64,000 bases of DNA, from NCBI GenBank assembly GCA_021847105.1, contig JAJZUT010000006.1, positions 124,001 to 188,000 on the forward strand, written 5' to 3'. The notes under the pieces are model-generated. The model ran no database searches. It saw only the letters and a list, made by a program, of their open reading frames with translations, and was not told where the DNA came from. A program made the position numbers and the translations under genes. This stretch comes from Pseudomonadota bacterium. Its GTDB lineage: Bacteria > Pseudomonadota > Gammaproteobacteria > Steroidobacterales > Steroidobacteraceae. Shown piece after piece: positions 1-64,000 of the stretch (positions are counted from its first letter, which is position 1; the number at the start of each line of letters is the position of its first letter).

Positions 1-289
1 TCACCAGTAGATATTTGCATTGCTTCGCAGATGCGCCAGCAACCGCGGCAAGATCGATGACCGGCATGATCTGGCCGCGAATATTCGCCACGCCCAGCAC
101 GTGCGCCGGCCCGCCGGGCATCGGTGTGATCGTCGGCAGGAACAGCACTTCGCGCACCTTGAACACATTGATCGCAAACAGCTCACGCACGCCATTGCCG
201 AGCGTCCCGATCCGAAACAGCAGAAGCTGCAGCACATCCGTTCCCGTCAGACGCGAGAGCCCTCGAGCCTCCTCTGAAATGCTAGACAT
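1..289 (-). CDS. CheV-like chemotaxis coupling protein, N-terminal part (runs off the window)
   Basis: Only the first 96 codons are inside the window. They encode a CheW-type domain that opens with MSSISEEARGL and contains the block ELFAINVFKVREV followed by GVANIRGQIMPVIDL. The pairing of GINVFKVREV-like and RG..MPVIDL blocks is typical of CheV, which couples chemoreceptors to CheA and normally ends in a response-regulator receiver domain; that half would lie outside the window, so a plain CheW cannot be excluded. The ATG at 289 is 19 bases downstream of the chemoreceptor stop and has a GGGGAAGAG-like ribosome site just before it. It is the last visible gene of the chemosensory operon and acts in the cytoplasm at the receptor array. 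Confidence 0.8.
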   Translation of the reverse strand, partial: MSSISEEARGLSRLTGTDVLQLLLFRIGTLGNGVRELFAINVFKVREVLFLPTITPMPGGPAHVLGVANIRGQIMPVIDLAAVAGASAKQCKYLLV

Positions 290-308
290 TTCTCTTCCCC
301 GACCCATC

Positions 309-1691
309 TCAGAGGACCTCTCCCATCAGCTTCTCCAGATGCTCGGTAACGCAATCGCTTGCCTGCTCGAGTTGCTTCGCAAGTTGCGTGACCTGTGCGA
401 TGTCACCGCGATGCAATGCATCCACGAGTGCCTGTCCGATTGCATGCACCTCCCGGTGCACCTGTTCCGTGGCGTCGTAGGACGGATTGCCGGCAAACTG
501 CTCGCGTGCCGGACCGTAGTACCACCTGCCGAAGAAGCAGCCGCGCGAATCGGAGACATCCAGATCAACTGCCCGGCCCGTCTGCGCCGCCGAGAGCAGA
601 TCGCCGATCCAGGCATAGTGCATGGCAAGCGATACGCGCAACGCAATCGCGCCGCTGCCGAACCTGCCGATTTCCGCCGCGCCCTGTCTGAGCTGCGCCC
701 GCGCCTCGCCTACCGTCGCGAACATCGCCTCAAACTGGCTCGACAGAGTCTGCAGGCTTTCACTGGCGCGCACACCGCTCTGGCGCTGCAAAGCCGCATC
801 ATCGACCAGCTGACACATGTGCGTCCGCTGCGCATCGGCGACCTGCACAACATCCCGCATCGTGACCCGCGCATCGCGATTCGCATCCTGAACCGTGCCG
901 ACGAGATTACTTACGCGTTCGGTGCGCCGCACCGCAACCTCCATGTCGCGACCGAGATCCGCCGAATTGTTGCGGATCGAGATCGTGAGATCATCGATCT
1001 TGCTCGCCAAATCCGCCGCCTTGCGGGCGAGGCTGCGCACCTCGTCCGCCACGACCGCGAAACCCCGCCCACTCTCACCCGCGCGCGCCGCCTCGATTGC
1101 CGCATTCAGTGCCAGCAGATTCGTCTGATTCGCAACTTCCTGAATTCCCATCGTCAGCGCCTCGACCGTCTGAACAGACTCGACGAAAGTGGTGAGCTTT
1201 CCTCGCGTGGCCCCGATGAAACTGCTCACGTCCCTCACTTCATCGCGCACTGCATCCAGAGCACGCTGACTGCGCTCGACCTTGTCCGAGGTCAATTTGG
1301 TCTTGCCCTGCAGCTCCTGCATTTCGCTTGCGGTCGTGGCCGTCTCGCTCGCCGCCTTCTGCAGGCGGTGCGCAGTCTCCAGGACCTGCTCGGACAGCTC
1401 AGCGAGCTCAATCTGAAAGCCGGAAACCTTGTTCTCGGCAAAGGCAAGACTCCGGCTGACGTGGCGCACGCTGTCCGCCCCCGCATGAAGCGCGGAACGA
1501 ATGCCGTGGAACCGACCGAGCCACTCTTGCACATCGACATCCACGAGCGAGCGCAGCGCGTCCTCGCCCCTGCCCGACAGCAGTTCGTAGGCCGCGCGCA
1601 ATGCTTGCTCAGCCGAGCTCCCCGACCGAGCACTCGCGTGCGTCACAGTTCGAGCCAATTCAGCAGTCGAGTTCACGGATTGCTCTCCCAT
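309..1691 (-). CDS. Soluble methyl-accepting chemotaxis protein with C-terminal CZB zinc-binding domain
   Basis: About 460 residues with no membrane segment or signal peptide, so a cytoplasmic chemoreceptor. The conserved signalling hairpin tip ([19 protein letters not shown]) lies near residues 188-205 and is flanked by long heptad helices. The C-terminus is a chemoreceptor zinc-binding (CZB) domain: His358 in MHYAW, Cys385 in CFFGRW, and His412/His416 in VHREVH supply the usual three-His/one-Cys site. CZB receptors are known to sense zinc or hypochlorous acid. No dedicated N-terminal ligand domain is evident, only coiled coil. I prefer the ATG at 1691 (MGEQSVNS) because the protein pattern becomes typical there; a start at 1745 is also open. 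It lies between the ODP sensor and the CheV-like gene. Confidence 0.9.
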
Positions 1692-1825
1692 GGCGAGCGG
1701 TCCGCCACAGCGATTCGCGCCCAGTCGATGGCGCGGACGTCGCACACCGCCGCGCCGCGAGGCAACCGGCAGTCTTGGCCACAGAAGGTCTCGGTCATTG
1801 CTGATTCACTCTTGAGGTCGAATCT

Positions 1826-2578
1826 TCAATTGGATGCACAGCCCACCTCGAGCCCATCGAACCACTCGATGAATCGCTCGACGTTCTTACCGGTGTAAAT
1901 CGCGCCGTGCTGCGGGCACAGAAAGTCGATATCGAGGCTCGAGACACGGTCGCACCAAGCGCGCTTCGCCGTGTTCGACGGCATCCAGCGTCTGTGAAAA
2001 AATTCCGCGTGCTTGATGTGCGCATCGAATGCCTCCGGGCTGTCGATATTGCGTCGCTCGACGAATGGCTGATGGCCTGGCGGCAGCAGGGCCGCGCCGA
2101 TGTCGCCGGAGAAAAGTACTTTTGCGGCGGCATCGTACAGGTTGAAATTTCCGGAGGAATGCAGGTAGTGCGCCGGAATCAACTGGAGGCGACCGCTTCC
2201 CACCACAATTTCACCCCCCTCGTCCGCAATCCCCTGAATGTTGGCCTCCAGTGCGCCATAGTGTCGGATGAATCCGACCCACAGAGCGGATGTGTGCCAG
2301 ACGATATCGGCTCCACAGGCGTTCCATAGCGGCAGACTCGAGGCGATATCCGGATCCTGGTGGCTGACGAATGCTGCGGTGATGCTTGACGGCGGGACCA
2401 TGTCAACCAGCGCGGAAAATACCTGCGGGAACACTTCGAATCCACCCGGATCGCACAATAGCGTGCTCTCATCGATCTGCACCGCGTAGACATTGGAGTC
2501 GATGACGCGCGCTTCGGACTGGTCGTAAACGATGAACCAGTTGTGCGAGCCCTCCGAGTAGAATTTTTCCGCTTTCAT
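1826..2578 (-). CDS. ODP-type diiron metallo-beta-lactamase-fold oxygen sensor of a chemosensory operon
   Basis: A 250-residue MBL-fold protein of the FprA/ODP branch without the flavodoxin domain of true FprA. Candidate diiron ligands are visible in order: His73, Asp75 and Asp77 in SHQDPD, His137/His140 in AHYLH, Asp159 in FSGDIG and His224 in CPQHG. The position that is a second His in canonical HxExDH motifs is Ile78. In Treponema denticola a similar stand-alone diiron protein (ODP) binds oxygen and modulates CheA. Here the gene overlaps the upstream helical chemotaxis gene by ATGA and precedes a chemoreceptor, so a role in aerotaxis-like signalling is inferred. An ordinary MBL hydrolase is the alternative. 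Confidence 0.75.
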   Translation of the reverse strand: MKAEKFYSEGSHNWFIVYDQSEARVIDSNVYAVQIDESTLLCDPGGFEVFPQVFSALVDMVPPSSITAAFVSHQDPDIASSLPLWNACGADIVWHTSALWVGFIRHYGALEANIQGIADEGGEIVVGSGRLQLIPAHYLHSSGNFNLYDAAAKVLFSGDIGAALLPPGHQPFVERRNIDSPEAFDAHIKHAEFFHRRWMPSNTAKRAWCDRVSSLDIDFLCPQHGAIYTGKNVERFIEWFDGLEVGCASN

Positions 2579-3189
2579 GGCAGAACCCTCCCGATACTTG
2601 CCGCATATTCACGCAGCAACTGCCGAACCTGTATGACGGCCTTGTTCATGTCCGCAGACACTTGCGTCAAAGCGGTACGAACGTCTGTCTTCAGTGCCGC
2701 CTCGATACGCCCGTTGATGACGACGTATTCGAGCTCCGTAACGATGTGCTCGACCCGCTTGAGCATGTGGCTCAAGCGCAATGTGGCGTGACGGCTCTGA
2801 TCGCTGCGCATTTCGAGCATGTGCTGGTGACGGCGCAGAGTCTCATTGAGCTGCGGCGCACGTTCCCGTACGGCGACCGAGAGTCTCTGCAATTGCTCCG
2901 CTTGATGACTATCGCGCAGTGTTTCCATGAATCCGAGCATCAACGGATGAATCGCGTGCTGCAACTGCATTGCGGCTTGCTGCAGCCGCTGCGCACCATC
3001 GCGGAACGAGCGGGCCACCACGCCGTAACCAGCGAGCTCCTGTCCGTGCCGTCGGACCAGGACCTGCGCATTTAGCGCCTTGCGATCGATTTCCCGTAGG
3101 CGACGCTTAAGATTTCGCTGGAATTCAAAGGTCGCGTCCGCGATACCGAGGAAGCCACTGCGCATCTCCTCAAGTGACAGATGTGACAT
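2575..3189 (-). CDS. All-helical chemotaxis-associated protein resembling a receptor hairpin
   Basis: About 204 residues, almost entirely predicted amphipathic helix with no membrane segment. The segment ALNAQVLVRRHGQELAGYG followed by VVARSFRD looks like a divergent copy of the chemoreceptor tip ([13 protein letters not shown]...GRGFAVVA), and EYVVINGRIEAAL near the C-terminus looks like a second partial copy. I therefore read it as a cytoplasmic receptor-hairpin-like protein that could dock to the CheA-like kinase; the function is not known. The ATG at 3189 (MSHLSLEEM) sits 13 bases after the CheA-like stop and is preferred over in-frame starts inside the preceding gene (up to 3222). Its stop overlaps the ODP start (ATGA), which implies translational coupling. 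Confidence 0.7.
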   Translation of the reverse strand: MSHLSLEEMRSGFLGIADATFEFQRNLKRRLREIDRKALNAQVLVRRHGQELAGYGVVARSFRDGAQRLQQAAMQLQHAIHPLMLGFMETLRDSHQAEQLQRLSVAVRERAPQLNETLRRHQHMLEMRSDQSRHATLRLSHMLKRVEHIVTELEYVVINGRIEAALKTDVRTALTQVSADMNKAVIQVRQLLREYAASIGRVLP

Positions 3190-3202
3190 GCCGGGCCGCC
3201 GC

Positions 3203-4816
3203 TCAGGCGGCATCTCCCGCACGTAATGAGTGCACCAGCGCTGGGACGTCCAGAATCAGCACCACTTCGCCCTCACCGGAAATCGTTGCGCCCTGATACC
3301 AGGACTCTCGGTGCGCGATATCGAGCGGCTTGACGACCGAGTCCTCGATGCCGACCGCCGCGGAGACCACCAGCAACCCGTGCTCGGTCAATATTCCCTC
3401 GCACGAATCGCGCCCCGGACGCAGCGCAACCCCATGCAATCGCTGCCCCAAGTCAATGTACGGTACGGTACTTCCAGGGGCGATCTGCACCATGGCACGC
3501 CCGGAGACATTGTGCAGATGACCAGGCTCGACCTCTATGAGATTGTCGACCAGCGATACCGGTAGCGCGTACGTTTCGCGACGCAGCTTGAAATACAGCA
3601 CGGGTAGCACCGCCAGGGACACGGGCAGCTCGATTGATACGCACGCTCCGGCTGCGGAGTTGGATTTGATCTGCACGCGACCGCGCAGGCTTTGTATCAC
3701 TCGGCGGATTCGCGCCAGCCCAACGCCGCGACGGTCGATACCGCCTGCTTCGTCGCTTGGTCTTGCACCCTCCTCGAATATCAGGTTGAGCAGTTCCTCC
3801 TGGTTGAGTCGTTGCGCGTCGGCCTGGCATATGACACGCCTGGCAAGCACGATGCTCAGAACTCGCTGCGGATCGACGCCCCGGCCATCGTCGCTGACTT
3901 CGATCCGCACCTTGTCACCGAGGTGCTCTGCGGTCACGCGGACTTCACCGATTTCCGTCTTGCCCACGGCTGCGCGCTCGCGCGGACACTCCAGCCCGTG
4001 CTCAAGCGCGTTGCGCACCAGAGCGAGCAGCGGCTCGGCGAGCGCCTCGATCATCACCTTATCGATTTCGACGTCGCCGCCTTCCAGCACGAGCCGAGCA
4101 CGCTTGCCGTACTGCACGGAAAGATCACGAACCACCTGTGGCAAGCGCTGGAACAGTCGCCGAGACGGCTGCATGCGCAGGTACATCACGGTGCTTTGCA
4201 GATCGTCGACAGCGAGATCGGTTTCCCGCGCCAGACGCACCAGATTTTCGTCGCCGGGGCTCATCGCGGTCACGGCGGCGGTCAGTCGATTGCGCAGTAA
4301 GACGAGCTCTCCGACCTGACTCATCGCGCGGTCGAGCCGGGAGGACTCCACACGAATCGTGTCCCGCCGCGCAGAGGCACCCTCGGCCGACTCGTCCAGA
4401 GCAAGTGCTCCCATATGTCCCACGAGGAGTTCACTCGCGCCCTCACCGAGGCCACGGACAAGGCTCTGGATGCTCTCGGCGAGTTCTGGCGGAGCGGGCG
4501 CCGGTGGATTTCCGCGCGCCACGGTCTCGCTCATCTGTTCAACGAAGTCTATGCACCGCCGCAAGATGCCGATGGTTACATCGTCGACCGGCAGCGCGCT
4601 CCGGCGCAATCCATCAACGAGCCCGTCGAGATTCCGGCACCATGCAAGAAGTGAATGCGCGCCCAAAGCATTCGCGCTGTCGATGATCGTTTGGAACGTC
4701 CGGCAGCACGCATCGAGCGCTTCTGGATCAGCCGGATTTGATTCGAGTTGCAGCAGCCCTTGCCGAGTGGCCAACAGTGACTCAGCGAGAATCTCAGTCA
4801 GAATACCGGTATCCAT
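3203..4816 (-). CDS. CheA-like histidine kinase with a degenerate HPt (P1) site
   Basis: About 537 residues with CheA architecture: an N-terminal HPt-like helical bundle (about 1-100), a short linker without a recognisable P2 domain, a P3 dimerisation helix pair (about 155-215), a P4 ATPase domain with the N-box RNALEHGLE (Asn269), the G1 box SDDGRGVD (309-313) and RGVGL, and a C-terminal CheW-like P5 domain. In P1 the phosphoacceptor motif, normally xxHTLKGSA, reads RTFQTIIDSA: the histidine is Gln42. The ATP lid also looks divergent. It should bind ATP and receptors but cannot phosphorylate itself in the usual place. The start at 4816 (MDTGILTE) is chosen; 4867 would add 17 poorly conserved residues. 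First gene of the operon. Confidence 0.88.
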   Translation of the reverse strand: MDTGILTEILAESLLATRQGLLQLESNPADPEALDACCRTFQTIIDSANALGAHSLLAWCRNLDGLVDGLRRSALPVDDVTIGILRRCIDFVEQMSETVARGNPPAPAPPELAESIQSLVRGLGEGASELLVGHMGALALDESAEGASARRDTIRVESSRLDRAMSQVGELVLLRNRLTAAVTAMSPGDENLVRLARETDLAVDDLQSTVMYLRMQPSRRLFQRLPQVVRDLSVQYGKRARLVLEGGDVEIDKVMIEALAEPLLALVRNALEHGLECPRERAAVGKTEIGEVRVTAEHLGDKVRIEVSDDGRGVDPQRVLSIVLARRVICQADAQRLNQEELLNLIFEEGARPSDEAGGIDRRGVGLARIRRVIQSLRGRVQIKSNSAAGACVSIELPVSLAVLPVLYFKLRRETYALPVSLVDNLIEVEPGHLHNVSGRAMVQIAPGSTVPYIDLGQRLHGVALRPGRDSCEGILTEHGLLVVSAAVGIEDSVVKPLDIAHRESWYQGATISGEGEVVLILDVPALVHSLRAGDAA

Positions 4817-4867
4817 GATGCGGAAGTCAGGGCAGGAAATGGTGGTGCGCTCGCCATTGGCGCACAC

Positions 4868-5600
4868 CGCGGAACGGACGCATCGGTCGAGACCTCGTCC
4901 GCCATACCAGTCGGTCTTTGAACCTGCTCGGGCATTCTCCGCTGATCAGTTTATGTACTGAGTCTAACGGCGCAGCGCCAAGCTTCTTGAGCCGGATAGG
5001 TAATTTCCGCAGGATGTCTTATCGTTAAAAGCTGCGCTAAGTCAGCTTTTGCCCACCGGTAGCGGGGTCACGGCTGGCGTGGCGGCCTCGCTGAGTGTTA
5101 CCGCCGATTGTAATGTGACCCACTGCGTCGGGGTAAAAGTGAACCATCTGGGTGAAGCAGGTCTGCCCGTTGACGAAATCAGGTTCGCCATCCTGGCAGA
5201 ACACCGGGGGGCGCGTTTACTTACGAGCGGCAGTTCCAGGGGCAGTCTCGTGAACCTTGCCCGACGGGCGGCTGTTCCCGCAACCCGACCAATGATGTCG
5301 CCCGCTCCGGCCGGGGGAGCACGCCGCTGAAGATTTCGGACGGCGGGCAGGCCGATCTGACTTTCGACGGTGATGGCATCACTCATTGGTCATCGCCTCG
5401 AGGGTCCGGTCCGGCAGAACCAGACCGCTGGTGTCCGAGACGCGACCACAGCCCTGCGGTCCTGAGGTCGGTCCAGCGTCCTCACGGGTACAAGCAGAGC
5501 GCGCCGTGAAACCGGCCGTGGCGAGCGCATCCCGAAAATTCGCACCACAAAGAGCGCCGATTTGCTGAACGGAACCGCGCAGGCTCTACCCGGGACGCTG
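4868..5600. other. Decayed non-coding stretch upstream of the chemosensory operon
   Basis: No open frame here looks like a real protein on either strand: frames are short, Arg/Pro/Ala-rich and lack conserved blocks. The first 150 bases should hold the promoter of the CheA-like operon. Further on there is a pair of short repeats (5101-5146) that resembles the ends of an IS21-type element, and from about 5600 a broken transporter gene. Confidence 0.6.
5101..5146 (-). repeat. Two imperfect 22-bp direct repeats, possible IS21-family terminal repeats
   Basis: Read on the minus strand the two units are TGGTTCACTTTTACCCCGAC(GC) and TGGGTCACATTACAATCGGC(GG), 24 bases apart and alike at most positions. 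Multiple short terminal direct repeats of this TGGTTCACTTTT-type are, from memory, found at ends of IS21-family elements. No transposase or helper-ATPase frame remains beside them, so at most an end of a deleted element is left. Confidence 0.35.
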
Positions 5601-5884
5601 CCCCACCCCGGCCGAGGAATGTGATCGATGCCTTCGTGGATCGTAACGGCGCTCGGGGCGAAGATCAGCAACGCGACGAATCAGCTCCAGAAGTAAAGCG
5701 CCCGGCTGTGACCGAGAGGGTGGTGCGCTTCCGGTCCCGGCGGCCGCGCGGCTTATCTCGTCAAGCAGCAGGATCTCATTGCCGCAGTCGAGGAACGAGT
5801 GCACGGCCTCGCTCAGCATCGCGGACCTGCCGGTCCACGGCGCCTCGAAACGCATCGTGGCCGCCTCCAGCAGGTTTGCCGATC
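5600..5884 (-). pseudogene. Remnant of a cation diffusion facilitator (CDF/FieF-CzcD family) transporter
   Basis: Reading the minus strand through frame changes gives the CDF signature in order: ANLLEAAT, then WTGRSAMLSEAVHSFLDCGN with EILLL directly after it (compare WTGSSAMLSEAIHSLVDTGNxxLLL in intact proteins). After a frameshift comes ALYFWS, an in-frame TGA, and FVALLIFAPSAVTIHEGIDH followed by I (compare ELYFWSFVVALLIFALGAG.SIYEGI). At least one frameshift and one stop interrupt it, and both the N-terminus and the C-terminal cytoplasmic domain are missing. An intact gene would export Zn2+, Co2+ or Fe2+ from the cytoplasm. It borders other mobile-element debris. Confidence 0.7.
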
Positions 5885-5953
5885 AGCCCTCGAACGACTC
5901 ACCGCGTCGAATCAGGCGCGGCCATGGCGCGCAGATGCTGGGGGGGGCGTGAG

Positions 5954-6550
5954 CTAGGGATGAGGGGCCGGCGGCGCGCCCGTCACCCCGGCGCAGCTCG
6001 CGCCAAGCCACTTGCCGTTGACCGTCGCTTTGACGGTCATGGGGTTGGAATTTGCGGCCATGTATGTGACGACGTCCACGGTGCCTTTGACGTGGTGTGC
6101 ATCGAGCCGCTTGAAGCGCACAGTAATGCTGTACCGATGACCACCCGGGACGGTGCATACGCGGTGGTATCCAAAGCGGCTGCCCGTGTTGGTGTCGATC
6201 GTGGTCTGGCAGGTTCCCCGATGAGGCGGAGCCGCGAAATCGAGCAGCAACCGCCGGTGGATCAGGCAACTCTTTGTTACGGTCGTCATCACGGAGCCGG
6301 CTCCTGTCGTGGCGAACGTCCCGTGCATCGCGGCCTCGATCCGTGCTCGCTCAGCGGCGGGCATGCGGGCAAGCGCCTGCGCCATCTGCGGCACCAGTGG
6401 CGCCAAGGCCCCACCGTAATGCATCTGGCTGGACGACTGCCATAACCCCTTGTCAACGCCGAGGTTAACGTGCTCGGCCGCCTGGGCCGACATCGTGACC
6501 GTCGCCGCTACGCACCATACCACTCCGATCGCCACCCGCTTGCTCGACAT
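5954..6550 (-). CDS. Secreted DUF3617 family protein
   Basis: 198 residues that begin with a clear Sec signal peptide (MSSKRVAIGVVWCVAATVT, cleavage near AQAAEH). The mature part follows the DUF3617 plan: GLWQSSSQM near the N-terminus, a run with ARMPAAERARIEAAM, KSCL near the middle, and paired cysteines (TCQTT, HRVCTV, LGASC) with W in NGKWLGASC at the end. DUF3617 proteins are small periplasmic or lipid-exposed proteins of unknown function, common in Proteobacteria. The ATG at 6550 has a good GGGGAGAG ribosome site 7-8 bases upstream; a much longer frame reaching to 7360 is not supported by protein pattern. Neighbours are broken genes, so no operon context. Confidence 0.85.
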   Translation of the reverse strand: MSSKRVAIGVVWCVAATVTMSAQAAEHVNLGVDKGLWQSSSQMHYGGALAPLVPQMAQALARMPAAERARIEAAMHGTFATTGAGSVMTTVTKSCLIHRRLLLDFAAPPHRGTCQTTIDTNTGSRFGYHRVCTVPGGHRYSITVRFKRLDAHHVKGTVDVVTYMAANSNPMTVKATVNGKWLGASCAGVTGAPPAPHP

Positions 6551-6772
6551 GCCGCGCTCTCCCCAGGGCAACCACCTGTGGACCTCATGCTCGCACAGCC
6601 GCAGGCGGCAATCCAGAACGGCGAGTTCCGGAATCGCGATGGCGCGACCCGGTGACCCGGTGTGCCACCGCTCGTGCGCGTGGGACAACGCCCCGATAAC
6701 CGTGCTGAGTGAGTTAACCGGATCTCTGGCCGAGATCGACGTTATGGAGAGTGGAGCGACGGAGACCTGCAG

Positions 6773-7072
6773 ATGCCGAAGCAGAGTTTCGCGACCAAGA
6801 AAATCGTTCACACGCTGCGAGAGACGAGCGTACTGATTGCCCAAGGCGGGACGGTGCCAGAGGCGTGCAAGCTGATCGAGGTGTCGGACACGGCATCCTT
6901 CCACTGGCGACGGAGGCACAGGAGATGACCGATCGATCAGGCCAAGCGGATGCGGGAGTTGGCGGCCAAGAACGCCCGGCTGGAGAAGGCGGGCAAAGAC
7001 GCACTTAAGGTTGGCATCGACGCGGCGCTGGCGGTCGTTGACGAAGCGATCACGGCTTACGCGACCGGTTAA
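6773..7072 (+). pseudogene. IS3-family OrfA (helix-turn-helix transposase subunit) remnant
   Basis: From the ATG at 6773 the frame reads MPKQSFATKKIVHTLRETSV, then LIAQGGTVPEACKLIEVSD and SFHWRRRHRR, the HTH of IS3 OrfA proteins (compare KLREAxVLLxQGxxVxExxRxLGVSxxTYYRWR). An in-frame TGA at 6926 replaces the usual GGL residues, after which PIDQAKRMRELAAKNARLEK continues the OrfA leucine-zipper in the same frame. Similarity fades after about 7010 and no OrfB integrase follows, so the element is both interrupted and truncated. No terminal inverted repeat could be placed. Confidence 0.75.
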
Positions 7073-7266
7073 CCGCAACCCGAACCGGAACGGGCGACCG
7101 CCACTTTCCTTCCCCGCGGACTCTCCCAGGTCCGAATCACCGGCAGACTTTCGGCCGATTTCGATGTCGAAACCAGCCTGCATTTTCCTGCGAAAACACG
7201 CAGGCTCTCGATCAGGAACGCCACTGACGACCCAACTTCCTCCCGGAATCCTCGCTGCAGCGTCGA
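7073..7266. other. Intergenic remnant with no recognisable content
   Basis: Between the IS3 remnant and the msrA fragment I see no protein-like frame, no hairpin and no repeat that I can name. It is probably debris of the same insertions. Confidence 0.5.
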
Positions 7267-7380
7267 CTATGCCTTCTCCACCAACGGTAACTCCGCAAAT
7301 TTGAAGGGCACGCCACAGCCGCGGAGCCCACAGTACCCGTCCGGATTCTTCGCCAGGCACTGCTGGTGGTAGTACGCCCG
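7267..7380 (-). pseudogene. Duplicated 3' fragment of msrA
   Basis: On the minus strand this reads [20 protein letters not shown], then GVPFKFAELPLVEKA and a TAG stop, closely matching the C-terminus of the intact MsrA encoded at 8646-9308 ([19 protein letters not shown], then GVPFKFADL). By my count about 73 of 80 bases from 7291 to 7370 match 8670-8749. The catalytic N-terminal domain is absent. The fragment and the real msrA 3' end are direct repeats about 1.38 kb apart that bracket the toxin-antitoxin module. Confidence 0.85.
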
Positions 7381-7433
7381 ACGGCGGGAAATACCGCGGA
7401 ATCCCCGCACTGAGTGCGGTAGCACATCTCTAC

Positions 7434-7454
7434 CGGTCGACTTTCAGTCGACCG
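7434..7454. terminator. Short hairpin downstream of the zinc-finger gene
   Basis: CGGTCGACT-TTC-AGTCGACCG forms a perfect 9-bp stem with a 3-base loop, 45 bases beyond the stop of the ClpX-type zinc-finger gene. There is no T-run, so termination is only a suggestion. Confidence 0.35.
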
Positions 7455-7498
7455 CAACGGTGCTCCGGTGGTAGACCCGCCGCTGCCCCACGCCTGGA

Positions 7499-7906
7499 TT
7501 ACTCGGGTCCTCGCAGAATTTCATTGCACAGCTCTACGCAGTCGGAGCAAATCCCAGGGCGGTTCTCATCGCCCGGAATCAAGCGGCTCACCTCGGTCTC
7601 CTTGCGCTGGCAGAACTCGCACACGTTGCCCGCCCACGCTTTGCGCTTTGTCCGACCCATCTCGAACTTCTTTATGGGCGCAACCACAGGTCCCTCGTCC
7701 GCTGGAACGATTCTCACCTCATCCGATGCCCGCAGATCCCTTTGGAGCCAGTCGTAGTGGTATCGCTGTTCGCCTTCCCGGCACACTGCACCAGCGAAAA
7801 TGTAAGCCCCCTCTGGCGATCCAGAGACGGAAATCGTCAGGTTCTCCACCGTAGGGTGTCCATAAGTACCGAGCTTCTGGCGGTTCAAATAGACATCGAA
7901 ATACAT
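7499..7906 (-). CDS. Protein with C-terminal ClpX-type C4 zinc finger, downstream of brnA
   Basis: 135 residues. The last third, CEFCQRKETEVSRLIPG followed by GICSDCVELCNEIL, is a ClpX-type zinc-binding domain with the CxxC...CxxC cysteines at their expected spacing; in ClpX this domain dimerises and recruits adaptors and substrates. No AAA+ ATPase domain follows. The N-terminal 85 residues (MYFDVYLNRQKLGTYG...) form a beta-rich region I do not recognise. The ATG at 7906 is 19 bases after the brnA stop, so the two are probably co-transcribed. A role as a substrate or protease adaptor, for example in antitoxin turnover, is speculation from domain and position. Confidence 0.8.
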   Translation of the reverse strand: MYFDVYLNRQKLGTYGHPTVENLTISVSGSPEGAYIFAGAVCREGEQRYHYDWLQRDLRASDEVRIVPADEGPVVAPIKKFEMGRTKRKAWAGNVCEFCQRKETEVSRLIPGDENRPGICSDCVELCNEILRGPE

Positions 7907-7925
7907 ATCGATTTGCTCGATGACC

Positions 7926-8204
7926 TCACCTGTGCGCTTCCATATAGGCCCGCAGTAAAGCGTTCATTCTCGACTGATAGCCCGAACCCTGCGACTTGAA
8001 CCACTCGATCACGTCGGAATCGATCCGAAGCGACAGCAGTGCCTTCTTGGGCGCGGGCTTCAACCCCTTGCGGGCCACAGCGCGAGCGAACATCTCCGGA
8101 GTCCACTCCGGTGCATCGCCGTCTCGAACCATGGTCGCATCAGTCGTTCGCCTTACGCGGCGCAGGTCAGTTTGCGATTTGCGAGAAGTAGAAGCGCGCT
8201 TCAT
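7926..8204 (-). CDS. brnA: BrnA-family antitoxin
   Basis: 92 residues starting MKRASTSRKSQTDLRRVR. The SQTD..RV..TTD segment and the C-terminal LSLRIDSDVIEWFKSQG, then GYQSRMNALLRAYMEAH are the hallmarks of BrnA antitoxins: an N-terminal toxin-neutralising region and a C-terminal ribbon-helix-helix-like DNA-binding dimer. It should bind and neutralise the BrnT RNase and repress its own promoter. The start at 8204 lies inside the 3' end of brnT (38-base overlap), the usual arrangement for this pair. The frame is intact although the toxin frame is not. Confidence 0.88.
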   Translation of the reverse strand: MKRASTSRKSQTDLRRVRRTTDATMVRDGDAPEWTPEMFARAVARKGLKPAPKKALLSLRIDSDVIEWFKSQGSGYQSRMNALLRAYMEAHR

Positions 8205-8439
8205 GTTTCGTGGCCTTGCGAATCGAAATGATCCGGATGTCCTTCCCACGCTCGGTGTGGGCAACGGAGACGACTTGGTCCTCGAGCAGCCCCAGCGTGA
8301 GGAAACGCCGCTAACCGTAGAATTCCCGATCGTCTTCTGCCGTGAGCGTGAATCCTCGGAAGATCTTCGGTGCATCGCGAAAATCGATGCCATGCTTGCG
8401 CAGGTTCGCCAGTCGTTTCGCTTCATCCCACGCGCACAT
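8167..8439 (-). pseudogene. brnT: BrnT-family RNase toxin interrupted by an amber codon
   Basis: The minus strand from the ATG at 8439 reads MCAWDEAKRLANLRKHGIDF then RDAPKIF, typical of BrnT (xFEWDxxKxxxNLxKHGVSF). After GFTLTAEDDREFYG there is TAG (8311-8313) where homologues have Glu, then the same frame continues RRFLTLGLLEDQVVSVAHTE, followed by ISIRKATKHEARFYFSQ to the TGA at 8167. One base change therefore separates it from a full 90-residue toxin. The N-terminal fragment would lack the catalytic core of this RelE-like RNase fold. The stop could be a true inactivating mutation or, less likely, suppressed. Confidence 0.85.
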
Positions 8440-8447
8440 GACGTCTT

Positions 8448-8468
8448 GTAGCTACACATCGTAGCTAC
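8448..8468. promoter_or_regulatory. Candidate BrnA operator
   Basis: Two copies of the self-complementary octamer GTAGCTAC, separated by 5 bases, lie 9-29 bases upstream of the brnT start codon. Ribbon-helix-helix antitoxins typically bind paired palindromic half-sites over their own promoter, so this is the obvious autoregulatory site. Confidence 0.5.
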
Positions 8469-8645
8469 CACAATGACCGCTCATGAGCTTCACCGCGGGC
8501 GATCCTGACCCGCAGTCGACGGTAGACTTCCAGTAGACTCCGGCGCCGAAGGCATCCTGTATCGACCCGGAGCCACACGCAGGGTCCTCGTCGAGAACGA
8601 CGCTAACCAGCGGGTTTCCCTCTGAAACCCACCGCATCGCTCCGA

Positions 8646-9308
8646 CTACGCTTTGTCGCCCGCCGATAAATCCGCAAATTTGAAGGGCACCCCGCAGCCT
8701 CCGAGCCCGCAGTACCCGTCCGGATTCTTCGCCAGGTACTGCTGGTGGTATTCCTCAGCGTAGTAGAACGCAGGCCAGGACCCGATCTCAGTCGTGATCG
8801 CTCCGTGCCCGGCCGCCGTGAGCCGGCTCTGATAGGCCCGGCGCGAGGCCTCGGCCGCCTCCCGCTGCGCCTCATCTGCGGTGAAGATCATCGAGCGGTA
8901 CTGGGTGCCCTCATCGGCGCCCTGGCGCATACCCTGAGTGGGGTCGTGCGATTCCCAGAACGCCTTGAGCAGAGCCTCGTAGGGGATCGCGACCGGATCG
9001 AAGATCACGCGTACGACCTCCGCATGTCCGGTCAAGCCCGTGCACACCTCCCGGTAGGTCGGATTGGGCGTCAATCCGCCCGCGTACCCGACAGCCGTGG
9101 CGTAGACGCCGGGCAACTGCCAGAACAGACGCTCAGCGCCCCAGAAACACCCCATCGCGAACAGCGCTTCTTGCATGCCGGCCGGGAACGGTGGAACGAT
9201 GCGATGCCCCGTCACGTAATGTTCGGCAGGCACCTCAATCGGGCTGCTGCGCCCGGCGAGTGCCTCGTGTGCCAGCGGCAGAGTCAATTTCGTGTGCAGT
9301 GATGCCAT
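8646..9308 (-). CDS. msrA: Peptide-methionine (S)-S-oxide reductase MsrA
   Basis: 220 residues, the length of E. coli-type MsrA. The catalytic motif GCFWGAE carries Cys54; the family features [21 protein letters not shown] and, near the C-terminus, the resolving cysteines in [11 protein letters not shown] are present. The enzyme reduces the S-epimer of methionine sulfoxide in proteins and free methionine, using thioredoxin. The ATG at 9308 (MASLHTK) is preceded by AGAAGGAGT, a strong ribosome site, so the longer frame to 9581 is rejected. It is transcribed away from the small gene at 9393 and its 3' end is duplicated at 7267-7380. Confidence 0.97.
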
Positions 9309-9392
9309 AGTGGACTCCTTCTGCCAGAAATCATACCGCGTCCCGGTGCGCCCTTGCGCCAGCTGCGGCTCGCACCGTAAGCTTTGCACGCC

Positions 9393-9659
9393 ATGGGAAT
9401 CAGCCAGCCACAGAACTTCAAAGGGCCCCCCGCCGAACGGCCGGGACCGTACGGCATCCGCGTCGGCTTGCTGCCGGGGGACCCCTTCAGCAAGCTGGTC
9501 GGGCCGCAGTGGCACCGCCTGCACTGGTATCCGAGCGCCGCGCTGCGCGACGCGGCGCTCAGCGAGATGAGCCGCCGCCACCTGTATTCCCGCTCGGGAG
9601 ACAAGCCGGCGCTTCAGTTCGAGAAGGTGGAGAATCTGGCCGAGAGCCGCAGCGTCTAG
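9393..9659 (+). CDS. Small conserved-looking hypothetical protein
   Basis: 88 residues starting [20 protein letters not shown] and containing [20 protein letters not shown] then [16 protein letters not shown]. The His/Trp/Arg-rich, aromatic composition and good third-position bias suggest a real gene, but I do not recognise the family. No signal peptide or membrane helix. It is divergent from msrA and its stop is 20 bases from the convergent plpD-like stop. Confidence 0.6.
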
Positions 9660-9679
9660 CGGCGAGCAGGCGCAGCACC

Positions 9680-11983
9680 TCAGAACGTGCGGCCGAGAAA
9701 CAGGTAGTACGCCTGACTGCCGTGATCGTCGAAGCCACTGCCTAGGTACACCGGCCCGAGGAAGGTGTCGAGTCCGAGGAACAGGCTCGCGTCCTTATGC
9801 AGGGTGTTCCACTTCACCTGACTCATGTTCTGCCACACATTGCCGGCCTCGAGCGACATGCCAAGGTAGATCGGCACGCCGAGATAGCCTGGCCCACCGC
9901 GGTCGATTTCACGGTAAACCGTCACCCGCGCGATGCCATAGTGCGGCCCGTACAACGAGTAGGGCTTCAAGCCTGAGAGATGCAAGAACCCGCCCAGCGG
10001 GAACTCCATGCGCAGATTGGTGGCGCGGTTGAGCAGGCTGCCGCCGGAAACCGAAAACGCCACCGTATTGCGGTCGCGCCAGGTATGGGCCGCGAGAAAG
10101 CGGAACGTTACGCGGTTGTAGTTCGGTACCGCGCCAATCGCCTGGTGCGCGCTGCTCCACTGCAGCGTCGCGTGCTCCCCGGAGTGGGGGAAATCGATGT
10201 TATCGAGGGTGTCGTAGCTGAAGCGCACAAAGTAGGTGAGCGAGCCAAAGCTCTGCTGGGGCGGAAACGGCAGCGCCGGATCGGTCGGATCGCCAATCGT
10301 CAGACGCGAATGCCCCTCCTCGCGATACACCCCGGTGCGTACCTCGCCCCAGTCGCCGAACTGCTTGCCGAAGTCCAGGCCGTATCTGAAGGTATGTTCG
10401 CGATACTGCGCGCGCACACTCTGGCCGATCAGGAACGGCAGATCGCTCGCCGCAATCGACACACGCGGCAGCACGAACCAGCCGGAAAACTTCGAGAACG
10501 GCAGATACAGCTCGGTGGCGAGCCGCGAGGTCTGACCGATCTCCCCGTCTGTCACCCACTCCCCACCCGGGCGGGTGATCTCCGACATGACGTAGCGGAC
10601 TGCTGCCTCATAGGTCGCATCGCCGGCGAAATCGTCCTGCAGACTCACCCCGAAGCGCAGGTAATTCGGCCCAATCGCCGCACGACGCGCGTCGATCAGC
10701 AGACCGTAGCGCCGGTCGTGCCGCACCAGCTGGTAATCGAGCGTATCGAAGCCACCCTGGCCGTACAGTGAGGTGATGCGACGGGCGATCGCATTGGGAT
10801 TGAGCCGCCTGCCGATCATGTCGCCGAAGAGTTTCTCGAGCGGTGCGGAATAGCGCCGCGAGCCGGTCTGCACTTGCACGAAGGCGATCCTCGGGGGCAC
10901 TCGGCGCATGCTGGCCCGCCGTTGCTGGTAGCGCCGGTAGGCCGCCGGGCTCACCGAAAACGCCGCGAGGCGCTGACGCATCTTCCAGGCGGCCGCCTCG
11001 CCGATCGCGACCAGGCGGTTCACGTTGCCAAAGTCGAAGGAGGAGATGCCCTGCAGCTTCGGCCGGATGAGCACGTCATGCGTGCTCAGGGTGGCCAGCT
11101 CCTCGTCGGACTTGCGCTGCATGAGGATGGCGAGCGTCTGGGCGCTGATACCGGCGACACCGTTCAGTCGTGACGGCGGCTGCAGCGGGTAACTGACATC
11201 CACGACGATCAGCACATCGACGCCCATTGCGCGCGCCACGTCGATCGGCACATTGTCGGACACGCCACCATCGATCAGCAGCCGCCCGTTGCGCGCCACC
11301 GGCGCAAACACGCCCGGCACGGACATGCTCGCGCGCATCGCGCTGGTCAGGTCCCCGGAACTCATGACCACTTCCTTGCCGTTCGCGAGGTCGGTGGCGA
11401 CCGCGCGAAAGGGCGTGGGCAGCGCATTGAAATTCGTGATGCGAGCGACCGGCAGCGTCAGGCGGCGCAGGATCTCCGTGAGGCCCTGCCCCTCGACCAG
11501 GCCCTGCGGCAGGACCAGATGCCCATGCTTGACGCCGATGCGGAAGTCGACCAGAAAGTTGTCGTCTTCCTCCTTACGACGCAGCGAGAGGTCCTGCCGC
11601 GGGGGTTGATCGCGGAACGCCTCCTGCCAGTTGAGCGAGCGGACCACCGTCTCGATCTGATCCGCCGTGAGGCCGCTGGCGTAGAGGCCACCGACCACCG
11701 CTCCCATGCTGGTGCCGGCAATCGCCGCAATCGGCACCCTCAGCCGGTGCAATACCTTGAGCACCCCAATATGCGCCAGGCCGCGCGCCCCGCCGCCGGA
11801 GAGCACCAGTCCGATACGCGGCCGACGTGCCGCGCCCGCACGCAGCGCAGCGGGATTCGCCACATAGACGCCCGCACGCCACCGAGGTGCAGCGGCCGCG
11901 GCAGCCACCCCGATCCGCATGCCGAAAAAAGCCGCAACAGCGAGCACCGCGACAGGCAGGCCGGCCACCCTGAGAGAGGTCAT
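9680..11983 (-). CDS. Patatin-like phospholipase fused to outer-membrane beta-barrel (PlpD / type Vd family)
   Basis: 767 residues. An N-terminal signal peptide ([20 protein letters not shown]) precedes a patatin domain with the oxyanion loop GGGARG, the nucleophile elbow GTSMG (Ser92) and the catalytic Asp in IDGGVSD (about Asp238). After about residue 330 comes a POTRA-like segment and then a 16-strand Omp85-type barrel ending in the aromatic terminus FLGRTF. This is the architecture of PlpD of Pseudomonas, a type Vd autotransporter with phospholipase A1 activity. The ATG at 11983 gives a normal signal peptide; earlier starts do not. It is divergent from the TPR gene at 12063. Confidence 0.92.
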
Positions 11984-12062
11984 GCGCGGCAGAATATCAG
12001 TATCACCGCTCGATCTCCCGCCCGGGCATGGCACGCCCGGGATGCGGTACGATAGCCTGCTC

Positions 12063-12794
12063 ATGCTGTACGTGATCCTGCCCTACGCTTTATCCATTGC
12101 GCTGATCATCCACTGCATCAAGACCGGACGAAACTGGATCTGGGTGTGGGTGATGTTGTTCCTGCCGCTGCTTGGCGCCCTGGCGTACGCGGCGGTGGAA
12201 ATCGTACCGGAACTGTTCCGCAGCCAGTCGGCCCGCCACACCGCGCGTGGACTGAAAAAGGCCATCAATCCGTTCGCGGACCTGCGCCGCTTCGAGCAGG
12301 AAGCCGGGGTGACTGGCAATGTGGCGAGCCGGCAGCGTTACGCCGAGGAGCTGCTCCGCCATGGACGCTTCGCCGAGGCGATCGAGCAGTACCGACAGAC
12401 CTTGACCGGCTTGTACGAGCACGACCCGAATCTGATGCTCGGACTGGCGCGCGCGCAATTCGGTCAGGGCGATGCATCCGCTGCCCGCGCCACGCTCGAG
12501 GCGCTGCTGCAGCACAATCCCGGCTTCAGCTCACCGGAGCGGCATCTGCTCTACGCCCGCGCGCTCGAGCAGGAAGGCCGGCTCGATCAGGCCCTGCAGG
12601 AATACCGCGCACTTGCCCCTGCCTACCCCGGCGCCGAAGCCTCAGTGCGCTATGCGCAGCTGCTCGAGCGGCAGGGCGCGCGCGAGGAGGCGCGGCGGGT
12701 CGCCCGCGAGCTGCTCGAGCAGGCCCGTATCGCCCCGGCGCACTATCGGCGAGCGCAGCGGACTTGGCTGGACGCGGCGGCGCGGCTGCTCTAG
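12063..12794 (+). CDS. Inner-membrane TPR protein with PLDc_N-like N-terminus
   Basis: 243 residues. Two hydrophobic helices come first (about 2-18 and 24-45, the second with WIWVWVMLFLPLLGALAY), in the PLDc_N arrangement of short membrane hairpins. From about residue 95 a soluble region carries tetratricopeptide repeats (RYAEELLRHGRFAEAIEQYR, ARAQFGQGDASAARATLEAL, YARALEQEGRLDQALQEYRA). It is likely a membrane-anchored scaffold with the TPR domain in the cytoplasm; the partner is unknown. Start codon at 12063 chosen because it begins the first helix; 12042 is an alternative. Confidence 0.85.
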   Translation: MLYVILPYALSIALIIHCIKTGRNWIWVWVMLFLPLLGALAYAAVEIVPELFRSQSARHTARGLKKAINPFADLRRFEQEAGVTGNVASRQRYAEELLRHGRFAEAIEQYRQTLTGLYEHDPNLMLGLARAQFGQGDASAARATLEALLQHNPGFSSPERHLLYARALEQEGRLDQALQEYRALAPAYPGAEASVRYAQLLERQGAREEARRVARELLEQARIAPAHYRRAQRTWLDAAARLL

Positions 12795-12813
12795 GGGCGC
12801 CTGCCGCCCGCGG

Positions 12814-13773
12814 TCACGCCGCGGAGAGCTGGCGCTCGAGAGCGCCGAGCACGCGGTAGCAGGGCAGCACCTGCGCGACGCTCGCGTTCGGCTCGCGGCC
12901 TTCCCGGATCGCCGCGACGAATTCCCGATCCTGCAGCTCGATGCCGTTCATCGACACGTCGACCTTCGACACGTCGATCTTGTTCTCCTTGCCGTCGACC
13001 AGGTCATCGTACCGGGCGATGTACGTGCCGTGATCGCAGATGTAGCGGAAGAACGATCCGAGCGGCCCGTCATTGTTGAAGGACAACGACAGCGTGCACA
13101 GCGCGCCACTGGCGCTTTTCAGCTGGATGGACATGTCCATCGCGATACCGAGCTCGGGGTGGACCGGCCCCTGCATCGCATGGGCGGCGACCACTTCGCT
13201 GCCGCTCTGGTAGGCGAACAGATCGACGGTATGCGCCGCGTGATGCCAAAGCAAATGATCCGTCCAGGAGCGTGGCTGACCCAGGGCATTGATATTGCGG
13301 CGACGGAAAAAATAGGTCTGCACGTCCATCTGCTGCACGGCCAGCTCTCCGGCGCGCACTTTGTGGTGCACCCACTGATGACTGGGATTGAACCGCCGCG
13401 TATGTCCGACCATGGCCACCTTGCCGCTGGTACGGCTCACCCGCGCCAGCTCCTCGGCATCGGTCAGGGAGTCGGCCATCGGAATCTCGACCTGCACATG
13501 CTTGCCGGCCCGTAGGCAGTCGATCGCCTGCGCTGCGTGCATCTGCGTCGGCGTGCACAGAATCACCGCGTCCACCTCGGCGCGCCCCAGAACTTCATCG
13601 AGACTCGTCGTCGCCTGCGCGATCCCGTAGCGCTGCGCCACCTCCCGGGTCGGCTCTAGCGTCCGACCGACCAGCGCCACCACCTGCACGCCGGGGATGT
13701 TGCCGAGGGCATCGAGATGTTTGATGCCGAATGCGCCGGCACCGGCCAGCGCGATCTTCAGAGTGTCATTCAT
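12814..13773 (-). CDS. ligC: 4-Carboxy-2-hydroxymuconate-6-semialdehyde dehydrogenase (LigC/PmdC)
   Basis: 319 residues of the Gfo/Idh/MocA family: Rossmann GAGAFGIKH at residues 11-19, CTPTQMH, and the family motif GKHVQVEIPMADS. LigC oxidises 4-carboxy-2-hydroxymuconate-6-semialdehyde, the ring-cleavage product of protocatechuate, in its cyclic hemiacetal form to 2-pyrone-4,6-dicarboxylate with NAD(P)+. The length matches LigC of Sphingobium. It is the last gene of the lig operon, 31 bases after ligB, and is convergent with the TPR gene. Confidence 0.93.
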   Translation of the reverse strand: MNDTLKIALAGAGAFGIKHLDALGNIPGVQVVALVGRTLEPTREVAQRYGIAQATTSLDEVLGRAEVDAVILCTPTQMHAAQAIDCLRAGKHVQVEIPMADSLTDAEELARVSRTSGKVAMVGHTRRFNPSHQWVHHKVRAGELAVQQMDVQTYFFRRRNINALGQPRSWTDHLLWHHAAHTVDLFAYQSGSEVVAAHAMQGPVHPELGIAMDMSIQLKSASGALCTLSLSFNNDGPLGSFFRYICDHGTYIARYDDLVDGKENKIDVSKVDVSMNGIELQDREFVAAIREGREPNASVAQVLPCYRVLGALERQLSAA

Positions 13774-13804
13774 GTCGCTTGCTCCGTCCCGCGATACCTT
13801 GCTC

Positions 13805-14644
13805 TCACCGGCTCTCGAGGATGATATGGCCGACCGCGGTCGAGGATGCCGGAATGTGGTAGAAACGATAGATCTCCTCGACCTTCGGCCCGAGCGCTCC
13901 GCGCATCACGAGCCACATCACCAGCTCGATCGCCTCAGCACCGGCCTCGCGCAGATACTCGATGGGCGGGATGCGCAGCAGCCGTTGCGGGTCCTGCGAC
14001 AGACCATCGAGAAAGGCCTTGTCAAAGACCGGATTGGTCAAGCCCGCGCGCGGCCCTTGAATCTGGTGGGACATCCCGCCCGTGCCGAAAATGACCACCT
14101 TGAGGTCCTCGTCCCAGCTCGCCACGGCTCTGCGGATCGCCTCCCCGAGCCGGTAGCAACGGTGTCCCGTCGGCGCCGGGTACTGGATCACGTTGACCGC
14201 CAGCGGGATGACGCGGCAGGGCCAATTCGGCGGTGAGCCGAACAGCAGCGTCAACGGCACCGTCAGGCCATGGTCCACCGGCATCTCGTTGACCACCGTC
14301 ATGTCGAACTCATCGAGCACCAGGGACTGCACCAGGTGCGCGGCGAGTTCCGGATAGCCCTGCACCGGCGGCACCGGTCGCGGCCCCCAACCCTCGTCGG
14401 CGATGGGAAATTGCGCCGCGCAACCGAGGCCGAAAGTCGGGATCATCTTGAAATCGAACGCATTGACATGGTCGTTGTAGACCATGATGACCACGTCGGG
14501 CCGCGTCTCGGCCATCCAGCGCCGCGAGGCTTCATAACCCTTGAACAGCGGCTGCCAGTACGGCTGCCCGCTCTTGCCGTTGTCCACGGCCGCACCGATC
14601 GCCGGGGTGTGCGACGTGCCGACTCCCGCAATGATCTGTGCCAT
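13805..14644 (-). CDS. ligB: Protocatechuate 4,5-dioxygenase, beta (catalytic) subunit
   Basis: 279 residues. The class III extradiol iron ligands are in place: His12 (GTSHTPAIG), His59 (YNDH) and the Glu of AIELVMW; the catalytic His lies in GTGGMSHQ. NEMPVDHG carries the second active-site His. With LigA it opens the protocatechuate ring between C4 and C5 to 4-carboxy-2-hydroxymuconate semialdehyde. The ATG at 14644 overlaps the ligA stop (TGATG), so translation is coupled; the frame to 14839 is an antisense-like extension through ligA. Confidence 0.95.
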   Translation of the reverse strand: MAQIIAGVGTSHTPAIGAAVDNGKSGQPYWQPLFKGYEASRRWMAETRPDVVIMVYNDHVNAFDFKMIPTFGLGCAAQFPIADEGWGPRPVPPVQGYPELAAHLVQSLVLDEFDMTVVNEMPVDHGLTVPLTLLFGSPPNWPCRVIPLAVNVIQYPAPTGHRCYRLGEAIRRAVASWDEDLKVVIFGTGGMSHQIQGPRAGLTNPVFDKAFLDGLSQDPQRLLRIPPIEYLREAGAEAIELVMWLVMRGALGPKVEEIYRFYHIPASSTAVGHIILESR

Positions 14645-15045
14645 CAGCGCTGCTCCGGCCGTTCGGACTTCGAGCGCCAGCCATCCGGCGAGCGGCCACC
14701 CTTGAGCATCATGTCGACGTACTCCTGCTCGGACATTCCGGTCATCTGCGCGGCCATGAACTGGTAGGACCGCCCGTCGGTGAAGGCGAGCTTGGCGAGC
14801 GCATACGCCACGCCGCCGAGTTCGAGCAACCGGTTCCAATCGCGCTGCAACACGGCCTCGCGCTGCGCGGCGGTCAGCTCGAACTTCGCCAGATACGCCT
14901 GCTGGTCGGCGAGGAACGCCTGGCGGTTCTCCGCCTTCATCAGCGTGTAGAGGAACTGATTGAGGTGATAGCCGCGGCGAGCCCGATCGGCGTCGAATAT
15001 CCAGGTGCCGGGAATATCATCGTAGGGCTTGTCGATCGATTTCAC
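14644..15045 (-). CDS. ligA: Protocatechuate 4,5-dioxygenase, alpha subunit
   Basis: 133 residues with the LigA helical fold motifs DDIPGTWIFD, GYHLNQFLYTLMKAENR, FTDGRSYQFMAAQMTGM and GGRSPDG. It forms the lid over the LigB active site. I place the start at the GTG at 15045 because it overlaps the ligI stop as GTGA and is preceded by GGAGGA four bases upstream; the frame's first start at 15060 is a TTG without a ribosome site. Confidence 0.92.
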   Translation of the reverse strand: MKSIDKPYDDIPGTWIFDADRARRGYHLNQFLYTLMKAENRQAFLADQQAYLAKFELTAAQREAVLQRDWNRLLELGGVAYALAKLAFTDGRSYQFMAAQMTGMSEQEYVDMMLKGGRSPDGWRSKSERPEQR

Positions 15046-15965
15046 GCTTCCTCCGGCCAATACAGCCTCATGGGATTGTCCACCAACAGTTTGCGCTGCA
15101 GCTCGACGGTGCGCGCAATGTGGGGGATGAAGTCGACCAGCAGCCCGTCATCGGGCATGTGGTCCTTGAGATTCGGATGCGGCCAGTCGGTGCCCCACAG
15201 CACGCGGTCCGGAAAATGCTCGACCAGATACCGGGCGAACGGCACCACGTCGCGGTAGGCAGCGCGCTCGCCGTTCAGTGCCGGCGGGCCACTCACACTC
15301 AGCCGCTCCGGACAGGACACCTTCGTCCAGATGCGCGGATGCTCGCTGAGCAACCTCACGAACAGGGCAAACTGCGGCCCCTCAAGCGGCTGCCTGACAT
15401 CGGGCCGACCCATGTGATCGACCACCACGTCGGTCGGCAGCGCCGTGAAAAAATCCCACAACTCGGGCAAATCGACCGCTTCGAAATACACCACGACGTG
15501 CCAGCCGAGCGGTGCGATGCGCGCAGCGATTTCGAGCAGTTCATCCCGGGGCGTGAAGTCCACCAGTCGCTTGAGGAAATTGAAACGCACGCCGCGCACC
15601 CCGGCGGCATGCAGCTCGTGCAGCTGCTGCTCGCTCACCTCTCGCCGGACGGTGGCGACCCCCCGCGCGCGCCCCCCGGAATGCAACAGTGCATCGACCA
15701 TGGCACGGTTGTCCGCACCGTGGCAGGTCGCCTGCACGATTACATTACGCGCGAACCCCAGGTGATCCCGCAGCGCAAAGAGCTGCTGCTTGCTCGCATC
15801 GCAGGGCGTGTACTTGCGCTGCGGCGCGTACGGAAACTGCGCTCCGGGCCCAAATACGTGGCAGTGGGCATCGACCGCCCCCTGCGGCAGCGTGAAGTGC
15901 GGCTTCGACGGATTGGCATACCAATCAAGCCATCCGGGTGTCTTGCTGAATCCCTCGGTACTCAT
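15042..15965 (-). CDS. ligI: 2-Pyrone-4,6-dicarboxylate hydrolase
   Basis: 307 residues, amidohydrolase superfamily (cog3618 branch). Motifs: VDAHCHVFG at the N-terminus, VQATCHG, RFNFLKR, VVVDHMGR and GTDWPHPN near the C-terminus, all as in LigI, which hydrolyses the lactone without a metal. It converts 2-pyrone-4,6-dicarboxylate to 4-oxalomesaconate/4-carboxy-2-hydroxymuconate. The ATG at 15965 begins MSTEGFSKTPGW; it follows the preceding dehydrogenase gene by 10 bases. Confidence 0.95.
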   Translation of the reverse strand: MSTEGFSKTPGWLDWYANPSKPHFTLPQGAVDAHCHVFGPGAQFPYAPQRKYTPCDASKQQLFALRDHLGFARNVIVQATCHGADNRAMVDALLHSGGRARGVATVRREVSEQQLHELHAAGVRGVRFNFLKRLVDFTPRDELLEIAARIAPLGWHVVVYFEAVDLPELWDFFTALPTDVVVDHMGRPDVRQPLEGPQFALFVRLLSEHPRIWTKVSCPERLSVSGPPALNGERAAYRDVVPFARYLVEHFPDRVLWGTDWPHPNLKDHMPDDGLLVDFIPHIARTVELQRKLLVDNPMRLYWPEEA

Positions 15966-15975
15966 CGGCGATGCC

Positions 15976-16935
15976 TCATGTGGGGGTCCCTTTGCGTTCT
16001 CTCGCGCGCACGAACGCAAGAATACGATCCGCCTCGGTGCGCCAATCAGGGCTACGCGCAAAATCGGGCGAGCCGCGCACACCGAACACCCCGGCATCAG
16101 CGAGCGCTGCCATCCACGCCTGCCGCTCTGCCGTACCGGTGGCAGACCAGGCATCGAGGCCCGCTTCCTCGACGGTGCGCGCCACCTCACGCATCTCCTC
16201 GGCGCGGCGCCGGCCGTGCTCGATGACCCGCTGCATGAAATAGCTCGCCTGGCGCTGCCAGTCGATGCCGGGGAAGGTTTCCGCGAGCGACTGCAGCACC
16301 GCGTCCTCGACGCCGTAGGCGCGCGCAGCCGTCAGACTCTCTATGATCATGGCCTCGAGCCCCTTGATCATCACGCTGCGGCACATCTTGCTCGCCGAGG
16401 CCAGACCGAGTTCACCCGCCAGCACTCGGGCGGAAAAGCCCAGCGCTGCGAGCAGGGGCTGCAATTCGCCCGCGTGCGCCCCGCCGAGCAACATCGGCAC
16501 TTTGATCCGGTGCGGCGGCACGGAGGTCATCACGGCGCTCTCGACGTAGCGGCCACCGGCCTGCTCGATCAGCGCAGCGGCGCGCCGCTTCGAGCCGGGC
16601 GATGCGGAATTCAGATCGAGGAACCACTGACCGGGCTGCACCGCGGCCGCACACCCGCGTGCCGCCTCGACCGTCTGACTGGCGGTGACCGCTGAGATCA
16701 CCAGATCGCTCTGCGCGGCCAACTCGGCGTGCGAGGCAACCAAACTCACCCCGTGCGCTGTGGCGTGCGCGCGCAACGGCCCCTCCTCGGCCGTGCCCAG
16801 CTTACGGTCGTAGGCGGCGCAGTCCCTGACGCCGCGCGCGCGCAGATCCTCGGCGAGAATGCGCCCGACTTCGCCGTACCCGAGCAGACCGAACCGCCAG
16901 CGTATCGGGTCGTGGGTCGTCTCCTGCGTGCGCAT
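15976..16935 (-). CDS. NAD(P)-binding DUF1932 dehydrogenase-like protein within the lig operon
   Basis: 319 residues. The N-terminal Rossmann domain reads FGLLGYGEVGRILAEDL, with a 6-phosphogluconate-dehydrogenase-like layout (LVISAVTASQT, FLDLNSASPGSKR). The C-terminal half with ASKMCRSVMIKGLEAMIIES matches the DUF1932 helical domain, whose Lys sits where beta-hydroxyacid dehydrogenases keep their catalytic Lys. It lies tightly between ligK (3 bases) and ligI (10 bases), so it is surely co-transcribed with the protocatechuate pathway, but the core pathway has no step that needs it. It might reduce or oxidise a side intermediate. Confidence 0.8.
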   Translation of the reverse strand: MRTQETTHDPIRWRFGLLGYGEVGRILAEDLRARGVRDCAAYDRKLGTAEEGPLRAHATAHGVSLVASHAELAAQSDLVISAVTASQTVEAARGCAAAVQPGQWFLDLNSASPGSKRRAAALIEQAGGRYVESAVMTSVPPHRIKVPMLLGGAHAGELQPLLAALGFSARVLAGELGLASASKMCRSVMIKGLEAMIIESLTAARAYGVEDAVLQSLAETFPGIDWQRQASYFMQRVIEHGRRRAEEMREVARTVEEAGLDAWSATGTAERQAWMAALADAGVFGVRGSPDFARSPDWRTEADRILAFVRARERKGTPT

Positions 16936-16938
16936 CGC

Positions 16939-17634
16939 TCAGTTCACGTACTTCAGGCCGAGTTTCGCGAGCGGCTCACGCATCTTGTACATGTCGAGAC
17001 CGAGCACTCCGGCGGCAAGCTGCTCGCGCTTGCCCGCCTCATTGGCCTCGCGCGCCGCGGCAGCATCGGCGACCTGCTGTGCCAGCGCTGCGGGCACGAT
17101 CACCACGCCGTCATCGTCCGCGAGCACGACGTCACCCGGATTGACCAGCGCACCAGCACAGATCACCGGCACGTTCACCGAACCAAGTGTCGCTTTGACC
17201 GTTCCCTTGGCGCTGATGGCCCGGCTGAAGACCGGAAACTTCATCTCTGACAGCTCGCGCACGTCACGCACGCCACCATCGATCACCAGCCCCAACGCAC
17301 CACGGGATCGAAACGAGGTAGCAAGCAGCTCGCCGAAGAATCCGTCTTCGCTGTCGGTCGTGCAGCCCGCGAGCACGACATCACCGGGGCGTATCTGCTC
17401 GGCGGCGACGTGCAGCATCCAATTGTCCCCGGGTTGCAGCAGCACCGTGACTGCAGTGCCGCACAGGCGCGCACCGGGGTAGATCGGGCGCATGTAGGGC
17501 TTGAGGAGTCCGACGCGACCCATCGCCTCGTGCACGGTTGCCACGCTCGAGGTCGCGAGCTTCGCTACCGCGGTCGGCTCGGCCCGCTCGATGTTCACCT
17601 TAACGATGCCCAGATTGTTCAACGCTGTGCTCAT
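16939..17634 (-). CDS. ligK: 4-Carboxy-4-hydroxy-2-oxoadipate aldolase (RraA-like fold)
   Basis: 231 residues. The RraA-like aldolase motifs are present: [47 protein letters not shown] and [10 protein letters not shown], with the Asp/Arg of GGVRD as metal and substrate ligands. LigK/PmdF/GalC cleaves 4-carboxy-4-hydroxy-2-oxoadipate to pyruvate and oxaloacetate, the last step, and usually also decarboxylates oxaloacetate. The ATG at 17634 (MSTALNNLG) gives the standard length; the frame to 17718 runs into the gap after ligJ. Confidence 0.94.
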
Positions 17635-17662
17635 ACTGATATCCGTCCGGTGTGATCCGCCA

Positions 17663-18688
17663 CTATCGGGCGCGCGCCTTGAGCGCCGCGTCAAGTCGCG
17701 GATAGACGCGCCGGGCATTGCCCTCGTAAATCATCTGTCGCTGCGGCGGGTCGAGCGCCGCTGCCTCGACGTAACGCTTGGTGTCGTCGTAGTGATGTCC
17801 CGTGCGCGGGTCGATACCGCGCACTGCTCCGATCATCTCCGAGGCGAACAGGATGTTCTCGATCGGCATAACCCGCGTGAGCAGATCGATTCCCGGTTGA
17901 TGGTAGACGCAGGTGTCGAAGAAGATGTTCTTCAGCAGGTGCTCCTCGAGCGGCGGCTTGTCAAGTCCCTGCGCCAGACCGCGGAAGCGCCCCCAATGGT
18001 ATGGCACGGCACCGCCGCCGTGCGGGATGACGAACTTCAGGGTCGGGAAGTCCTTGAACAGATCGCCGGTCAGGCACTGCATGAACGCCGTCGTATCGGC
18101 ATTGAGGTAATGTGCGCCAGTGGTATGGAAGCACGGATTGCAGCTGGTGCTGACGTGCACCATCGCCGGGATGTCGTATTCGACCATCCGCTCGTAGATC
18201 GGATACCACCAGCGGTCGGTAAGCGGCGGCTCTCTCCAATGTCCGCCCGAGGGGTCCGGATTGAGATTGATGGCGACGAAGCCGTACTCCTTGACGCAGC
18301 GGTCGAGTTCCGCGATGCAGCTGGCCGGCTCGACACCCGGAGACTGCGGCAGCATGGCCGCGCCGATGAATTGATCCGGGAACAGTCGCGCGACGCGCAT
18401 GCACAGCTCGTTGCAGATCGCTGCCCAGGTCGCACTGGTGTTGAAATCCCCGATGTGATGCGCCATGAAACTGGCACGCGGGGAAAAAATGGTCAGATCC
18501 GAGCCCCGCTCGCGCATGAATTTCAGCTGATTGGTCTCGATGCTCTCGCGCAACTCGTCGTCGCTGATCTTCAGCTCCGCGGCCTTTGGGCCGAGTTGCG
18601 GCGTCGACACGTTCGCGACCTGCCGCTTACGCCACTCCTCGAGGGCCTTCGGTGCAGTGGTGTAATGGCCATGGCAATCGATGATCAT
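17663..18688 (-). CDS. ligJ: 4-Oxalomesaconate hydratase
   Basis: 341 residues, the exact family length. The amidohydrolase-superfamily metal motif DCHGHYTT (His6, His8) opens the protein; later blocks are [50 protein letters not shown] and the [14 protein letters not shown] segment. LigJ hydrates 4-oxalomesaconate (enol form) to 4-carboxy-4-hydroxy-2-oxoadipate in a zinc-dependent reaction. It starts 38 bases downstream of the ligU stop. Confidence 0.95.
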
Positions 18689-18726
18689 GCGGTGTCCTCA
18701 GCCTGATTCAGATTACGGCGCAGCGC

Positions 18727-19839
18727 TCAGCGGGCCGGCTCACCGGGCCGCCAGAGCGAAGCTGGCACCATGACTTCCCCGCGCATCAACAGCCGCGCTG
18801 TGCGCAGCAGCGCCGCCCGCTTCACGACGGGCGGGTCGCCAGGGGCCGTTTCCAGCTCGACGCTGAACTCCCCGCTCGGGTGTTCCACCGACAGAGTCCG
18901 CAACTCGCCCGCAGGCACCGCGGCAATCCCATCGGCGATCGAGCCGGGCAGCACGCACGCGGTCGCAACCGTAACCGCGGCGAGCACGCCGATTGCCTCG
19001 TGGCACACGTGCGGAATGAAACAGCGGGTCAGGATGCTGCCATTGGCAGCAGGCGGGGCGATCAGGCACATCTTCGGATAGGTCTTGGCGCTGACATCAC
19101 CCAGGCCCATCAGCAGTCCGCAGGCGAGCCGCAGCTTCTCCAGACGCGTCTTCAAGGCGCTATCGCCGTTGAGCTCAGCGGCACTCTCGCGTCCGCTGCG
19201 GCCAAGATCTCCGGCGCGCATGAGCACCATCGGCATGCCGTTGTCGATGCAGGTCACCTCGATGGGCGTCTCCCCGGGGACACTCACCACATCGCGTACC
19301 CGCCCCGTCGGCAGCAGTCCGGAGCAGACCGAGCCGGCCGTGTCGAGAAAGTTGATCTTGATCGGTGCAGCTGTGCCGGGCACGCCATCGATACGCGCCT
19401 CGCCCTCGTAGGCCACCTGCCCGCCGGGGGTCTGCACGGTGATGTCGCACAGCATGTCGGTATTGCGCGTCAGCACCCGGAAGGTGCTGGACTCGCCCTG
19501 GGCGCGAACCAGGCCGGTCTCGAGCGCAAACGGCACCACGGCAGCGAGCATGTTGCCGCAATTGGGCGTGGTGTCGACCTGGGGCTTATCCACCACCACC
19601 TGCGCAAAGAGGAATTCCAGATCCACGCCCGGTTGCGTGCCGAGTCGCACGATACCGACTTTGCTCGTGAGCGGATGGGCTCCGCCCATGCCGTCGATCT
19701 GCCGCCGGTCGGGCGAGCCCATGACCGCGAGCAGCACGCGATCTCGCAGTGCGACCTCGCCAGGCAGGTCGCGCTCATTGAAAAACGGTCCGCGCGAGGT
19801 ACCGCCACGCATGAACAGGCACGGAATGGGTGTCTGCAT
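18727..19839 (-). CDS. ligU: 4-Oxalomesaconate tautomerase (PrpF family, LigU/GalD/PmdU)
   Basis: 370 residues. The PrpF-like isomerase begins PIPCLFMRGGTSRGPFF, almost the GalD N-terminus, and carries DGMGGAHPLTSKVG and TTPNCGNMLAAVVPFALE, where the Cys is the catalytic residue of the diaminopimelate-epimerase fold. GalD/LigU moves the double bond of 4-oxalomesaconate to give the isomer used by LigJ. ATG at 19839 chosen; the frame upstream to 19932 is not conserved. First gene of the lig operon, with 170 bases to purU. Confidence 0.93.
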   Translation of the reverse strand: MQTPIPCLFMRGGTSRGPFFNERDLPGEVALRDRVLLAVMGSPDRRQIDGMGGAHPLTSKVGIVRLGTQPGVDLEFLFAQVVVDKPQVDTTPNCGNMLAAVVPFALETGLVRAQGESSTFRVLTRNTDMLCDITVQTPGGQVAYEGEARIDGVPGTAAPIKINFLDTAGSVCSGLLPTGRVRDVVSVPGETPIEVTCIDNGMPMVLMRAGDLGRSGRESAAELNGDSALKTRLEKLRLACGLLMGLGDVSAKTYPKMCLIAPPAANGSILTRCFIPHVCHEAIGVLAAVTVATACVLPGSIADGIAAVPAGELRTLSVEHPSGEFSVELETAPGDPPVVKRAALLRTARLLMRGEVMVPASLWRPGEPAR

Positions 19840-19932
19840 AGTTCGATCGGCAACCCGCGGCCTGAGTGGGACGGGCATTATCACGCCACGGCATCGCGCT
19901 TCCAAGAAATGCCCGCCGCTAGCAGATATCAC

Positions 19933-19951
19933 CGATTGCTATAACCAATCG
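19933..19951. promoter_or_regulatory. Candidate LysR-type operator upstream of ligU
   Basis: CGATTG-N7-CAATCG is a perfect 6-bp inverted repeat containing a T-N11-A core, the common LysR-regulator signature, 94-112 bases upstream of the ligU start. Lig/pmd operons are normally controlled by LysR proteins. No regulator gene is adjacent; LysR genes in the window are at 29 kb and 49-50 kb. Confidence 0.4.
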
Positions 19952-20009
19952 CAATGCGCGGGCGGCCAGCATCGCGCGCTGCGGCCTCGGTCGCAGCGGC
20001 CTGGCGTGG

Positions 20010-20966
20010 TTATCGCAGCACCACTGTCTTGCTGCCATCGCGAAAGACACGTCGCTCGGCATGCCACGTGATCGCGCGGTTGAGCACCACGGTCTCGAGT
20101 TCACTGCCGATGACGGCGAGATCATCCGCCGACTGGGTGTGATCGATCCGTTCGACGCCCTGCTCGATGATCGGGCCCTCGTCGAGATCGGCGGTCACGT
20201 AGTGCGCGGTGGCGCCGATGAGCTTGACGCCGCGGGCGTGTGCCTGATGGTAGGCTTTCGCGCCCTTGAAACCCGGCAGGAACGAGTGATGGATGTTGAT
20301 CGCCCGTCCGTCGAAGAACCGGCAAGCCTGCGCCGAGAGGATCTGCATGTAGCGAGCGAGCACAAGCAGCTCCGCGTCCACCTGTTCGAACAGCGCCATC
20401 ATCTGCGCCTCCTGCTCGGCCTTGCGTCCATCGCTGATGGGCAGGTGGTGATACGGCACGCCATGCCATTCGGCCAACCGGCGCATGTCCGGGTGGTTCG
20501 AGACCACCGCAACCACCTCGATCGGCAGCGTGCCGGTACTCCAGCGATGCAGAATGCTGTTCAGGCAGTGCCCCTGATGCGAAACCGCGAGCAGAACGCG
20601 GCAGCGGTGGCGCGCGGCGTGCAAGCGCCAGTGCATGCGAAACGGCGCGCCAACCCGCTCGGCGAAGCGCCGTTCGAGCTCCTGCATCGCAGGCATGCCC
20701 CGACCATCGTCGTGGAAGACCGTGCGCATGAACGAAGTGCCAGTATTCGGGTCATCGTAGTGCTGCGCCTCGCTGATGGTCGCATGGTGTTCGGCCAGAA
20801 ATCCGGCAATACCGGCCACCACCCCGGTGACATCAGGGCAGGTGGTGGTGAGAATGTAATCCGCGGGCACGCTCGCCGGCCGCTGACCTAGCCGATGCGC
20901 GGCGTTTGTGCGCTCGCCAGTGGCGGCGGAATCGGCCCTGGTCGGCTCGGATCCTGTCGAGCTCAT
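20010..20966 (-). CDS. purU: Formyltetrahydrofolate deformylase PurU
   Basis: 318 residues: an N-terminal ACT domain (YILTTTCPDVTGVVAGIAGF) and a C-terminal formyltransferase-like hydrolase domain with CLNSILHRW, VVSNHPDMR, ARYMQILS and NIHHSFLPGFKGAKAYHQA, which holds the Asn/His catalytic residues. PurU hydrolyses 10-formyl-THF to formate and THF. The ATG at 20966 overlaps the metF stop (ATGA). A 45-residue non-conserved N-terminal extension precedes the ACT domain. Context: with MetF it drains one-carbon units from O-demethylation. Confidence 0.94.
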   Translation of the reverse strand: MSSTGSEPTRADSAATGERTNAAHRLGQRPASVPADYILTTTCPDVTGVVAGIAGFLAEHHATISEAQHYDDPNTGTSFMRTVFHDDGRGMPAMQELERRFAERVGAPFRMHWRLHAARHRCRVLLAVSHQGHCLNSILHRWSTGTLPIEVVAVVSNHPDMRRLAEWHGVPYHHLPISDGRKAEQEAQMMALFEQVDAELLVLARYMQILSAQACRFFDGRAINIHHSFLPGFKGAKAYHQAHARGVKLIGATAHYVTADLDEGPIIEQGVERIDHTQSADDLAVIGSELETVVLNRAITWHAERRVFRDGSKTVVLR

Positions 20967-21916
20967 GGGACTACGGTGAACTTCGTCTGGTCCGCGCGCA
21001 GCTCGAACCGCTCGTCCATGACCGCCCGCAGCCACGCGGCTGTCGCCAGGACACCGCCGAATGAATACACATGAGGCGCGCGCACCCGCAAGCGCGGATC
21101 GGCCGCGCGTGCCCGCACGAGCCCGAGCAGCATCTCATCCGTGCCGACGGGCGGGCGCACCAGTTGCGCAACCGCATTACTGCCCTTGGTGAGTGAGCGT
21201 GCGGCGACCCCGACACCGCAATGCATGGCAAACTTGATCAGCTTCGCGATGGGCGTCGGCCCGGCAATGCCAACATGCACCGGTAGCGAGATCCCGGCAG
21301 CCGTCATCGCATGATCCCAGGCGATCAACCGCTCGATGTCGAAACTGAATTGCGTAACGATGTGCACCGCGATGCCGCTGCGGTGCGCGAATTGCTGCTT
21401 TTCTTGCAGCGCGGCGCGCAACTCCTCGGTTCCGACCGCCGGGTGACCGTCCGGGTGACCCGCGACGCCGATGCTCTGCAGACCGGCGCAGTGCAGCTCA
21501 CCGGTTTCGAGCAGCTGCAGCGTACTGGCATAGGGCCCGAGCGGCGGATCGAGATCTCCGGCAACAAGCAGCACCTGCTCGATGCCGTGCTCGCGCAGGC
21601 TGCGCAGCGAGTCCTTGAAGGCCTGCTCGCTCGGCATGCGGCGCGCAACGAGATGCGGTGAGGCGCGCAGACCAAGCGCCTGCACCTTGGCCGCCACGCG
21701 CACGACGTCCTGCAGTGACGACTTCGGCGTATGCGCCACGTACACCACCATTCCCGCCGGCAGCAGCGCCGCGATCTGCGGCAACTGCGACTCATCCAGG
21801 GTAGAGATCTCCGTCGAGGCCGCGCGTGCAAACGCACTGATGGCCTGCTTCAGCTCGAGCGCGCCGACCTCATTGCCTGGCGCCGCAGCCGTTTCACTCG
21901 AGTGATGTTGATTCAT
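20963..21916 (-). CDS. metF: Methylenetetrahydrofolate reductase-like protein (MetF)
   Basis: 317 residues of the MTHFR TIM-barrel family: PAGMVVYVAHTPKSSL, LGLRASPHLVARR, VLLVAGDLDPPLG, SIGVAGHPDGHP and IVTQFSFDIERL. It is longer and more divergent than biosynthetic MetF, resembling the catabolic MetF that accompanies ligM in Sphingobium, where it oxidises 5-methyl-THF to 5,10-methylene-THF. ATG at 21916 (MNQHHSS) follows GGAAGGCGG. Couples with purU through ATGA; both belong to the demethylation C1 route by inference. Confidence 0.88.
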   Translation of the reverse strand: MNQHHSSETAAAPGNEVGALELKQAISAFARAASTEISTLDESQLPQIAALLPAGMVVYVAHTPKSSLQDVVRVAAKVQALGLRASPHLVARRMPSEQAFKDSLRSLREHGIEQVLLVAGDLDPPLGPYASTLQLLETGELHCAGLQSIGVAGHPDGHPAVGTEELRAALQEKQQFAHRSGIAVHIVTQFSFDIERLIAWDHAMTAAGISLPVHVGIAGPTPIAKLIKFAMHCGVGVAARSLTKGSNAVAQLVRPPVGTDEMLLGLVRARAADPRLRVRAPHVYSFGGVLATAAWLRAVMDERFELRADQTKFTVVP

Positions 21917-22008
21917 ACCGCCGCCTTCCGCGCCACGCCGATCTCGGGCGTCGGGGCAAAACAATAGCGGGTCTGCGCGCGTGTCGAAAATCCAAAGTTG
22001 CGATGCCT

Positions 22009-22029
22009 GTTATCGGCCTGGCGGATAAC
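22009..22029. promoter_or_regulatory. 21-bp near-perfect palindrome upstream of metF-purU
   Basis: GTTATCGGCC-T-GGCGGATAAC has 10-bp arms with one mismatch and includes ATC-N9-GAT, a classical LysR-type binding pattern. It lies 93-113 bases upstream of the metF start, in the 200-base gap behind the acyl-CoA dehydrogenase gene. A hairpin terminator is less likely because the stem is short and no T-run follows. Confidence 0.4.
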
Positions 22030-22118
22030 CCAGCGGAACAGAATGGGCGCTCGGCACATTGCTCGACCGTGGATCTTCGTGAATTCGTCGTCAAGGGAAA
22101 ATCAAGCTCGCGCGACGC

Positions 22119-23885
22119 TCAAATCTGCTCCGGACGCGCTCGGTGCAGGCTGCTCCAGCCATCACGGATCGCCGCCTCGTGCGCCGACATGCGAGGCAGC
22201 AAGTGGGTGGCATAAAAGTCCGCGGTGTCGAGCACCGCCTGCGCCGCCGCATCTCCCGACGTCGCGCACGCGCGCCGGGCGCTGAGCGCCCACTGCCATC
22301 CTCCCGCGAGCAGGCCCAACCAATTGAGAAAGTGATGCGCACTCGTGCCAATTCGCTCGCGCTCCTGCGCCCCGGCGCAGAGCGCTCCGGCCACCGCGAG
22401 CAGCCGTTCCCCGCCCTCGAGCAGCCCGTTGCGCAGCGCCTGTAGCCCCTGCGAATCGGTGGCGGGCAGCTCCGCCGCCGCATGTCGAATCACAGTGACG
22501 AACTCGCGCAACCCGACTCCGCCGTCGCGCAGCACCTTGCGCCCCAGCAGATCCTGCGCCTGGATGTAATTGGTGCCCTCGAAAATCGGACCGATACGCG
22601 CATCGCGGTAGACCTGGGAGATTTCCATATCGTCGATGTATCCGCTGCCGCCGTGGATCTGCACGCCGAGCGATGCCACCTCGACTGCGACGTCCGAGCA
22701 CCATGCCTTAACCAGCGGCGTCAGCAGTTCGGCGCGCTGCCCCGCCCGGGCCCGCTCTGCGGCCGGCGACGCGAGCCGGGCGACATCGAGGGTCGCAGCG
22801 GCGGTGTAGGCCAACCCCCGCGACGCATGCGTCAACGCCTTCATCGTGAGTAACATCCGGCGCACGTCCGCATGCTGGATGAGGGCGCACGGCATGCCAT
22901 CCGGACCGCGCCCCTGAATGCGTTCCCGAGCGTGCGCACGGGCCAACTGCAATGCGCGCTCTGACAATCCCAGGGAGTGCAGGCCGACCCCAAGGCGCAT
23001 CCGGTTCATGAGCGTAAACATGCAGGCAAGCCCGGCGTTGCGCTCTCCGATCAGCCAGCCGCGGGCCCCGTCGCGCTCACCATAAGCCATGAGGCAAGTC
23101 GGACTGGCCCTCAGTCCCATCTTGTGCTCGACCGAGAGCGCCTGGAGGTCGTTGTCGACCCATTCCCCGCCGGCGTCCTGCCAGCGCTTCGGCACGAGAA
23201 ACAACGAGATCCCATTCAGGCCCGGCGGCGCATCCGGCGTGCGTGCAAGCACGAAGTGCACGATGTTGTCGGTCAGATCATGATCACCCCAGGAAATGTA
23301 CAGTTTGCGACCCGTGAGCCGCCAAGCCGCGCCGTCGGGCGTCGCCCGGCAACGCAGCAACGACAAGTCCGAGCCGGCCTGCGGCTCAGTGAGCGCCATC
23401 GCAGCCGTCCACTCGCCACTGGCGATGCGGGCAGCGTACCCCTCGCGCAGCTGCGCAGAGCCATAACGGTGTAGCGCCTCCAGTGCGCCACTTGCGAGTT
23501 CCGGACAGGTCGCAAACCCGAAATTTGCACCCGCCCACATCTCCGTGACTGCCGCTTCGATCGCAAGCGGCAGTCCCTGACCGCCAAACTCCTGCGGGGC
23601 GCCCAGCCCAACCCAGCCATCGGCGCAGAACCGACGATACGCATCGACGAACCCCGGCGGACTCCGCACGCCGCGCTCGGCGCGGCAGGCCGGTTGCGCA
23701 TCACCCACGCGGTTCAGCGGCGAGAGCACCTGTGCGGCAAAACGTGCCGCCGCCTCGAGTACCGGCCGGGTGAATTCCGGCTGCGCCGCTTCGTAACCCT
23801 CGAGGCGATGGGCCCCGGCAGCCTCAACAGCCTGCACCAGCGCGTCGTCGAGCGACGCCACGGGAGCTTCGTACACATGACTCAT
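22119..23885 (-). CDS. Acyl-CoA dehydrogenase (long form with C-terminal extra domain)
   Basis: 588 residues, matching the roughly 590-residue class with an additional C-terminal domain (as in DmdC-type enzymes). Motifs: GWVGLGAPQEFGGQGLP, TAAMALTEPQAGSDLS (FAD and substrate site), NGISLFLVPKR, GIQIHG-type VQIHGGSGY and the catalytic region QVYRDARIGPIFEGTNYIQA. It would oxidise an acyl-CoA to the 2-enoyl-CoA with electron transfer to ETF. Divergent neighbours encode an enoyl-CoA hydratase and an HSD10-like SDR, so it may serve a phenylpropanoyl-CoA side chain (inference). ATG at 23885; the 795-residue frame is an extension through the MarR gene. Confidence 0.93.
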   Translation of the reverse strand: MSHVYEAPVASLDDALVQAVEAAGAHRLEGYEAAQPEFTRPVLEAAARFAAQVLSPLNRVGDAQPACRAERGVRSPPGFVDAYRRFCADGWVGLGAPQEFGGQGLPLAIEAAVTEMWAGANFGFATCPELASGALEALHRYGSAQLREGYAARIASGEWTAAMALTEPQAGSDLSLLRCRATPDGAAWRLTGRKLYISWGDHDLTDNIVHFVLARTPDAPPGLNGISLFLVPKRWQDAGGEWVDNDLQALSVEHKMGLRASPTCLMAYGERDGARGWLIGERNAGLACMFTLMNRMRLGVGLHSLGLSERALQLARAHARERIQGRGPDGMPCALIQHADVRRMLLTMKALTHASRGLAYTAAATLDVARLASPAAERARAGQRAELLTPLVKAWCSDVAVEVASLGVQIHGGSGYIDDMEISQVYRDARIGPIFEGTNYIQAQDLLGRKVLRDGGVGLREFVTVIRHAAAELPATDSQGLQALRNGLLEGGERLLAVAGALCAGAQERERIGTSAHHFLNWLGLLAGGWQWALSARRACATSGDAAAQAVLDTADFYATHLLPRMSAHEAAIRDGWSSLHRARPEQI

Positions 23886-23935
23886 CAGCGCACTCCCAAA
23901 ATCAGCCTGCGGCGCGCGCGCGCCACCCGGCCTCG

Positions 23936-24478
23936 TTATCCGCCCAGAACCGCCACCTTGCGCAGCAGCTCGAGCAACAGCATGCGCTCTCCGGCGGAGA
24001 GCACCCCATTGATGGTTGCATTCAGCGCCGGTGTACGCCGCTCGGCAGTGCGTGCGAGCCGGTGACCTTGCGGGGTGAGGGAAACCCGTCGGGAGCGCCG
24101 ATCGGCCTGGCTGCGCGCCCGCTCGATGAGTCCCCGCTCGCCCAGTCGGTCGAGCAACATCGTCAGACTTGGTGGCGCCAGCGCCAGCGCGCGCGCCAGC
24201 TGCGTCGGCGCGAGCGCGCCATGGGCCGAGAGCAGCATCAGCAGCGAGTACTCCACCGGGCGCAATGCGAGCGGCTCGCCGATGTGCCGGGCGAATTGGC
24301 GGTTGGTGGCCGCCGAGGCGAGCGCGATGTGGTATGCGATGTTCTCGGCGAGCACCCCTTCGACGGCAGGCGCCCCAATCGGCGGCAACCTGTGCTCGAG
24401 GCCGAGCGCCGGGGCGCCGCCGGCACCGGCCGGGCGCACCCCTCCGCTCTGCGTCTTTGCCGGGAAGTTCGATGCCAT
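23936..24478 (-). CDS. MarR-family transcriptional regulator
   Basis: 180 residues with the MarR winged helix: LRPVEYSLLMLLSAHGALAP, TQLARALALAPPSLTMLLDR (recognition helix), LGERGLIERARSQADRRSRR (wing) and VSLTPQGHRLA. It is transcribed 50 bases before the acyl-CoA dehydrogenase and divergently from the enoyl-CoA hydratase gene, a position typical for a local repressor. MarR proteins such as CouR control hydroxycinnamate genes and are released by the aryl-CoA thioester; by analogy this one may respond to an aryl-CoA. Confidence 0.9.
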   Translation of the reverse strand: MASNFPAKTQSGGVRPAGAGGAPALGLEHRLPPIGAPAVEGVLAENIAYHIALASAATNRQFARHIGEPLALRPVEYSLLMLLSAHGALAPTQLARALALAPPSLTMLLDRLGERGLIERARSQADRRSRRVSLTPQGHRLARTAERRTPALNATINGVLSAGERMLLLELLRKVAVLGG

Positions 24479-24648
24479 GCGCGCTCCTGAGCTGCGCCGG
24501 CGCCAATAGGCCGGCGTGCCCTATTTTATTTTGCTGCTGAACTATCTACAATCCTGAGCGACTGCGAGCCTCGCGTCCATCAGAGGACTCGTTCGAAATT
24601 TATGCCGATCTTGGTGGTTCCGGGACGGCACGCCACTGCGCAGTTTTG

Positions 24649-24660
24649 TTCAACTCTGAA
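24649..24660. promoter_or_regulatory. Weak inverted repeat in the MarR / enoyl-CoA hydratase divergent promoter
   Basis: TTCA-ACTC-TGAA lies 18 bases before the hydratase start in the 199-base divergent region. It is short and may be chance, but its place fits an operator for the neighbouring MarR protein. AT-rich stretches (CTATTTTATTTTGC, near 24520) could hold the promoter of the MarR side. Confidence 0.25.
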
Positions 24661-24677
24661 ATACCAGTACCCCGCTC

Positions 24678-25487
24678 ATGACGTTGGAATTCACTCCCGC
24701 AGAAGGCCAGCTCGGCACCCTAGAGCGTCTGCGCGTGACGCTCTGCGGCCCCATCGCGCACCTGCGCTTGTCCCGACCGGAGAAGCGCAATGCGCTCTCG
24801 GACGCGCTCATCCAGGAGTTGCAGAGCGCGTTCGCCCTGCTGCCCGACACGGTCCGTGCTGCCATCCTGAGCGGCGAGGGCGAGCACTTCTCCGCCGGAC
24901 TCGACCTGACCGAGATCGGCGAGCGCGACATCGTCACGGGACTGATGCGCTCGCGCGCCTCGCATCTGGTGTTCGATCAGATCCAGTTCGGGCGGGTTCC
25001 GGTGATCGCGCTGCTGCACGGGGCCGTGATCGGCTGCGGCCTGGAGCTGGCGGCAACCTGTCACATCCGCGTCGCGGAGCGGTCGGCCTACTTCGGGCTG
25101 CCCGAAGGCCAGCGCGGCATATTCGTTGGCGGCAGCGGCGCAGTGCGCATTCCGAAGCTGATTGGCGTTGCGCGCATGACCGACATGATGCTCACCGGCA
25201 GGGTGTATGCCGCCGAAGAGGGCTACGCCATCGGACTGGCTCAGTACCTGGTAGAGGATGGCCAGGGTTTCGCCAAAGCCGTTGAGCTTGCCGCGCGCAT
25301 CGCCGGCAACGCTCCGCTGTCGAATTACGCGATCATGCACGCGCTACCGCGCATTGCCGAACAATCGCACTGCGACGGGCTGCTCAGCGAATCCCTGATG
25401 GCGGCGGTGAGCGAGTCGACTCCGGATGCGAAGGAGCGCTTGCGCGCCTTCCTGGAGAAGCGCGCCGAGAAAGTCCTCAAGCGTTAG
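24678..25487 (+). CDS. Enoyl-CoA hydratase/isomerase (crotonase) family protein
   Basis: 269 residues of the crotonase fold: RLSRPEKRNALSDALIQEL, GEGEHFSAGLDLTEIG (oxyanion hole), ALLHGAVIGCGLELAATCH and the ERSAYFGLPEGQRGIFVGGS region that positions the catalytic Glu, then LTGRVYAAEEGYAIGLAQYL. It would add water to a 2-enoyl-CoA; with the next gene this gives a beta-keto-acyl-CoA. Similar crotonases (CouM-type) handle p-coumaroyl- and feruloyl-CoA in beta-oxidation-like routes. The ATG at 24678 is the first convincing start; the SDR follows after 33 bases. Confidence 0.9.
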   Translation: MTLEFTPAEGQLGTLERLRVTLCGPIAHLRLSRPEKRNALSDALIQELQSAFALLPDTVRAAILSGEGEHFSAGLDLTEIGERDIVTGLMRSRASHLVFDQIQFGRVPVIALLHGAVIGCGLELAATCHIRVAERSAYFGLPEGQRGIFVGGSGAVRIPKLIGVARMTDMMLTGRVYAAEEGYAIGLAQYLVEDGQGFAKAVELAARIAGNAPLSNYAIMHALPRIAEQSHCDGLLSESLMAAVSESTPDAKERLRAFLEKRAEKVLKR

Positions 25488-25520
25488 CGCCCTCCCCTGC
25501 GAGACACCGCCCAGCACAGC

Positions 25521-26285
25521 ATGGACATACACGGTCATACGGCTCTGGTCACCGGCGGGGGCTCAGGACTCGGCGCCGAGACGGCCCGAGAGCTCGCGCG
25601 CCAGGGCGCACGGGTCGCGATCCTCGACCGTAACGAGGCGGCGGCCTTGTCGGTCGCCGCAGAGTGCGGCGGACTGGGGCTCGCCGCCGACATCACCGAT
25701 ACTGAATCAGTGCAGCGTGCCATGGCTCAGGTCCGCGCAGCACTCGGTCCGGTACGGATGCTGATGAACGTAGCGGGCATCGGCGGCGCGAAGCGCGTGG
25801 TGGGCCGGGACGGCACGCCCATGCCACTGGAGGCGTTTGCGCACACCATCGAGGTCAATCTCATCGGCACCTTCAATGTGCTCAGGCTGATTGCCGCGGA
25901 CATGAGCCAGCTCGAGCCGCTCGAGGATGGGGAGCGCGGCGTGATCGTCTGTACCGCCTCGGCGGCGGCGTTCGATGGCCAGGTCGGCCAGGCGGCCTAC
26001 GCCGCCTCCAAAGGCGGTCTCGTCGCGATGACGCTGCCGCTCGCACGCGACCTGGGGCAGCATGGGATACGCGTCTGCAGCATTGCGCCCGGACTGTTTC
26101 TCACGCCGCTGTTGGATGGGCTGCCGGCAGAAGTGCAGCGTTCGCTCGCCGAGTCGATCCCTTTCCCCAAGCGGCTGGGGCGCGCGGAAGAATTCGCGAG
26201 GCTGGCCGCGCACATCGTGACGAACCGCTCGCTCAATGGCGCGGTCATCCGCCTCGATGGTGCCTTGCGCCTGCCACCGCGCTGA
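25521..26285 (+). CDS. Short-chain dehydrogenase, 3-hydroxyacyl-CoA dehydrogenase type 2 (HSD10)-like
   Basis: 254 residues. Rossmann motif TALVTGGGSGLGAETARELA, cofactor Asp in AILDRN (NAD+ preference), NVAGIGGAKRVV, and the catalytic Ser/Tyr/Lys in CTASAAAFDG and QAAYAASKGG; CSIAPGLFLTPLLDGLP matches HSD10-type enzymes that oxidise 3-hydroxyacyl-CoA. It probably completes hydratase-dehydrogenase conversion of an aryl-enoyl-CoA to an aryl-beta-keto-acyl-CoA, the same type of compound the amidohydrolase at 35682 could hydrolyse. The stop codon lies inside a terminator-like hairpin. Confidence 0.9.
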   Translation: MDIHGHTALVTGGGSGLGAETARELARQGARVAILDRNEAAALSVAAECGGLGLAADITDTESVQRAMAQVRAALGPVRMLMNVAGIGGAKRVVGRDGTPMPLEAFAHTIEVNLIGTFNVLRLIAADMSQLEPLEDGERGVIVCTASAAAFDGQVGQAAYAASKGGLVAMTLPLARDLGQHGIRVCSIAPGLFLTPLLDGLPAEVQRSLAESIPFPKRLGRAEEFARLAAHIVTNRSLNGAVIRLDGALRLPPR

Positions 26286-26305
26286 GCACCGCGGTGCGCG
26301 GTGGC
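26273..26305. terminator. GC-rich hairpin at the SDR stop codon
   Basis: GCCACCGCGC and GCGCGGTGGC form a perfect 10-bp stem around a 13-base loop that itself holds ACCGCGGT. It spans the SDR stop codon, so it probably ends the hydratase-SDR transcript before the aldehyde dehydrogenase gene 190 bases later. No T-run is present. Confidence 0.45.
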
Positions 26306-26497
26306 CCGTGGCGGCAGGCCAGCCACCGGCGCTTGAGTGAGGCGCCGGGCGCGGGTAGTAAGACCACAGGGAACAGAAAATCGGCCTGCAGCGATTGTGC
26401 TCGGGCGGCCCGGCCATTACGTTGCAGTTCCTCTACGGATCCGCACGCGCCCGCGAAACGGGCGTGCTGCTGAGCACTGGGCTCAGGAGTCTGCACC

Positions 26498-28021
26498 ATG
26501 AACGCCATTCCCGCACCCCACCTTGCCAGCGAGCAACCGGCCATATCGGCTGCGGTGGCTCGCTTCGTACAGCGCCCGCCGCGCCTGCTGATCAATGGAG
26601 AGTGGGTCGCCCCCCATGGCGATGCGCGCATCCCGGTCTTCGACCCTGCGAGTGAGCGTCAGATTGCCGAGATCGCCAACGCCGATGCGCACGATGTCGA
26701 TCGCGCGGTGCGCGCCGCTCGCGCAGCGTTTGAAAGCGGTCCGTGGCCGCAGATGCTACCGGCCGAGCGTGAAGTGCTGATTTGGCGCCTCGCGGAACTG
26801 CTGGAGCGCAATGCAGCCGAGCTTGCCGAGCTGGAAAGCCTCGACAACGGCAAGCCGATCGCCATGGCGCGCATGATCGACATCCCGGGGGCGATCCAGC
26901 ATCTGCGCTACATGGCAGGCTGGGCGAGCAAGATCGAAGGCGCCACCGTGCAGACTTCGCTGCGCGCGGCCCCCGGCACCAAATTCCATGCCTATACGGT
27001 GCGCGAGCCGGTCGGCGTCGTCGCACAGATCATTCCATGGAACTTCCCTCTGCTGATGGCCGCGTTGAAACTGGCGCCGGTGCTCGCGACCGGCTGCACC
27101 AGCGTGCTCAAGCCCGCAGAGCAGACGCCGCTCACCGCGCTGCGGCTCGGCGAACTGATCATCGAGGCCGGCTTCCCGCCGGGCGTCGTCAACATTCTGA
27201 CTGGCCTCGGCGAGACGACTGGTGCGGCACTGGTGGCGCATCCGGACGTCGACAAGATCGCCTTCACCGGCTCGACCGAAGTCGGCAAGCTCATCAACAT
27301 CGCCGCAACTCCCAGCCTCAAGCGGGTCTCGCTCGAGCTCGGCGGAAAGTCGCCGGTGATCGTCCTCCCGGATGTCGATCCGAGCACGGTGGCCGCCGGC
27401 GCGGCCCAGGCCGTGTTCTTCAATTCGGGCCAGGTGTGCGTGGCGGGCTCGCGGCTGTTCATCCAGCGAAAGGTCTTCGACAAGGTAATTGAGGGCGTCA
27501 GCGAAGCCTCACGTTCGATCGTGGTCGGCCCCGGGCTCGATGAGCGGACCCAGATGGGTCCATTGGTTTCCGAAGAGCAGCGCGACCGGGTGATGGCGTA
27601 CCTGCAATCCGGACGGGCACAGGGGGCGACCATCGCTGCCGGCGGCGAGGCTCCGCAGCGCAAGGGATATTTCGTCAACCCCACGGTGGTGGTCGATGTG
27701 AATCCCGATATGAAAATCGTGCGCGAGGAGATTTTCGGACCGGTGGTGGTCGCACAGCGGTTCGACGAACTAGACGAAGTGGCCAAATGGGCGAACGATA
27801 CCCCGTACGGCCTCGCCGCGAGCGTCTGGTCGAACGACCTGCGCGCCGTTCAACGGCTGGTGCCGAAGATCAAGGCCGGCACGGTGTGGGTCAACTGCCA
27901 CGCCATGATCGACGTCGCCCTGCCCTTTGGAGGCTACAAGCAATCCGGCTTCGGACGCGAACAGGGCCGGGCGGGCATTGAACTGTATACGGAGCTAAAG
28001 TCGGTCTGCATGGCCGTCTGA
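26498..28021 (+). CDS. NAD(P)+-dependent aldehyde dehydrogenase
   Basis: 507 residues, complete ALDH: Asn in IIPWNFPLL, KPAEQTPLTALRLGEL, FTGSTEVGKLI, catalytic Glu in SLELGGKSPVIV, catalytic Cys in FFNSGQVCVAGSR and the terminal IFGPVVVAQRFD and GGYKQSGFGREQGR blocks. It is of the betaine/phenylacetaldehyde dehydrogenase type. In this context an aromatic aldehyde (vanillin-like or aroylacetaldehyde) is a plausible substrate, not proven. ATG at 26498 has CAGGAG nine bases upstream; the next gene starts 10 bases after the stop. Confidence 0.95.
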   Translation: MNAIPAPHLASEQPAISAAVARFVQRPPRLLINGEWVAPHGDARIPVFDPASERQIAEIANADAHDVDRAVRAARAAFESGPWPQMLPAEREVLIWRLAELLERNAAELAELESLDNGKPIAMARMIDIPGAIQHLRYMAGWASKIEGATVQTSLRAAPGTKFHAYTVREPVGVVAQIIPWNFPLLMAALKLAPVLATGCTSVLKPAEQTPLTALRLGELIIEAGFPPGVVNILTGLGETTGAALVAHPDVDKIAFTGSTEVGKLINIAATPSLKRVSLELGGKSPVIVLPDVDPSTVAAGAAQAVFFNSGQVCVAGSRLFIQRKVFDKVIEGVSEASRSIVVGPGLDERTQMGPLVSEEQRDRVMAYLQSGRAQGATIAAGGEAPQRKGYFVNPTVVVDVNPDMKIVREEIFGPVVVAQRFDELDEVAKWANDTPYGLAASVWSNDLRAVQRLVPKIKAGTVWVNCHAMIDVALPFGGYKQSGFGREQGRAGIELYTELKSVCMAV

Positions 28022-28031
28022 ACACAGCGGA

Positions 28032-29075
28032 ATGACACACATGAATCTACCAACAGAGCATCGTCGCTGCGTCTTATTGCGGCAGGACAATGGCACATAC
28101 CGACTGACTTTCGAGCAGACGAAGCGGCCGGAACCCGGACCGCATGAGGTGTTGGTACGGGTCCGCGCGGTCTCGCTGAACCGCCGCGACGTCTACATCA
28201 TGCACGGTCAGTATCCGATGCCGCCTCGACCACAACTCGTACCGGCGTCTGACGGCGCAGGGGAAGTCGTCGCACTCGGCCCGCAGGCGAAGCGCTTCAG
28301 GCTCGGTGAGCGCGTCGCAGGAACGTTCTTCCAGCGGTGGATCGACGGCCGACCCAGCGCGCAGACCCTCGGCTCAGCGCTCGGCGGGCAGCTCGATGGC
28401 ATGCTCTGCGAATACGCGTGCCTTGGCGAAGAGGGGCTGGTGCGCATGCCGCAGGGCTACAGCTACGAGCAGGCCGCAACGCTGCCGTGCGCAGGGGTGA
28501 CGGCCTGGAACGGCCTGATGACGCGCGGTCGCATGCAGCCCGGTGACAACGTGCTGATACTCGGCACCGGCGGCGTCGCAATCTTCGGCCTGCAGTTTGC
28601 GGCCGCAGCGGGCGGCCGGCCCATCGTGACGAGCTCGAGCGACGCGAAGCTCGAGCGAGCCCGCGAGCTCGGCGCCGCGGCGACGATCAATTATCTGAAG
28701 GTACCGCAGTGGGCAGCCGCCGTGCGCGCAGCCACCGATGATGTCGGCGCGCATCAGATTCTGGAGGTCGGCGGGCTCGGCACTCTGCAGCAATCAATCG
28801 CAAGCCTCGCGGGGGGCGGCCACGTGGCGCTGATCGGCGGCCTCGCCGGATTCGGCGGGGACATCCCGGCGATGGCGCTGCTGCACAATAATGCCACGGC
28901 CAGTGGCATTTACGTCGGCTCACGAGCCGACTTCGAAGCGATGAACGCATTCATCGAACAGCACTCCATTCGCCCCGTGATCGACCGCGTCTATGAGTTC
29001 GACGCAGCGGCGGACGCCTATGAGCGCATTGCAGCAGGCGAGCACTTCGGCAAAGTCGTCATCCGATTGCCCTAA
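28032..29075 (+). CDS. MDR-superfamily alcohol dehydrogenase / quinone oxidoreductase-like
   Basis: 347 residues with a GroES-like N-terminal domain (GPHEVLVRVRAVSLNRRDVY, VPASDGAGEVVALG) and a nucleotide-binding domain (VLILGTGGVAIFGLQFAAA). The structural-zinc cysteine cluster and the usual Cys/His catalytic zinc ligands are missing (Asn-Arg-Arg-Asp replaces CHTD), so it is probably a zinc-free NADPH-dependent reductase of the quinone oxidoreductase type. It forms a two-gene unit with the aldehyde dehydrogenase. A second ATG nine bases downstream (28041) is an alternative start. Confidence 0.88.
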   Translation: MTHMNLPTEHRRCVLLRQDNGTYRLTFEQTKRPEPGPHEVLVRVRAVSLNRRDVYIMHGQYPMPPRPQLVPASDGAGEVVALGPQAKRFRLGERVAGTFFQRWIDGRPSAQTLGSALGGQLDGMLCEYACLGEEGLVRMPQGYSYEQAATLPCAGVTAWNGLMTRGRMQPGDNVLILGTGGVAIFGLQFAAAAGGRPIVTSSSDAKLERARELGAAATINYLKVPQWAAAVRAATDDVGAHQILEVGGLGTLQQSIASLAGGGHVALIGGLAGFGGDIPAMALLHNNATASGIYVGSRADFEAMNAFIEQHSIRPVIDRVYEFDAAADAYERIAAGEHFGKVVIRLP

Positions 29076-29095
29076 GAGCGGCGCGCCGCACACCC

Positions 29096-30025
29096 TCAGG
29101 GCAGTGAGCGCGCCACCTCGATGATGAGGTTGCGCAACCAGGCATGCGCCGGGTCGAGTTCGTGGCGCTTGTGCCAGAGCAGGATTTCCTGTTGATTCGG
29201 CGCCGGAAACGGCGTCGGAAAGGACTTCAGCCGTCCCACATTGGGCGACAGCCGCAACACGCGCTCCGGCATGGTCGCAACGTAAGCGGTACCGGTCAGG
29301 ATCAGTGGCAGATGCAGCAGGCTCGGTACCGCCAGCTGCACGGGCAGCTCGATATCGAATAGTCGCCGGACCAGCTCCTGCGTACCCGCAGAGTATCCGC
29401 TCGGCGCGCCGAATGCGTGCGGCAGTGAGTAAAACTGCTCGGCGCTCAGCGTGTCGCCCACGGTGGGATGCTCCGCATCCACGACGCAAATCCAGCGCAC
29501 CGGACGCAGCCGTACCAGCCGCAGCGAATCCGGCCATGCGCGGGCCGAGTACATGCGCAGGCTGTCCAGGCAGACGCTCAAATCCGCCTCGCCGTACTCG
29601 AGGCGCGTGAGAATGGTCTCGGAAATCAACTGGATCCGGCAGCAGATGCCGGGCGCCTGCGCGGCCAGACGCTTCAGTAGCACCGGCAGCAGGTCCGGCA
29701 CCGCCTCCTCGGAGACGACGATCGTGAACTCGCGCTGCGTCGTTGCCGGGTCAAACTCCGGCTGCGTTGCCAGCGTCGTTTCGATCCGCAGCAGCGCCTC
29801 GCGCACGGGCTCGACGAGCGACAGCCCACGCGGGGTGAGCTCCAAGTTGCGCCCGACGCGCACCAGCAGCGGATCGTCGAAATATTCGCGCAGCTTGTGC
29901 AAGGCGGCACTCATTGCCGGCTGCGAAACATGCAGCCGGTCGGCCGCCCGACTGATGTTCTTCTCGTGCAGCAGTGCGTCGAGAGAAATCAGCAGGTTGA
30001 GATCGAATCGCCGAAGATGAACCAT
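29096..30025 (-). CDS. LysR-family regulator (NodD/NahR-like)
   Basis: 309 residues. The HTH (LRRFDLNLLISLDALLHEKN, SRAADRLHVSQPAMSAALHK) and the DDPLLVRVGRNLELTPRG wing are those of the NodD/NahR/LinR branch, whose members sense aromatic acids or flavonoids. The effector domain follows from about residue 95. It is convergent with the MDR gene (20 bases) and lies downstream of the AraC gene on the same strand. It is a candidate activator for nearby aromatic genes; the LysR-like palindromes near ligU and metF are possible targets. Confidence 0.9.
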   Translation of the reverse strand: MVHLRRFDLNLLISLDALLHEKNISRAADRLHVSQPAMSAALHKLREYFDDPLLVRVGRNLELTPRGLSLVEPVREALLRIETTLATQPEFDPATTQREFTIVVSEEAVPDLLPVLLKRLAAQAPGICCRIQLISETILTRLEYGEADLSVCLDSLRMYSARAWPDSLRLVRLRPVRWICVVDAEHPTVGDTLSAEQFYSLPHAFGAPSGYSAGTQELVRRLFDIELPVQLAVPSLLHLPLILTGTAYVATMPERVLRLSPNVGRLKSFPTPFPAPNQQEILLWHKRHELDPAHAWLRNLIIEVARSLP

Positions 30026-30075
30026 GCCTTCATTCTAGCGTCAACCTCAGTCCGGCCGCCAAGAGCTCGCTCTCG

Positions 30076-31077
30076 TTAGCATCCGGCCGCCGCGGCCACC
30101 GTGGCGCGTAGCGGCTCGGCGCGCACCGTCGTGCGGCGCAAACCACGTGCCCGGAACTCCCGCGGTGTCATACCGAAATGGGAACGGAACACACGCCCGA
30201 AATGCGTCGCGCTGTTGAAGCCATGGTCGAACGCGATGGCCGTGACCGTGCGTCCGTGCTGGCTGTCGGCCAGCAGCGCCTGCGAGCAGGCCTCGAGACG
30301 GCGCTTGAGAATGTAACGAGTGACCGTTTCGTCCCCGTCTGAAAACAGATAGTGCAGATATCGGGTCGTGATCCGGCAGGCGCTGGCGATCTGGGCCGGC
30401 GTGAGATCCGGGTCGTACAGATGTGCATGGATGTAGTTGATGATGCGGATGCGGTGCGCGGTACCGCGCGAGGAGCGCTCCGCATGCGTGCGCGGCACTT
30501 GCGCGTAGGCCGCCCCGAGCAACTCCAGGATCGCTCCGGCGACCTGTTCATTGCCCGCGCCATCACGCGCCGGCAGGCTCTGCGCGCAGAGCTGGCGGAG
30601 AAACCCAGACAGCAGACCACATACCCCGCTCGCCCCTTCCATGGTGATTGCCACCAGGGACTCCGGACAGGCGATGTGGCGGCGCAGCTTGGCGGTTGGA
30701 ACGATCAGCACGAGCAGCCGGCCGTTCATCCCCGGAATCACTTCAAAGTGCCGGCCGCCGTCACACAGCACGAAATCGCCGCAGCCGAGCGTCGCGTGAC
30801 GCCCATCCTGACGGACGACGCCCTGGCCGTCGAGCTGCAGATAGAGGTAGAAGCTCCCCGTACGCGCACGCTCGTTCGGCGCGCGCGCCGATCTCATCAG
30901 GGCATCCGATCCGAGCTCTGCAAGCAGCATCTCCCCGAGCGTCATCCAGACCAGTCCTGCGCGCGCCAGTCGCTCGGGAGCTCGGACCGCTGACGCCTCG
31001 ATCGGCGAACCCAGATGGACTCCTGGCCCAGTGCCCGTGCCAGCTTCGGCACCGGCTGACGATTCGCTACAGCTCAT
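30076..31077 (-). CDS. AraC-family regulator divergent from ligM
   Basis: 333 residues: an AraC_binding_2-type sensor domain (RTGSFYLYLQLDGQGVVRQD, GCGDFVLCDGGRHFEV) and a C-terminal double HTH (LTPAQIASACRITTRYLHYL, VTAIAFDHGFNSATHFGRVF, RSHFGMTPREFRARG). Members with this sensor domain often activate aromatic-degradation genes (as NphR and FeaR do). Its promoter faces ligM across 346 bases that contain a direct repeat with a 22-base period, so control of ligM is likely. Confidence 0.9.
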   Translation of the reverse strand: MSCSESSAGAEAGTGTGPGVHLGSPIEASAVRAPERLARAGLVWMTLGEMLLAELGSDALMRSARAPNERARTGSFYLYLQLDGQGVVRQDGRHATLGCGDFVLCDGGRHFEVIPGMNGRLLVLIVPTAKLRRHIACPESLVAITMEGASGVCGLLSGFLRQLCAQSLPARDGAGNEQVAGAILELLGAAYAQVPRTHAERSSRGTAHRIRIINYIHAHLYDPDLTPAQIASACRITTRYLHYLFSDGDETVTRYILKRRLEACSQALLADSQHGRTVTAIAFDHGFNSATHFGRVFRSHFGMTPREFRARGLRRTTVRAEPLRATVAAAAGC

Positions 31078-31101
31078 GCTCGCCCCCCGAGGACAATCAG
31101 C

Positions 31102-31118
31102 TCACCGCAGTGCGGTGA
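31102..31118. promoter_or_regulatory. Perfect palindrome close to the AraC start
   Basis: TCACCGC-AGT-GCGGTGA lies 25 bases upstream of the AraC start codon. It could be an operator of another regulator or a leader hairpin of the araC transcript. Confidence 0.3.
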
Positions 31119-31247
31119 TCGAATTTCTGTTCGTTATACGGAGAGCGGCCGGTCGGAACAAGCAGGTACTATTTATATCAGCTATTAGCGCAGGCGCTGT
31201 CGCGTGCGCTTGCCCGGCGCAGGCCTGCCGGGTGCCGTGGTGTGCTC

Positions 31248-31281
31248 TTTCGCCATCGGCCTCGTGCGGTTTCACCATCGG
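31248..31281. promoter_or_regulatory. Direct repeat with 22-bp period between araC and ligM: candidate AraC operator
   Basis: TTTCGCCATCGG and TTTCACCATCGG (11 of 12 bases equal) are 22 bases apart, two helical turns, on the same face of the DNA, about 143-176 bases upstream of the ligM start. That spacing and tandem layout are characteristic of AraC-family half-sites. The rest of the 346-base intergenic region contains AT-rich TACTATTTATATCAG near 31168, a possible promoter element, and no gene. Confidence 0.5.
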
Positions 31282-31402
31282 TGGAACATGCACGGCGGAT
31301 CGGCGGTACACCATACACTGGTCATTTGCCCCTGCGATCCGTCGCGCAGGTCGCATTTTCGGCCCGCAATGTGCGGCAATCGAAATCATTCTTTGACGGT
31401 GA

Positions 31403-32827
<1,425 letters not shown>

Positions 32828-32839
32828 GTCGCCCCAGCA

Positions 32840-32883
32840 GATCCCCCGGGGCGCGGGCACGGCCGCCCGCGCCCCGGGGGATC
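32840..32883. terminator. 19-bp perfect palindrome: bidirectional terminator between ligM and the hydrolase gene
   Basis: GATCCCCCGGGGCGCGGGC and its exact complement GCCCGCGCCCCGGGGGATC flank a 6-base loop. It begins 12 bases after the ligM stop and overlaps the stop codon of the convergent hydrolase gene, so one hairpin can serve both transcripts. Confidence 0.75.
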
Positions 32884-33601
32884 ATTCTCGCTCCAGCCAC
32901 TCGAGCAGCGCGGCGGTGACAGCCTCGGGCTGCTCCATCGTCGACATGTGGCCGCTGTCCTCGACGATGACCAGCGAGGCGCCCCGTATGGCACGCGCCA
33001 TGGTCTCGTGGCGAGCCAGCGGACTCCAAGCGTCCTCGCGTCCACACAGCACGAGCGTCGGACAGGCAATCCGTTCCAGCAGGCTCTGCGCACCCGGACG
33101 GTTCAGCAGCGCGCCGATCTGCGCCGCAAAGACCTCCGGACTCTTGCGTTCGATCATGGCGAGGATCGCCTCGATCAGCACCGTGTCGGTCAGCCGCGCC
33201 GGGTGGACCATGCGCTGCACCCACTCGCGACCCATAACGCGCATCCCTTGCGCACGGGCAAGATCGAGCAGACGCTGGCGCTTGCGCGCCTCCTCCTGGC
33301 CGATCTCTCCGGCCGGCCGCGCCTCATAGCCGGTATCCAGTAGGGCGAGGCGGGCGATACGCTGCGGGACGCGCCGCACGAGCTCGAGCGCCACCCGCCC
33401 ACCCATGGAGTGCCCCGCCACGCTGAGAGGTCCCGGTGGTAGCCCGCGGAGCGCCACTTCGGCCATCTCCTCGATGGAGTCGGCTTCACCGTAATCGGCA
33501 ACCGTGCAGGCGAAGCGCCCCGTCAACGCGGCCAACTGCCCTTCCCAGACCGCCCGGTCGCACATCAACCCCGGCAACAGCAGAACATTGCTCGTGCTCA
33601 T
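32882..33601 (-). CDS. Alpha/beta-hydrolase
   Basis: 239 residues. The nucleophile elbow is GHSMGG (Ser about 79), with the acid in CGREDAWSP and the His in DSGHMSTME, giving a complete Ser-Asp-His triad. Short single-domain hydrolases like this include carboxylesterases and enol-lactonases. It starts 4 bases after the stop of the acyl-CoA-ligase gene, so it is co-transcribed and may cleave an ester, thioester or C-C bond of an aromatic intermediate; the substrate is unknown. ATG at 33601 (MSTSNVLLLPG) chosen over 33646, which overlaps the ligase. Confidence 0.9.
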   Translation of the reverse strand: MSTSNVLLLPGLMCDRAVWEGQLAALTGRFACTVADYGEADSIEEMAEVALRGLPPGPLSVAGHSMGGRVALELVRRVPQRIARLALLDTGYEARPAGEIGQEEARKRQRLLDLARAQGMRVMGREWVQRMVHPARLTDTVLIEAILAMIERKSPEVFAAQIGALLNRPGAQSLLERIACPTLVLCGREDAWSPLARHETMARAIRGASLVIVEDSGHMSTMEQPEAVTAALLEWLERE

Positions 33602-33605
33602 CGTC

Positions 33606-35600
33606 TCATGCCGTCCCCAGACGGTAGTCCTGCTGCGTGGCGACATAATGGATGAAGAAATCGAGCGCGTCGGGATTGGCCATGGCGCTGCGATTGGCGG
33701 CCTTCTCCGGCGACATGCCCATCAGGATGCGGCGCACCGGCACTTCCATCTTCTTGCCGGTGATCGTCATCGGAATCGCCGGCACCGCGATTACCTTGTC
33801 CGGCACGTGCCGCGCGGTATATTCGCGGCGCAGCGTCTCGCGGACCCTCTCCGCGACCTGCGCAAGCGCCGCCCCCGGGGCAAGCTTCACGAACAACGGC
33901 ATGAAGAATCCCCCATCCGGCAGATCGAGATTTACGATCAAGGAATCCTCGATCTCGGGCAGCTTCGCGAGCGTGCGATAAATCTCCGCTGTGCCAATGC
34001 GCACACCGTAGCGGTTCAGCGTCGCATCCGAGCGGCCGAGCACCGCCGAGCCGCCCTGCGCGTTGATCCGGAAGAAGTCCCCGTGCCGCCACACACCGGG
34101 GAAATCCGCGAAATAGGTCTCGCGGTAGCGGCTGTTGTCCGGATCGTTCCAGAAATACAAGGGCATCGAGGGCAGCGGCTCGGTGAGCACGAGCTCCCCG
34201 ACCTCATCGAGCACGCTCTCGCCGCGCTCGTTGAATGCCTTCACCGACACGCCCAGCGAGGGTGCCTGGATCTCCCCGGCACGCACCGGCAGCGTCGGCA
34301 CACCGCCCACAAACCCCGTGCAGCAGTCCGTGCCGCCGCTGCCATTGGCAACCCACAGGTCTTCTTTGACAGCCCGATAAAACCACGCCATGCAGTCCGG
34401 CGTCGCCGGCGAGCCCGCCAGGGTGATGCTGCGCAGAGCGCTGAGGTCGTACCGCTCGCGCGGCACGATGCCCGCACGCACCATCTGTTCGACGAACGTC
34501 GGGCTCGCCCCAAGCATCGTCGCACGACCCTCCGCCGCCAGCCGCCACAGCGTGTCGGGCGCCGGATACGTCGGACTGCCGTCATAGAGAATCGGCACCG
34601 CTCCAGTGGCAAGCGAGCTCGCCACGAAGTTCCACAACATCCAGCCGCTGGTGGTAAAGAACAGCAGTCGCTCACCCGGATGCAGATCGAAGTGAAACAG
34701 TGCGTTCTTCATGGTCTCGAGCAGGATGCCGCCATGGCTGTGCACGATCGCCTTGGGCAAACCGGTCGTGCCGGAGGAAAACAGCGTCCACAGCGGCTGA
34801 CCGAACGGACCCTGCTCGAATTCGAATGTCTCGGCTGAGACCGCCGGCCCCTCGAGCAGCCGTGCCCAGCGCAGCGCGTCGGCGCGCGGCAGGCCTGTAT
34901 CCTGTGGATCCAGATACGGCAGATAGATCACCTGTTCGAGGCCATCGAGCCCTGCGAGGATGCGCTCGAGCTCGGCGCGTCGGTCGAAGCGCTTGCCGCC
35001 GTAGCGATAGCCATCGATGCAGAACAGCACCCGAGGATTGAGCTGCGCGATCCGATCGAGCACGCCACGCTCGCCGAAATCCGGCGAGCAGCACGCCCAG
35101 ATCGCGCCGATTGCCGTGGTCGCAAGCATTGCGATGATGGTCTGCGGAATGTTCGGCATCCACGCCACCACGCGATCGCCCGGCCGCACACCCAACTCGC
35201 GCAGGCGGGTCGCCAGCACACGCACCTGAGCAGAGAGCTCGACCCAACTCAGTGGCATGAGCTCCCCATCCTCCGCAGCGTGCAGCAAGGCAACCGGCCC
35301 ATGACGCGCCCCACGCAGCACGTTCTCGGCGTAATTGAGCCGCGCACCCGCAAACCACTCCGCTCCGGGCATGGCACGCTCGGCGAGCACGCGCGTGTAG
35401 GGAGTTGCCTTGATCTCAAAATATTCCCACACCGCCCCCCAGAACGCCTCGACGTCTCGCACCGACCACTGCCACAACTCCATGTAATTTGCGAACGACA
35501 ATCCCCTCGTCTGCCGCAACCAACGGATGAAAGCCGTCACGTTTGCTCTTTCGACCCGCTCCTCGCCTGGAGTCCAGAGAATGTCGCCTGCATGCACCAC
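33606..35600 (-). CDS. Acetoacetate-CoA ligase-like (aryl-)beta-keto-acid:CoA ligase
   Basis: 664 residues, the acetoacetyl-CoA synthetase (AacS) branch of ANL enzymes: MELWQWSVRDVEAFWGAVWE, FAGARLNYAENVL, the P-loop FSSGTTGLPKAIVHSHGG, YYTSSGW-equivalent FFTTSGWMLWN, WRHGDFFRINAQGG and the acceptor Lys in ITGKKMEVPVRRIL. AacS activates acetoacetate with ATP. Here the neighbours suggest an aryl homologue such as vanilloylacetate, as proposed for side-chain degradation in Sphingobium (inference). The start is a GTG at 35600 with GGAGG eight bases upstream; there is no ATG nearby. It is divergent from the amidohydrolase gene. Confidence 0.9.
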   Translation of the reverse strand: MVHAGDILWTPGEERVERANVTAFIRWLRQTRGLSFANYMELWQWSVRDVEAFWGAVWEYFEIKATPYTRVLAERAMPGAEWFAGARLNYAENVLRGARHGPVALLHAAEDGELMPLSWVELSAQVRVLATRLRELGVRPGDRVVAWMPNIPQTIIAMLATTAIGAIWACCSPDFGERGVLDRIAQLNPRVLFCIDGYRYGGKRFDRRAELERILAGLDGLEQVIYLPYLDPQDTGLPRADALRWARLLEGPAVSAETFEFEQGPFGQPLWTLFSSGTTGLPKAIVHSHGGILLETMKNALFHFDLHPGERLLFFTTSGWMLWNFVASSLATGAVPILYDGSPTYPAPDTLWRLAAEGRATMLGASPTFVEQMVRAGIVPRERYDLSALRSITLAGSPATPDCMAWFYRAVKEDLWVANGSGGTDCCTGFVGGVPTLPVRAGEIQAPSLGVSVKAFNERGESVLDEVGELVLTEPLPSMPLYFWNDPDNSRYRETYFADFPGVWRHGDFFRINAQGGSAVLGRSDATLNRYGVRIGTAEIYRTLAKLPEIEDSLIVNLDLPDGGFFMPLFVKLAPGAALAQVAERVRETLRREYTARHVPDKVIAVPAIPMTITGKKMEVPVRRILMGMSPEKAANRSAMANPDALDFFIHYVATQQDYRLGTA

Positions 35601-35640
35601 GCTTGAAACCTCCGCAACAAATTGTCAGGATGCCATACCC

Positions 35641-35656
35641 GCGGACACTCGTCCGC
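35641..35656. promoter_or_regulatory. Palindrome in the ligase / amidohydrolase divergent promoter
   Basis: GCGGAC-ACTC-GTCCGC, a perfect 6-bp inverted repeat, lies in the middle of the 81-base gap between the two divergent start codons, where one bound regulator could control both genes. Confidence 0.4.
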
Positions 35657-35681
35657 AAAACCCACCGCGGCGTAATCCACG

Positions 35682-36551
35682 ATGAAGACAGACCAGTTGC
35701 TTGCGATCGACGTCCACACTCATGCGGAAATATCCTGCCGCGAGCCGGCCGACGAGATGTGGAAGGAGTTTGAAGACGCAGCGAGCCAGTATTTCAAGGC
35801 CGGCCGTCGCCCCACCATCTCGGAGACCATCGCCTACTATCGCGAACGCAAGCTCGGCCTGGTGATGTTCACCGTCGACAGTGAGTTCGAAATGGGCGTG
35901 CGCCGCGTTCCCAATGAGGAGGTGGCCGAGGCTGCACGGGATAACGCTGACATGATGCTCGCATTCGCGAGCATAGATCCGCACAAGGGCAAGCTCGGCG
36001 TTCGTCAGGCCCGCCGCCTGCTCGATGAGTACGGCATGCGCGGCTTCAAATTTCACCCAACGTGCCAGGGCTTTTTTCCCAATGAGCGCATGGCCTATCC
36101 GTTGTACGAACTGATCGCCGAGCGGCGGCTTCCGGCAATCTTCCACACCGGTCACTCCGGCATCGGCACCGGCATGCGCGGCGGCGGCGGACTGCGCCTG
36201 AAATACTCTCAACCCATTCATCTCGACGACGTTGCGGCCGATTTCCCCGACATGACCATCATCCTGGCCCACCCGTCCTGGCCGTGGACCGACGAGGCAC
36301 TGTCGGTCGCGCTTCACAAGCCGAACGTCTACATTGATCTGTCCGGATGGCTGCCGCGGTATTTTCCGCCGCAGATCGTGCGCTACGGAAACAGTCAACT
36401 AAAGCACAAGCTCCTGTTCGGGTCGGATTTCCCGCTGATCTCGCCGGACCGCTGGATCGAGGATTTCCGCGCCGCTGGATTCAAGCCCGAGGTACAGGAA
36501 CTCATCCTGAAGGAAAACGCCATTCGCGCGCTCGGCTTGGGCCGTTCCTGA
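35682..36551 (+). CDS. Amidohydrolase_2 family protein, candidate aryl-beta-ketoacyl-CoA hydrolase
   Basis: 289 residues, metal-dependent TIM barrel of the ACMSD/amidohydrolase_2 group: AIDVHTHAEI (HxH), RGFKFHPTCQGFFPN, AIFHTGHSGIGTGMRGGG, IILAHPSWPW and LFGSDFPLISPDRW (catalytic Asp). Members include decarboxylases and the CouO-type 4-hydroxyphenyl-beta-ketoacyl-CoA hydrolases, which split an aroylacetyl-CoA into the aryl acid and acetyl-CoA. The divergent pairing with a beta-keto-acid:CoA ligase favours the hydrolase role; a decarboxylase remains possible. ATG at 35682 gives MKTDQLLAIDVHTHA, the normal start of the fold. Confidence 0.85.
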   Translation: MKTDQLLAIDVHTHAEISCREPADEMWKEFEDAASQYFKAGRRPTISETIAYYRERKLGLVMFTVDSEFEMGVRRVPNEEVAEAARDNADMMLAFASIDPHKGKLGVRQARRLLDEYGMRGFKFHPTCQGFFPNERMAYPLYELIAERRLPAIFHTGHSGIGTGMRGGGGLRLKYSQPIHLDDVAADFPDMTIILAHPSWPWTDEALSVALHKPNVYIDLSGWLPRYFPPQIVRYGNSQLKHKLLFGSDFPLISPDRWIEDFRAAGFKPEVQELILKENAIRALGLGRS

Positions 36552-36572
36552 GCATCACCGATCAAGAGCCCT

Positions 36573-36609
36573 CCTCGCCTGCCGGTCCGTCACGGACCGG
36601 CAGGCGAGG
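36573..36609. terminator. 18-bp perfect palindrome: bidirectional terminator
   Basis: CCTCGCCTGCCGGTCCGT is followed after one base by its exact complement. It sits between the convergent amidohydrolase (stop 36551) and TonB-receptor (stop 36619) genes and can form a very stable hairpin in both transcripts. Confidence 0.75.
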
Positions 36610-36618
36610 CGCGGCAGC

Positions 36619-39309
36619 CTACTCCATGCTGACCCGCAGCGTCAGATACCACTCACGCGGTGGGTTGTAGTACGCATCGATAAAGCCAGCGGCGTAGTTC
36701 GGCTGACCCGACGTGATGTAACGATCGTTGGTCAGATTCGTGCCACCGAATGCCACGTCGTACCTTCCGGACGGCGAGATGTAGTGCAGCGAAGCAGCCA
36801 GATTGCGCGTGACCGGGCGCCACATCTGCGGCGTGTCCAGCGAGTCGTTGTACATGCTCGTGGTGTAAGTGAACACCGGGATGAAGCGCAGTGCGGCGCC
36901 ACTTTGCAGGAAGTACGTGTACACCGGATCGAAGCTGAACTTCCAGCGCGGCGTCTTCGGCAGCTTCGCCTGCAGCGGCGAGCCGCCGAGACTGATGCTG
37001 CAGCCGGCCAGCTGCCCCCCCGGACACACGGTGGTGCCATCCGGCAGAGCATACTCCGGGATGTTGGTCCCGGGATTGACCGACGTGTAATACGCGTCGA
37101 GGAATGCCGCCGAGCCGTTCAGCTCGAGACCAGAGCCGATCAGAGACTCCGCCTGCAGCTCCCACCCCATGATCCGCGCATTGCCCGCATTGGTGAGCGT
37201 CGGCGAGGCGCCGTGCTGCACATTGAGCTGTATGCTGTTGAAGTCCGTGTCGAATACGTCGGTATCGACGACCAGATGATCGTTGAACCACGTGGACTTC
37301 AGACCGAGTTCCCACGCCTTGGAGGTCTCAGGTCCGTACTCGGCCTGCTTCGGCGAGGTGATGGGGGCCGACACGCGAGTCGTCCAGCCGCCGGCCATGA
37401 ATCCCTTGCTCCAGCTCACGTACGCCATGACATTCGGCGTGAAGTGGTATTGGATGCCTGCGGTCGGATCGAAGATGTGCCACTGCTGCCCGTCCGGGAT
37501 GTTCGGGAAGTAGCGCAGGAACGGCTGACCGGTCGCGACCGGATAGAGCGCCGAGCCCAGCGGGAAGGAGTTCAGGTCGCTCTGTCCGCCGAGGAAATAG
37601 GCCTGCGCATCCGTGTAGCGGCCGCCGAGCGTGAAGCCCCAGTGGCTGGTCGGATCGTAATCGAGGTGAAAGTAGCCCGCGTAATTGACGTTCTCGGCGT
37701 TGTTCGCAACGTCGTACACCTCGAGGATTCCCTCAAACGGCACGTAGTCGTGCACGTAGCCGGACTCCTTGAAGTAGTACAGGCCGGCGACCCAGTTGAG
37801 CTCGTGATGCAGCGAGCTGCCGAGCAGCTGCAGTTCCTGTGAGATCTGCCACTGGTGCTGGGCGTCCGTCACCTGGAACATCGTCTCGGGCGTGCCGTCG
37901 AGCTCGGTGCCGATGCGCCAACGCATCTGCCGGTAGCCGGTGATCGACTTCAGACTGAGGTCATCGCTGAGCTGATAGTCGCCGGTCGCAGAGAACCCGA
38001 ACACGTCGCTGCGCGCGAAATCAGGTCCGACGCCATAAGTCGTATCGATGTTGCCGGTATTGCTCGCGGCTTGACTCAGGTAGATGCGCGGATTGCTCGA
38101 ACCGAGGTACGCCGTGCCCGGATGATTGTTGTAATTGAACGGCCCGGGAGGTCCGCCCACGTACCCCGCCCCGAGCAGCGGTGCGCCGCCAATTGACAGC
38201 CCGGGCACGTGTGCACGCGGTTGCGAGCAGACGCCGCTGAACAGCGCATTGTTCTGCGAGCCCACCGGAAAGGCCGGGCCGACGCCGGGGATGTTGCTGG
38301 CCGCCGCCACCGCTGCCGGCAGCGTCGCGGCATTGTTCCCGATGCACAGGTTGTACATCGTCGAGAACGTCGCCGAGAGCACATTGCCGGAAAATGCGCC
38401 GACCACGACGTTCGGCATGGAAGTCTGGTCCTCGTGGGTCCAGTCGCCGGTGAAGGTATATTTGAACCGCTTGTTGATTAACCACAGGACTTTGCCGCGC
38501 ATCATCGTGATGCCGGTTCCACCGTAGTTGTTGCCGGTCTGGTAACCGGAGGCGGGATAGGCGGTTTGCGGATCGACTACGAAGGGCGTCTGACCGTAGG
38601 GGGAATTGGTTGGATACGGGATGACCTTCTGCCAGCCGTTCTGGTTTTCGCTGCCGAACGTGATCGTCGTGAGCAGCTTGTGCTTGATGATGGGGATGTC
38701 GGCCGTGAAGGACACGTCCCGCCGGTCGTAGCTGCCGCCGGTTGCCTGAGCGATGAAGCGAGTGTGCTCACCGGGCGTGTGGGTGATGATGCTGATCGCA
38801 CCGCCGATGGTGTTCGCGCCGAACAACGTGCCCTGGGGCCCCTTGGCGATTTCGATGCGAGACACGTCGAGCAGATTGACGTTCGCACCCACCGTGCGCG
38901 CCAGGTACACCCCGTCCAGGTAGACCCCGACGGCCGGATTGATATTGATCGCGAAATCGCTCTGCCCGATGCCGCGAATGGACGCGGACAGAACTGAGTT
39001 GTCGCCCGCGAACGGGGCGCCGCCACTCAGCGTGACCCCCGGGGTCTGCGCGGACAGGGAGGCGAGGCTGGTCAGATTTTCCTGCTGCAGCTGATGGCTG
39101 GTGAAGGCCGTGATCGCGATCGGCACGTTCTGGATATTCTGCCGACGCTTCTGGGCGGTCACGACCACTTCGTGCAGCTTGACCTGATGCATGTCAATTG
39201 GCGCCTGTTGCTGTTGCGCAACGGCCGTACCACACGACAGCGACAGACCCAGGCCGCACAGCGCGAGCGGCCGGGTTGCGACGCGCCGTTTGAGTTGCCT
39301 CAGTTTCAT
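36619..39309 (-). CDS. TonB-dependent outer-membrane receptor
   Basis: 896 residues. A signal peptide (MKLRQLKRRVATRPLALCGL, cleavage near AVAQQQ) is followed by a TonB-box-like HEVVVTAQKRRQNIQNVPIA, the plug domain (QTPGVTLSGGAPF, SIRGIGQSDFAININPAVGV, YLDGVYLARTVG, RIEIAKGPQGTLFGANTIGG) and a long beta-barrel. It is of the sphingomonad/Caulobacter type often used for aromatic or oligomeric substrates rather than siderophores; no iron-related gene is nearby. It lies inside the lignin region and divergent from the phosphotransferase/carboxylase operon, so import of a lignin-derived ketone or oligomer is plausible. ATG at 39309 with GGAGGGGG upstream. Confidence 0.93.
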   Translation of the reverse strand: MKLRQLKRRVATRPLALCGLGLSLSCGTAVAQQQQAPIDMHQVKLHEVVVTAQKRRQNIQNVPIAITAFTSHQLQQENLTSLASLSAQTPGVTLSGGAPFAGDNSVLSASIRGIGQSDFAININPAVGVYLDGVYLARTVGANVNLLDVSRIEIAKGPQGTLFGANTIGGAISIITHTPGEHTRFIAQATGGSYDRRDVSFTADIPIIKHKLLTTITFGSENQNGWQKVIPYPTNSPYGQTPFVVDPQTAYPASGYQTGNNYGGTGITMMRGKVLWLINKRFKYTFTGDWTHEDQTSMPNVVVGAFSGNVLSATFSTMYNLCIGNNAATLPAAVAAASNIPGVGPAFPVGSQNNALFSGVCSQPRAHVPGLSIGGAPLLGAGYVGGPPGPFNYNNHPGTAYLGSSNPRIYLSQAASNTGNIDTTYGVGPDFARSDVFGFSATGDYQLSDDLSLKSITGYRQMRWRIGTELDGTPETMFQVTDAQHQWQISQELQLLGSSLHHELNWVAGLYYFKESGYVHDYVPFEGILEVYDVANNAENVNYAGYFHLDYDPTSHWGFTLGGRYTDAQAYFLGGQSDLNSFPLGSALYPVATGQPFLRYFPNIPDGQQWHIFDPTAGIQYHFTPNVMAYVSWSKGFMAGGWTTRVSAPITSPKQAEYGPETSKAWELGLKSTWFNDHLVVDTDVFDTDFNSIQLNVQHGASPTLTNAGNARIMGWELQAESLIGSGLELNGSAAFLDAYYTSVNPGTNIPEYALPDGTTVCPGGQLAGCSISLGGSPLQAKLPKTPRWKFSFDPVYTYFLQSGAALRFIPVFTYTTSMYNDSLDTPQMWRPVTRNLAASLHYISPSGRYDVAFGGTNLTNDRYITSGQPNYAAGFIDAYYNPPREWYLTLRVSME

Positions 39310-39706
39310 AACAGTGATCCCCCTCCGGAACAATTCGCCCCTTGGTGAACTGACTCTATCGGCCGCAGCCGTCCGCGGGCTGGGTTCGGACGGCGCCTCG
39401 CCCGGTCATGCTGCCGGGTTGCGATGGGTCTAGCATTACAGCAACTGAGCCTAGCTCAGCGCGAGTTTCCACTGCGCGGATCACAGCGCAAAGGTTATGA
39501 ACTGGCAGCGCAACCGCGCCGGCGGCTGCACCACGGGTCGATCCCGTTGCGCTGTGGTGCGCGCCGCCCGGGGAACGGGGTGATTAAACTCATCGGCAGC
39601 CGCTGCGCCGAGAAGCGCCGCGGGTCATTGCGATGCCGCCGGGAGTCGTACCATTAACACCACAGTTAAACCCAAAGGGTTTCCGCTGCCGAGTTCGGTC
39701 AAGGTC
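39310..39706. promoter_or_regulatory. Divergent regulatory region between the TonB receptor and the phosphotransferase operon
   Basis: About 400 bases without a gene. Elements seen: CCGTCCG-N11-CGGACGG (39369-39393), CTGAGC-CTA-GCTCAG (39445-39459), a direct repeat CAGCGCAA-N14-CAGCGCAA (39484-39513, 22-base period, AraC-like) and an inverted copy TTGCGCTG at 39547-39554. The AraC gene at 46710 is the likely regulator of the operon. The last part (39653-39706) looks coding in the frame of the next gene. Confidence 0.45.
39484..39513. promoter_or_regulatory. CAGCGCAA direct repeats, candidate AraC operator
   Basis: Two identical octamers 22 bases apart plus an inverted copy about 40 bases further on, 140-220 bases before the operon's first start codon. 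Two helical turns between tandem half-sites fits AraC-family binding. Confidence 0.4.
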
Positions 39707-41476
39707 GTGGCCGGTACCGAACGGGCGCAGGCGGCATACCCCTATACCATCCAGTTCGGCCCCGAGGACGATGGGCGTTTCTGGTTCTACAATTCGATGC
39801 ACTTCCCGGAGCCGATGTCGTGCTTCGATATGGTGACGGCTGAGGCGGCTTACTGCGCACTCGGCGCGGCCAATACGCGCGTGCATTGCCTGCCGACCAC
39901 CCTCGGCATCGATCACAGGATCATCAATGGCCGCGTCTACATCGGCGGCAATGCGGTCACCGATCCGGCCGAGATCGCCCGGCGCACCGAGCAGTTCCAG
40001 AAGCGCGCCTTTTACTACTACGAGAACTGGGAGCGGCTGTACGGCTCGTGGAAGGAGAAGATGCTCGCGCTGATCCGTTCTGCCGAGGCGCTGCCCAGAC
40101 CGGCACTGCCGGAATTCGAGCCGCTCGAGAACGTGCATGCCGGTCGCGGCCTCGCGGCGAACCACACGCTGCTCGAGACCTACCAGAAAACGCTCGAGGG
40201 CTACTTCCGAATGTGGCACCACCACTTCGAATTTCTGCTCCTCGGTTACGGCGCCTATCTCACCTTCTTCGCCTTCTGCAAGCAGGCATTTCCGGAGATC
40301 TCCGATCAGACCATCGCCCGCATGGTGGCGGGCATCGACGCGGAGATCTTCCGCCCCGACGAGGAGCTGCGCCGCCTCGCGCGCCGCGCCGTCGAGCTGC
40401 GGGTGGACGGCCAGTTCCAGGATGGGCTGTCCGCCACCACCATCATCGCCTCACTCGAGCAGGCCGGCCCGGCGGGCGAGGAGTGGCTGCGGGAGCTCGC
40501 CACTTCGCGCGATCCATGGTTCAACATCAACGTCGGCGACGGATTTTATCATTATCACCGCTCCTGGAACGATGACCTGTCGATGCCGTTTGCCGGACTG
40601 CCCGGCTACATCGCCCGCGTCAAGGCCGGCGAGTCACTCGAGCGCCCATTCGAGAAGCTGCAGCAGGAGCGGCGCGAACTGATTGCCGCCTACCGCGAGC
40701 TGTTGAGCTCCGATGAGGAACGGATCGCGTACGACCAGATGATTGAGCTCGCCCATCGCGTCTTTCCGTACGTTGAGGGCCACAAGTTCTACTGCGAGCA
40801 CTGGTACACCAACCTGTTCTTCAACAAGGTGCGAGAATTCGGCGCGCTGCTCGCCGAACATGGATTCTTTGCGGACGCCGAGGATGTCTTTCATCTCACT
40901 CATTACGAGCTCGAGGCCGCGATCATCGACCTGATGAACGCCTGGTCGACCGGCTCGAAGCCGCGCGGCCCCGCGCATTGGCCGCCGCTCGTGGCGGAAC
41001 GGCGCGCGGCGCTCGAGGTCTGGGCTCAACACCCCACCCCGCCGGCGCTGGGACCGGTACCTGAGATCATCGACGATCCGGCCATCGTGATGCTCTGGGG
41101 CATTACCCGCGAGAGCCTCGACACCTGGCTCAACGCCGACGGCAAGGACACCAGTAATGAAATTCGTGGCTTTGCCGCCTCGAACGGTGTCGTTGAGGGT
41201 CCCGCGCGAGTGATCAAGTCGGTCGATGACATCGGCCGGATCCAGTCGGGGGACATTCTGGTCTGCCAGATCACCAACCCCACCTGGGCGCCGATCTTCC
41301 AGAAGATTGCGGGCGCCGTGTCCGATATCGGCGGTTCAATGAGCCATGCGGCGATCGTCGCGCGCGAATTCGGCCTGCCGGCCGTCGTCGGCACGGGCAG
41401 CGCGACGAGCCGCATCAAGGACGGCCAGCGAGTCCGCGTCGATGGCGGGCGCGGCGTCGTTACGGTTCTCGGCTGA
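39707..41476 (+). CDS. PEP-synthase-like phosphotransferase, mobile (swivelling His) subunit; phenylphosphate-synthase/hydroxyarylketone-kinase type
   Basis: At least 589 residues. The C-terminal 100 residues are a PEP-utilising mobile domain with the phosphorylated histidine in GGSMSHAAIVAREFGLPAVV (His547). The first 480 residues (FWFYNSMHFPEP, FYYYENWERLYGSWKEKML, WHHHFEFLLLGYGAYLTFF) are helical and resemble the substrate half of phenylphosphate synthase PpsA. With the next gene it should transfer the beta-phosphate of ATP to a phenolic hydroxyl. The conventional start is GTG at 39707, but upstream codons encode FPLPSSVKVV, which looks like the family N-terminus, so translation may begin at ATT 39653 (GGGAG seven bases before). 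Confidence 0.85.
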   Translation: MAGTERAQAAYPYTIQFGPEDDGRFWFYNSMHFPEPMSCFDMVTAEAAYCALGAANTRVHCLPTTLGIDHRIINGRVYIGGNAVTDPAEIARRTEQFQKRAFYYYENWERLYGSWKEKMLALIRSAEALPRPALPEFEPLENVHAGRGLAANHTLLETYQKTLEGYFRMWHHHFEFLLLGYGAYLTFFAFCKQAFPEISDQTIARMVAGIDAEIFRPDEELRRLARRAVELRVDGQFQDGLSATTIIASLEQAGPAGEEWLRELATSRDPWFNINVGDGFYHYHRSWNDDLSMPFAGLPGYIARVKAGESLERPFEKLQQERRELIAAYRELLSSDEERIAYDQMIELAHRVFPYVEGHKFYCEHWYTNLFFNKVREFGALLAEHGFFADAEDVFHLTHYELEAAIIDLMNAWSTGSKPRGPAHWPPLVAERRAALEVWAQHPTPPALGPVPEIIDDPAIVMLWGITRESLDTWLNADGKDTSNEIRGFAASNGVVEGPARVIKSVDDIGRIQSGDILVCQITNPTWAPIFQKIAGAVSDIGGSMSHAAIVAREFGLPAVVGTGSATSRIKDGQRVRVDGGRGVVTVLG

Positions 41477-41477
41477 C

Positions 41478-42530
41478 ATGAGCGCCATCAGCTGGTTCCC
41501 CGAGGTTGGGCTCGGCGATCGTGCGCGCGTCGGTGGCAAGGGTGGCAGCCTCGGCGAGCTCGTGCGCGCGGGCATCAGCGTTCCGCCCGGCTTTGTGGTC
41601 GCCACCGAGGCGTTCGAGCAGTTCCTGACGGCGCTCGAGGCAGGCGAGCCCGTGCGCGAGCGCATCGAGGCCCTGCCGGCCGATGATCTGCCGGCCATCA
41701 CGGCCTGCTCGCAGGCGCTGCGCAGTCGAATCGAGCAGACGGCGCTGCCAGAGGCTCTGAGTGAACAGATCACGGCGGCACACGCGCAACTGTGTGCCGA
41801 GAGCGCCTCAGGGCCCACACTCGCCGTGGCAGTACGCTCCTCCGCCACGACGGAGGATGCCGCCGACGCCAGTTTCGCCGGGCTGCAGGATACACACCTG
41901 TGGGTGAGGGGCACCCTCGACACCCTGCGCCTGATCCGCAGCTGCTGGGCCAGTCTGTACTCGGTGGAGTCGATCAGCTACCGCCGCCACCGACGGCTTC
42001 CCGAGCAGGGCGTGTCGATGGCCGTGGTGGTGCAGCGTATGGTCGATGCCCGCACCGCCGGGGTGATGTTCACCCGCAGCCCGACCACCGGGGATCGCTC
42101 CGTCATCACCATCGAAGGCGCTTGGGGGCTGGGCTCGGCGGTCGTGGGGGGGGAAGTGACGCCCGACCGCTGGGTCATCGGCAAGATCACCGGTGAGATC
42201 GGCGTGCGGGACATCTCCGACAAGGCGATTCAACATCTGCCGGCGATCTCCGGGGGCATTCGCACCGAACCGGTCGACGATGCGCAGCGGCGCACCCCCT
42301 GCCTCAGCGACGATCAGCTGAGCGCGCTGTGCGCGATCGGCCGCCGCGTCGAGCGTCATTATGGCCGGCCGCAGGACATCGAGTGGGCGATCGAACGCAG
42401 CAGCGGCGAGGTGCTGTTGCTGCAGAGTCGTCCCGAGACCGTCTGGTCATCCCGGGATGCTGGGCCCGTCGCGCGGGCCGCCGGCAACCCTTTCACGCAT
42501 GTCATGTCAATTTTTGGAGGCCGCAGGTGA
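41478..42530 (+). CDS. PEP-synthase N-terminal-like ATP-grasp subunit (phenylphosphate-synthase B type)
   Basis: 350 residues that match only the nucleotide-binding part of PEP synthase: GGKGGSLGELVRAGISVPPG with FVV, VRSSATTEDAADASFAG (ATP site), TAGVMFTRSPTTGD, and the terminal ATP-grasp block DIEWAIERSSGEVLLLQSRP. It lacks the swivelling His and PEP domains, which are supplied by the preceding gene one base upstream. PpsB of Thauera phenylphosphate synthase has the same truncated form and length. Expected role: ATP to AMP plus phosphate, phosphorylating the His of the partner. ATG at 41478; the frame upstream of it is antisense-like noise. Confidence 0.9.
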   Translation: MSAISWFPEVGLGDRARVGGKGGSLGELVRAGISVPPGFVVATEAFEQFLTALEAGEPVRERIEALPADDLPAITACSQALRSRIEQTALPEALSEQITAAHAQLCAESASGPTLAVAVRSSATTEDAADASFAGLQDTHLWVRGTLDTLRLIRSCWASLYSVESISYRRHRRLPEQGVSMAVVVQRMVDARTAGVMFTRSPTTGDRSVITIEGAWGLGSAVVGGEVTPDRWVIGKITGEIGVRDISDKAIQHLPAISGGIRTEPVDDAQRRTPCLSDDQLSALCAIGRRVERHYGRPQDIEWAIERSSGEVLLLQSRPETVWSSRDAGPVARAAGNPFTHVMSIFGGRR

Positions 42531-43036
42531 CGCTCACAGCGCAGGATGTCGCGGATATCACGCGGTTGCTCGAGGAGTCGAGCTTCGATGAACTGTATCT
42601 GGAGCTTGATGGGCTGAAGCTCAGCTTGCGTCGTCAGGGCGCCGGTGGCGCGCCCGCTGCACCTGCCCTCGCCGACTCACCGCCACCGGCCGCTCCACGC
42701 AACGCAGGCCCGGCGCCCGACGTCGCGCCCTCGCCCCAACCGGCGGCCTCCGCGCCATCGGCGCGCACCGCAGCGACCCAGAGCGACGTACAGAGCGTCG
42801 CCGCGCCGCTGCTCGGCACGTTCTACCGCGCCCCCAAGCCCGGCGCCGCGCCGTTCGTCGAGATCGGATCGCAGGTCAAGGAAGACACCGTCATCGGAAT
42901 CATCGAGGTGATGAAGCTGATGAACGCCGTACGGGCCGGCACGTGCGGCATCGTTGCTGAAATCGTGGCGCAGGACGGTGCGCTCGTGGAGTATGGCGAG
43001 GCGCTGGTGCGCATCGACACAACGGGGCAGGCGTGA
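42527..43036 (+). CDS. Biotin carboxyl carrier protein (AccB-like)
   Basis: 169 residues. The N-terminus ITRLLEESSFDELYLELDGL is the AccB dimerisation-like motif, followed by a Pro/Ala-rich linker (about 45-85) and a biotinyl domain with GTFYRAPKPGAAPFVEIGSQ and the biotin-accepting Lys130 in EVMKLMN. The start is GTG at 42527, overlapping the previous stop (GTGA) with TTTTGGAGG seven bases upstream. It carries carboxybiotin between the biotin carboxylase and transferase encoded next. Confidence 0.93.
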   Translation: MTLTAQDVADITRLLEESSFDELYLELDGLKLSLRRQGAGGAPAAPALADSPPPAAPRNAGPAPDVAPSPQPAASAPSARTAATQSDVQSVAAPLLGTFYRAPKPGAAPFVEIGSQVKEDTVIGIIEVMKLMNAVRAGTCGIVAEIVAQDGALVEYGEALVRIDTTGQA

Positions 43037-44400
43037 CGATCAAACGGATTCTCATCGCCAACCGGGGCGAGATCGCCGCACGCATCATCCGCACATGCCG
43101 CCTGCTCGGCATCGAAACCGTGCTGGCGGCCTCGAGCGCGGATCGACACTCCGTGCCGGCACGTCTGGCCGACCGCACGCTGTGCATCGGACCGGCGCGC
43201 TCGACCGAGAGCTATCTGCAGGTGGGAACGATCGTGCAGGCGGCACTCGGCGTACGGGCCGATGCGATTCATCCAGGTTATGGCTTTCTCTCCGAGCGCG
43301 CCGCACTCGCCCGCGCGTGTGAGGAGAACGGCATCATTTTCATCGGCCCCACGGCCGAGCAGATCGCCTCGGTCGGCGATAAGCTGCGCGCGCGCAGCGA
43401 GGCGCAGGCCGCCGACGTCCCAGTCGTACCGGGCGGTGCCGTCGAGGACCTGGAGGATGCCATGACGCTCGCCGTGCGTCTCGGCGCGCCGCTGCTGGTC
43501 AAAGCAGTCGGCGGTGGTGGCGGGCGCGGCATGAAACGCATCGAGGACGTCACGGAACTGCCGCAGGCCGTGCAGCTCGCCGCCTCGGAAGCCGGCGTCG
43601 CCTTCGGCGATGCACGGCTGTATCTGGAACGCTTCGTGACCGGCGGGCGCCACATTGAAGTGCAGGTACTCGGCGATGGCGCCGGACGAGTGATTCACCT
43701 CGGGGAGCGGGACTGCTCCGTGCAACGGCGTTACCAGAAACTGATCGAGGAAACACCCGCGCCAAATCTGTCCGCGTCCCTGCGTGAACGACTGCATGCC
43801 GCCGCCGTGCGCTTTGCCGAACGCCTCGCCTACCGCGGAGCGGGGACCGTGGAGTTCCTGGTCGATCCTGCACGCGATGCATTCTATTTTCTCGAAATGA
43901 ATGCCCGTATTCAGGTCGAGCACCCGGTCACCGAGGCGGTCACCGGCATCGACCTGATCGCAGAGCAGATCGCCATTGCCGACGGTGCAGGCCTGCGAAT
44001 TCGCCAGGAGCAAATCACCTGGCAGGGCTGCGCACTCGAGTGCCGCGTGAACGCGGAGGATCCCGCGCGCGATTTCCAACCCAGCCCCGGCCGCGTGGCT
44101 ACGGTGCGGTGGCCGGCTGGTGAGGGCATTCGCGTCGACACACACATCGAGGCCGGCTCGCAAGTGCCCCCGTTCTACGACTCGCTGCTCGCCAAGATCA
44201 TCGCACACGCGCCAAACCGCACCGCCGCCCTGATGCGCATGCGTCAGGCACTCATCGCGGCCCAGGTCACCGGGATCAGTACCAATCTGACTTTGCACCA
44301 GGACATTCTCGCCGACGCGCAATTCCAGGCCGGAGGCGTGGATACGGGCTTTCTCACCCGGTACCTGCAGCGTTCGGACACGGGAGCCGCTCATGGCTGA
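43033..44400 (+). CDS. Biotin carboxylase subunit (AccC-like)
   Basis: 455 residues, complete biotin carboxylase: ILIANRGEIAARIIRTCR, HPGYGFLSERAALARAC, ATP-grasp Gly-rich loop KAVGGGGGRGMKRI, ERDCSVQRRYQKLIEETPAP and FLEMNARIQVEHPVTEAVTG with FDLI-type end GIDLI. It carboxylates the biotin of the carrier with bicarbonate and ATP. Since the neighbouring transferase is not an AccA/AccD type, this is a dedicated second copy rather than the fatty-acid enzyme. Start GTG at 43033, overlapping the carrier stop (GTGA). Confidence 0.94.
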   Translation: MTIKRILIANRGEIAARIIRTCRLLGIETVLAASSADRHSVPARLADRTLCIGPARSTESYLQVGTIVQAALGVRADAIHPGYGFLSERAALARACEENGIIFIGPTAEQIASVGDKLRARSEAQAADVPVVPGGAVEDLEDAMTLAVRLGAPLLVKAVGGGGGRGMKRIEDVTELPQAVQLAASEAGVAFGDARLYLERFVTGGRHIEVQVLGDGAGRVIHLGERDCSVQRRYQKLIEETPAPNLSASLRERLHAAAVRFAERLAYRGAGTVEFLVDPARDAFYFLEMNARIQVEHPVTEAVTGIDLIAEQIAIADGAGLRIRQEQITWQGCALECRVNAEDPARDFQPSPGRVATVRWPAGEGIRVDTHIEAGSQVPPFYDSLLAKIIAHAPNRTAALMRMRQALIAAQVTGISTNLTLHQDILADAQFQAGGVDTGFLTRYLQRSDTGAAHG

Positions 44401-45874
44401 GATTCAACTCGTCGAGACCTCGTTGCGCGACGGCAATCAATGTGTTTGGGCGGCACTCGGCATTGACACCGCGAGAACCCTCTCGATTGCCCCCGTCATG
44501 GACCAGGTGGGCTTCAAGGCAATCGACTTCACGACCTCGACGCACATGGGGGTCGCCGTACGCTACAAGCGCGAGGACCCTTGGGAGCGGATCCGGCTGA
44601 TGGCCGCGGCGACGCCGCGCACACCGCTGCAGTTCATGTCGACGGGCTTTCGCTTTATTTCCTGGGAAACGGCCAGTCCGGAATTCATGGCACTCGCCTT
44701 CCGGACGCTGGCCCGCAACGGCATCCGGCGATTCTGCCTTGCCGACCCAATGAACGATACCGACGCCACGATGGCCTGCGCACGCATGGTGCACGAGGGC
44801 GGTGGTGAGCACGTGATCGCCGCTCTGGTCTTCACGATCAGCCCGATCCACGATGACGCCTACTATGCCGAGCGGGCGCGCCGGCTGGCGGCCTGCCCGG
44901 ACATCGATGCACTCTATATCAAGGACCCCGGCGGCCTGCTCTCTGCGCAGCGCGCCGCAAAGCTGATACCGGCGATCAAGGCACAGATCGGCAGCAAGCC
45001 GCTCGAGTTACACTCGCACTGCACCATCGGGCTGGCCGAGTTGCTGTACATGGAGGCCGCTCAGCTCGGCGTGAGCGCACTGCAGTGCGCCTCAGGCGCG
45101 GCGGCCGACGGTATCTCCAACCCGCCCGCCGCTCGGGTGGTCGCCAATTTGCGCGCCCTGGGTCATAGCGTCGACATCGATACCGAAGCGCTCGCCGCGG
45201 TCGATCGTTACTTCACTCAACTGGCGCAGGCCGAAGGCCTGCCGGCGGGACGCCCGCAGGGTTTCGATGCCAGTTACCAGCATCACCAGCTGCCAGGGGG
45301 CATGGTGGGCACCATGCGCCGGCATCTGCAAGAGAGCCGCATCGCGCATTTGGAAAGTGCCGTCATCGAGGAACTCGGCCGCGTACGTCAGGAGCTCGGC
45401 TGGCCGATCGTGATGACACCGTTCTCGCAGGTCCTGCTGACGCAGGCGGTCATGAACGTCACGAGCCGCGAGCGCTACGCGACCATGCCGGATGAGTTGA
45501 TCCGTTACGCGCTCGGCCGCTTCGGCAAGCCGACGGTACCGATCGATGCGCAGATCATGGATCGCATCCGCTCACTACCGCGCACGCGGGAGCTCGAGGC
45601 AGAGCCACCGATGGCGCCGCTGCCGGAGCTGCGCCGCAGACTCGGTGCCCGGCTCTCGGATGAGGAGTTTCTGCTGCGCGCCACCATGCCGCAGACTCAA
45701 GTGGATGCGATGCTCGCGGCCGGACCGGCTGCGCGTCATTACGATCCGGCGGTAAGGCCCGCGTTGGCATTGATCCGCAAGCTCACCGCGCGGCACGATT
45801 TGACGGAAGTATTGGTGGACAAGCCCGGCTTTCGACTGCACTTGCGCCGCACGTCACGGCCCGTGGCGCCATGA
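44393..45874 (+). CDS. Carboxyltransferase subunit, pyruvate-carboxylase/HMGL-like type
   Basis: 493 residues. HMGL-like TIM barrel: VETSLRDGNQCVWAALG (metal Asp), FCLADPMNDT, YIKDPGGLLSAQRAAKLIP (the KD of the PC family's IKDMAGLL; the carbamylated Lys of pyruvate carboxylase is elsewhere and was not placed), ELHSHCTIGLAEL (metal His pair), and a C-terminal region with YQHHQLPGGMVGTMRRHL (compare YxHQxPGGQ in oxaloacetate decarboxylase). It should pass CO2 from carboxybiotin to an enolisable ketone methyl. In the Hpe and Acv systems for hydroxyarylketones the acceptor is the phospho-acetophenone. It overlaps the carboxylase gene by 8 bases. Confidence 0.88.
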   Translation: MAEIQLVETSLRDGNQCVWAALGIDTARTLSIAPVMDQVGFKAIDFTTSTHMGVAVRYKREDPWERIRLMAAATPRTPLQFMSTGFRFISWETASPEFMALAFRTLARNGIRRFCLADPMNDTDATMACARMVHEGGGEHVIAALVFTISPIHDDAYYAERARRLAACPDIDALYIKDPGGLLSAQRAAKLIPAIKAQIGSKPLELHSHCTIGLAELLYMEAAQLGVSALQCASGAAADGISNPPAARVVANLRALGHSVDIDTEALAAVDRYFTQLAQAEGLPAGRPQGFDASYQHHQLPGGMVGTMRRHLQESRIAHLESAVIEELGRVRQELGWPIVMTPFSQVLLTQAVMNVTSRERYATMPDELIRYALGRFGKPTVPIDAQIMDRIRSLPRTRELEAEPPMAPLPELRRRLGARLSDEEFLLRATMPQTQVDAMLAAGPAARHYDPAVRPALALIRKLTARHDLTEVLVDKPGFRLHLRRTSRPVAP

Positions 45875-46713
45875 GCACGCCCACCGAGAGCGCAGCGCCG
45901 GGTGCCATCGCCGGCTGGATGTTCGACGTTGACGGCACATTGCTGCTCAGTGACCGCGCGCTCGGCAGTTACCAGCTGCTGCCGGGCGCGGTAGAAGTGC
46001 TCAGCGCCTTACGCGAACGCAACTACCCGTTCGTGCTGCTCACCAACGGCAGCAACTACGCGCCGGCCGAGCAAGCCGAAAAGCTGCGCCGGTGCGGCCT
46101 GCCCATCGAAGATCGGCAAATGCTCACCCCCTCGGTGGTGACGGCCGATCACATGTCCCGCCGGGACATCCGTCGTGTCCTGGTGCTCGGCACCCGGGGC
46201 GTCGGCCATGCGTTGGCCGAGGCAGGAATCGAGACGCGCTACACCGGGGAGCCTCGGGCTGCCGAGGTGGATGCGGTGTACGTCGGCTGGCACCCCGAAT
46301 GCGGCATGAAGGACATTGAGACCGCCGCGCAGGCAATCTGGGCAGGCGCCAGACTCTACGCTGCTTCCGACGTGCCATTCTTTGCAACCCGCCAGGGACG
46401 CACCATCGGCTACAGCTACGCGATTCTCGGGGCGATCCGGCGCCTGACCCGCGCCCCGGTCATTCTCACCGGCAAGCCCTCGCTGCACGCGCTGCGCTTG
46501 GTCGCTCGACGTCTGGGCGTGGGAATGCGCGAGGTGGGCGTGGTCGGAGACGATCCGCTGGTTGAGGTCATCATGGCCCATCGCGGTGGCGCGACGGCGC
46601 TCGCGGTTACCACTGGAACGACGAGCCGCGAGGACTGGCTGCGCCAGAGCGGCAAATGCCGGCCCCACCACATTCTCCGCGAGCTGCGCGAAGTGTTGAA
46701 TTATCTGCCCTAA
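45871..46713 (+). CDS. HAD-IIA family phosphatase (NagD / 4-nitrophenylphosphatase-like)
   Basis: 280 residues. HAD motifs are complete: motif I WMFDVDGTLLLSD (nucleophile Asp about 19), motif II LLTNGSN, motif III Lys in LTGKPSLHALR and motif IV VGDDPLVEVI; the C2a cap between motifs II and III is of class IIA. NagD/PNPPase-type enzymes hydrolyse aryl phosphates, so here it could release phosphate from the phosphorylated aryl ketone or its carboxylation product. Starts with an ATGA overlap; its stop overlaps that of the convergent AraC gene by three bases. Confidence 0.9.
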   Translation: MSTPTESAAPGAIAGWMFDVDGTLLLSDRALGSYQLLPGAVEVLSALRERNYPFVLLTNGSNYAPAEQAEKLRRCGLPIEDRQMLTPSVVTADHMSRRDIRRVLVLGTRGVGHALAEAGIETRYTGEPRAAEVDAVYVGWHPECGMKDIETAAQAIWAGARLYAASDVPFFATRQGRTIGYSYAILGAIRRLTRAPVILTGKPSLHALRLVARRLGVGMREVGVVGDDPLVEVIMAHRGGATALAVTTGTTSREDWLRQSGKCRPHHILRELREVLNYLP

Positions 46714-47657
46714 CTGACAGTCCGGTGCCGGTAGCCGTGCGGCGTACAACCAAACCGGCGCCGGAACCGGCGCGCGAAATGACTCGGATCGATGAAGCCG
46801 CAACGGGCAGCGATTTCCGCGATCGGCAGCTCTCGCGCCCGACCATCGGCGAGCAGTTCACGCGCCCGCTCCAGGCGGATGCGCATCAACTCCTCGATGA
46901 ACGTGGTCCCAGCCGCTGCGAACGTGTAATGCAGGCTACGCACCGACATGTGCAACTCGCCGGCAAGTGCGGCGGGTGACAGATCCGGTTCGGCATATCG
47001 GCCGTTGAGCGCACGGACCACGCGCTCGCGCAGCGGCCGCGGCGCCGCGCCAGCGGGCTCGGGCGCGATCGCAAGCTTCAGCAGGGCCGCGACGTGCCCC
47101 GCCACCTCCTCGGGCGGCAGCGCCAGGTTGTCGCAGCCATCGATCTCAAGACTGCCCACCGCCGCGCACAGTGCCGCCCCCCAGCCTCCGCCAGCGACCC
47201 GCAGCGGTACGAGTGCCTCGGGATGTTCCAGGTAACGACGCAGCCAGACTTCGGGCAGCGTCAGCACTAAAGAGCAGGTGGGCAGCGGACACTCCACCTC
47301 GTAGGGCGCCCGGCCATCGATCAGCACGCATTCCCCCGGATACAACGGGGTCGAGCGCCCCGCCTGGCGCACCAGAACGCGGCCGGCACGCAACTGCATC
47401 AACATGAAGGCCGATTGCCGCGTGCGCGCAATCTTTGCACTGGTGCGGCGCACGCGCTGGACATCCGCACGGATCATGTTGACGATCGCCGGTCCGAGTT
47501 CGGTCTGATCGAGTTGGGCCTGGAAACCGGTGCGCACGGGCGTGTCGATGTCGAGCTCGAGAAACCGGTCGCAGACCGTGTCGACCCAATAAGAGAGCGC
47601 CCGACGCGGCTCAACCGCGTCAGTCGACCAGTGATGGGTGCCCGAAACGAACTGCAC
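46710..47657 (-). CDS. AraC-family regulator, likely controller of the phosphotransferase/carboxylase operon
   Basis: 315 residues with an AraC_binding_2 sensor domain (HWSTDAVEPRRALSYWVDTV at the N-terminus, AFMLMQLRAGRVLVRQAGR, GECVLIDGRAPYEVE) and a C-terminal double HTH (LSPAALAGELHMSVRSLHYT, IAEIAARCGFIDPSHFARRF, RRRFGCTPHGYRH). The N-terminal HWSTD....YW pattern is that of activators of aromatic-compound genes. I choose the GTG at 47657 because GGAGGGGGGATC precedes it directly and the family N-terminus starts there; 47699 (ATG) and 47843 are alternatives. It meets the operon's last gene tail to tail. Confidence 0.88.
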   Translation of the reverse strand: MQFVSGTHHWSTDAVEPRRALSYWVDTVCDRFLELDIDTPVRTGFQAQLDQTELGPAIVNMIRADVQRVRRTSAKIARTRQSAFMLMQLRAGRVLVRQAGRSTPLYPGECVLIDGRAPYEVECPLPTCSLVLTLPEVWLRRYLEHPEALVPLRVAGGGWGAALCAAVGSLEIDGCDNLALPPEEVAGHVAALLKLAIAPEPAGAAPRPLRERVVRALNGRYAEPDLSPAALAGELHMSVRSLHYTFAAAGTTFIEELMRIRLERARELLADGRARELPIAEIAARCGFIDPSHFARRFRRRFGCTPHGYRHRTVS

Positions 47658-47775
47658 GATCCCCCCTCCACCGCAGACGGGAAAGCCCCTGCCGCCCATG
47701 CTGCCTCGTCGTGGTGCATCTGACAACCAGCCCCGCGAGGCACGGTCAAGTTCACGGCGAGGCTCGGTGGGCAGA

Positions 47776-48804
47776 CTACGCCCCGGGCGTCGCTGCGCGC
47801 TCGGAAAACTCCTCGGAGTCGACGTCCGCCTGGCCGGCGGCACCGTATCGGGCTCCGCTCACGGTGCGCTCATTGATCAGCGCATCTAGCTGCGCAAGCG
47901 TCGCGTCCGACAGCCGCAGCGCCTGAGCAGCCATGTTCTCACGAAGGTGCGACACCTGAGTGGTGCCCGGAATGGCCACGAGGCGCTCGGCGCGACTCAG
48001 CAGCCACGCGAGCGCCAGCTGCGCTGGGGTGCACTCATTCTCGTGCGCGATCCGCCGATACGGCTCGAGCAGCTGCAGATTGCGCGCATAGTTCTGGGCA
48101 TTGAAGCGCGGCATGGTATGGCGCAGATCGCCGGGCGGCAGCCCGGAGAGGTCGGTCAGTTGCCCCGTCAAAAACCCGCGCGCGAGCGGCGAGAACGCCA
48201 CCAGCGTCACGCCGAGGTCGCGGCAGGCCTCCAGCACCGCAATCTCGGGATTGCGTGTCCACAGCGAATATTCGTTCTGCAAAGCCACAATCGGGTGGAC
48301 GGCATGCGCCTTGCGCAGCGTCGCAGCGGATACTTCCGACAAGCCGATGGCGCGGATCTTTCCCTCGCGCACCAAGTCGGCCAACATCCCGACGCTCTCC
48401 TCGATGGGCACTCGCCGGTCCCAGCGATGCAGGTAATAGAGATCGATCACCTCGGTGTTCAACCGCCGCAGACTATCCTCGCAATTGCGACGAATGACAT
48501 GCGGTCGGCCGTCGATGACCCGCTTGCCATCGACACCCGCGAGCCCCCCTTTGCTGGCCAGCAGGATGCGCGAGCGATGCGGCGCGAGCACCCGGCCGAG
48601 GAGCGTCTCATTCGCCCCGAAACCATAGAGTGCGGCCGTATCGAAGTGATCCACGCCGAGCTCGAGTGCGGCCAGCAGCACGCGCTCGGCATGCTCGCGC
48701 GCGATCGGCACGCCATAGGCGTGGCTGAGATTCATGCATCCCAGGCCGATGGGACCAACGGTCCACGGACCGATGCGGCGTAATGGAGCGGACGAGGTAC
48801 TCAT
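47776..48804 (-). CDS. Aldo/keto reductase
   Basis: 342 residues, AKR fold with the tetrad: Asp and Tyr in DHFDTAALYGFGANE, Lys in ILLASKGGL, His in LYYLHRWDRRVPIEE. C-terminal NADPH site IPGTTQVSHLRENMAA. It is of the YajO/Tas-like group (AKR11-13). Substrate cannot be read; aromatic aldehydes or alpha-keto compounds are common. It is 65 bases downstream of a LysR gene, possibly in the same transcript. Confidence 0.93.
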   Translation of the reverse strand: MSTSSAPLRRIGPWTVGPIGLGCMNLSHAYGVPIAREHAERVLLAALELGVDHFDTAALYGFGANETLLGRVLAPHRSRILLASKGGLAGVDGKRVIDGRPHVIRRNCEDSLRRLNTEVIDLYYLHRWDRRVPIEESVGMLADLVREGKIRAIGLSEVSAATLRKAHAVHPIVALQNEYSLWTRNPEIAVLEACRDLGVTLVAFSPLARGFLTGQLTDLSGLPPGDLRHTMPRFNAQNYARNLQLLEPYRRIAHENECTPAQLALAWLLSRAERLVAIPGTTQVSHLRENMAAQALRLSDATLAQLDALINERTVSGARYGAAGQADVDSEEFSERAATPGA

Positions 48805-48868
48805 GCGGTTGAAGCGGTATTTTCGCCCGTCAGGCAGCGCGCATCCAGCCGGGCAGGCCGGCTAACAG

Positions 48869-49816
48869 CTATCGAGAACTGATATGGCTGTGCGGCTGGC
48901 GGACGGCCGCCTGCGCCAGCTCGCGCAGCATGCGCGTCGCGTGCCGCAGCAGCGGCGTCGTCGGCTTGTGCGCCGAACTCGCCAGGCAGAGCTTGCTGAT
49001 CAGCATGGGCTGCTCGATCGGTCGCACGCTGAAGGCCTGGGGTGCGCCTGAGGCGTGCACCGCCCCGCGACTGAGCACGGCATAGCCATAACCGGCACGC
49101 ACCATGTCGAGAATGGCCGGGATTCCCGAGACTTCCCAGTCGATGCGCAACGTCACGCCGGACAGCACTGCCTGCGCCTCGACCCGCCGCCGAATGGCTT
49201 GCGTGTGATCGGGAATCACGAGCGGGTACTGAGGCAGCTCGGCGAAGGGTACGGGCAGCTCCAGACGGGCCGCCGCGCGCCCACCCCGTCGCTGCCGATG
49301 TCGCGCCGGGCCGATCAGGCACAGCGGTTCATCGAGAATCGGTTGAATGTCGATCGAAGCCTGCGACTCGGGATTGTGCACCAGGGCAAGATCGACCCGT
49401 CCGGTGGCTATCCACTCCAAGAGGTGTGTCGAGAGGCCCTCCACAATCACCAGCCGCGCCTTGGCTAGACTCGCGCGGAATCCCGCGACCAGCGAGAGCG
49501 TCAGGATGCGCCCGAGGCTCGGCGGCAAGCCAATGACGACGCGGCCCGCCGGTTCCTCCCGCCCCTCCTCCAGATCAGCGCGCGCCTGCTGCACCAGATG
49601 CAGGATGGCCGTGGCCCGCTCGACGAGGTGCTTGCCCGCCTCGGTGAGCACCACCCCGCGGCCGGTGCGCTGCAGCAGCGCGCAGCGCAGGTCGGTCTCG
49701 AGCAGCCGGATCTGGCGGCTGAGCGCTGGTTGCGCCACATCGAGCACCAGGGCTGCTCGGCTGAAGCTGCCGAGTTCGGCGACCCGGACGAAATACTCCA
49801 GCTGCTTGAGGTTCAT
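48869..49816 (-). CDS. LysR-family regulator (second of a coupled pair)
   Basis: 315 residues. HTH: MNLKQLEYFVRVAELGSFSR, ALVLDVAQPALSRQIRLLET, with LLQRTGRGVVLTEAGKHLVE as wing. Effector domain from about residue 92 (VVIGLPPSLGRILTLSLVAG). It resembles the NAC/CatR-like group. Its ATG overlaps the stop of another LysR gene (ATGA), an unusual translational coupling of two LysR proteins that suggests joint control, perhaps of the ligAB2 genes upstream. Confidence 0.92.
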   Translation of the reverse strand: MNLKQLEYFVRVAELGSFSRAALVLDVAQPALSRQIRLLETDLRCALLQRTGRGVVLTEAGKHLVERATAILHLVQQARADLEEGREEPAGRVVIGLPPSLGRILTLSLVAGFRASLAKARLVIVEGLSTHLLEWIATGRVDLALVHNPESQASIDIQPILDEPLCLIGPARHRQRRGGRAAARLELPVPFAELPQYPLVIPDHTQAIRRRVEAQAVLSGVTLRIDWEVSGIPAILDMVRAGYGYAVLSRGAVHASGAPQAFSVRPIEQPMLISKLCLASSAHKPTTPLLRHATRMLRELAQAAVRQPHSHISSR

Positions 49817-50742
49817 GGCGCTATTCCGGCGAGCAGCCCATTGGCCACTTCCTCAAGCTCGGCGCGCAGCCACACGTGCAGCGGATCGTCCTGATGGCGG
49901 CGATGCCATACCAGGTACATCGAGACCTCCGGGGCCGAGAACGGCAACGGCGCGGTGCCGAAGCCGCGCATGCAGCCGAAGCGCAACAGCGAGGGAACGC
50001 TCGCAAGCAGATCGGTGCCGCGCAGAAACGCGGCGACACCAGCGAAGTCACTCACCGCCACACCGATCCGCCGGGTGAGACCGCGCGAGGTGAGCTGATC
50101 GTCGAAGACCAGCCGGCGACCGTCTTCGTACACCACGGTGACATGGCGGCCCGCGAGGTACTCCTCGAGCGTCCGTGGTGCAGCGCGCTGCGCCGGGTCG
50201 AAGAAGCAGACGTAGCGATCGACCAGCAAGCGCTTCTGGACGATGTCCATTCCCTCGGGGGGACGGGGCGTGACAATCAGATCGCAGCGCCCCTCGCGCA
50301 GCAGCTCCGCGGTCGGCGCTCGCGAGGGGATCACGGTGAGCCGCAACAGCTTCAGTCGCTTCGCAAGACGCTGCTGAAACGCCGGCAGCAGCAGGTCGCG
50401 CTGAAAATCGTTCGCCGCGACCGTGAGCACGAGTTCCGTGTCCTGCGGCACGAACCGCGGACCGCGCGCCAGCCGCTCCATATCCTCGAGCAACCGCCGG
50501 GCCGGCCCCGCCAGCGCCTCGGCGCGCGCCGTCGCGGCAATGCCGCGGCCCGATTTGACGAACAGCGAATCGCCGAGGACTGAGCGCAGACGGTTCAAGG
50601 CATGACTGACCGCCGACTGGGTCAAGCCGAGCCGCTCAGCCGCAGCGGTCACCGAGCCGGTTTCGAGCACGGCGAGAAACGTGCGCAACATGCGCCCGTC
50701 GATATCGAGCAGGTGGGGTAATGAGGATTGAAGCTCGCCCAT
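49813..50742 (-). CDS. LysR-family regulator (first of a coupled pair)
   Basis: 309 residues. HTH: MLRTFLAVLETGSVTAAAER, LGLTQSAVSHALNRLRSVLG, then DSLFVKSGRGIAATARAEAL. Effector domain begins ELVLTVAANDFQRDLLLPAF, of the PcaQ/GcvA-NahR-like variety. ATG at 50742 (MGELQSS) chosen; the longer frame to 50790 is not conserved. It lies 161 bases downstream of ligB2, on the same strand. Confidence 0.92.
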   Translation of the reverse strand: MGELQSSLPHLLDIDGRMLRTFLAVLETGSVTAAAERLGLTQSAVSHALNRLRSVLGDSLFVKSGRGIAATARAEALAGPARRLLEDMERLARGPRFVPQDTELVLTVAANDFQRDLLLPAFQQRLAKRLKLLRLTVIPSRAPTAELLREGRCDLIVTPRPPEGMDIVQKRLLVDRYVCFFDPAQRAAPRTLEEYLAGRHVTVVYEDGRRLVFDDQLTSRGLTRRIGVAVSDFAGVAAFLRGTDLLASVPSLLRFGCMRGFGTAPLPFSAPEVSMYLVWHRRHQDDPLHVWLRAELEEVANGLLAGIAP

Positions 50743-50903
50743 GGGTCGCGCCTGCCCTGCGCCCTCGGACAGCCTGTGCGCCCCCGGCAAGCCCGTTCAT
50801 TGTGACATACGTCGCCGAGCGGCGCTCGCTCCCCTCGCGCCGCACCGCCGGCCCGGGGAGCGTGCGCGCCGGAGGGGCTTGGCGCACACGCTCCCCGTAC
50901 CGC

Positions 50904-51749
50904 TCAGGCAGCCATGCGCTCCATCAACATCAGACCCGCAGCGGTGTTGGAAATCGGGATGTGGTAGTTGGAGTGGACCGTTTTCGCCGCCCCGCCGAGC
51001 GCCGCGCGCGCAGCCAGCCACATCAGCAATTCGATGCCCTGGGTTCCGGTCTGCTCGACCAGTTCGCCGATCGAATAGCGAGTAGCCCACAGCGGGTCGG
51101 TCGGAAGCTTTTCCATGAATTCCAGATCGAACTTCTTGTTGATGAAGCCGGCGCGCTGGCCGTCGAGCTGGTGACTCAAACCGCCGGTGCCGATCACCAC
51201 CACGCGCTTGTCGGCGTCGTAGGATTGAATTGCGCGGCCGACGGCCTCGCCGAGCTTGAAGCAGCGCGCGGCCGACGGCAACGGATGTTGCACGGTGTTG
51301 ATACAGACCGGCACGATGCTGACCGGCCAGGCGCCGCCAGTCGGCCACAGCAGGGCCATCGGGATCGTGCAGGCGTGATCGATCAGCATCTCTTGGCAAG
51401 TGGTGACGTCGAACTCCTCGCCGACCAGCTTCTCGATGAGATGCCAGGAAAAATGCGGGTCGCCCGCCACGGGCGGCAGAGTCGGAATGCCCCACCCCTC
51501 GTCCGCATTGGTGTACTGGGGTGCGGCACCGACCGCAAACGTCGGCATCTTATCGAGGAAGAAATTGAGCCCGTGGTCATTGTAGAAGATGACCGCGACG
51601 TCCGGCCGCACCTTGCCGAGCCAGGCATGCACCGGCGCGAAGCCGTCGAAGAACGGCTTCCAGTACGGGTCGGTGCGCAGGTTGCGGGCGATCGCACCGC
51701 CGATGGCAGGCACGTGCGAGGTGGTGATTGCTCCGACGATCTTGGCCAT
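50904..51749 (-). CDS. Second LigB-type extradiol dioxygenase, catalytic subunit
   Basis: 281 residues, class III extradiol fold. Fe ligands His12 (TTSHVPAIGG), His59 (YNDH) and Glu in GIELLMW, plus catalytic His in GTGGLSHQLDG and LIDHACTIP, are all retained, so it should be active. It differs from the pathway LigB at substrate-near positions (YNDHGLNFF against YNDHVNAFD), and is only moderately similar. Candidate substrates are gallate, 3-O-methylgallate or another protocatechuate analogue. The gene follows ligA2 after 3 bases. Confidence 0.9.
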   Translation of the reverse strand: MAKIVGAITTSHVPAIGGAIARNLRTDPYWKPFFDGFAPVHAWLGKVRPDVAVIFYNDHGLNFFLDKMPTFAVGAAPQYTNADEGWGIPTLPPVAGDPHFSWHLIEKLVGEEFDVTTCQEMLIDHACTIPMALLWPTGGAWPVSIVPVCINTVQHPLPSAARCFKLGEAVGRAIQSYDADKRVVVIGTGGLSHQLDGQRAGFINKKFDLEFMEKLPTDPLWATRYSIGELVEQTGTQGIELLMWLAARAALGGAAKTVHSNYHIPISNTAAGLMLMERMAA

Positions 51750-51752
51750 GGC

Positions 51753-52103
51753 TTACTTCCCCGCGGCCGTCAATTTGGCCTTAAATTGATCTTTGGACAT
51801 ACCGGTTTGCTGGGCACCAAGGTCCTGCACGTCGAGCCCGAAGATGCCGGCGAGCTTGGCCAGGTAGTAGACGTTGCCACCGGCAGCGATCAGCTCGAGA
51901 ACGTTGCGGTGCCGCACCGCTTCGCGCTGCTCGGCACTGAGGCCATAGCGTGCGCAATATGCATCTTCGTTACGTTTGAATTCCTCCCGATTGGCCGCCG
52001 AGTTGAATGAATAACACATCTTGTTCAACGCATAACCCTTGATGGCCTGCGCCCCGTCGAACAGGGTCGTGCCAGGGATCTGTCGGGACGTGCCGGCCTG
52101 CAT
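51753..52103 (-). CDS. Second LigA-type dioxygenase alpha subunit
   Basis: 116 residues with the LigA fold: IPGTTLFDGAQAIKGYALNK then MCYSFNSAANREEFKRNEDA, REAVRHRNVLELIAAGGNVY, QQTGMSKDQFKAK. It is shorter than the pathway LigA at the N-terminus and lacks the C-terminal GGRSP tail. It pairs with the LigB-type gene 3 bases downstream. ATG at 52103. Confidence 0.88.
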   Translation of the reverse strand: MQAGTSRQIPGTTLFDGAQAIKGYALNKMCYSFNSAANREEFKRNEDAYCARYGLSAEQREAVRHRNVLELIAAGGNVYYLAKLAGIFGLDVQDLGAQQTGMSKDQFKAKLTAAGK

Positions 52104-52182
52104 GGGGCGATCTCCTCGAACTGGATGAACTGACTACCGGCTCGAGTATCCACGCCGCACGGCGCGGATAAACCGCGCCAAC

Positions 52183-52199
52183 CTCATGAGTCACATGAG
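52183..52199. promoter_or_regulatory. Palindrome upstream of ligA2
   Basis: CTCATG-AGTCA-CATGAG, perfect 6-bp arms, 80-96 bases before the ligA2 start in the 252-base gap. It may be the operator for one of the two adjacent LysR proteins or overlap a promoter. Confidence 0.35.
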
Positions 52200-52276
52200 C
52201 AAAGTCGATGAGTGCAGTCCGTGCATCCTGGGTCGAGAGACACTTCCCTCCTGGAGCAGCGGCACCTCTCGGCACA

Positions 52277-52305
52277 CGGCCGGCCATCCCGCAGATGGCC
52301 GGCCG
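52277..52305. terminator. 12-bp perfect hairpin downstream of the beta-hydroxyacid dehydrogenase
   Basis: CGGCCGGCCATC-CCGCA-GATGGCCGGCCG, about 50 bases past the stop of the gene at 52356. GC-rich, no T-run; a likely terminator that separates this gene from ligAB2. Confidence 0.55.
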
Positions 52306-52355
52306 CAGGCGTGAACCCGGCGGTAGCTCAGCCGCGGCCAGGTCGCGGCGCGGCG

Positions 52356-53225
52356 TTACCGTCCGGCCCGGCGAATCGCCGCACGTCCGAGCACCGCGCC
52401 GAACTCCTGTTCGCTCTGGCCGCGCGCAAGCGCCTCGAGCATCGAGTCGCGCACCAGACTGCCTACCGGCATCGGCGCATTGACCGCTTCGGCGGCGGCG
52501 AGCGCCAACCGCACGTCCTTCAATCCGAGCCGTGCTTTGAACCCGGCCGGCTCGAAACGCGACTCGGCGATTACCCGACCGTAGCCCTCGTAGACCGGTC
52601 CGGGAAAGAGCGTCTGGCTGAGCAGCGCAAACAGTGTCGCCGGCTCGATCCCGTATCCCCCGGCAAGGGCCGCTGCTTCGCCCATCGACTCGATCGCCGC
52701 CGCCAACATGAAATTCACCGCAAGCTTAGCCACGTTGGCCTGCGCGGCACGTTCGCCGAATCGCCAGGTCTTCTGGCCGATCACATCGAGCAGCCCCTGT
52801 ACGCGCTCGATCGCAGCGGCCGGACCGGCCGCGAGAATGTTCAGCTTGCCGGCCGCCGCGACATCCGGCCGCCCAAGCACTGGGGCCGCAATGTAACTGC
52901 AGCCCGCCGCGCCGAGGCGTGCCGCCAGCTCGTCGCTCAGCTCCGGGGAGATGGTCGCCATGTTGACGTGCACCGTACCGGGCTCTGCAGGCAGCGCCGC
53001 CTCGAGCAACACATCGCGCACCGTGCGATCATCACTCAGAATCGAGAACACCACCTCTGCGGCACACGCCTCGCGCGCCGTGGCGAGCGGCTCGGCCCCC
53101 GCGGTGGCCAGCCGCTGCGCCGGCTCGCTGGAGCGGTTCCACACCCGCAGCCGATGACCCGCACCGAGCAGTCTTGCGGCAATGGCGCTGCCCATGTTGC
53201 CAAGTCCAATGAATCCGATGCGCAT
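52356..53225 (-). CDS. Beta-hydroxyacid dehydrogenase family (3-hydroxyisobutyrate/tartronate-semialdehyde reductase type)
   Basis: 289 residues: Rossmann [18 protein letters not shown], the substrate motif region with [20 protein letters not shown] (compare APVSGG), and the catalytic Lys in [18 protein letters not shown]. It is close to GLYR1-like reductases; substrate not readable. Start ATG at 53225 after TGGAGGATTTC. It is divergent from pirin with 114 bases between and is not evidently part of ligAB2 because a hairpin intervenes. Confidence 0.9.
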
Positions 53226-53339
53226 GAAATCCTCCAGTTCAGTGCTGATGAGGGGCCCCGCGTCTGCGAGCGAGGCGCGCACGCCCGCCCCGGGGCGATG
53301 CTAGCATTTGCGTTTGACGATCCCGCGGGAGCATCCAGT

Positions 53340-54260
53340 ATGAGCGCATCACCCCCTGCCGAGTCCACCCGGCCCCCGCGAGCGGCCACGACCGCGCTCG
53401 CGGCCGTTATCGATGCGCGAGCGCGCGATCTCGGCGATCTGGTGGTCGGGCGCGTACTCCCTTCGCCGCTGCGCCGCATGGTTGGTCCGTTCATTTTCTT
53501 CGATCACATGGGTCCGGCGGCCCTGGCGCCGGGTCGTGGCATCGACGTGCGGCCGCACCCGCACATCGGGCTCGCCACAGTGACTTATCTCTTCGAAGGG
53601 CAGATTGTTCACCGCGACAGCTTGGGCTCGCACCAGAGCATCCGCCCCGGCGACGTCAACTGGATGACCGCCGGCCGCGGCATCGTTCATTCCGAGCGCA
53701 CCCCGGCAGAGCTGCGCCGCACCGGCTCGCGCTTGAACGGCCTGCAGTTGTGGGTCGCACTGCCGGCCGCCGACGAGCAGACCGAGCCGCAGTTTCACCA
53801 CCACCCGGGCGAATCGCTGCCCACCGTCGAAGTCGCCGGTGCCCAGGTGCGCGTGCTCGCCGGCGAGCTCTACGCTCGCCGCTCGCCCGTGGCAACCTAC
53901 TCGCCGCTGTTCTACGCCGACGCGGTGCTGCCGCCGGGCTGCGAATTACCGCTCACCGAGACGTATTCGGAGCGGGCAGTGTATGTGGTGGAGGGGGATC
54001 TGACCGGACTGAGCGAAACGGCTGGCCCGGGCCGCATGCTGGTGTTCGCCCCGGGCGCCTCGGCGGTGCTGCGCACCGAGCGCGGTGCGCGCGTGGCGCT
54101 GCTCGGCGGCGAGCCGGTCGGCGAGCGGCATGTCTACTGGAATTTCGTTTCAAGCTCACTCGAGCGGATCGAGCAGGCCAAGCGCGACTGGCGCGAGGGC
54201 CGCTTCGCGACGGTGCCGGGTGATGCGCAGGAGTTTATCCCGCTGCCCGAGCCGGCCTGA
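53340..54260 (+). CDS. Pirin family protein
   Basis: 306 residues, bicupin. N-terminal cupin metal motif [18 protein letters not shown] followed by HRDSLG, and [19 protein letters not shown], give the three His and one Glu of pirins. The C-terminal cupin contains [12 protein letters not shown] and [20 protein letters not shown], the normal pirin end. Bacterial pirins such as YhhW have quercetinase-like activity; others modulate central metabolism. The ATG at 53340 is chosen; a frame that starts 1.1 kb upstream runs antisense to the dehydrogenase. Confidence 0.93.
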
Positions 54261-54274
54261 GGCGGAGCCGTACC

Positions 54275-55261
54275 GTGACCGAACCGGGGCTGCGTTTCGC
54301 CAATATCGAGTCCGCCCGACAGCGTCTGCAGGGCGTCGCGCACTGCACGCCGGTATTGACCTCGCGCACCGCAGATGCGCTGTGCGGTGCGCGCCTGTTC
54401 TTCAAATGCGAGAACCTGCAGCGCATGGGCGCGTTCAAGTTCCGCGGTGCCTACAACGCGGTCGCCTGCCTGGAGCCGGCGCAGCGCGCCGCCGGAGTCG
54501 TCGCCTTCTCCTCGGGCAACCATGCCCAGGCAATCGCGCTCGCGTGCCGGCTGCTGGGGAGCCGGGCCGTCATCGTCATGCCCCATGACGCGCCGCACGC
54601 CAAGGTGGCGGCAACACGCGAATACGGCGGCGAGGTACACCTCTACGACCGCTTCCGCGAGGACCGTGAGGCACTGGGCCGTGAACTCGCCGCCGAGCGC
54701 GGTCTCAGCCTCATTCCTCCCTATGACCATCTGGATGTCATGGCTGGCCAGGGCACCGCCGCGGCGGAGCTCATCGAGCAGGTCGGACCGCTTGATGTGC
54801 TGCTCGTCCCGCTCGGCGGCGGCGGTCTGCTCTCGGGCAGTGCCGTCGCCGCCCGGACGCTGTGCCCCGACTGTGCGGTACTCGGTGTCGAACCCGAAGC
54901 CGGCGACGATGGGCGACAGAGCCTGCGCGCGGGCCGGATTGTGCACATCGACACCCCCGAAACACTCGCCGACGGCGCGCAGACTCAACACCTCGGCGTA
55001 CACACTTTCCCAGTCATCGCCGCACTGGTCCAGGACATCGTCACGGCGAGCGACGCCGAGCTCACCGCGACGATGGCCTGGTTCGCCGAGCGGATGAAAC
55101 TCGTGATCGAGCCGACCGGTGCGCTGGCAGCAGCAGCGGCGTTCAGCGGCCGGCTCGACCTCAGCGGCAAGCGCGTCGGGGTGATCCTGTCCGGGGGCAA
55201 CATCGACCTGGCGCGATTTTCGGCATTGCTGGCGAACACGAACCGCGCACATGCCGGCTGA
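54275..55261 (+). CDS. PLP-dependent threonine/serine dehydratase (fold type II)
   Basis: 328 residues. PLP-binding Lys in MGAFKFRGAYNAV, the SSGNHAQAIALA phosphate/substrate loop, VPLGGGGLLSG (phosphate cup) and GVILSGGN near the C-terminus. No C-terminal ACT domain, so it is the catabolic/TdcB- or serine-racemase-like length rather than IlvA. It would deaminate L-threonine or L-serine. Start is GTG at 54275, with GGCGGAG eight bases upstream, 14 bases after pirin. Confidence 0.9.
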   Translation: MTEPGLRFANIESARQRLQGVAHCTPVLTSRTADALCGARLFFKCENLQRMGAFKFRGAYNAVACLEPAQRAAGVVAFSSGNHAQAIALACRLLGSRAVIVMPHDAPHAKVAATREYGGEVHLYDRFREDREALGRELAAERGLSLIPPYDHLDVMAGQGTAAAELIEQVGPLDVLLVPLGGGGLLSGSAVAARTLCPDCAVLGVEPEAGDDGRQSLRAGRIVHIDTPETLADGAQTQHLGVHTFPVIAALVQDIVTASDAELTATMAWFAERMKLVIEPTGALAAAAAFSGRLDLSGKRVGVILSGGNIDLARFSALLANTNRAHAG

Positions 55262-55280
55262 GCCGACAGCCGTGCGGCTC

Positions 55281-56426
55281 TCAGGCGATGGCGAGTGACG
55301 CAGGCCTGACCCGCTGAGCGTGCGGATCAGGCACCTGCTGCGTAATACAGTGAATGCCACCGCCGCCCAGCAGGATCTCGCGCGCCGGCACGCCGATCAG
55401 TTCGCGCCCAGGGCACAGACGGCGCAGAATTTCGGCCACTTGCCCGTCGGTGCGCGCATCAAGCAGCGGCATCACCAGACCGCCATTGGCAAAGTAAAAG
55501 TTGACGTAGCTTGCCGCGAGACGCTCGCCCGCCCGGCGCGGCTTGCATGCCGCACTCGGCGCGAGCCCGCGAGCCTCCGCCTCGGTCATGTAGAGCGGAC
55601 CGGGTTGCGGCAGCTTCGTCACCTCGAGACGCCGACCGTGCGCGTCGCGCGCCTCGTTCAATCGCTCCCACGCGTCGCGCGAACGCTCGTACTGCGGATC
55701 GGTGCGATCGTCGGTCCATGCCAGACACACTCTGCCCGGCGCGAGAAAACAGGCAAGATTGTCGATGTGCCCGTCAGTCTCATCATTGTAGACACCAAGG
55801 CCAAGCCAGATGAACTGGCGCACCCCCAGATACTCGCGCAGCACCGCTTCCATCCGCTCGCGCGTCATGCCGGGGTTGCGGTTGGGGTTCAGCACACATT
55901 CCTCGGCGAGCAGCGCCGTGCCCTCGCCATCGACGTGAATGGCTCCCCCCTCGATCACGATCGGAGCGCGATAGCGGGCACGGCCCTCGCGCCCGAGCAC
56001 CTCGGCCGCCACCCGTTCGTCCTGATCCCAGGGGCGATACAGCCCGCCCTCAAGCCCGCCCCAGGCATTGAACCGCCAGTGCACCCCGCGCAGTCCACCG
56101 CCCTCGCTGACGAGATAGGTCGGACCGACATCACGCATCCAACAGTCATCATGCGCGAGCGTGACCACCTCGATGCCAGCGGGTAGCAGCGCACGGGCCG
56201 CTGCGGCGTGCGCGGGCGAAACGCCCACGGACACCGGCTCGAACCGCCCGATCGCCGCTGCAACCGCGGCAAAGGCGCGCTGCGCCGGAGCGGCCTGCTC
56301 CCGCCAGTTATCGGGACGCTCAGGCCAGAGCATCCAGCAGCGCTCGTGGGCCTCGAACTCCGCCGGCATCCACCAGCCGTCAGTGGCCGGTGTACCGGAC
56401 AGGACGCCGGGATCGGACGAATTCAT
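55281..56426 (-). CDS. aguA: Agmatine deiminase
   Basis: 381 residues, the AguA length. Motifs: MPAEFEAHERCWMLWPERPD, DDCWMRDVGPTYLV, WRFNAWGGLEGGLYRPWDQD, EGGAIHVDGEGTALLAEECV, ETDGHIDNLACFL and the catalytic Cys in GGGGIHCITQQ. It converts agmatine to N-carbamoylputrescine and ammonia. The stop-start ATGA overlap with the permease indicates a transport-catabolism pair. No carbamoylputrescine amidase is in the window. ATG at 56426. Confidence 0.96.
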   Translation of the reverse strand: MNSSDPGVLSGTPATDGWWMPAEFEAHERCWMLWPERPDNWREQAAPAQRAFAAVAAAIGRFEPVSVGVSPAHAAAARALLPAGIEVVTLAHDDCWMRDVGPTYLVSEGGGLRGVHWRFNAWGGLEGGLYRPWDQDERVAAEVLGREGRARYRAPIVIEGGAIHVDGEGTALLAEECVLNPNRNPGMTRERMEAVLREYLGVRQFIWLGLGVYNDETDGHIDNLACFLAPGRVCLAWTDDRTDPQYERSRDAWERLNEARDAHGRRLEVTKLPQPGPLYMTEAEARGLAPSAACKPRRAGERLAASYVNFYFANGGLVMPLLDARTDGQVAEILRRLCPGRELIGVPAREILLGGGGIHCITQQVPDPHAQRVRPASLAIA

Positions 56427-57907
56427 GCGCGCTGTTTGCTGTGCCGGAAGCCGTAGAAGACGTAGATCGCACCGCCAATGAAAGTCCAGACCACCAGCCG
56501 GATCCAGGTTGCATCGGACAGGAAGTACGTCATGCCGAGACACACCGCCGCCCCGAGCGGGCACAGAACCCAGGCCCACGGCACACGGAACGGACGTGGC
56601 ACATCGGGACGCGTGTGACGCATCACCAGTACGCCGATGCATACCACGGCGAAGGCGAGCAGAATCCCGATCGAAATCAGGTCCGCGAGCACATCGAGCG
56701 GAAACACTCCAGCGATCAGCGCCGCAATGACTCCCGTGATCGCCGTCGAGACATGCGGGGTCTTGAAGCGCGGGTGGCAGCGGCTCATCACCGGTGGCAG
56801 CAGTCCGTCATCGGCCATCGACAGCAGAATGCGCGGCTGGCCGAGAATCGAAGTCAGAATAACCGAGGTCATGCCGATGATGGTCCCGAGCGTGACCAGC
56901 GAACGCAGCCAGGAGAGTGCCGGATGCGCATTGAGTGCCACGGACACCGGATCGGCGACGTTGAGCTTGAAATACGGCACCATGCCGGTGACCACTGCCG
57001 CCATCGCCACGTACAGCACCGTCGAGATGATGAGTGTGCCAATGATGCCGAGCGGCAAATCGCGCTGCGGATTGCGCGCCTCGAGCGCCGTGGTCGATGC
57101 GGTATCAAATCCGACGTAGGAGAAAAAGATGATCCCGGCCCCCTGCAAAACACCCGTCCAGCCGAAGTGACCGAAGGTTCCGGTGTTGGGTGGGACGTAC
57201 GGATGCCAGTTCGAGGAAGAGATGAACTTCAGGCCTGCAACGACCACCACCAAGATCACTGCGACCTTCAGAACCACCATGAAATTCGTGACGCGCGCGG
57301 TCTCCTGGATGCCGACATAACAGAGCGCGCTCAGTGCGAGCACGACCAGAACCGCGGGCAGATTCATGATCGCGCCGGTGGCCACCAGATGGCCGGCGGC
57401 GTTCTGCTGGATCGGCGCATTGATCCACATCGCCGGCAAATGGATGCCCCAGCCCGAGAGCAAACTGGCCACGTACGCCGACCAGCTCACTGCAACGGCC
57501 GAGGCCGAGATGCCGTATTCGAGCAGCAGGTTCCAGCCGATGAACCACGCCACCACCTCGCCGAGCGTGGCGTACGTATAGCTGTAGGCGCTGCCGGGCA
57601 CCGGCAGAAACGCCGCGAACTCCGCGTAGCACAGAGCCGCCAGTCCGCTGCCGAACGCAGCGATGGCGAGAGAAATCGTGATTGCCGGCCCGGACTGGTT
57701 CGCCGCCACCGTGCCGGTGAGCACGAAGATGCCGGTGCCGATCGTCGCGCCGATGCCGATCGCCATCAGCGCCCAAACCGACAGCGCTTGCTTCAGCCGC
57801 TCGGCCCCGGCTCGCTCCGGCGCGACCACGGCGTGCACGGCAAATAACTTGCGCAGCAGCGATTGACTCGCCGCAGGCGGCGCTGCGCTCTCGGTGGCGT
57901 CGTTCAT
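56423..57907 (-). CDS. APC-superfamily amino acid/cationic amino acid permease
   Basis: 494 residues with about 12 predicted membrane helices, starting KQALSVWALMAIGIGATIGT (TM1 with the GIGATIGTGIF substrate loop of the CAT/YfnA type), then PGSAYSYTYATLGEVVAWFI, FFSYVGFDTASTTALEARNP (the family FDxxxxxxxExxNP block) and PRPFRVPWAW before the last helices. It probably imports arginine, agmatine or a polyamine, given the coupled agmatine deiminase gene downstream. ATG at 57907. Confidence 0.93.
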   Translation of the reverse strand: MNDATESAAPPAASQSLLRKLFAVHAVVAPERAGAERLKQALSVWALMAIGIGATIGTGIFVLTGTVAANQSGPAITISLAIAAFGSGLAALCYAEFAAFLPVPGSAYSYTYATLGEVVAWFIGWNLLLEYGISASAVAVSWSAYVASLLSGWGIHLPAMWINAPIQQNAAGHLVATGAIMNLPAVLVVLALSALCYVGIQETARVTNFMVVLKVAVILVVVVAGLKFISSSNWHPYVPPNTGTFGHFGWTGVLQGAGIIFFSYVGFDTASTTALEARNPQRDLPLGIIGTLIISTVLYVAMAAVVTGMVPYFKLNVADPVSVALNAHPALSWLRSLVTLGTIIGMTSVILTSILGQPRILLSMADDGLLPPVMSRCHPRFKTPHVSTAITGVIAALIAGVFPLDVLADLISIGILLAFAVVCIGVLVMRHTRPDVPRPFRVPWAWVLCPLGAAVCLGMTYFLSDATWIRLVVWTFIGGAIYVFYGFRHSKQRA

Positions 57908-58090
57908 GATCCGGGCAACCCCCAGTAGGCCAAATATTATGGGCGGCAAGTGTCGCATAGATGACCCTGCCCTGCCTGCGGCGGCTCGGCCGTTACGGCG
58001 AGCAGCCGGGCCCGTGCTACGATTGTCGGCCCGCTCGGCGGCGCCCGGGCGGATGATTATTCTCAAGTTCGCGTGAGGAGCCCGTAAATC

Positions 58091-59398
<1,308 letters not shown>

Positions 59399-59458
59399 CC
59401 CGGGCGGCGGAGCGCACCCATCGACAGGACAGCAGCCATACTCGATTGGGCGCGCAAG

Positions 59459-60043
59459 GTGCGCGCGGTGGCGCAAAGCGGGCTCGCCTTCACGCAAGAC
59501 CCCTACGACCGCGAGCGCTACGGGGAACTGCAGCGTCTCGCGGCGGATCTGCTCGCTGGGCACTTGCAGATCCCGCCCGAGCGTGCCGAGGCGTTCTGGG
59601 ACGCGGAGGAGGGCTACGCCACGCCGAAAGTCGACGTGCGTGGCGCCGTGTTCGATGCCGGACGGGTCCTGCTGGTGCGTGAGCGCGCCGATGGCCGCTG
59701 GGCCCTGCCCGGCGGCTGGGTCGATGTGAACGACTCGCCCGCCGAGGCCGTCGAGCGCGAGGTCCGCGAGGAGTCCGGCTTCCATGCCCGTGCGGTGAAA
59801 CTCGCGGCGCTCGTGGATCGGCGCCGCCATCCCCATCCGCCAAGCGTGCACCACATCTACAAACTGATGTTCATCTGCGAGCTGACCGGAGGTCAGCCCG
59901 CCGCCAGTCTCGAGACCGATGCGGTGGGGTTCTTTCCACTCGCCGCACTGCCGGATTTATCCACCGGCCGCATACTCGCCCCGCAGATCGCGCGGCTCTA
60001 CGAGCATCACCTGCATCCGCAGCTGCCGACCGATTTCGACTAG
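59459..60043 (+). CDS. Nudix hydrolase with NUDIX_N domain
   Basis: At least 194 residues. The Nudix box is [20 protein letters not shown] (then ESG) within [11 protein letters not shown], and the N-terminal helical domain ([20 protein letters not shown]) is of the NUDIX_N type found in ADP-ribose or NADH pyrophosphatase-like enzymes. The conventional start is GTG at 59459, but upstream in-frame codons read ILDWARK, which fits the family's usual N-terminus, and no ATG, GTG or TTG lies between the icd stop and 59459. The real start may be a non-standard codon. Substrate unknown. Confidence 0.88.
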
Positions 60044-60094
60044 CTCGCACCGCAGCCATTGATCGGCGCGGCGCACCGGGTAGACTCGCCCGCC

Positions 60095-60295
60095 ATGAAC
60101 CGCATCCTCATCGTGCTCGGCCTCGTCCTGATCGTGCTCGGCCTGGGCTGGTCATGGATCAGGCGGCTGCCGTTGTTCAAATTGCCGGGCGACATCGTGA
60201 TCGACCGACCCGGCTTTCAGTTCTTCTTTCCGATCACCACCATGCTGCTGGTGAGCCTCGCGATCTCCATCATCGCGTGGATCCTGCGCCGCTGA
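60095..60295 (+). CDS. DUF2905 family small membrane protein
   Basis: 66 residues with two membrane helices (RILIVLGLVLIVLGLGWSWI and MLLVSLAISIIAWIL) separated by the DUF2905 loop LPLFKLPGDIVIDRPGFQFF with FPI. Function unknown. ATG at 60095 (MNRILIV) chosen because it starts the first helix; the preceding 12 codons in frame are not protein-like. Confidence 0.88.
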   Translation: MNRILIVLGLVLIVLGLGWSWIRRLPLFKLPGDIVIDRPGFQFFFPITTMLLVSLAISIIAWILRR

Positions 60296-60394
60296 GGAAT
60301 CGCGTCCCTGCACGTGGTGCATGAGGCTTGATGGCGCACGGTTCTCTCCGTCGTCCATAGCCCGAAGCCGGCGACGGCACGGTGCGCGCACTGA

Positions 60395-61228
60395 CCCCAT
60401 GCGCACCTGTTCTTCGAGCTGATCCTCATCACGGCAGCAAGCGGACAAATTGCGATCGACGGGCTCGATTACGAGGCGCGGAAAGGCAGTTCATTTGTGC
60501 TTCCGCCAGGATCGGTCCACGACCTGAGCCGTCTTGGCGACGCAGACGGCTGGACGATTCTTTCCAGCACGATACCCTCGATGCATCGACGACCCCGGGG
60601 ACTGACTCCCCTTGCAGGTCTTCCTGAGGACACGCTGTTCAATCTGTTCGGTCAGCCGCCGCTGCAGGTGTGGCGCCCCATTTCCCTGGGTTCCGCGACG
60701 GCACACAGGCGGACACACTCCTCGCGCGCATGCACGATGAGCCACGGACACGTGAGCCCGGATACGCCCATGGTGTGCGCGCGGCACTGCAATGGCTGCT
60801 CGTGACGGTGGCGCGGTGTCCATCCGGGCTGCCGGGTGCCGGGTGCCGGGCCCTTCGATTCTGCGGCAAAGGATCTGGCATCGCTCGTTTTCGCCGGCAT
60901 AGATCACCACTACCGCTGAGCCGCTTCACTCGCCGACGCTGCCTCCCGTCTCGGATTCAATGAGGGATATCTCACCACCCGAGTTCGCAGACTCACTGGT
61001 CGCACCTATCGTGAATGGGCGATCGAGCGCCGGATGATCGAGACCCGGCAGATACTCGCGGCGACCGACCTCGCAGTGGCAACCATCGCCCAAAGACTGG
61101 GATACGTCGAAGTCGAATCCTTCATCCCACGGTTCCGTACCTGCCACGGGATTCTGCCCTCCGTCTGGCGACGGCGCGCACGCACTCGATCGGCGCCTGA
61201 AACCAAATCGCGGACCGCGCAGGAATAA
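60395..61228 (+). pseudogene. Broken AraC-family regulator (cupin sensor)
   Basis: Plus-strand reading in one frame gives a cupin (HAHLFFELILITAASGQIAI, GSSFVLPPGSVHDLSRLGDA), then a frame change near 60.69 kb to DTLLARMHDEPRTREPGYAH with WLLVTVAR, and a return to the first frame near 60.95 kb: EGYLTTRVRRLTGRTYREWA, IETRQILAATDLAVATIAQR, LGYVEVESFIPRFR, the second HTH of AraC proteins. Part of the first HTH is missing. Two compensating indels and a deletion make a functional product unlikely. A stop just before 60395 hides its original start. Confidence 0.75.
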
Positions 61229-61482
61229 TTGCTGACCCGTCCCGATCGGCACGTCTCCGTAATCATGACCAGTAGGCAAGGTACCCACGAACACAGCCCT
61301 CGATGACCTCTCGAGGGAATCGCCGACGCCGCCAGACGGCGAGCTCCGAGCGAAGGTTTCCGGATATTAAGATCCTGCCGCTACTGCACTAGAATCCTCT
61401 TCGGAATGTCGCCTCAAGCAATGCGACGCCTCGATCGGCGCGCGGAGACATTGTCACAAACTGACACAATCATTCTCGCCGC
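61229..61482. other. Intergenic region without visible gene
   Basis: 254 bases between the broken AraC gene and the NmrA-family stop. No frame, repeat or hairpin that I can name. Confidence 0.5.
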
Positions 61483-62325
61483 CTACCCGGGACGTCTCCA
61501 ATAATGAGCGTGGCGTGCCGCGAAATCGGTAAAGGAACGCGGAGCTCGGCCTAACAGCGTTTTGACCGCGGTTGTTGTGCGCGCCTCCCTGCCGCTTGCC
61601 AGAACGGCGTCGAGCTGCGCAAGAAATTGGGCGTAGTCCGCATCGAGATCGAAGGCCGCGAAGCGCTTGGCGAGCTCGTCCGGTTCAAGTTTGACATGGG
61701 CAATCTCACGCCCCGCATGTGCCGAAATCAGAGCTGCGACCTCGTCGTAACTGAGGCTAGATGGCCCTGTGAGAACTACGGCATCGTTCAACGCAGTTTC
61801 GCTGGCAAGGCAGGCTGCGCCAGCCTCGCCAATGTCCTCAGCATCAATGAAGGCGACGGACGCCTCGCCCGTTGCGGAAAATATTTTGCCTTCTTTTCGT
61901 ATCGTGTCGCCGTGGTGGCCTTCGGTGAAGTTCTGCATGAACCAGGACGGTTGCAGCACAGTCCATTCCGGCGCTGTATCCGCCAGCATGCGATGGATCT
62001 GCCCCATCGCCGGTCCGTTGATTGGTATTGCCGAAGAGCTCAAGAGAACGAAACGACGCACACCGCTGGCGATCGCTCGCGAGAGGAAGCCGGACATGGC
62101 GGGCGCGGGGTCCAGGACCCCGACCGGGGCAACCAGGTAAACCGCGTCGATACCGGTCAACGCATCGGCATGCGTCTCGCTATCCATCCAGTCGAAACGA
62201 ACCGCAGTGTCGGACGGGGTGCGCGCCGCGAGGCGGCTTGCGATGCCCCTTCTGGCGAGGCTCGCGGCCACGGCTCGACCAGTCTTGCCCGTCCCGCCTG
62301 TAACGAGAATGTGTTTGGGAGCCAT
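61483..62325 (-). CDS. NmrA-family NAD(P)-binding protein
   Basis: 280 residues of the atypical SDR/NmrA type: HILVTGGTGKTGRAVAASLA (Rossmann), AVYLVAPVGV, RRFVLLSSSAIP, WTVLQPSWFMQNF (the NmrA signature) and AFIDAEDIGEAGAACL. These proteins bind NADP(H) and act as redox sensors or reductases; catalytic Tyr-xxx-Lys is not evident. It forms an operon with the SnoaL-like gene (5 bases apart). ATG at 62325. Confidence 0.9.
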   Translation of the reverse strand: MAPKHILVTGGTGKTGRAVAASLARRGIASRLAARTPSDTAVRFDWMDSETHADALTGIDAVYLVAPVGVLDPAPAMSGFLSRAIASGVRRFVLLSSSAIPINGPAMGQIHRMLADTAPEWTVLQPSWFMQNFTEGHHGDTIRKEGKIFSATGEASVAFIDAEDIGEAGAACLASETALNDAVVLTGPSSLSYDEVAALISAHAGREIAHVKLEPDELAKRFAAFDLDADYAQFLAQLDAVLASGREARTTTAVKTLLGRAPRSFTDFAARHAHYWRRPG

Positions 62326-62330
62326 TGTCG

Positions 62331-62783
62331 TCAGTCCTTGCCTTCGCTGAACGAGCGGATGAACGCCGGGGCGCCACCGCACGCCTCCATGGCCACGAGG
62401 GGGTTCCAGAAGTCGCGATAGGCCAGGATCTTTCCGTCCGCGTTGAAGGTCAGAAGCGCCACATAATGCTGGTTGTAGGGGTGACCGGTTTCGAGGGCCG
62501 TTCCCTCGCAGGTAAATTCGACCACCGCGTGTTGGCCTGAAGCGTCGGAATAGGCGGCCAAGACATCGAAGCGTCGAAAGTCGAATTTGGTAGGGAACGA
62601 GGACATGTATGCGGCGATCGCCGCCTTGCCTTCAACCTTTGCTAAGTAGCCGGCTGGCGCGAAGGGGAATTCGATGCGTCCGTCCTCCGCCCAGTGATCG
62701 ACCCAGCCCTCGACGTCTTTGACCTGAAGGCAATCGAGCGCCGTTTCGAGCCAAGCCTCTAAATGGCCTTTCCCGAGGGACAT
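62331..62783 (-). CDS. SnoaL/NTF2-like protein
   Basis: 150 residues of the NTF2-like cone fold: LETALDCLQVKDVEGWVDHW (then AEDG), FPFAPAGYLAKVEGKAAIAA and YRDFWNPLVAMEA. Such proteins are ketosteroid-isomerase relatives with very varied functions, often small-molecule binding. ATG at 62783 has AGGAGG eight bases upstream. Divergent from the TetR gene; together with the NmrA gene it looks like a small TetR-controlled detoxification operon (inference). Confidence 0.88.
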   Translation of the reverse strand: MSLGKGHLEAWLETALDCLQVKDVEGWVDHWAEDGRIEFPFAPAGYLAKVEGKAAIAAYMSSFPTKFDFRRFDVLAAYSDASGQHAVVEFTCEGTALETGHPYNQHYVALLTFNADGKILAYRDFWNPLVAMEACGGAPAFIRSFSEGKD

Positions 62784-62819
62784 TCGGGCACCTCCTGCGA
62801 AAATACGGTACAGTATCGT

Positions 62820-62837
62820 CGTTACGCTATGGTAACG
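62820..62837. promoter_or_regulatory. Candidate TetR operator
   Basis: CGTTAC-GCTATG-GTAACG, perfect 6-bp arms, in the 113-base gap between the SnoaL-like and tetR start codons. Divergent placement and the near-palindrome fit autoregulation by the adjacent TetR protein. Confidence 0.55.
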
Positions 62838-62896
62838 TCCTATTATGATCAACTTCGAAGGCGCAACGCAAGCCTGGGATCAATTAAGGGTGTCGC

Positions 62897-63541
62897 ATGA
62901 AACACGAACGGATCCGCACGAATCGAGCGCCCGTCGGCGCTGCCGCCTTACAGCCCAAGGTGACGAAGGCACTGCGACGTTCGACGTTGATCGAGCTTGC
63001 CAGGACCGGCTACGCCAACCTCTCGATGGCGGCGATTGCCCGCCGAGCCCGCGTGGGCAAGCCCGCGCTGTATCGACGTTGGAAGGGCAAGCAGGACCTA
63101 ATCGCAGACCTTTTCCAGCAGATCGGCCTGCCAATCGTCGAGATCGACGATCTGGGCTCGCTCGAAAGCGAGCTTGCCGAATATGCCCGTCGCAGCTTGG
63201 GCGTCCTGCGCCGACCGCTGGCCAAGGCGATCCTGCCGGATATTTATGCCGAGATGACCCGCGACTCGGAGCTGGCCAAGTTAATCAAATCGCACTTGCA
63301 GGAACCAAAGCGGATGCGAGCCGAGGCAATTCTCGAGCGGGCCATCGATCGGCGGGAAGTGGCTGTTGCGATCGACCGGGCACTGGCCTTGGACATCATG
63401 GCAGGGCCCCTTTACTGGCGCACCATTGTGACAAGGCAAAGCGTTGACGCTGATTTTGCAGCGCGCTATGCGAAGAGCGTCGCGGCTGCGTTGAAGGCCT
63501 GCGGCTCCGGTGCGTCACCAGATTACGTCCCAATCAGCTAG
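62897..63541 (+). CDS. TetR-family transcriptional regulator
   Basis: 214 residues. N-terminal HTH: LRRSTLIELARTGYANLSMA, AIARRARVGKPALYRRWKGK, QDLIADLFQ. The ligand domain (from about 70) includes SLESELAEYARRSLGVLRRP and GPLYWRTIVTRQSVDADFAA, like the TetR_C_11/16 group. It is divergent from the SnoaL-NmrA operon, which it presumably represses. ATG at 62897. Confidence 0.93.
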   Translation: MKHERIRTNRAPVGAAALQPKVTKALRRSTLIELARTGYANLSMAAIARRARVGKPALYRRWKGKQDLIADLFQQIGLPIVEIDDLGSLESELAEYARRSLGVLRRPLAKAILPDIYAEMTRDSELAKLIKSHLQEPKRMRAEAILERAIDRREVAVAIDRALALDIMAGPLYWRTIVTRQSVDADFAARYAKSVAAALKACGSGASPDYVPIS

Positions 63542-63588
63542 GCGTCGGAACGCTGACAGTCACGACAAAGCTGTTTCCCATTGCGTCT

Positions 63589-63750
63589 TCAGCGACCCGC
63601 AGTTCCACCTGCCTGGTCCGAACTTGAACTGCCACTGCGGATCCGGTGCACGAACTCGATGCCGTAGGGAGTTACGGCGGCGGTCCGATAGGACTTGAAG
63701 CCGAGCATGGGTCGGCAACGGCGCTTGATCGCCCGGTGATCCTGCTCGAG
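63589..63750 (-). pseudogene. IS6-family transposase fragment
   Basis: Minus-strand reading LEQDHRAIKRRCRPMLGFKS, YRTAAVTPYGIEFVHRIRSG, then SSSSDQAGG to a TGA matches the C-terminal end of IS6-family DDE transposases (IEQDHRxIKRRxRPMLGFKSFRTA...GIExVHRIRKGQ). The catalytic Asp residues and the terminal inverted repeats are missing, so only the tail remains. It lies 3' of an aminotransferase gene, with unassignable sequence between 63751 and 63901. Confidence 0.8.
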
Positions 63751-63901
63751 ACGCTATTCAGGTCATGCCAGTTGCGCACCCGGACATCTATCCAATGCCG
63801 ATGATGCACGGCCTGTACAGCGGCCCGGCTGCCCGCCCCGCAGCCGTGACCATCGCTGTATCGGGCTCGGTAGCGCAGATTCGCCTGCGAAATGCAGCGG
63901 A

Positions 63902-64000
63902 TCAGCCGCCCGCGAGAGCGAGACGGTGCGCGAATGCTCCGAGTCGCTCGGCGGCCGCATCAAGCGTGTCGTCGCGCTTGGCGATGCACAGGCGCACGTA
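63902..64000 (-). CDS. Class I/II aminotransferase, C-terminal end (runs off the window)
   Basis: The last 32 codons before a TGA read YVRLCIAKRDDTLDAAAERL then GAFAHRLALAGG, the C-terminal pattern of fold-type-I aminotransferases (compare RLCFAKxDxTLxxAVERL in YbdL/methionine aminotransferase-like proteins). The body lies beyond the window. Confidence 0.7.
   Translation of the reverse strand, partial: YVRLCIAKRDDTLDAAAERLGAFAHRLALAGG

Follow-up and report, generated by a model that had tools for sequence, protein, structure and literature searches.

A DUF1932 oxidoreductase gene recurs as an accessory member of protocatechuate 4,5-cleavage and gallate-type gene clusters

The window is a 64,000-nucleotide stretch of a Steroidobacteraceae genome (contig JAJZUT010000006.1). 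On its minus strand, from 19839 down to 12814, lies an operon in the order U-J-K-X-I-A-B-C. X is the gene under study, and the letters stand for the following features.

18727-19839, minus strand: U, 4-oxalomesaconate tautomerase, LigU/PmdU type (NF033377, 525.7 bits, cut-off 440)
17663-18688, minus strand: J, KCH/OMA hydratase, LigJ/PmdE type, amidohydrolase fold (PF04909)
16939-17634, minus strand: K, CHA aldolase (TIGR02798, 399.7 bits, cut-off 304.5)
15976-16935, minus strand: X, DUF1932 oxidoreductase with a predicted beta-hydroxyacid-dehydrogenase fold (319 aa, ATG start)
15042-15965, minus strand: I, 2-pyrone-4,6-dicarboxylate hydrolase, LigI/PmdD type (PF04909)
14644-15045, minus strand: A, protocatechuate 4,5-dioxygenase alpha subunit (TIGR02792, 163.8 bits, cut-off 108.6)
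13805-14644, minus strand: B, protocatechuate 4,5-dioxygenase beta subunit (PF02900, 271.9 bits; NF009903, 457.3, cut-off 317)
12814-13773, minus strand: C, CHMS dehydrogenase, LigC/PmdC type (PF19858, 320.6 bits, and PF01408; no passing equivalog)

The LigK-, LigU- and LigA-type genes all exceed curated cut-offs, and together with LigB they identify a protocatechuate 4,5-cleavage operon. LigJ, LigI and LigC have no curated NCBIfam equivalog over its cut-off (J matches no NCBIfam model at all), and the names of J, I and C rest on homology and position: J is 64% identical to a gene of locus L152 annotated as 4-oxalomesaconate hydratase, and I shares 81% identity with the amidohydrolase that occupies this slot in an Acidovorax carolinensis cluster. 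Two starts are our own choices, namely the GTG of A and the ATG of U ending at 19839, in an open frame that extends to 19932.

Leaving X aside, the operon's seven genes are of the same kinds as those of the lig (Sphingobium SYK-6), pmd (Comamonas) and fld (Sphingomonas LB126) systems. Unlike those systems, the operon has a dehydrogenase gene between the aldolase and lactonase genes and, because the gap between U and J is only 38 bases, no transporter gene between these two. The Comamonas order, which we and the preliminary description alike take to be pmdU-(K)-E-F-D-A-B-C, equals U-J-K-(X)-I-A-B-C apart from pmdK and X. Our own comparison of the X-bearing operon rests on X-less clusters from other genomes (L129-L139). 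The preliminary description had a DUF1932 gene lying inside a pmd-ordered lig operon from which pmdK is missing, and the gene order, the coordinates and the U-J gap all agree with this account. X is separated by 3 bases from the stop of K (16939) and by 10 bases from the ATG of I (15965). Its pN/pS was 0.31-0.40 in six pairs with relatives (pN 0.18-0.21, pS 0.52-0.65), and in all six pairs the constraint on X was looser than that on J, K and I. X is a real gene under purifying selection and no chance open reading frame.

The window holds several other genes of note. A LigM-type vanillate/3-O-methylgallate O-demethylase gene lies at 31424-32827 on the plus strand (NF047885, 742 bits, cut-off 580); with a MetF-like gene (20963-21919, minus) and a PurU-like formyl transferase gene with an ACT domain (20010-20963, minus), it makes up a folate-dependent demethylation set. 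A second LigB/LigA pair (50904-52103 and 48869-50790, both minus) is 43% and 42% identical to the first, and adjoins two LysR-like genes, one of them 48% identical to the LysR-like gene that flanks the lig cluster of locus L094. At 39707-41476 (plus) is a gene for a 589-aa protein whose sole recognised part is a PEP-utilising mobile domain (87.2 bits).

X belongs to DUF1932 (PF09130, 68.2 bits, cut-off 25) and also matches NAD_binding_2 (PF03446, 35 bits, cut-off 21). It falls far below the NCBIfam cut-offs for 3-hydroxyisobutyrate dehydrogenase proper (TIGR01692, 39 of 291.6) and tartronate semialdehyde reductase proper (TIGR01505, 41.7 of 340.75). An AlphaFold2 model built from 29 sequences (pLDDT 88.0, pTM 0.80) predicts a strand-helix N-terminal part followed by helices from residue 178 on, which places X in the beta-hydroxyacid-dehydrogenase fold, with a Rossmann domain and an all-helical C-terminal domain. 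The model superposes on 3qsg with a Z of 31.1 (rmsd 2.0 over 283 residues), on 4ezb with 30.1 and on 1i36 with 26.1; these three solved relatives, which span the DUF1932 region and were deposited without function, are also the best sequence matches (E 6e-50 to 1e-25). Against beta-hydroxyacid dehydrogenases Z is about 21-23, with 3-hydroxyisobutyrate dehydrogenase, tartronate semialdehyde reductase and 2-hydroxymethylglutarate dehydrogenase, which share the fold of X, at about 21.6-22.8.

The glycine-rich motif G19 Y20 G21 E22 V23 G24 (GxGxxG) is invariant in all 29 sequences of alignment A1. Conservation elsewhere was read from 50 rows, 43 pathway-linked and 7 unlinked; most of the close loci, four further Bradyrhizobium rows, rows shorter than 231 aa and L143 were excluded. 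Twelve residues (D43, K183, R186, S187, K191, E194, R236, H240, R243, R244, E247 and E250) are invariant in 43/43 linked sequences. K183 aligns with the lysine of the HIBADH motif AAKICNN, the position of the catalytic lysine. Beta-hydroxyacid dehydrogenases usually carry an asparagine four residues after this lysine; given the alignment, the corresponding residue in X is a serine, S187, preceded by R186, each in 43/43, and X is in this respect unlike the 3-hydroxyisobutyrate dehydrogenase group. An aspartate after strand 2 generally marks NAD(H) preference, and Asp43 in this position suggests that X would use NAD(H). The many invariant basic residues, presumed to line the pocket, would suit a substrate with several carboxylates. 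As nearly all of the 7 unlinked relatives have the same conserved residues, the set gives no specific pointer to a CHA-type substrate.

To see how often X recurs, we used two samples. A contig scan returned 382 stretches encoding X relatives, and reading was confined to the best-scoring 80, so that this sample is biased to close relatives. Within these best 80 of 382 loci, 64 have K and 65 a hydratase gene; 24 are LigJ-type clusters, mostly of the order (U)-J-K-X-I-A-B-C and including Thiomonas, Lautropia, Rhizobacter, Rhodopseudomonas, Derxia and Rhodoferax, 48 contain a further gene, P (mainly Bradyrhizobium; see below), and 8 have neither P nor a LigJ-type cluster. A fairer sample is a set of 398 genomes drawn evenly from the phylum. 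With a threshold of E<=1e-30, and with at most five first-look candidates scored per genome, by which distant X could be missed, X was found in 45 of these 398, and its surroundings were read in all 45 (the window and 44 fetched loci). K lies within the roughly 15 kb read around X in 37/45, our own included, or 38/45 if L143 is counted, where X adjoins a weak, 36% identical RraA-like gene that we scored as K-negative. The chance of finding a given gene in 15 kb of a 4-5 Mb genome should be well under 1%. K is present in 36 of the 44 fetched loci, and each of these 36 also has LigJ or GalB; 25 of the 36 have a tautomerase gene. A LigI-like gene (at least 40% identity) is absent from the stretch in 12/36, an upper limit, as are all counts of absent neighbours here, several loci ending at contig ends. 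A second count of these four figures (36, 36, 25 and 12) gave identical values.

Starting from LigI gave the same association. LigI (at least 56% identity) was found in 33 of the 398 genomes, 22 of which have X; with our own genome excluded and kinship ignored, X is in 21/32 LigI genomes and 23/365 others (Fisher p 3e-15). In the window's own genus, searched both ways in 37 genomes, X occurs in 9/11 with LigI (at least 68%) and in 1/26 without; the two X-less LigI genomes are G028 and G031, in which LigI begins no more than 260 bases from a contig end. Three loci of this genus (L002, L003 and L007) have a second X, 46-49% identical, in the order U-X-J-I, and K is absent from the short stretch. 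In a tree of 71 rows, which omits rows shorter than 231 aa, five of the Bradyrhizobium rows and the majority of the 80 close loci, the lig- and gal-linked X are spread over several clades (quick method, midpoint root, several long branches). We had looked for a single clade of lig-linked X; with this scatter, the tree does not point to one origin of the link. Fusions of X were likewise considered and dropped; the long open frames around some X matches are taken, from gene layout alone, for GC-rich read-through.

The preliminary description had X inserted into a pmd-ordered lig operon, and named as its first refuting outcome a neighbourhood survey without recurrent association. That outcome did not occur: J-K-X-I-A-B-C recurs in alpha- and betaproteobacteria, and X is found in gallate-type clusters as well. 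A one-off insertion into a Comamonas-type operon is not supported by this, "inserted" is the wrong picture, and X is rather a part that keeps recurring and is absent from certain lineages. The description's further statement that the pathway can do without such an enzyme apparently holds, since 11/33 LigI genomes gave no X match at E<=1e-30 (up to five candidates scored per genome), and X is for that reason accessory. The X-less clusters L129-L139 all contain LigI, LigJ and K; in L131 and L133 the space between K and I is occupied, as judged by eye, by one and two Bug-type receptor-like genes, respectively. X is a recurrent, accessory member of a well-studied pathway and no odd insertion.

The company that X keeps in annotated clusters of other genomes bears on where it acts. 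On an annotated Acidovorax carolinensis plasmid X lies between ligK and an amidohydrolase gene, and on an Azospirillum lipoferum plasmid directly after ligK, where the annotation shows no further pathway gene next to it; just before that ligK-X pair (L148:8043-8186) we noted an unannotated tautomerase-like stretch, 73% identical over about 48 aa. In Sphingobium TomTYG65, X is between fldY and fldW, and in Roseomonas two TTT receptor genes, an amidohydrolase gene and X follow one another. Gallate clusters bypass PDC. X relatives lie in several of these gal clusters (galB-galC-galD), either adjoining the tautomerase gene or elsewhere in the neighbourhood: in Pantoea At-9b galB-galC-galD is followed by X, with 8 bases shared between X and the tautomerase gene, in Pseudomonas oryzihabitans the X of the gallate region sits behind a dicarboxylate symporter gene, and on Rhizobium and Agrobacterium plasmids it is found by tautomerase, aldolase, dioxygenase and PIG-L genes. 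No PDC hydrolase is annotated in these gal clusters, and GalB or a PIG-L gene replaces LigJ.

X accompanies K and a hydratase both in protocatechuate clusters and in LigI-free clusters of the gallate type; that hydratase is either LigJ or GalB, two proteins of unrelated fold. The part common to these contexts is OMA -> KCH -> CHA -> pyruvate + oxaloacetate, and X therefore most likely acts there, at the OMA, KCH or CHA steps, rather than in ring cleavage, the LigC step or PDC hydrolysis, as judged by gene neighbourhood. A part in PDC hydrolysis had been suggested by the adjacency of X and LigI, and the 12/36 clusters with X and K that lack a LigI-like gene speak against this as a general role. 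Ring cleavage and the LigC step were dropped on the same count and on the Azospirillum ligK-X pair.

The Bradyrhizobium loci have a layout of their own. A typical locus comprises a TetR-like gene, one or two LigI-like hydrolase genes (42-47% identity), a GalB-like PIG-L protein gene, K (63-68%), P and X, sometimes with a dicarboxylate symporter gene. The set of GalB-like gene, K, P and X without a ring-cleavage gene in the stretches read makes up 40 of the best 80 of 382 loci, and 39 of these 40 also have a LigI-like gene. Shorter arrangements occur as TetR-P-X (L025) and TetR-X (L029). P, between K and X, encodes 289 aa and has no NCBIfam match and no family match over cut-off, a phosphonate-binding match reaching 19.5 of 27; judged by eye, it may be a 4,5-dihydroxyphthalate-decarboxylase-like protein. 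Conceivably, these loci lead into the CHA pool by a route of their own. Ring-free clusters such as L010:1513-7921, with LigI-like hydrolases, a dicarboxylate symporter, the GalB-like protein, CHA aldolase, P and X, possibly represent an unrecognised catabolic route.

In 8 of the 45 X genomes K is not near X. The X relatives of L111 and L141 lie near tricarballylate genes (TcuA, 675 and 652 bits, cut-off 369), and in L141 the DUF1932 gene is next to both TcuA and TcuB (404 bits, cut-off 246.6; L141:4646-7200). An isopropylmalate/isocitrate dehydrogenase-like gene is also found near the DUF1932 gene and TcuA of L111 (L111:7010-10540). The X relative of L142 adjoins a 3-oxo-tetronate 4-phosphate decarboxylase gene (322 bits, cut-off 250), a neighbour that favours a sugar acid as the substrate of that branch, and in L091 X is next to a Bug-like receptor gene. 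The genes read around X in L103, L104 and L125 gave no functional clue. The X relative of L103 (G415 contig 2) has one TAG inside the matched frame and is possibly a decaying copy.

Transport genes were sought within 200 bases of X at 140 loci with six queries, of which three were for Bug, two for dct and one for TRAP, ABC and MFS types lying outside this set. Bug receptors were found in 9/140 and dct symporters in 2/140, and 129/140 gave no match to the six queries, in loci that are partly redundant and in some cases cut by contig ends. The order Bug (TTT receptor)-X-LigI occurs in L044 and L070. ABC transporter genes stand directly before X in Agrobacterium and, by eye, also in L096. RND efflux genes are near X in two of eight annotated plasmid loci, on the same strand in Azospirillum and on the opposite strand in P. 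oryzihabitans; the other six have none annotated beside X. Uptake genes are recurrent and minor neighbours of X, and export may occur as well.

In the literature searched, one paper describes a gene that is likely to be an X relative. In Novosphingobium aromaticivorans, SARO_RS14280, annotated as an NAD(P)-dependent oxidoreductase and with no known role, heads the LigR-activated ligJA1B1C operon, according to the available portion of PMC12710314. Loci with a similar layout (L117-L123, L152) hold in this slot an X relative, about 40-44% identical to X and placed beside ligJ rather than between K and I. SARO_RS14280, linked to X by slot and annotation, is its probable positional counterpart. Thus the slot has already been noticed in Novosphingobium, and the literature searched, as far as its text was available, gives neither a function nor a link to gallate or tricarballylate genes. 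Judged from titles and the opening lines of abstracts, nothing else was recognised as describing X, and subscription papers may hold a function. The available portions of PMC6888825, PMC12314914, PMC13253662, PMC8431788, PMC10866074, PMC12607616 and PMC12997858 mention no gene likely to be an X relative; that of PMC12710314 alone does so. Searches for DUF1932 returned only unrelated papers, those for SLG_12530 and R9J51_00490 none, and those for Saro_2815/SARO_RS14280 only the LigR paper (PMC12710314), within the titles and abstract openings available. Hara reportedly described in 2003 an 'orf1' between ligK and ligI of SYK-6. We dropped the idea that X is this gene: the SYK-6 operon is ligKUI in the available text of PMC6888825, so the gene between ligK and ligI would, by order, be ligU. 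In the table rows available from PMC12997858, SYK-6 ligJ is SLG_12520 and ligR is SLG_12540, with no entry for SLG_12530, and the Novosphingobium ligI and ligJ tags are reversed relative to the corresponding part of PMC12710314. Gene names from the earlier cluster work are given in a figure legend of PMC8431788.

X is probably a real, overlooked helper of the protocatechuate pathway, accessory in kind. OMA, KCH and CHA each have seven carbons, three carboxylates and a 2-oxo group, and CHA is homocitrate with an added keto group (2-oxo-homocitrate). DUF1932 genes lie mostly beside the CHA aldolase and in a few cases beside tricarballylate genes, and so fit a dehydrogenase acting on the 2-hydroxy/2-oxo group of tricarboxylates. 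We tentatively favour, at somewhat less than even confidence, an accessory NAD(H)-linked dehydrogenase of the lower protocatechuate 4,5- and gallate pathways that salvages 2-hydroxy C7 tricarboxylates. The gene itself, its predicted fold, its conserved residues and its association with aldolase, hydratase and often tautomerase genes are what the data show; cofactor, substrate, direction and salvage role are what we infer. X would act in the lower half, from OMA through KCH and CHA to pyruvate and oxaloacetate, with Lys183 as the likely acid/base, and would most likely interconvert the 2-oxo and 2-hydroxy groups of CHA or of KCH/OMA. Its main task in vivo would be to re-oxidise 2-hydroxy side products, formed by reduction or derived from lactones, which the hydratase and aldolase would then finish. 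Being accessory and patchily kept, X fits a salvage of wrongly reduced intermediates. Counting against this reading are the 11/33 LigI genomes without X, the 8/45 X genomes without K nearby, the sugar-acid neighbour in L142, the residues shared with unlinked relatives, and a tree that does not point to one origin of the pathway link. Broader and more doubtful is the idea of an unrecognised step at the oxalomesaconate/CHA node, an NAD-linked dehydrogenase of the 2-hydroxy/2-oxo-homocitrate type common to protocatechuate 4,5-, gallate and ring-free Bradyrhizobium clusters, which would form a salvage or entry branch off current maps and provide DUF1932 with its first function.

Other readings of the same neighbourhoods have to be weighed against salvage. 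X might instead oxidise a hydroxy-tricarboxylate, imported or set free from a lactone by a LigI-like hydrolase, into the CHA pool, a route apart from ring cleavage that ends at the same aldolase. The uptake genes by X, whether Bug (L044, L070), TTT (Roseomonas), symporter (P. oryzihabitans) or ABC (Agrobacterium, L096), agree with such a route, as do the 9 Bug and 2 dct neighbours and the 40 ring-free Bradyrhizobium loci. We nevertheless think it unlikely: the great majority of the 140 loci matched none of the six queries near X, Bug genes are in any case abundant in Bradyrhizobium and Burkholderiales, and the Bradyrhizobium loci, because of their shared ancestry, count as few events. An NADH-linked reduction of an aldolase product, oxaloacetate to malate or else pyruvate, would pull CHA cleavage and dispose of reducing power. 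X adjoins K in many clusters, and oxaloacetate, as a beta-oxo acid, belongs to the fold's substrate class; ordinary malate dehydrogenase, however, does the same in most bacteria, and relatives beside tricarballylate genes have no obvious need of such a reaction, which leaves this proposal quite unlikely.

It is also rather improbable that X detoxifies, by reducing OMA or KCH to an excreted product when the aldolase or hydratase is overloaded. Its accessory, patchy distribution would suit that task, the superfamily does contain reductive members such as glyoxylate and semialdehyde reductases, and RND efflux genes lie close to X in the two plasmid loci named above; Asp43, on the other hand, points by the general rule to NAD(H), more usual for catabolic oxidation, and the remaining six loci have no efflux gene annotated beside X. 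That X is a passenger with no role in the pathway would explain the X-less clusters and its faster evolution compared with J, K and I, yet X is under constraint and recurs in several clades with two different types of hydratase, and the available text of PMC12710314 places the Novosphingobium gene of the corresponding slot under the pathway regulator LigR. We regard this last reading as scarcely credible.

The protocatechuate 4,5-pathway is regarded as complete, and it is being engineered to turn lignin into more valuable products such as PDC. An enzyme without an assigned role that is conserved, lies with the pathway genes and, in Novosphingobium, is co-regulated with them hints that the CHA node has a side reaction, a repair step or an entry route that is still missing from the pathway. 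X could matter for yield and by-products. It would also offer a first testable class of substrates for DUF1932, a family in which the three solved structures nearest to X have no function assigned.

Follow-up and report, generated by a model that had tools for sequence, protein, structure and literature searches.

Six head-to-tail genes on the forward strand (39653-46713) of the window, by which the whole 64,000-nucleotide stretch of gammaproteobacterial DNA is meant, very probably encode an Acv/Hpe-type system for the activation of hydroxyphenylethanones (acetovanillone), placed within the Acv clade; the probability of this reading is estimated at about 0.88. Acetovanillone is a lignin-derived ketone. 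The acetovanillone operon is complete and probably works. It belongs to a known pathway whose mechanism is already described and is no new kind of system; in this regard, an earlier sequence-only reading had overrated its novelty, as its pathway is an established one and the same version is widespread in related metagenome genomes.

Genes of the operon and proposed activation chemistry

The six coupled genes proposed in that reading are all present and intact, each open reading frame running without internal stops between the following coordinates:

39653..41476, + strand: AcvA/HpeH-type kinase subunit with substrate-binding and swivelling-His domain (607 aa, probable ATT start)
41478..42530, + strand: AcvB/HpeI-type ATP-grasp kinase subunit (350 aa)
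42527..43036, + strand: biotin carboxyl carrier protein (EVMKLMN biotin site, Lys130)
43033..44400, + strand: biotin carboxylase subunit (three-domain biotin carboxylase)
44393..45874, + strand: carboxyltransferase subunit (PYC/OADA fold, Acv/Hpe clade)
45871..46713, + strand: HAD-IIA (NagD/PNPP-type) phosphatase, AcvF/HpeD-like

The junctions are, in order, a 1-bp gap and overlaps of 4, 4, 8, and 4 bp. The Pfam/NCBIfam domains of the six products are PEP-utilizers (swivel), PPDK_N, Biotin_lipoyl, three-domain biotin carboxylase, PYC_OADA/HMGL-like, and HAD-IIA. The first two genes encode a two-component dikinase of the HpeH/HpeI type, in which a swivelling-His subunit is joined by a separate ATP-grasp subunit, as had been claimed; the larger subunit has its catalytic His in an intact SDIGGSMSHAA motif, and the best match of the ATP-grasp subunit among solved structures is 9GOJ, named HpeI by the structure's authors. 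The complete biotin carboxylase with a pyruvate-carboxylase-type transferase is equally borne out: its three subunits include a transferase of the Hpe/Acv clade with intact RDGNQ/KDPGG/HSH motifs, and the biotin-lysine motif of the carrier protein is preserved. The phosphatase, correctly assigned to the NagD/PNPP type, retains DVDGT/TNG/GKPS/GDD. Dozens of genomes, spread over several phyla, have the same six-gene order, which is therefore far beyond chance.

A start of the first gene at 39653 requires an ATT codon. This is probably the right start, because close relatives have their ATG at the aligned position, the first GTG (39707) comes only after a conserved FPLPSS motif, and GGGAG stands immediately 5′ of the ATT. 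The GGGAG-ATT spacing taken alone has no significance; a simple scan found no promoter-like site near the operon, and RNA folding upstream of it revealed nothing unusual.

In the proposed mechanism, the larger kinase subunit, to whose swivelling His the ATP-grasp subunit would hand ATP, would phosphorylate acetovanillone at the phenol. Carboxylation by the biotin carboxylase set would follow at the acetyl methyl group of this phosphorylated product, and the HAD phosphatase would strip the phosphate, presumably after carboxylation, to give vanilloylacetate. As far as homology can tell, this sequence of phosphorylation, carboxylation, and dephosphorylation, already put forward from the sequence, matches the tested Hpe/Acv pathway (PMC9618137, PMC12167813, PMC13101465). 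In the pathway of Rhodococcus rhodochrous GD02, the kinase HpeHI acts on acetovanillone and 4-hydroxyacetophenone. HpeCBA accepts these ketones for carboxylation only in their phosphorylated form, HpeD takes the phosphate off, and HpeE/HpeF have been proposed to release an aromatic acid and acetyl-CoA (PMC9618137). The homologous acvABCDEF set of strain SYK-6, moved into RHA1, led to the conversion of acetovanillone (PMC13101465).

Neighbouring genes, downstream route, and substrate

Further genes related to the pathway are linked to the operon in the window:

12814..19932, − strand: other protocatechuate 4,5-cleavage genes (LigC-like dehydrogenase, LigK aldolase, 4-oxalomesaconate tautomerase, a second LigB-type dioxygenase, and amidohydrolases that are LigI/LigJ candidates)
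31424..32827, + strand: LigM, THF-dependent vanillate/3-O-methylgallate O-demethylase (742 bits against a curated cut-off of 580)
33606..35600, − strand: acetoacetyl-CoA-ligase-like enzyme of the HpeE type, predicted aroylacetate-CoA ligase (operon-associated clade)
35682..36551, + strand: amidohydrolase-superfamily protein of the HpeF/CouO type, predicted beta-ketoacyl-CoA hydrolase yielding vanillate and acetyl-CoA
36619..39333, − strand: TonB-dependent receptor, divergent from the operon (possible uptake)
46710..47843, − strand: AraC/FeaR-family regulator, convergent with the operon (position kept in close relatives)
50904..52103, − strand: LigB and LigA, protocatechuate 4,5-dioxygenase subunits

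The HpeE/HpeF-type ligase and amidohydrolase genes lie 3-6 kb upstream of the operon and are not part of it. In the ligase tree, the window enzyme falls in a 13-row clade (support 99) with Hpe/Acv-type operon-linked ligases from Rhizobium, Pseudomonas, Streptomyces, and others, apart from acetoacetyl-CoA ligases of the generic kind, a further copy of which is present in the genome. CouO, a near relative of HpeF, is a member of the amidohydrolase superfamily (PMC4737184). These two enzymes would convert vanilloylacetate to vanillate and acetyl-CoA, after which demethylation by LigM would yield protocatechuate for 4,5-cleavage. A receptor of the same family as the TonB-dependent receptor also stays near the operon in close relatives. 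The downstream route had been described as complete; it is largely present, the window encoding the ligase, the amidohydrolase, LigAB, LigM, and the greater part of protocatechuate 4,5-cleavage.

Within 12814-21964, the protocatechuate 4,5-cleavage genes adjoin genes for a formyl-THF deformylase (PurU) and an MTHFR-like protein, neighbours that would be fitting for the recycling of one-carbon units from LigM demethylation. A PcaD-like alpha/beta hydrolase is encoded between the LigM and ligase genes (32882-33646).

Hpe and Acv enzymes also take 4-hydroxyacetophenone and acetosyringone, so the choice of substrate rests on genome context. The host genome contains no DesA match above cut-off, the top DesA-type score being the LigM gene itself, and no PobA above cut-off; the host is known only from a draft genome 88% complete, in which gene absences are weak evidence. 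Because this search gave neither enzyme, vanillate is the product with a recognised onward route, and acetovanillone is therefore favoured as the best-supported substrate. The proposal of acetovanillone is in this way sustained by context, while still being an inference from sequence and context. It is unlikely, on balance, that the same pathway serves 4-hydroxyacetophenone or acetosyringone as its natural substrate. Such a preference would agree with HpeCBA, which favours 4-hydroxyacetophenone phosphate (PMC9618137), with the Acv enzymes of SYK-6, the closest to those of the window, whose relative activity is highest on acetosyringone (PMC13101465), and with the LigM family name, which covers 3-O-methylgallate too. 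However, with PobA and DesA missing above cut-off from the 88% complete genome, 4-hydroxybenzoate and syringate lack a recognised next step.

Affiliation of the kinase and the carboxyltransferase

Comparison with Hpe, Acv, and phenylphosphate synthase (Pps) sequences, as the sequence-only reading had suggested, places Acv closest, at 50-75% identity, with Hpe at about 36-50%. A Sphingobium genome with a 4,199,332-bp chromosome, which we take to be that of SYK-6, carries a matching operon with the order kept and identities of 74.6% (H), 64.8% (I), 50.3% (carrier protein), 69.8% (biotin carboxylase), 72.7% (transferase), and 55.7% (phosphatase). The operon of Sphingobium nicotianae gives much the same values. 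The Hpe reference is the plasmid operon of Rhodococcus JS3073, a GD02-like set whose HpeI is near-identical to the crystallised GD02 HpeI. The window has counterparts of all its eight functions, with identities of 47% (H), 44% (I), 50% (biotin carboxylase), 46% (transferase), 36% (phosphatase), 43.5% (ligase), and 52% (amidohydrolase, against HpeF).

Percent identity alone fails to separate the Hpe, Pps, and Cre kinases (41-48%), and trees were needed for this reason. In a kinase tree of 38 rows, the window sequence belongs to a 26-row clade (support 100/100) that includes the Sphingobium Acv sequences and excludes the Hpe, Pps, and Cre types; the Pps reference is an Azoarcus KH32C protein whose gene adjoins phenylphosphate carboxylase. 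Long branches leave the branching order of Hpe, Pps, and Cre unsure, and the Acv clade is unaffected. It is highly improbable that the kinase is a phenol/cresol phosphorylating system of the Pps/Cre type beside an unrelated carboxylase. The kinase identities of 43% (against a Pps) and 41-42% (against Cre-type proteins) would allow it, but the tree sets Pps and Cre apart from the window, and the window kinase, like that of the presumed SYK-6 and with the same profile pattern, scores below the cut-offs of the NCBIfam models on which Pps and Cre proteins reach 1300 and 1160 bits. Moreover, the operon has no phenylphosphate carboxylase genes or P450, and its kinase is not of the Pps clade linked to phenylphosphate carboxylase. 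Tree and profile scores led to the rejection of this alternative.

The predicted structure of the larger kinase subunit has a mean pLDDT of 74.6, with low confidence in residues 541-568, just before and around the catalytic His. The model matches rifampin phosphotransferase (RPH, 5fbt) along the greater part of the chain (453 residues, Z 15.4, rmsd 4.5), and the structure search listed no other whole-length match. HpeH is likewise related to RPH, the kinase being a two-part relative of rifampin phosphotransferase (PMC12167813).

In the transferase tree, the window and Sphingobium Acv sequences form one clade (support 100), to which neither the genome's own pyruvate carboxylase nor the proteins of oxaloacetate-decarboxylase type belong. 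Almost no credence is given to the idea that the kinase stands by chance beside a general pyruvate carboxylase/oxaloacetate decarboxylase set, an alternative rejected on this tree: the PYC_OADA domain of the transferase and its conserved RDxxQ, K-D, and HxH speak for it, but the genome encodes a fused pyruvate carboxylase of its own (27% identity), and kinase, carboxylase, and phosphatase are kept together across phyla. By sequence, kinase and transferase alike group with Sphingobium Acv and not with phenylphosphate synthase or pyruvate carboxylase, the affiliations that the sequence-only reading had set against itself. A further gammaproteobacterial subgroup of transferases (36-39% identity) is sister to the Hpe/Acv clade.

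Distribution, variants, and known counterparts

A transferase scan confirmed at least 573 relatives. Among the matches listed, the best were gammaproteobacterial metagenome genomes, one of them labelled Steroidobacteraceae (about 84% identity), and the next best were Acidobacteria and sphingomonads; close orthologues occur across the host lineage and both these groups. The kinase is carried by 21 of the 119 genomes of the window's own relatives.

In 33 of 81 operon loci, no biotin carboxylase gene lies between the carrier and the transferase. Mapping its presence or absence onto the transferase tree takes seven changes, of which well-supported branches force five or more, and the dedicated gene appears to have been lost repeatedly in relatives. 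Six genomes with such an operon that were searched contain elsewhere only biotin carboxylases of 42-49% identity; the simplest reading is that such bacteria share the housekeeping enzyme. In another ten loci, a Tm-1-like (UPF0261) protein replaces the two-part kinase and the carboxylase-phosphatase set is the same. The closest solved relative of the Tm-1-like protein is 9mpy, which may be the reported single-component kinase MarK.

The pathway is now placed in an uncultured gammaproteobacterial lineage, where ring-cleavage genes and a gene possibly for uptake lie near it, and it has near relatives in Acidobacteria. Very few cultured strains have been reported to grow on hydroxyphenylethanones (PMC13101465), and the distribution suggests that the trait is far commoner in nature than cultures imply. 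Tentatively, and with less than even confidence, the region might be regarded as a near self-contained acetovanillone island with a dedicated TonB receptor for the import of hydroxyphenylethanones, whose uncultured hosts, with their Acidobacteria counterparts, could be major natural users of acetovanillone. New enzyme sets for lignin use are on offer, and knowledge of the mechanism is unchanged.

Compared with known systems, the operon most resembles AcvABCDEF of Sphingobium lignivorans SYK-6 in its six functions, gene order, identity, and shared kinase and transferase clades. The window host, however, is a gammaproteobacterium, and ligase, amidohydrolase, LigM, TonB receptor, and LigAB genes are near its operon, whereas in SYK-6 the last two steps are encoded elsewhere in the genome (PMC13101465). 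HpeHICBADEF of R. rhodochrous GD02, compared via JS3073, shares the eight functions including ligase and amidohydrolase, but is about 36-52% identical and forms a separate clade; the window ligase and amidohydrolase genes sit outside the operon, and the residue before the catalytic His is Ser in the window and Cys in Hpe. The Tm-1-like/UPF0261 variant (P. putida YC-AE1, sphingomonad, and Geobacter loci) has the carboxylase and phosphatase, and often also the ligase and amidohydrolase, with one Tm-1-like protein in place of the H-I kinase pair. PpsAB (phenylphosphate synthase) and CreHI (cresol kinase) are homologous two-component dikinases which belong to other clades and are linked to phenylphosphate carboxylase or P450.
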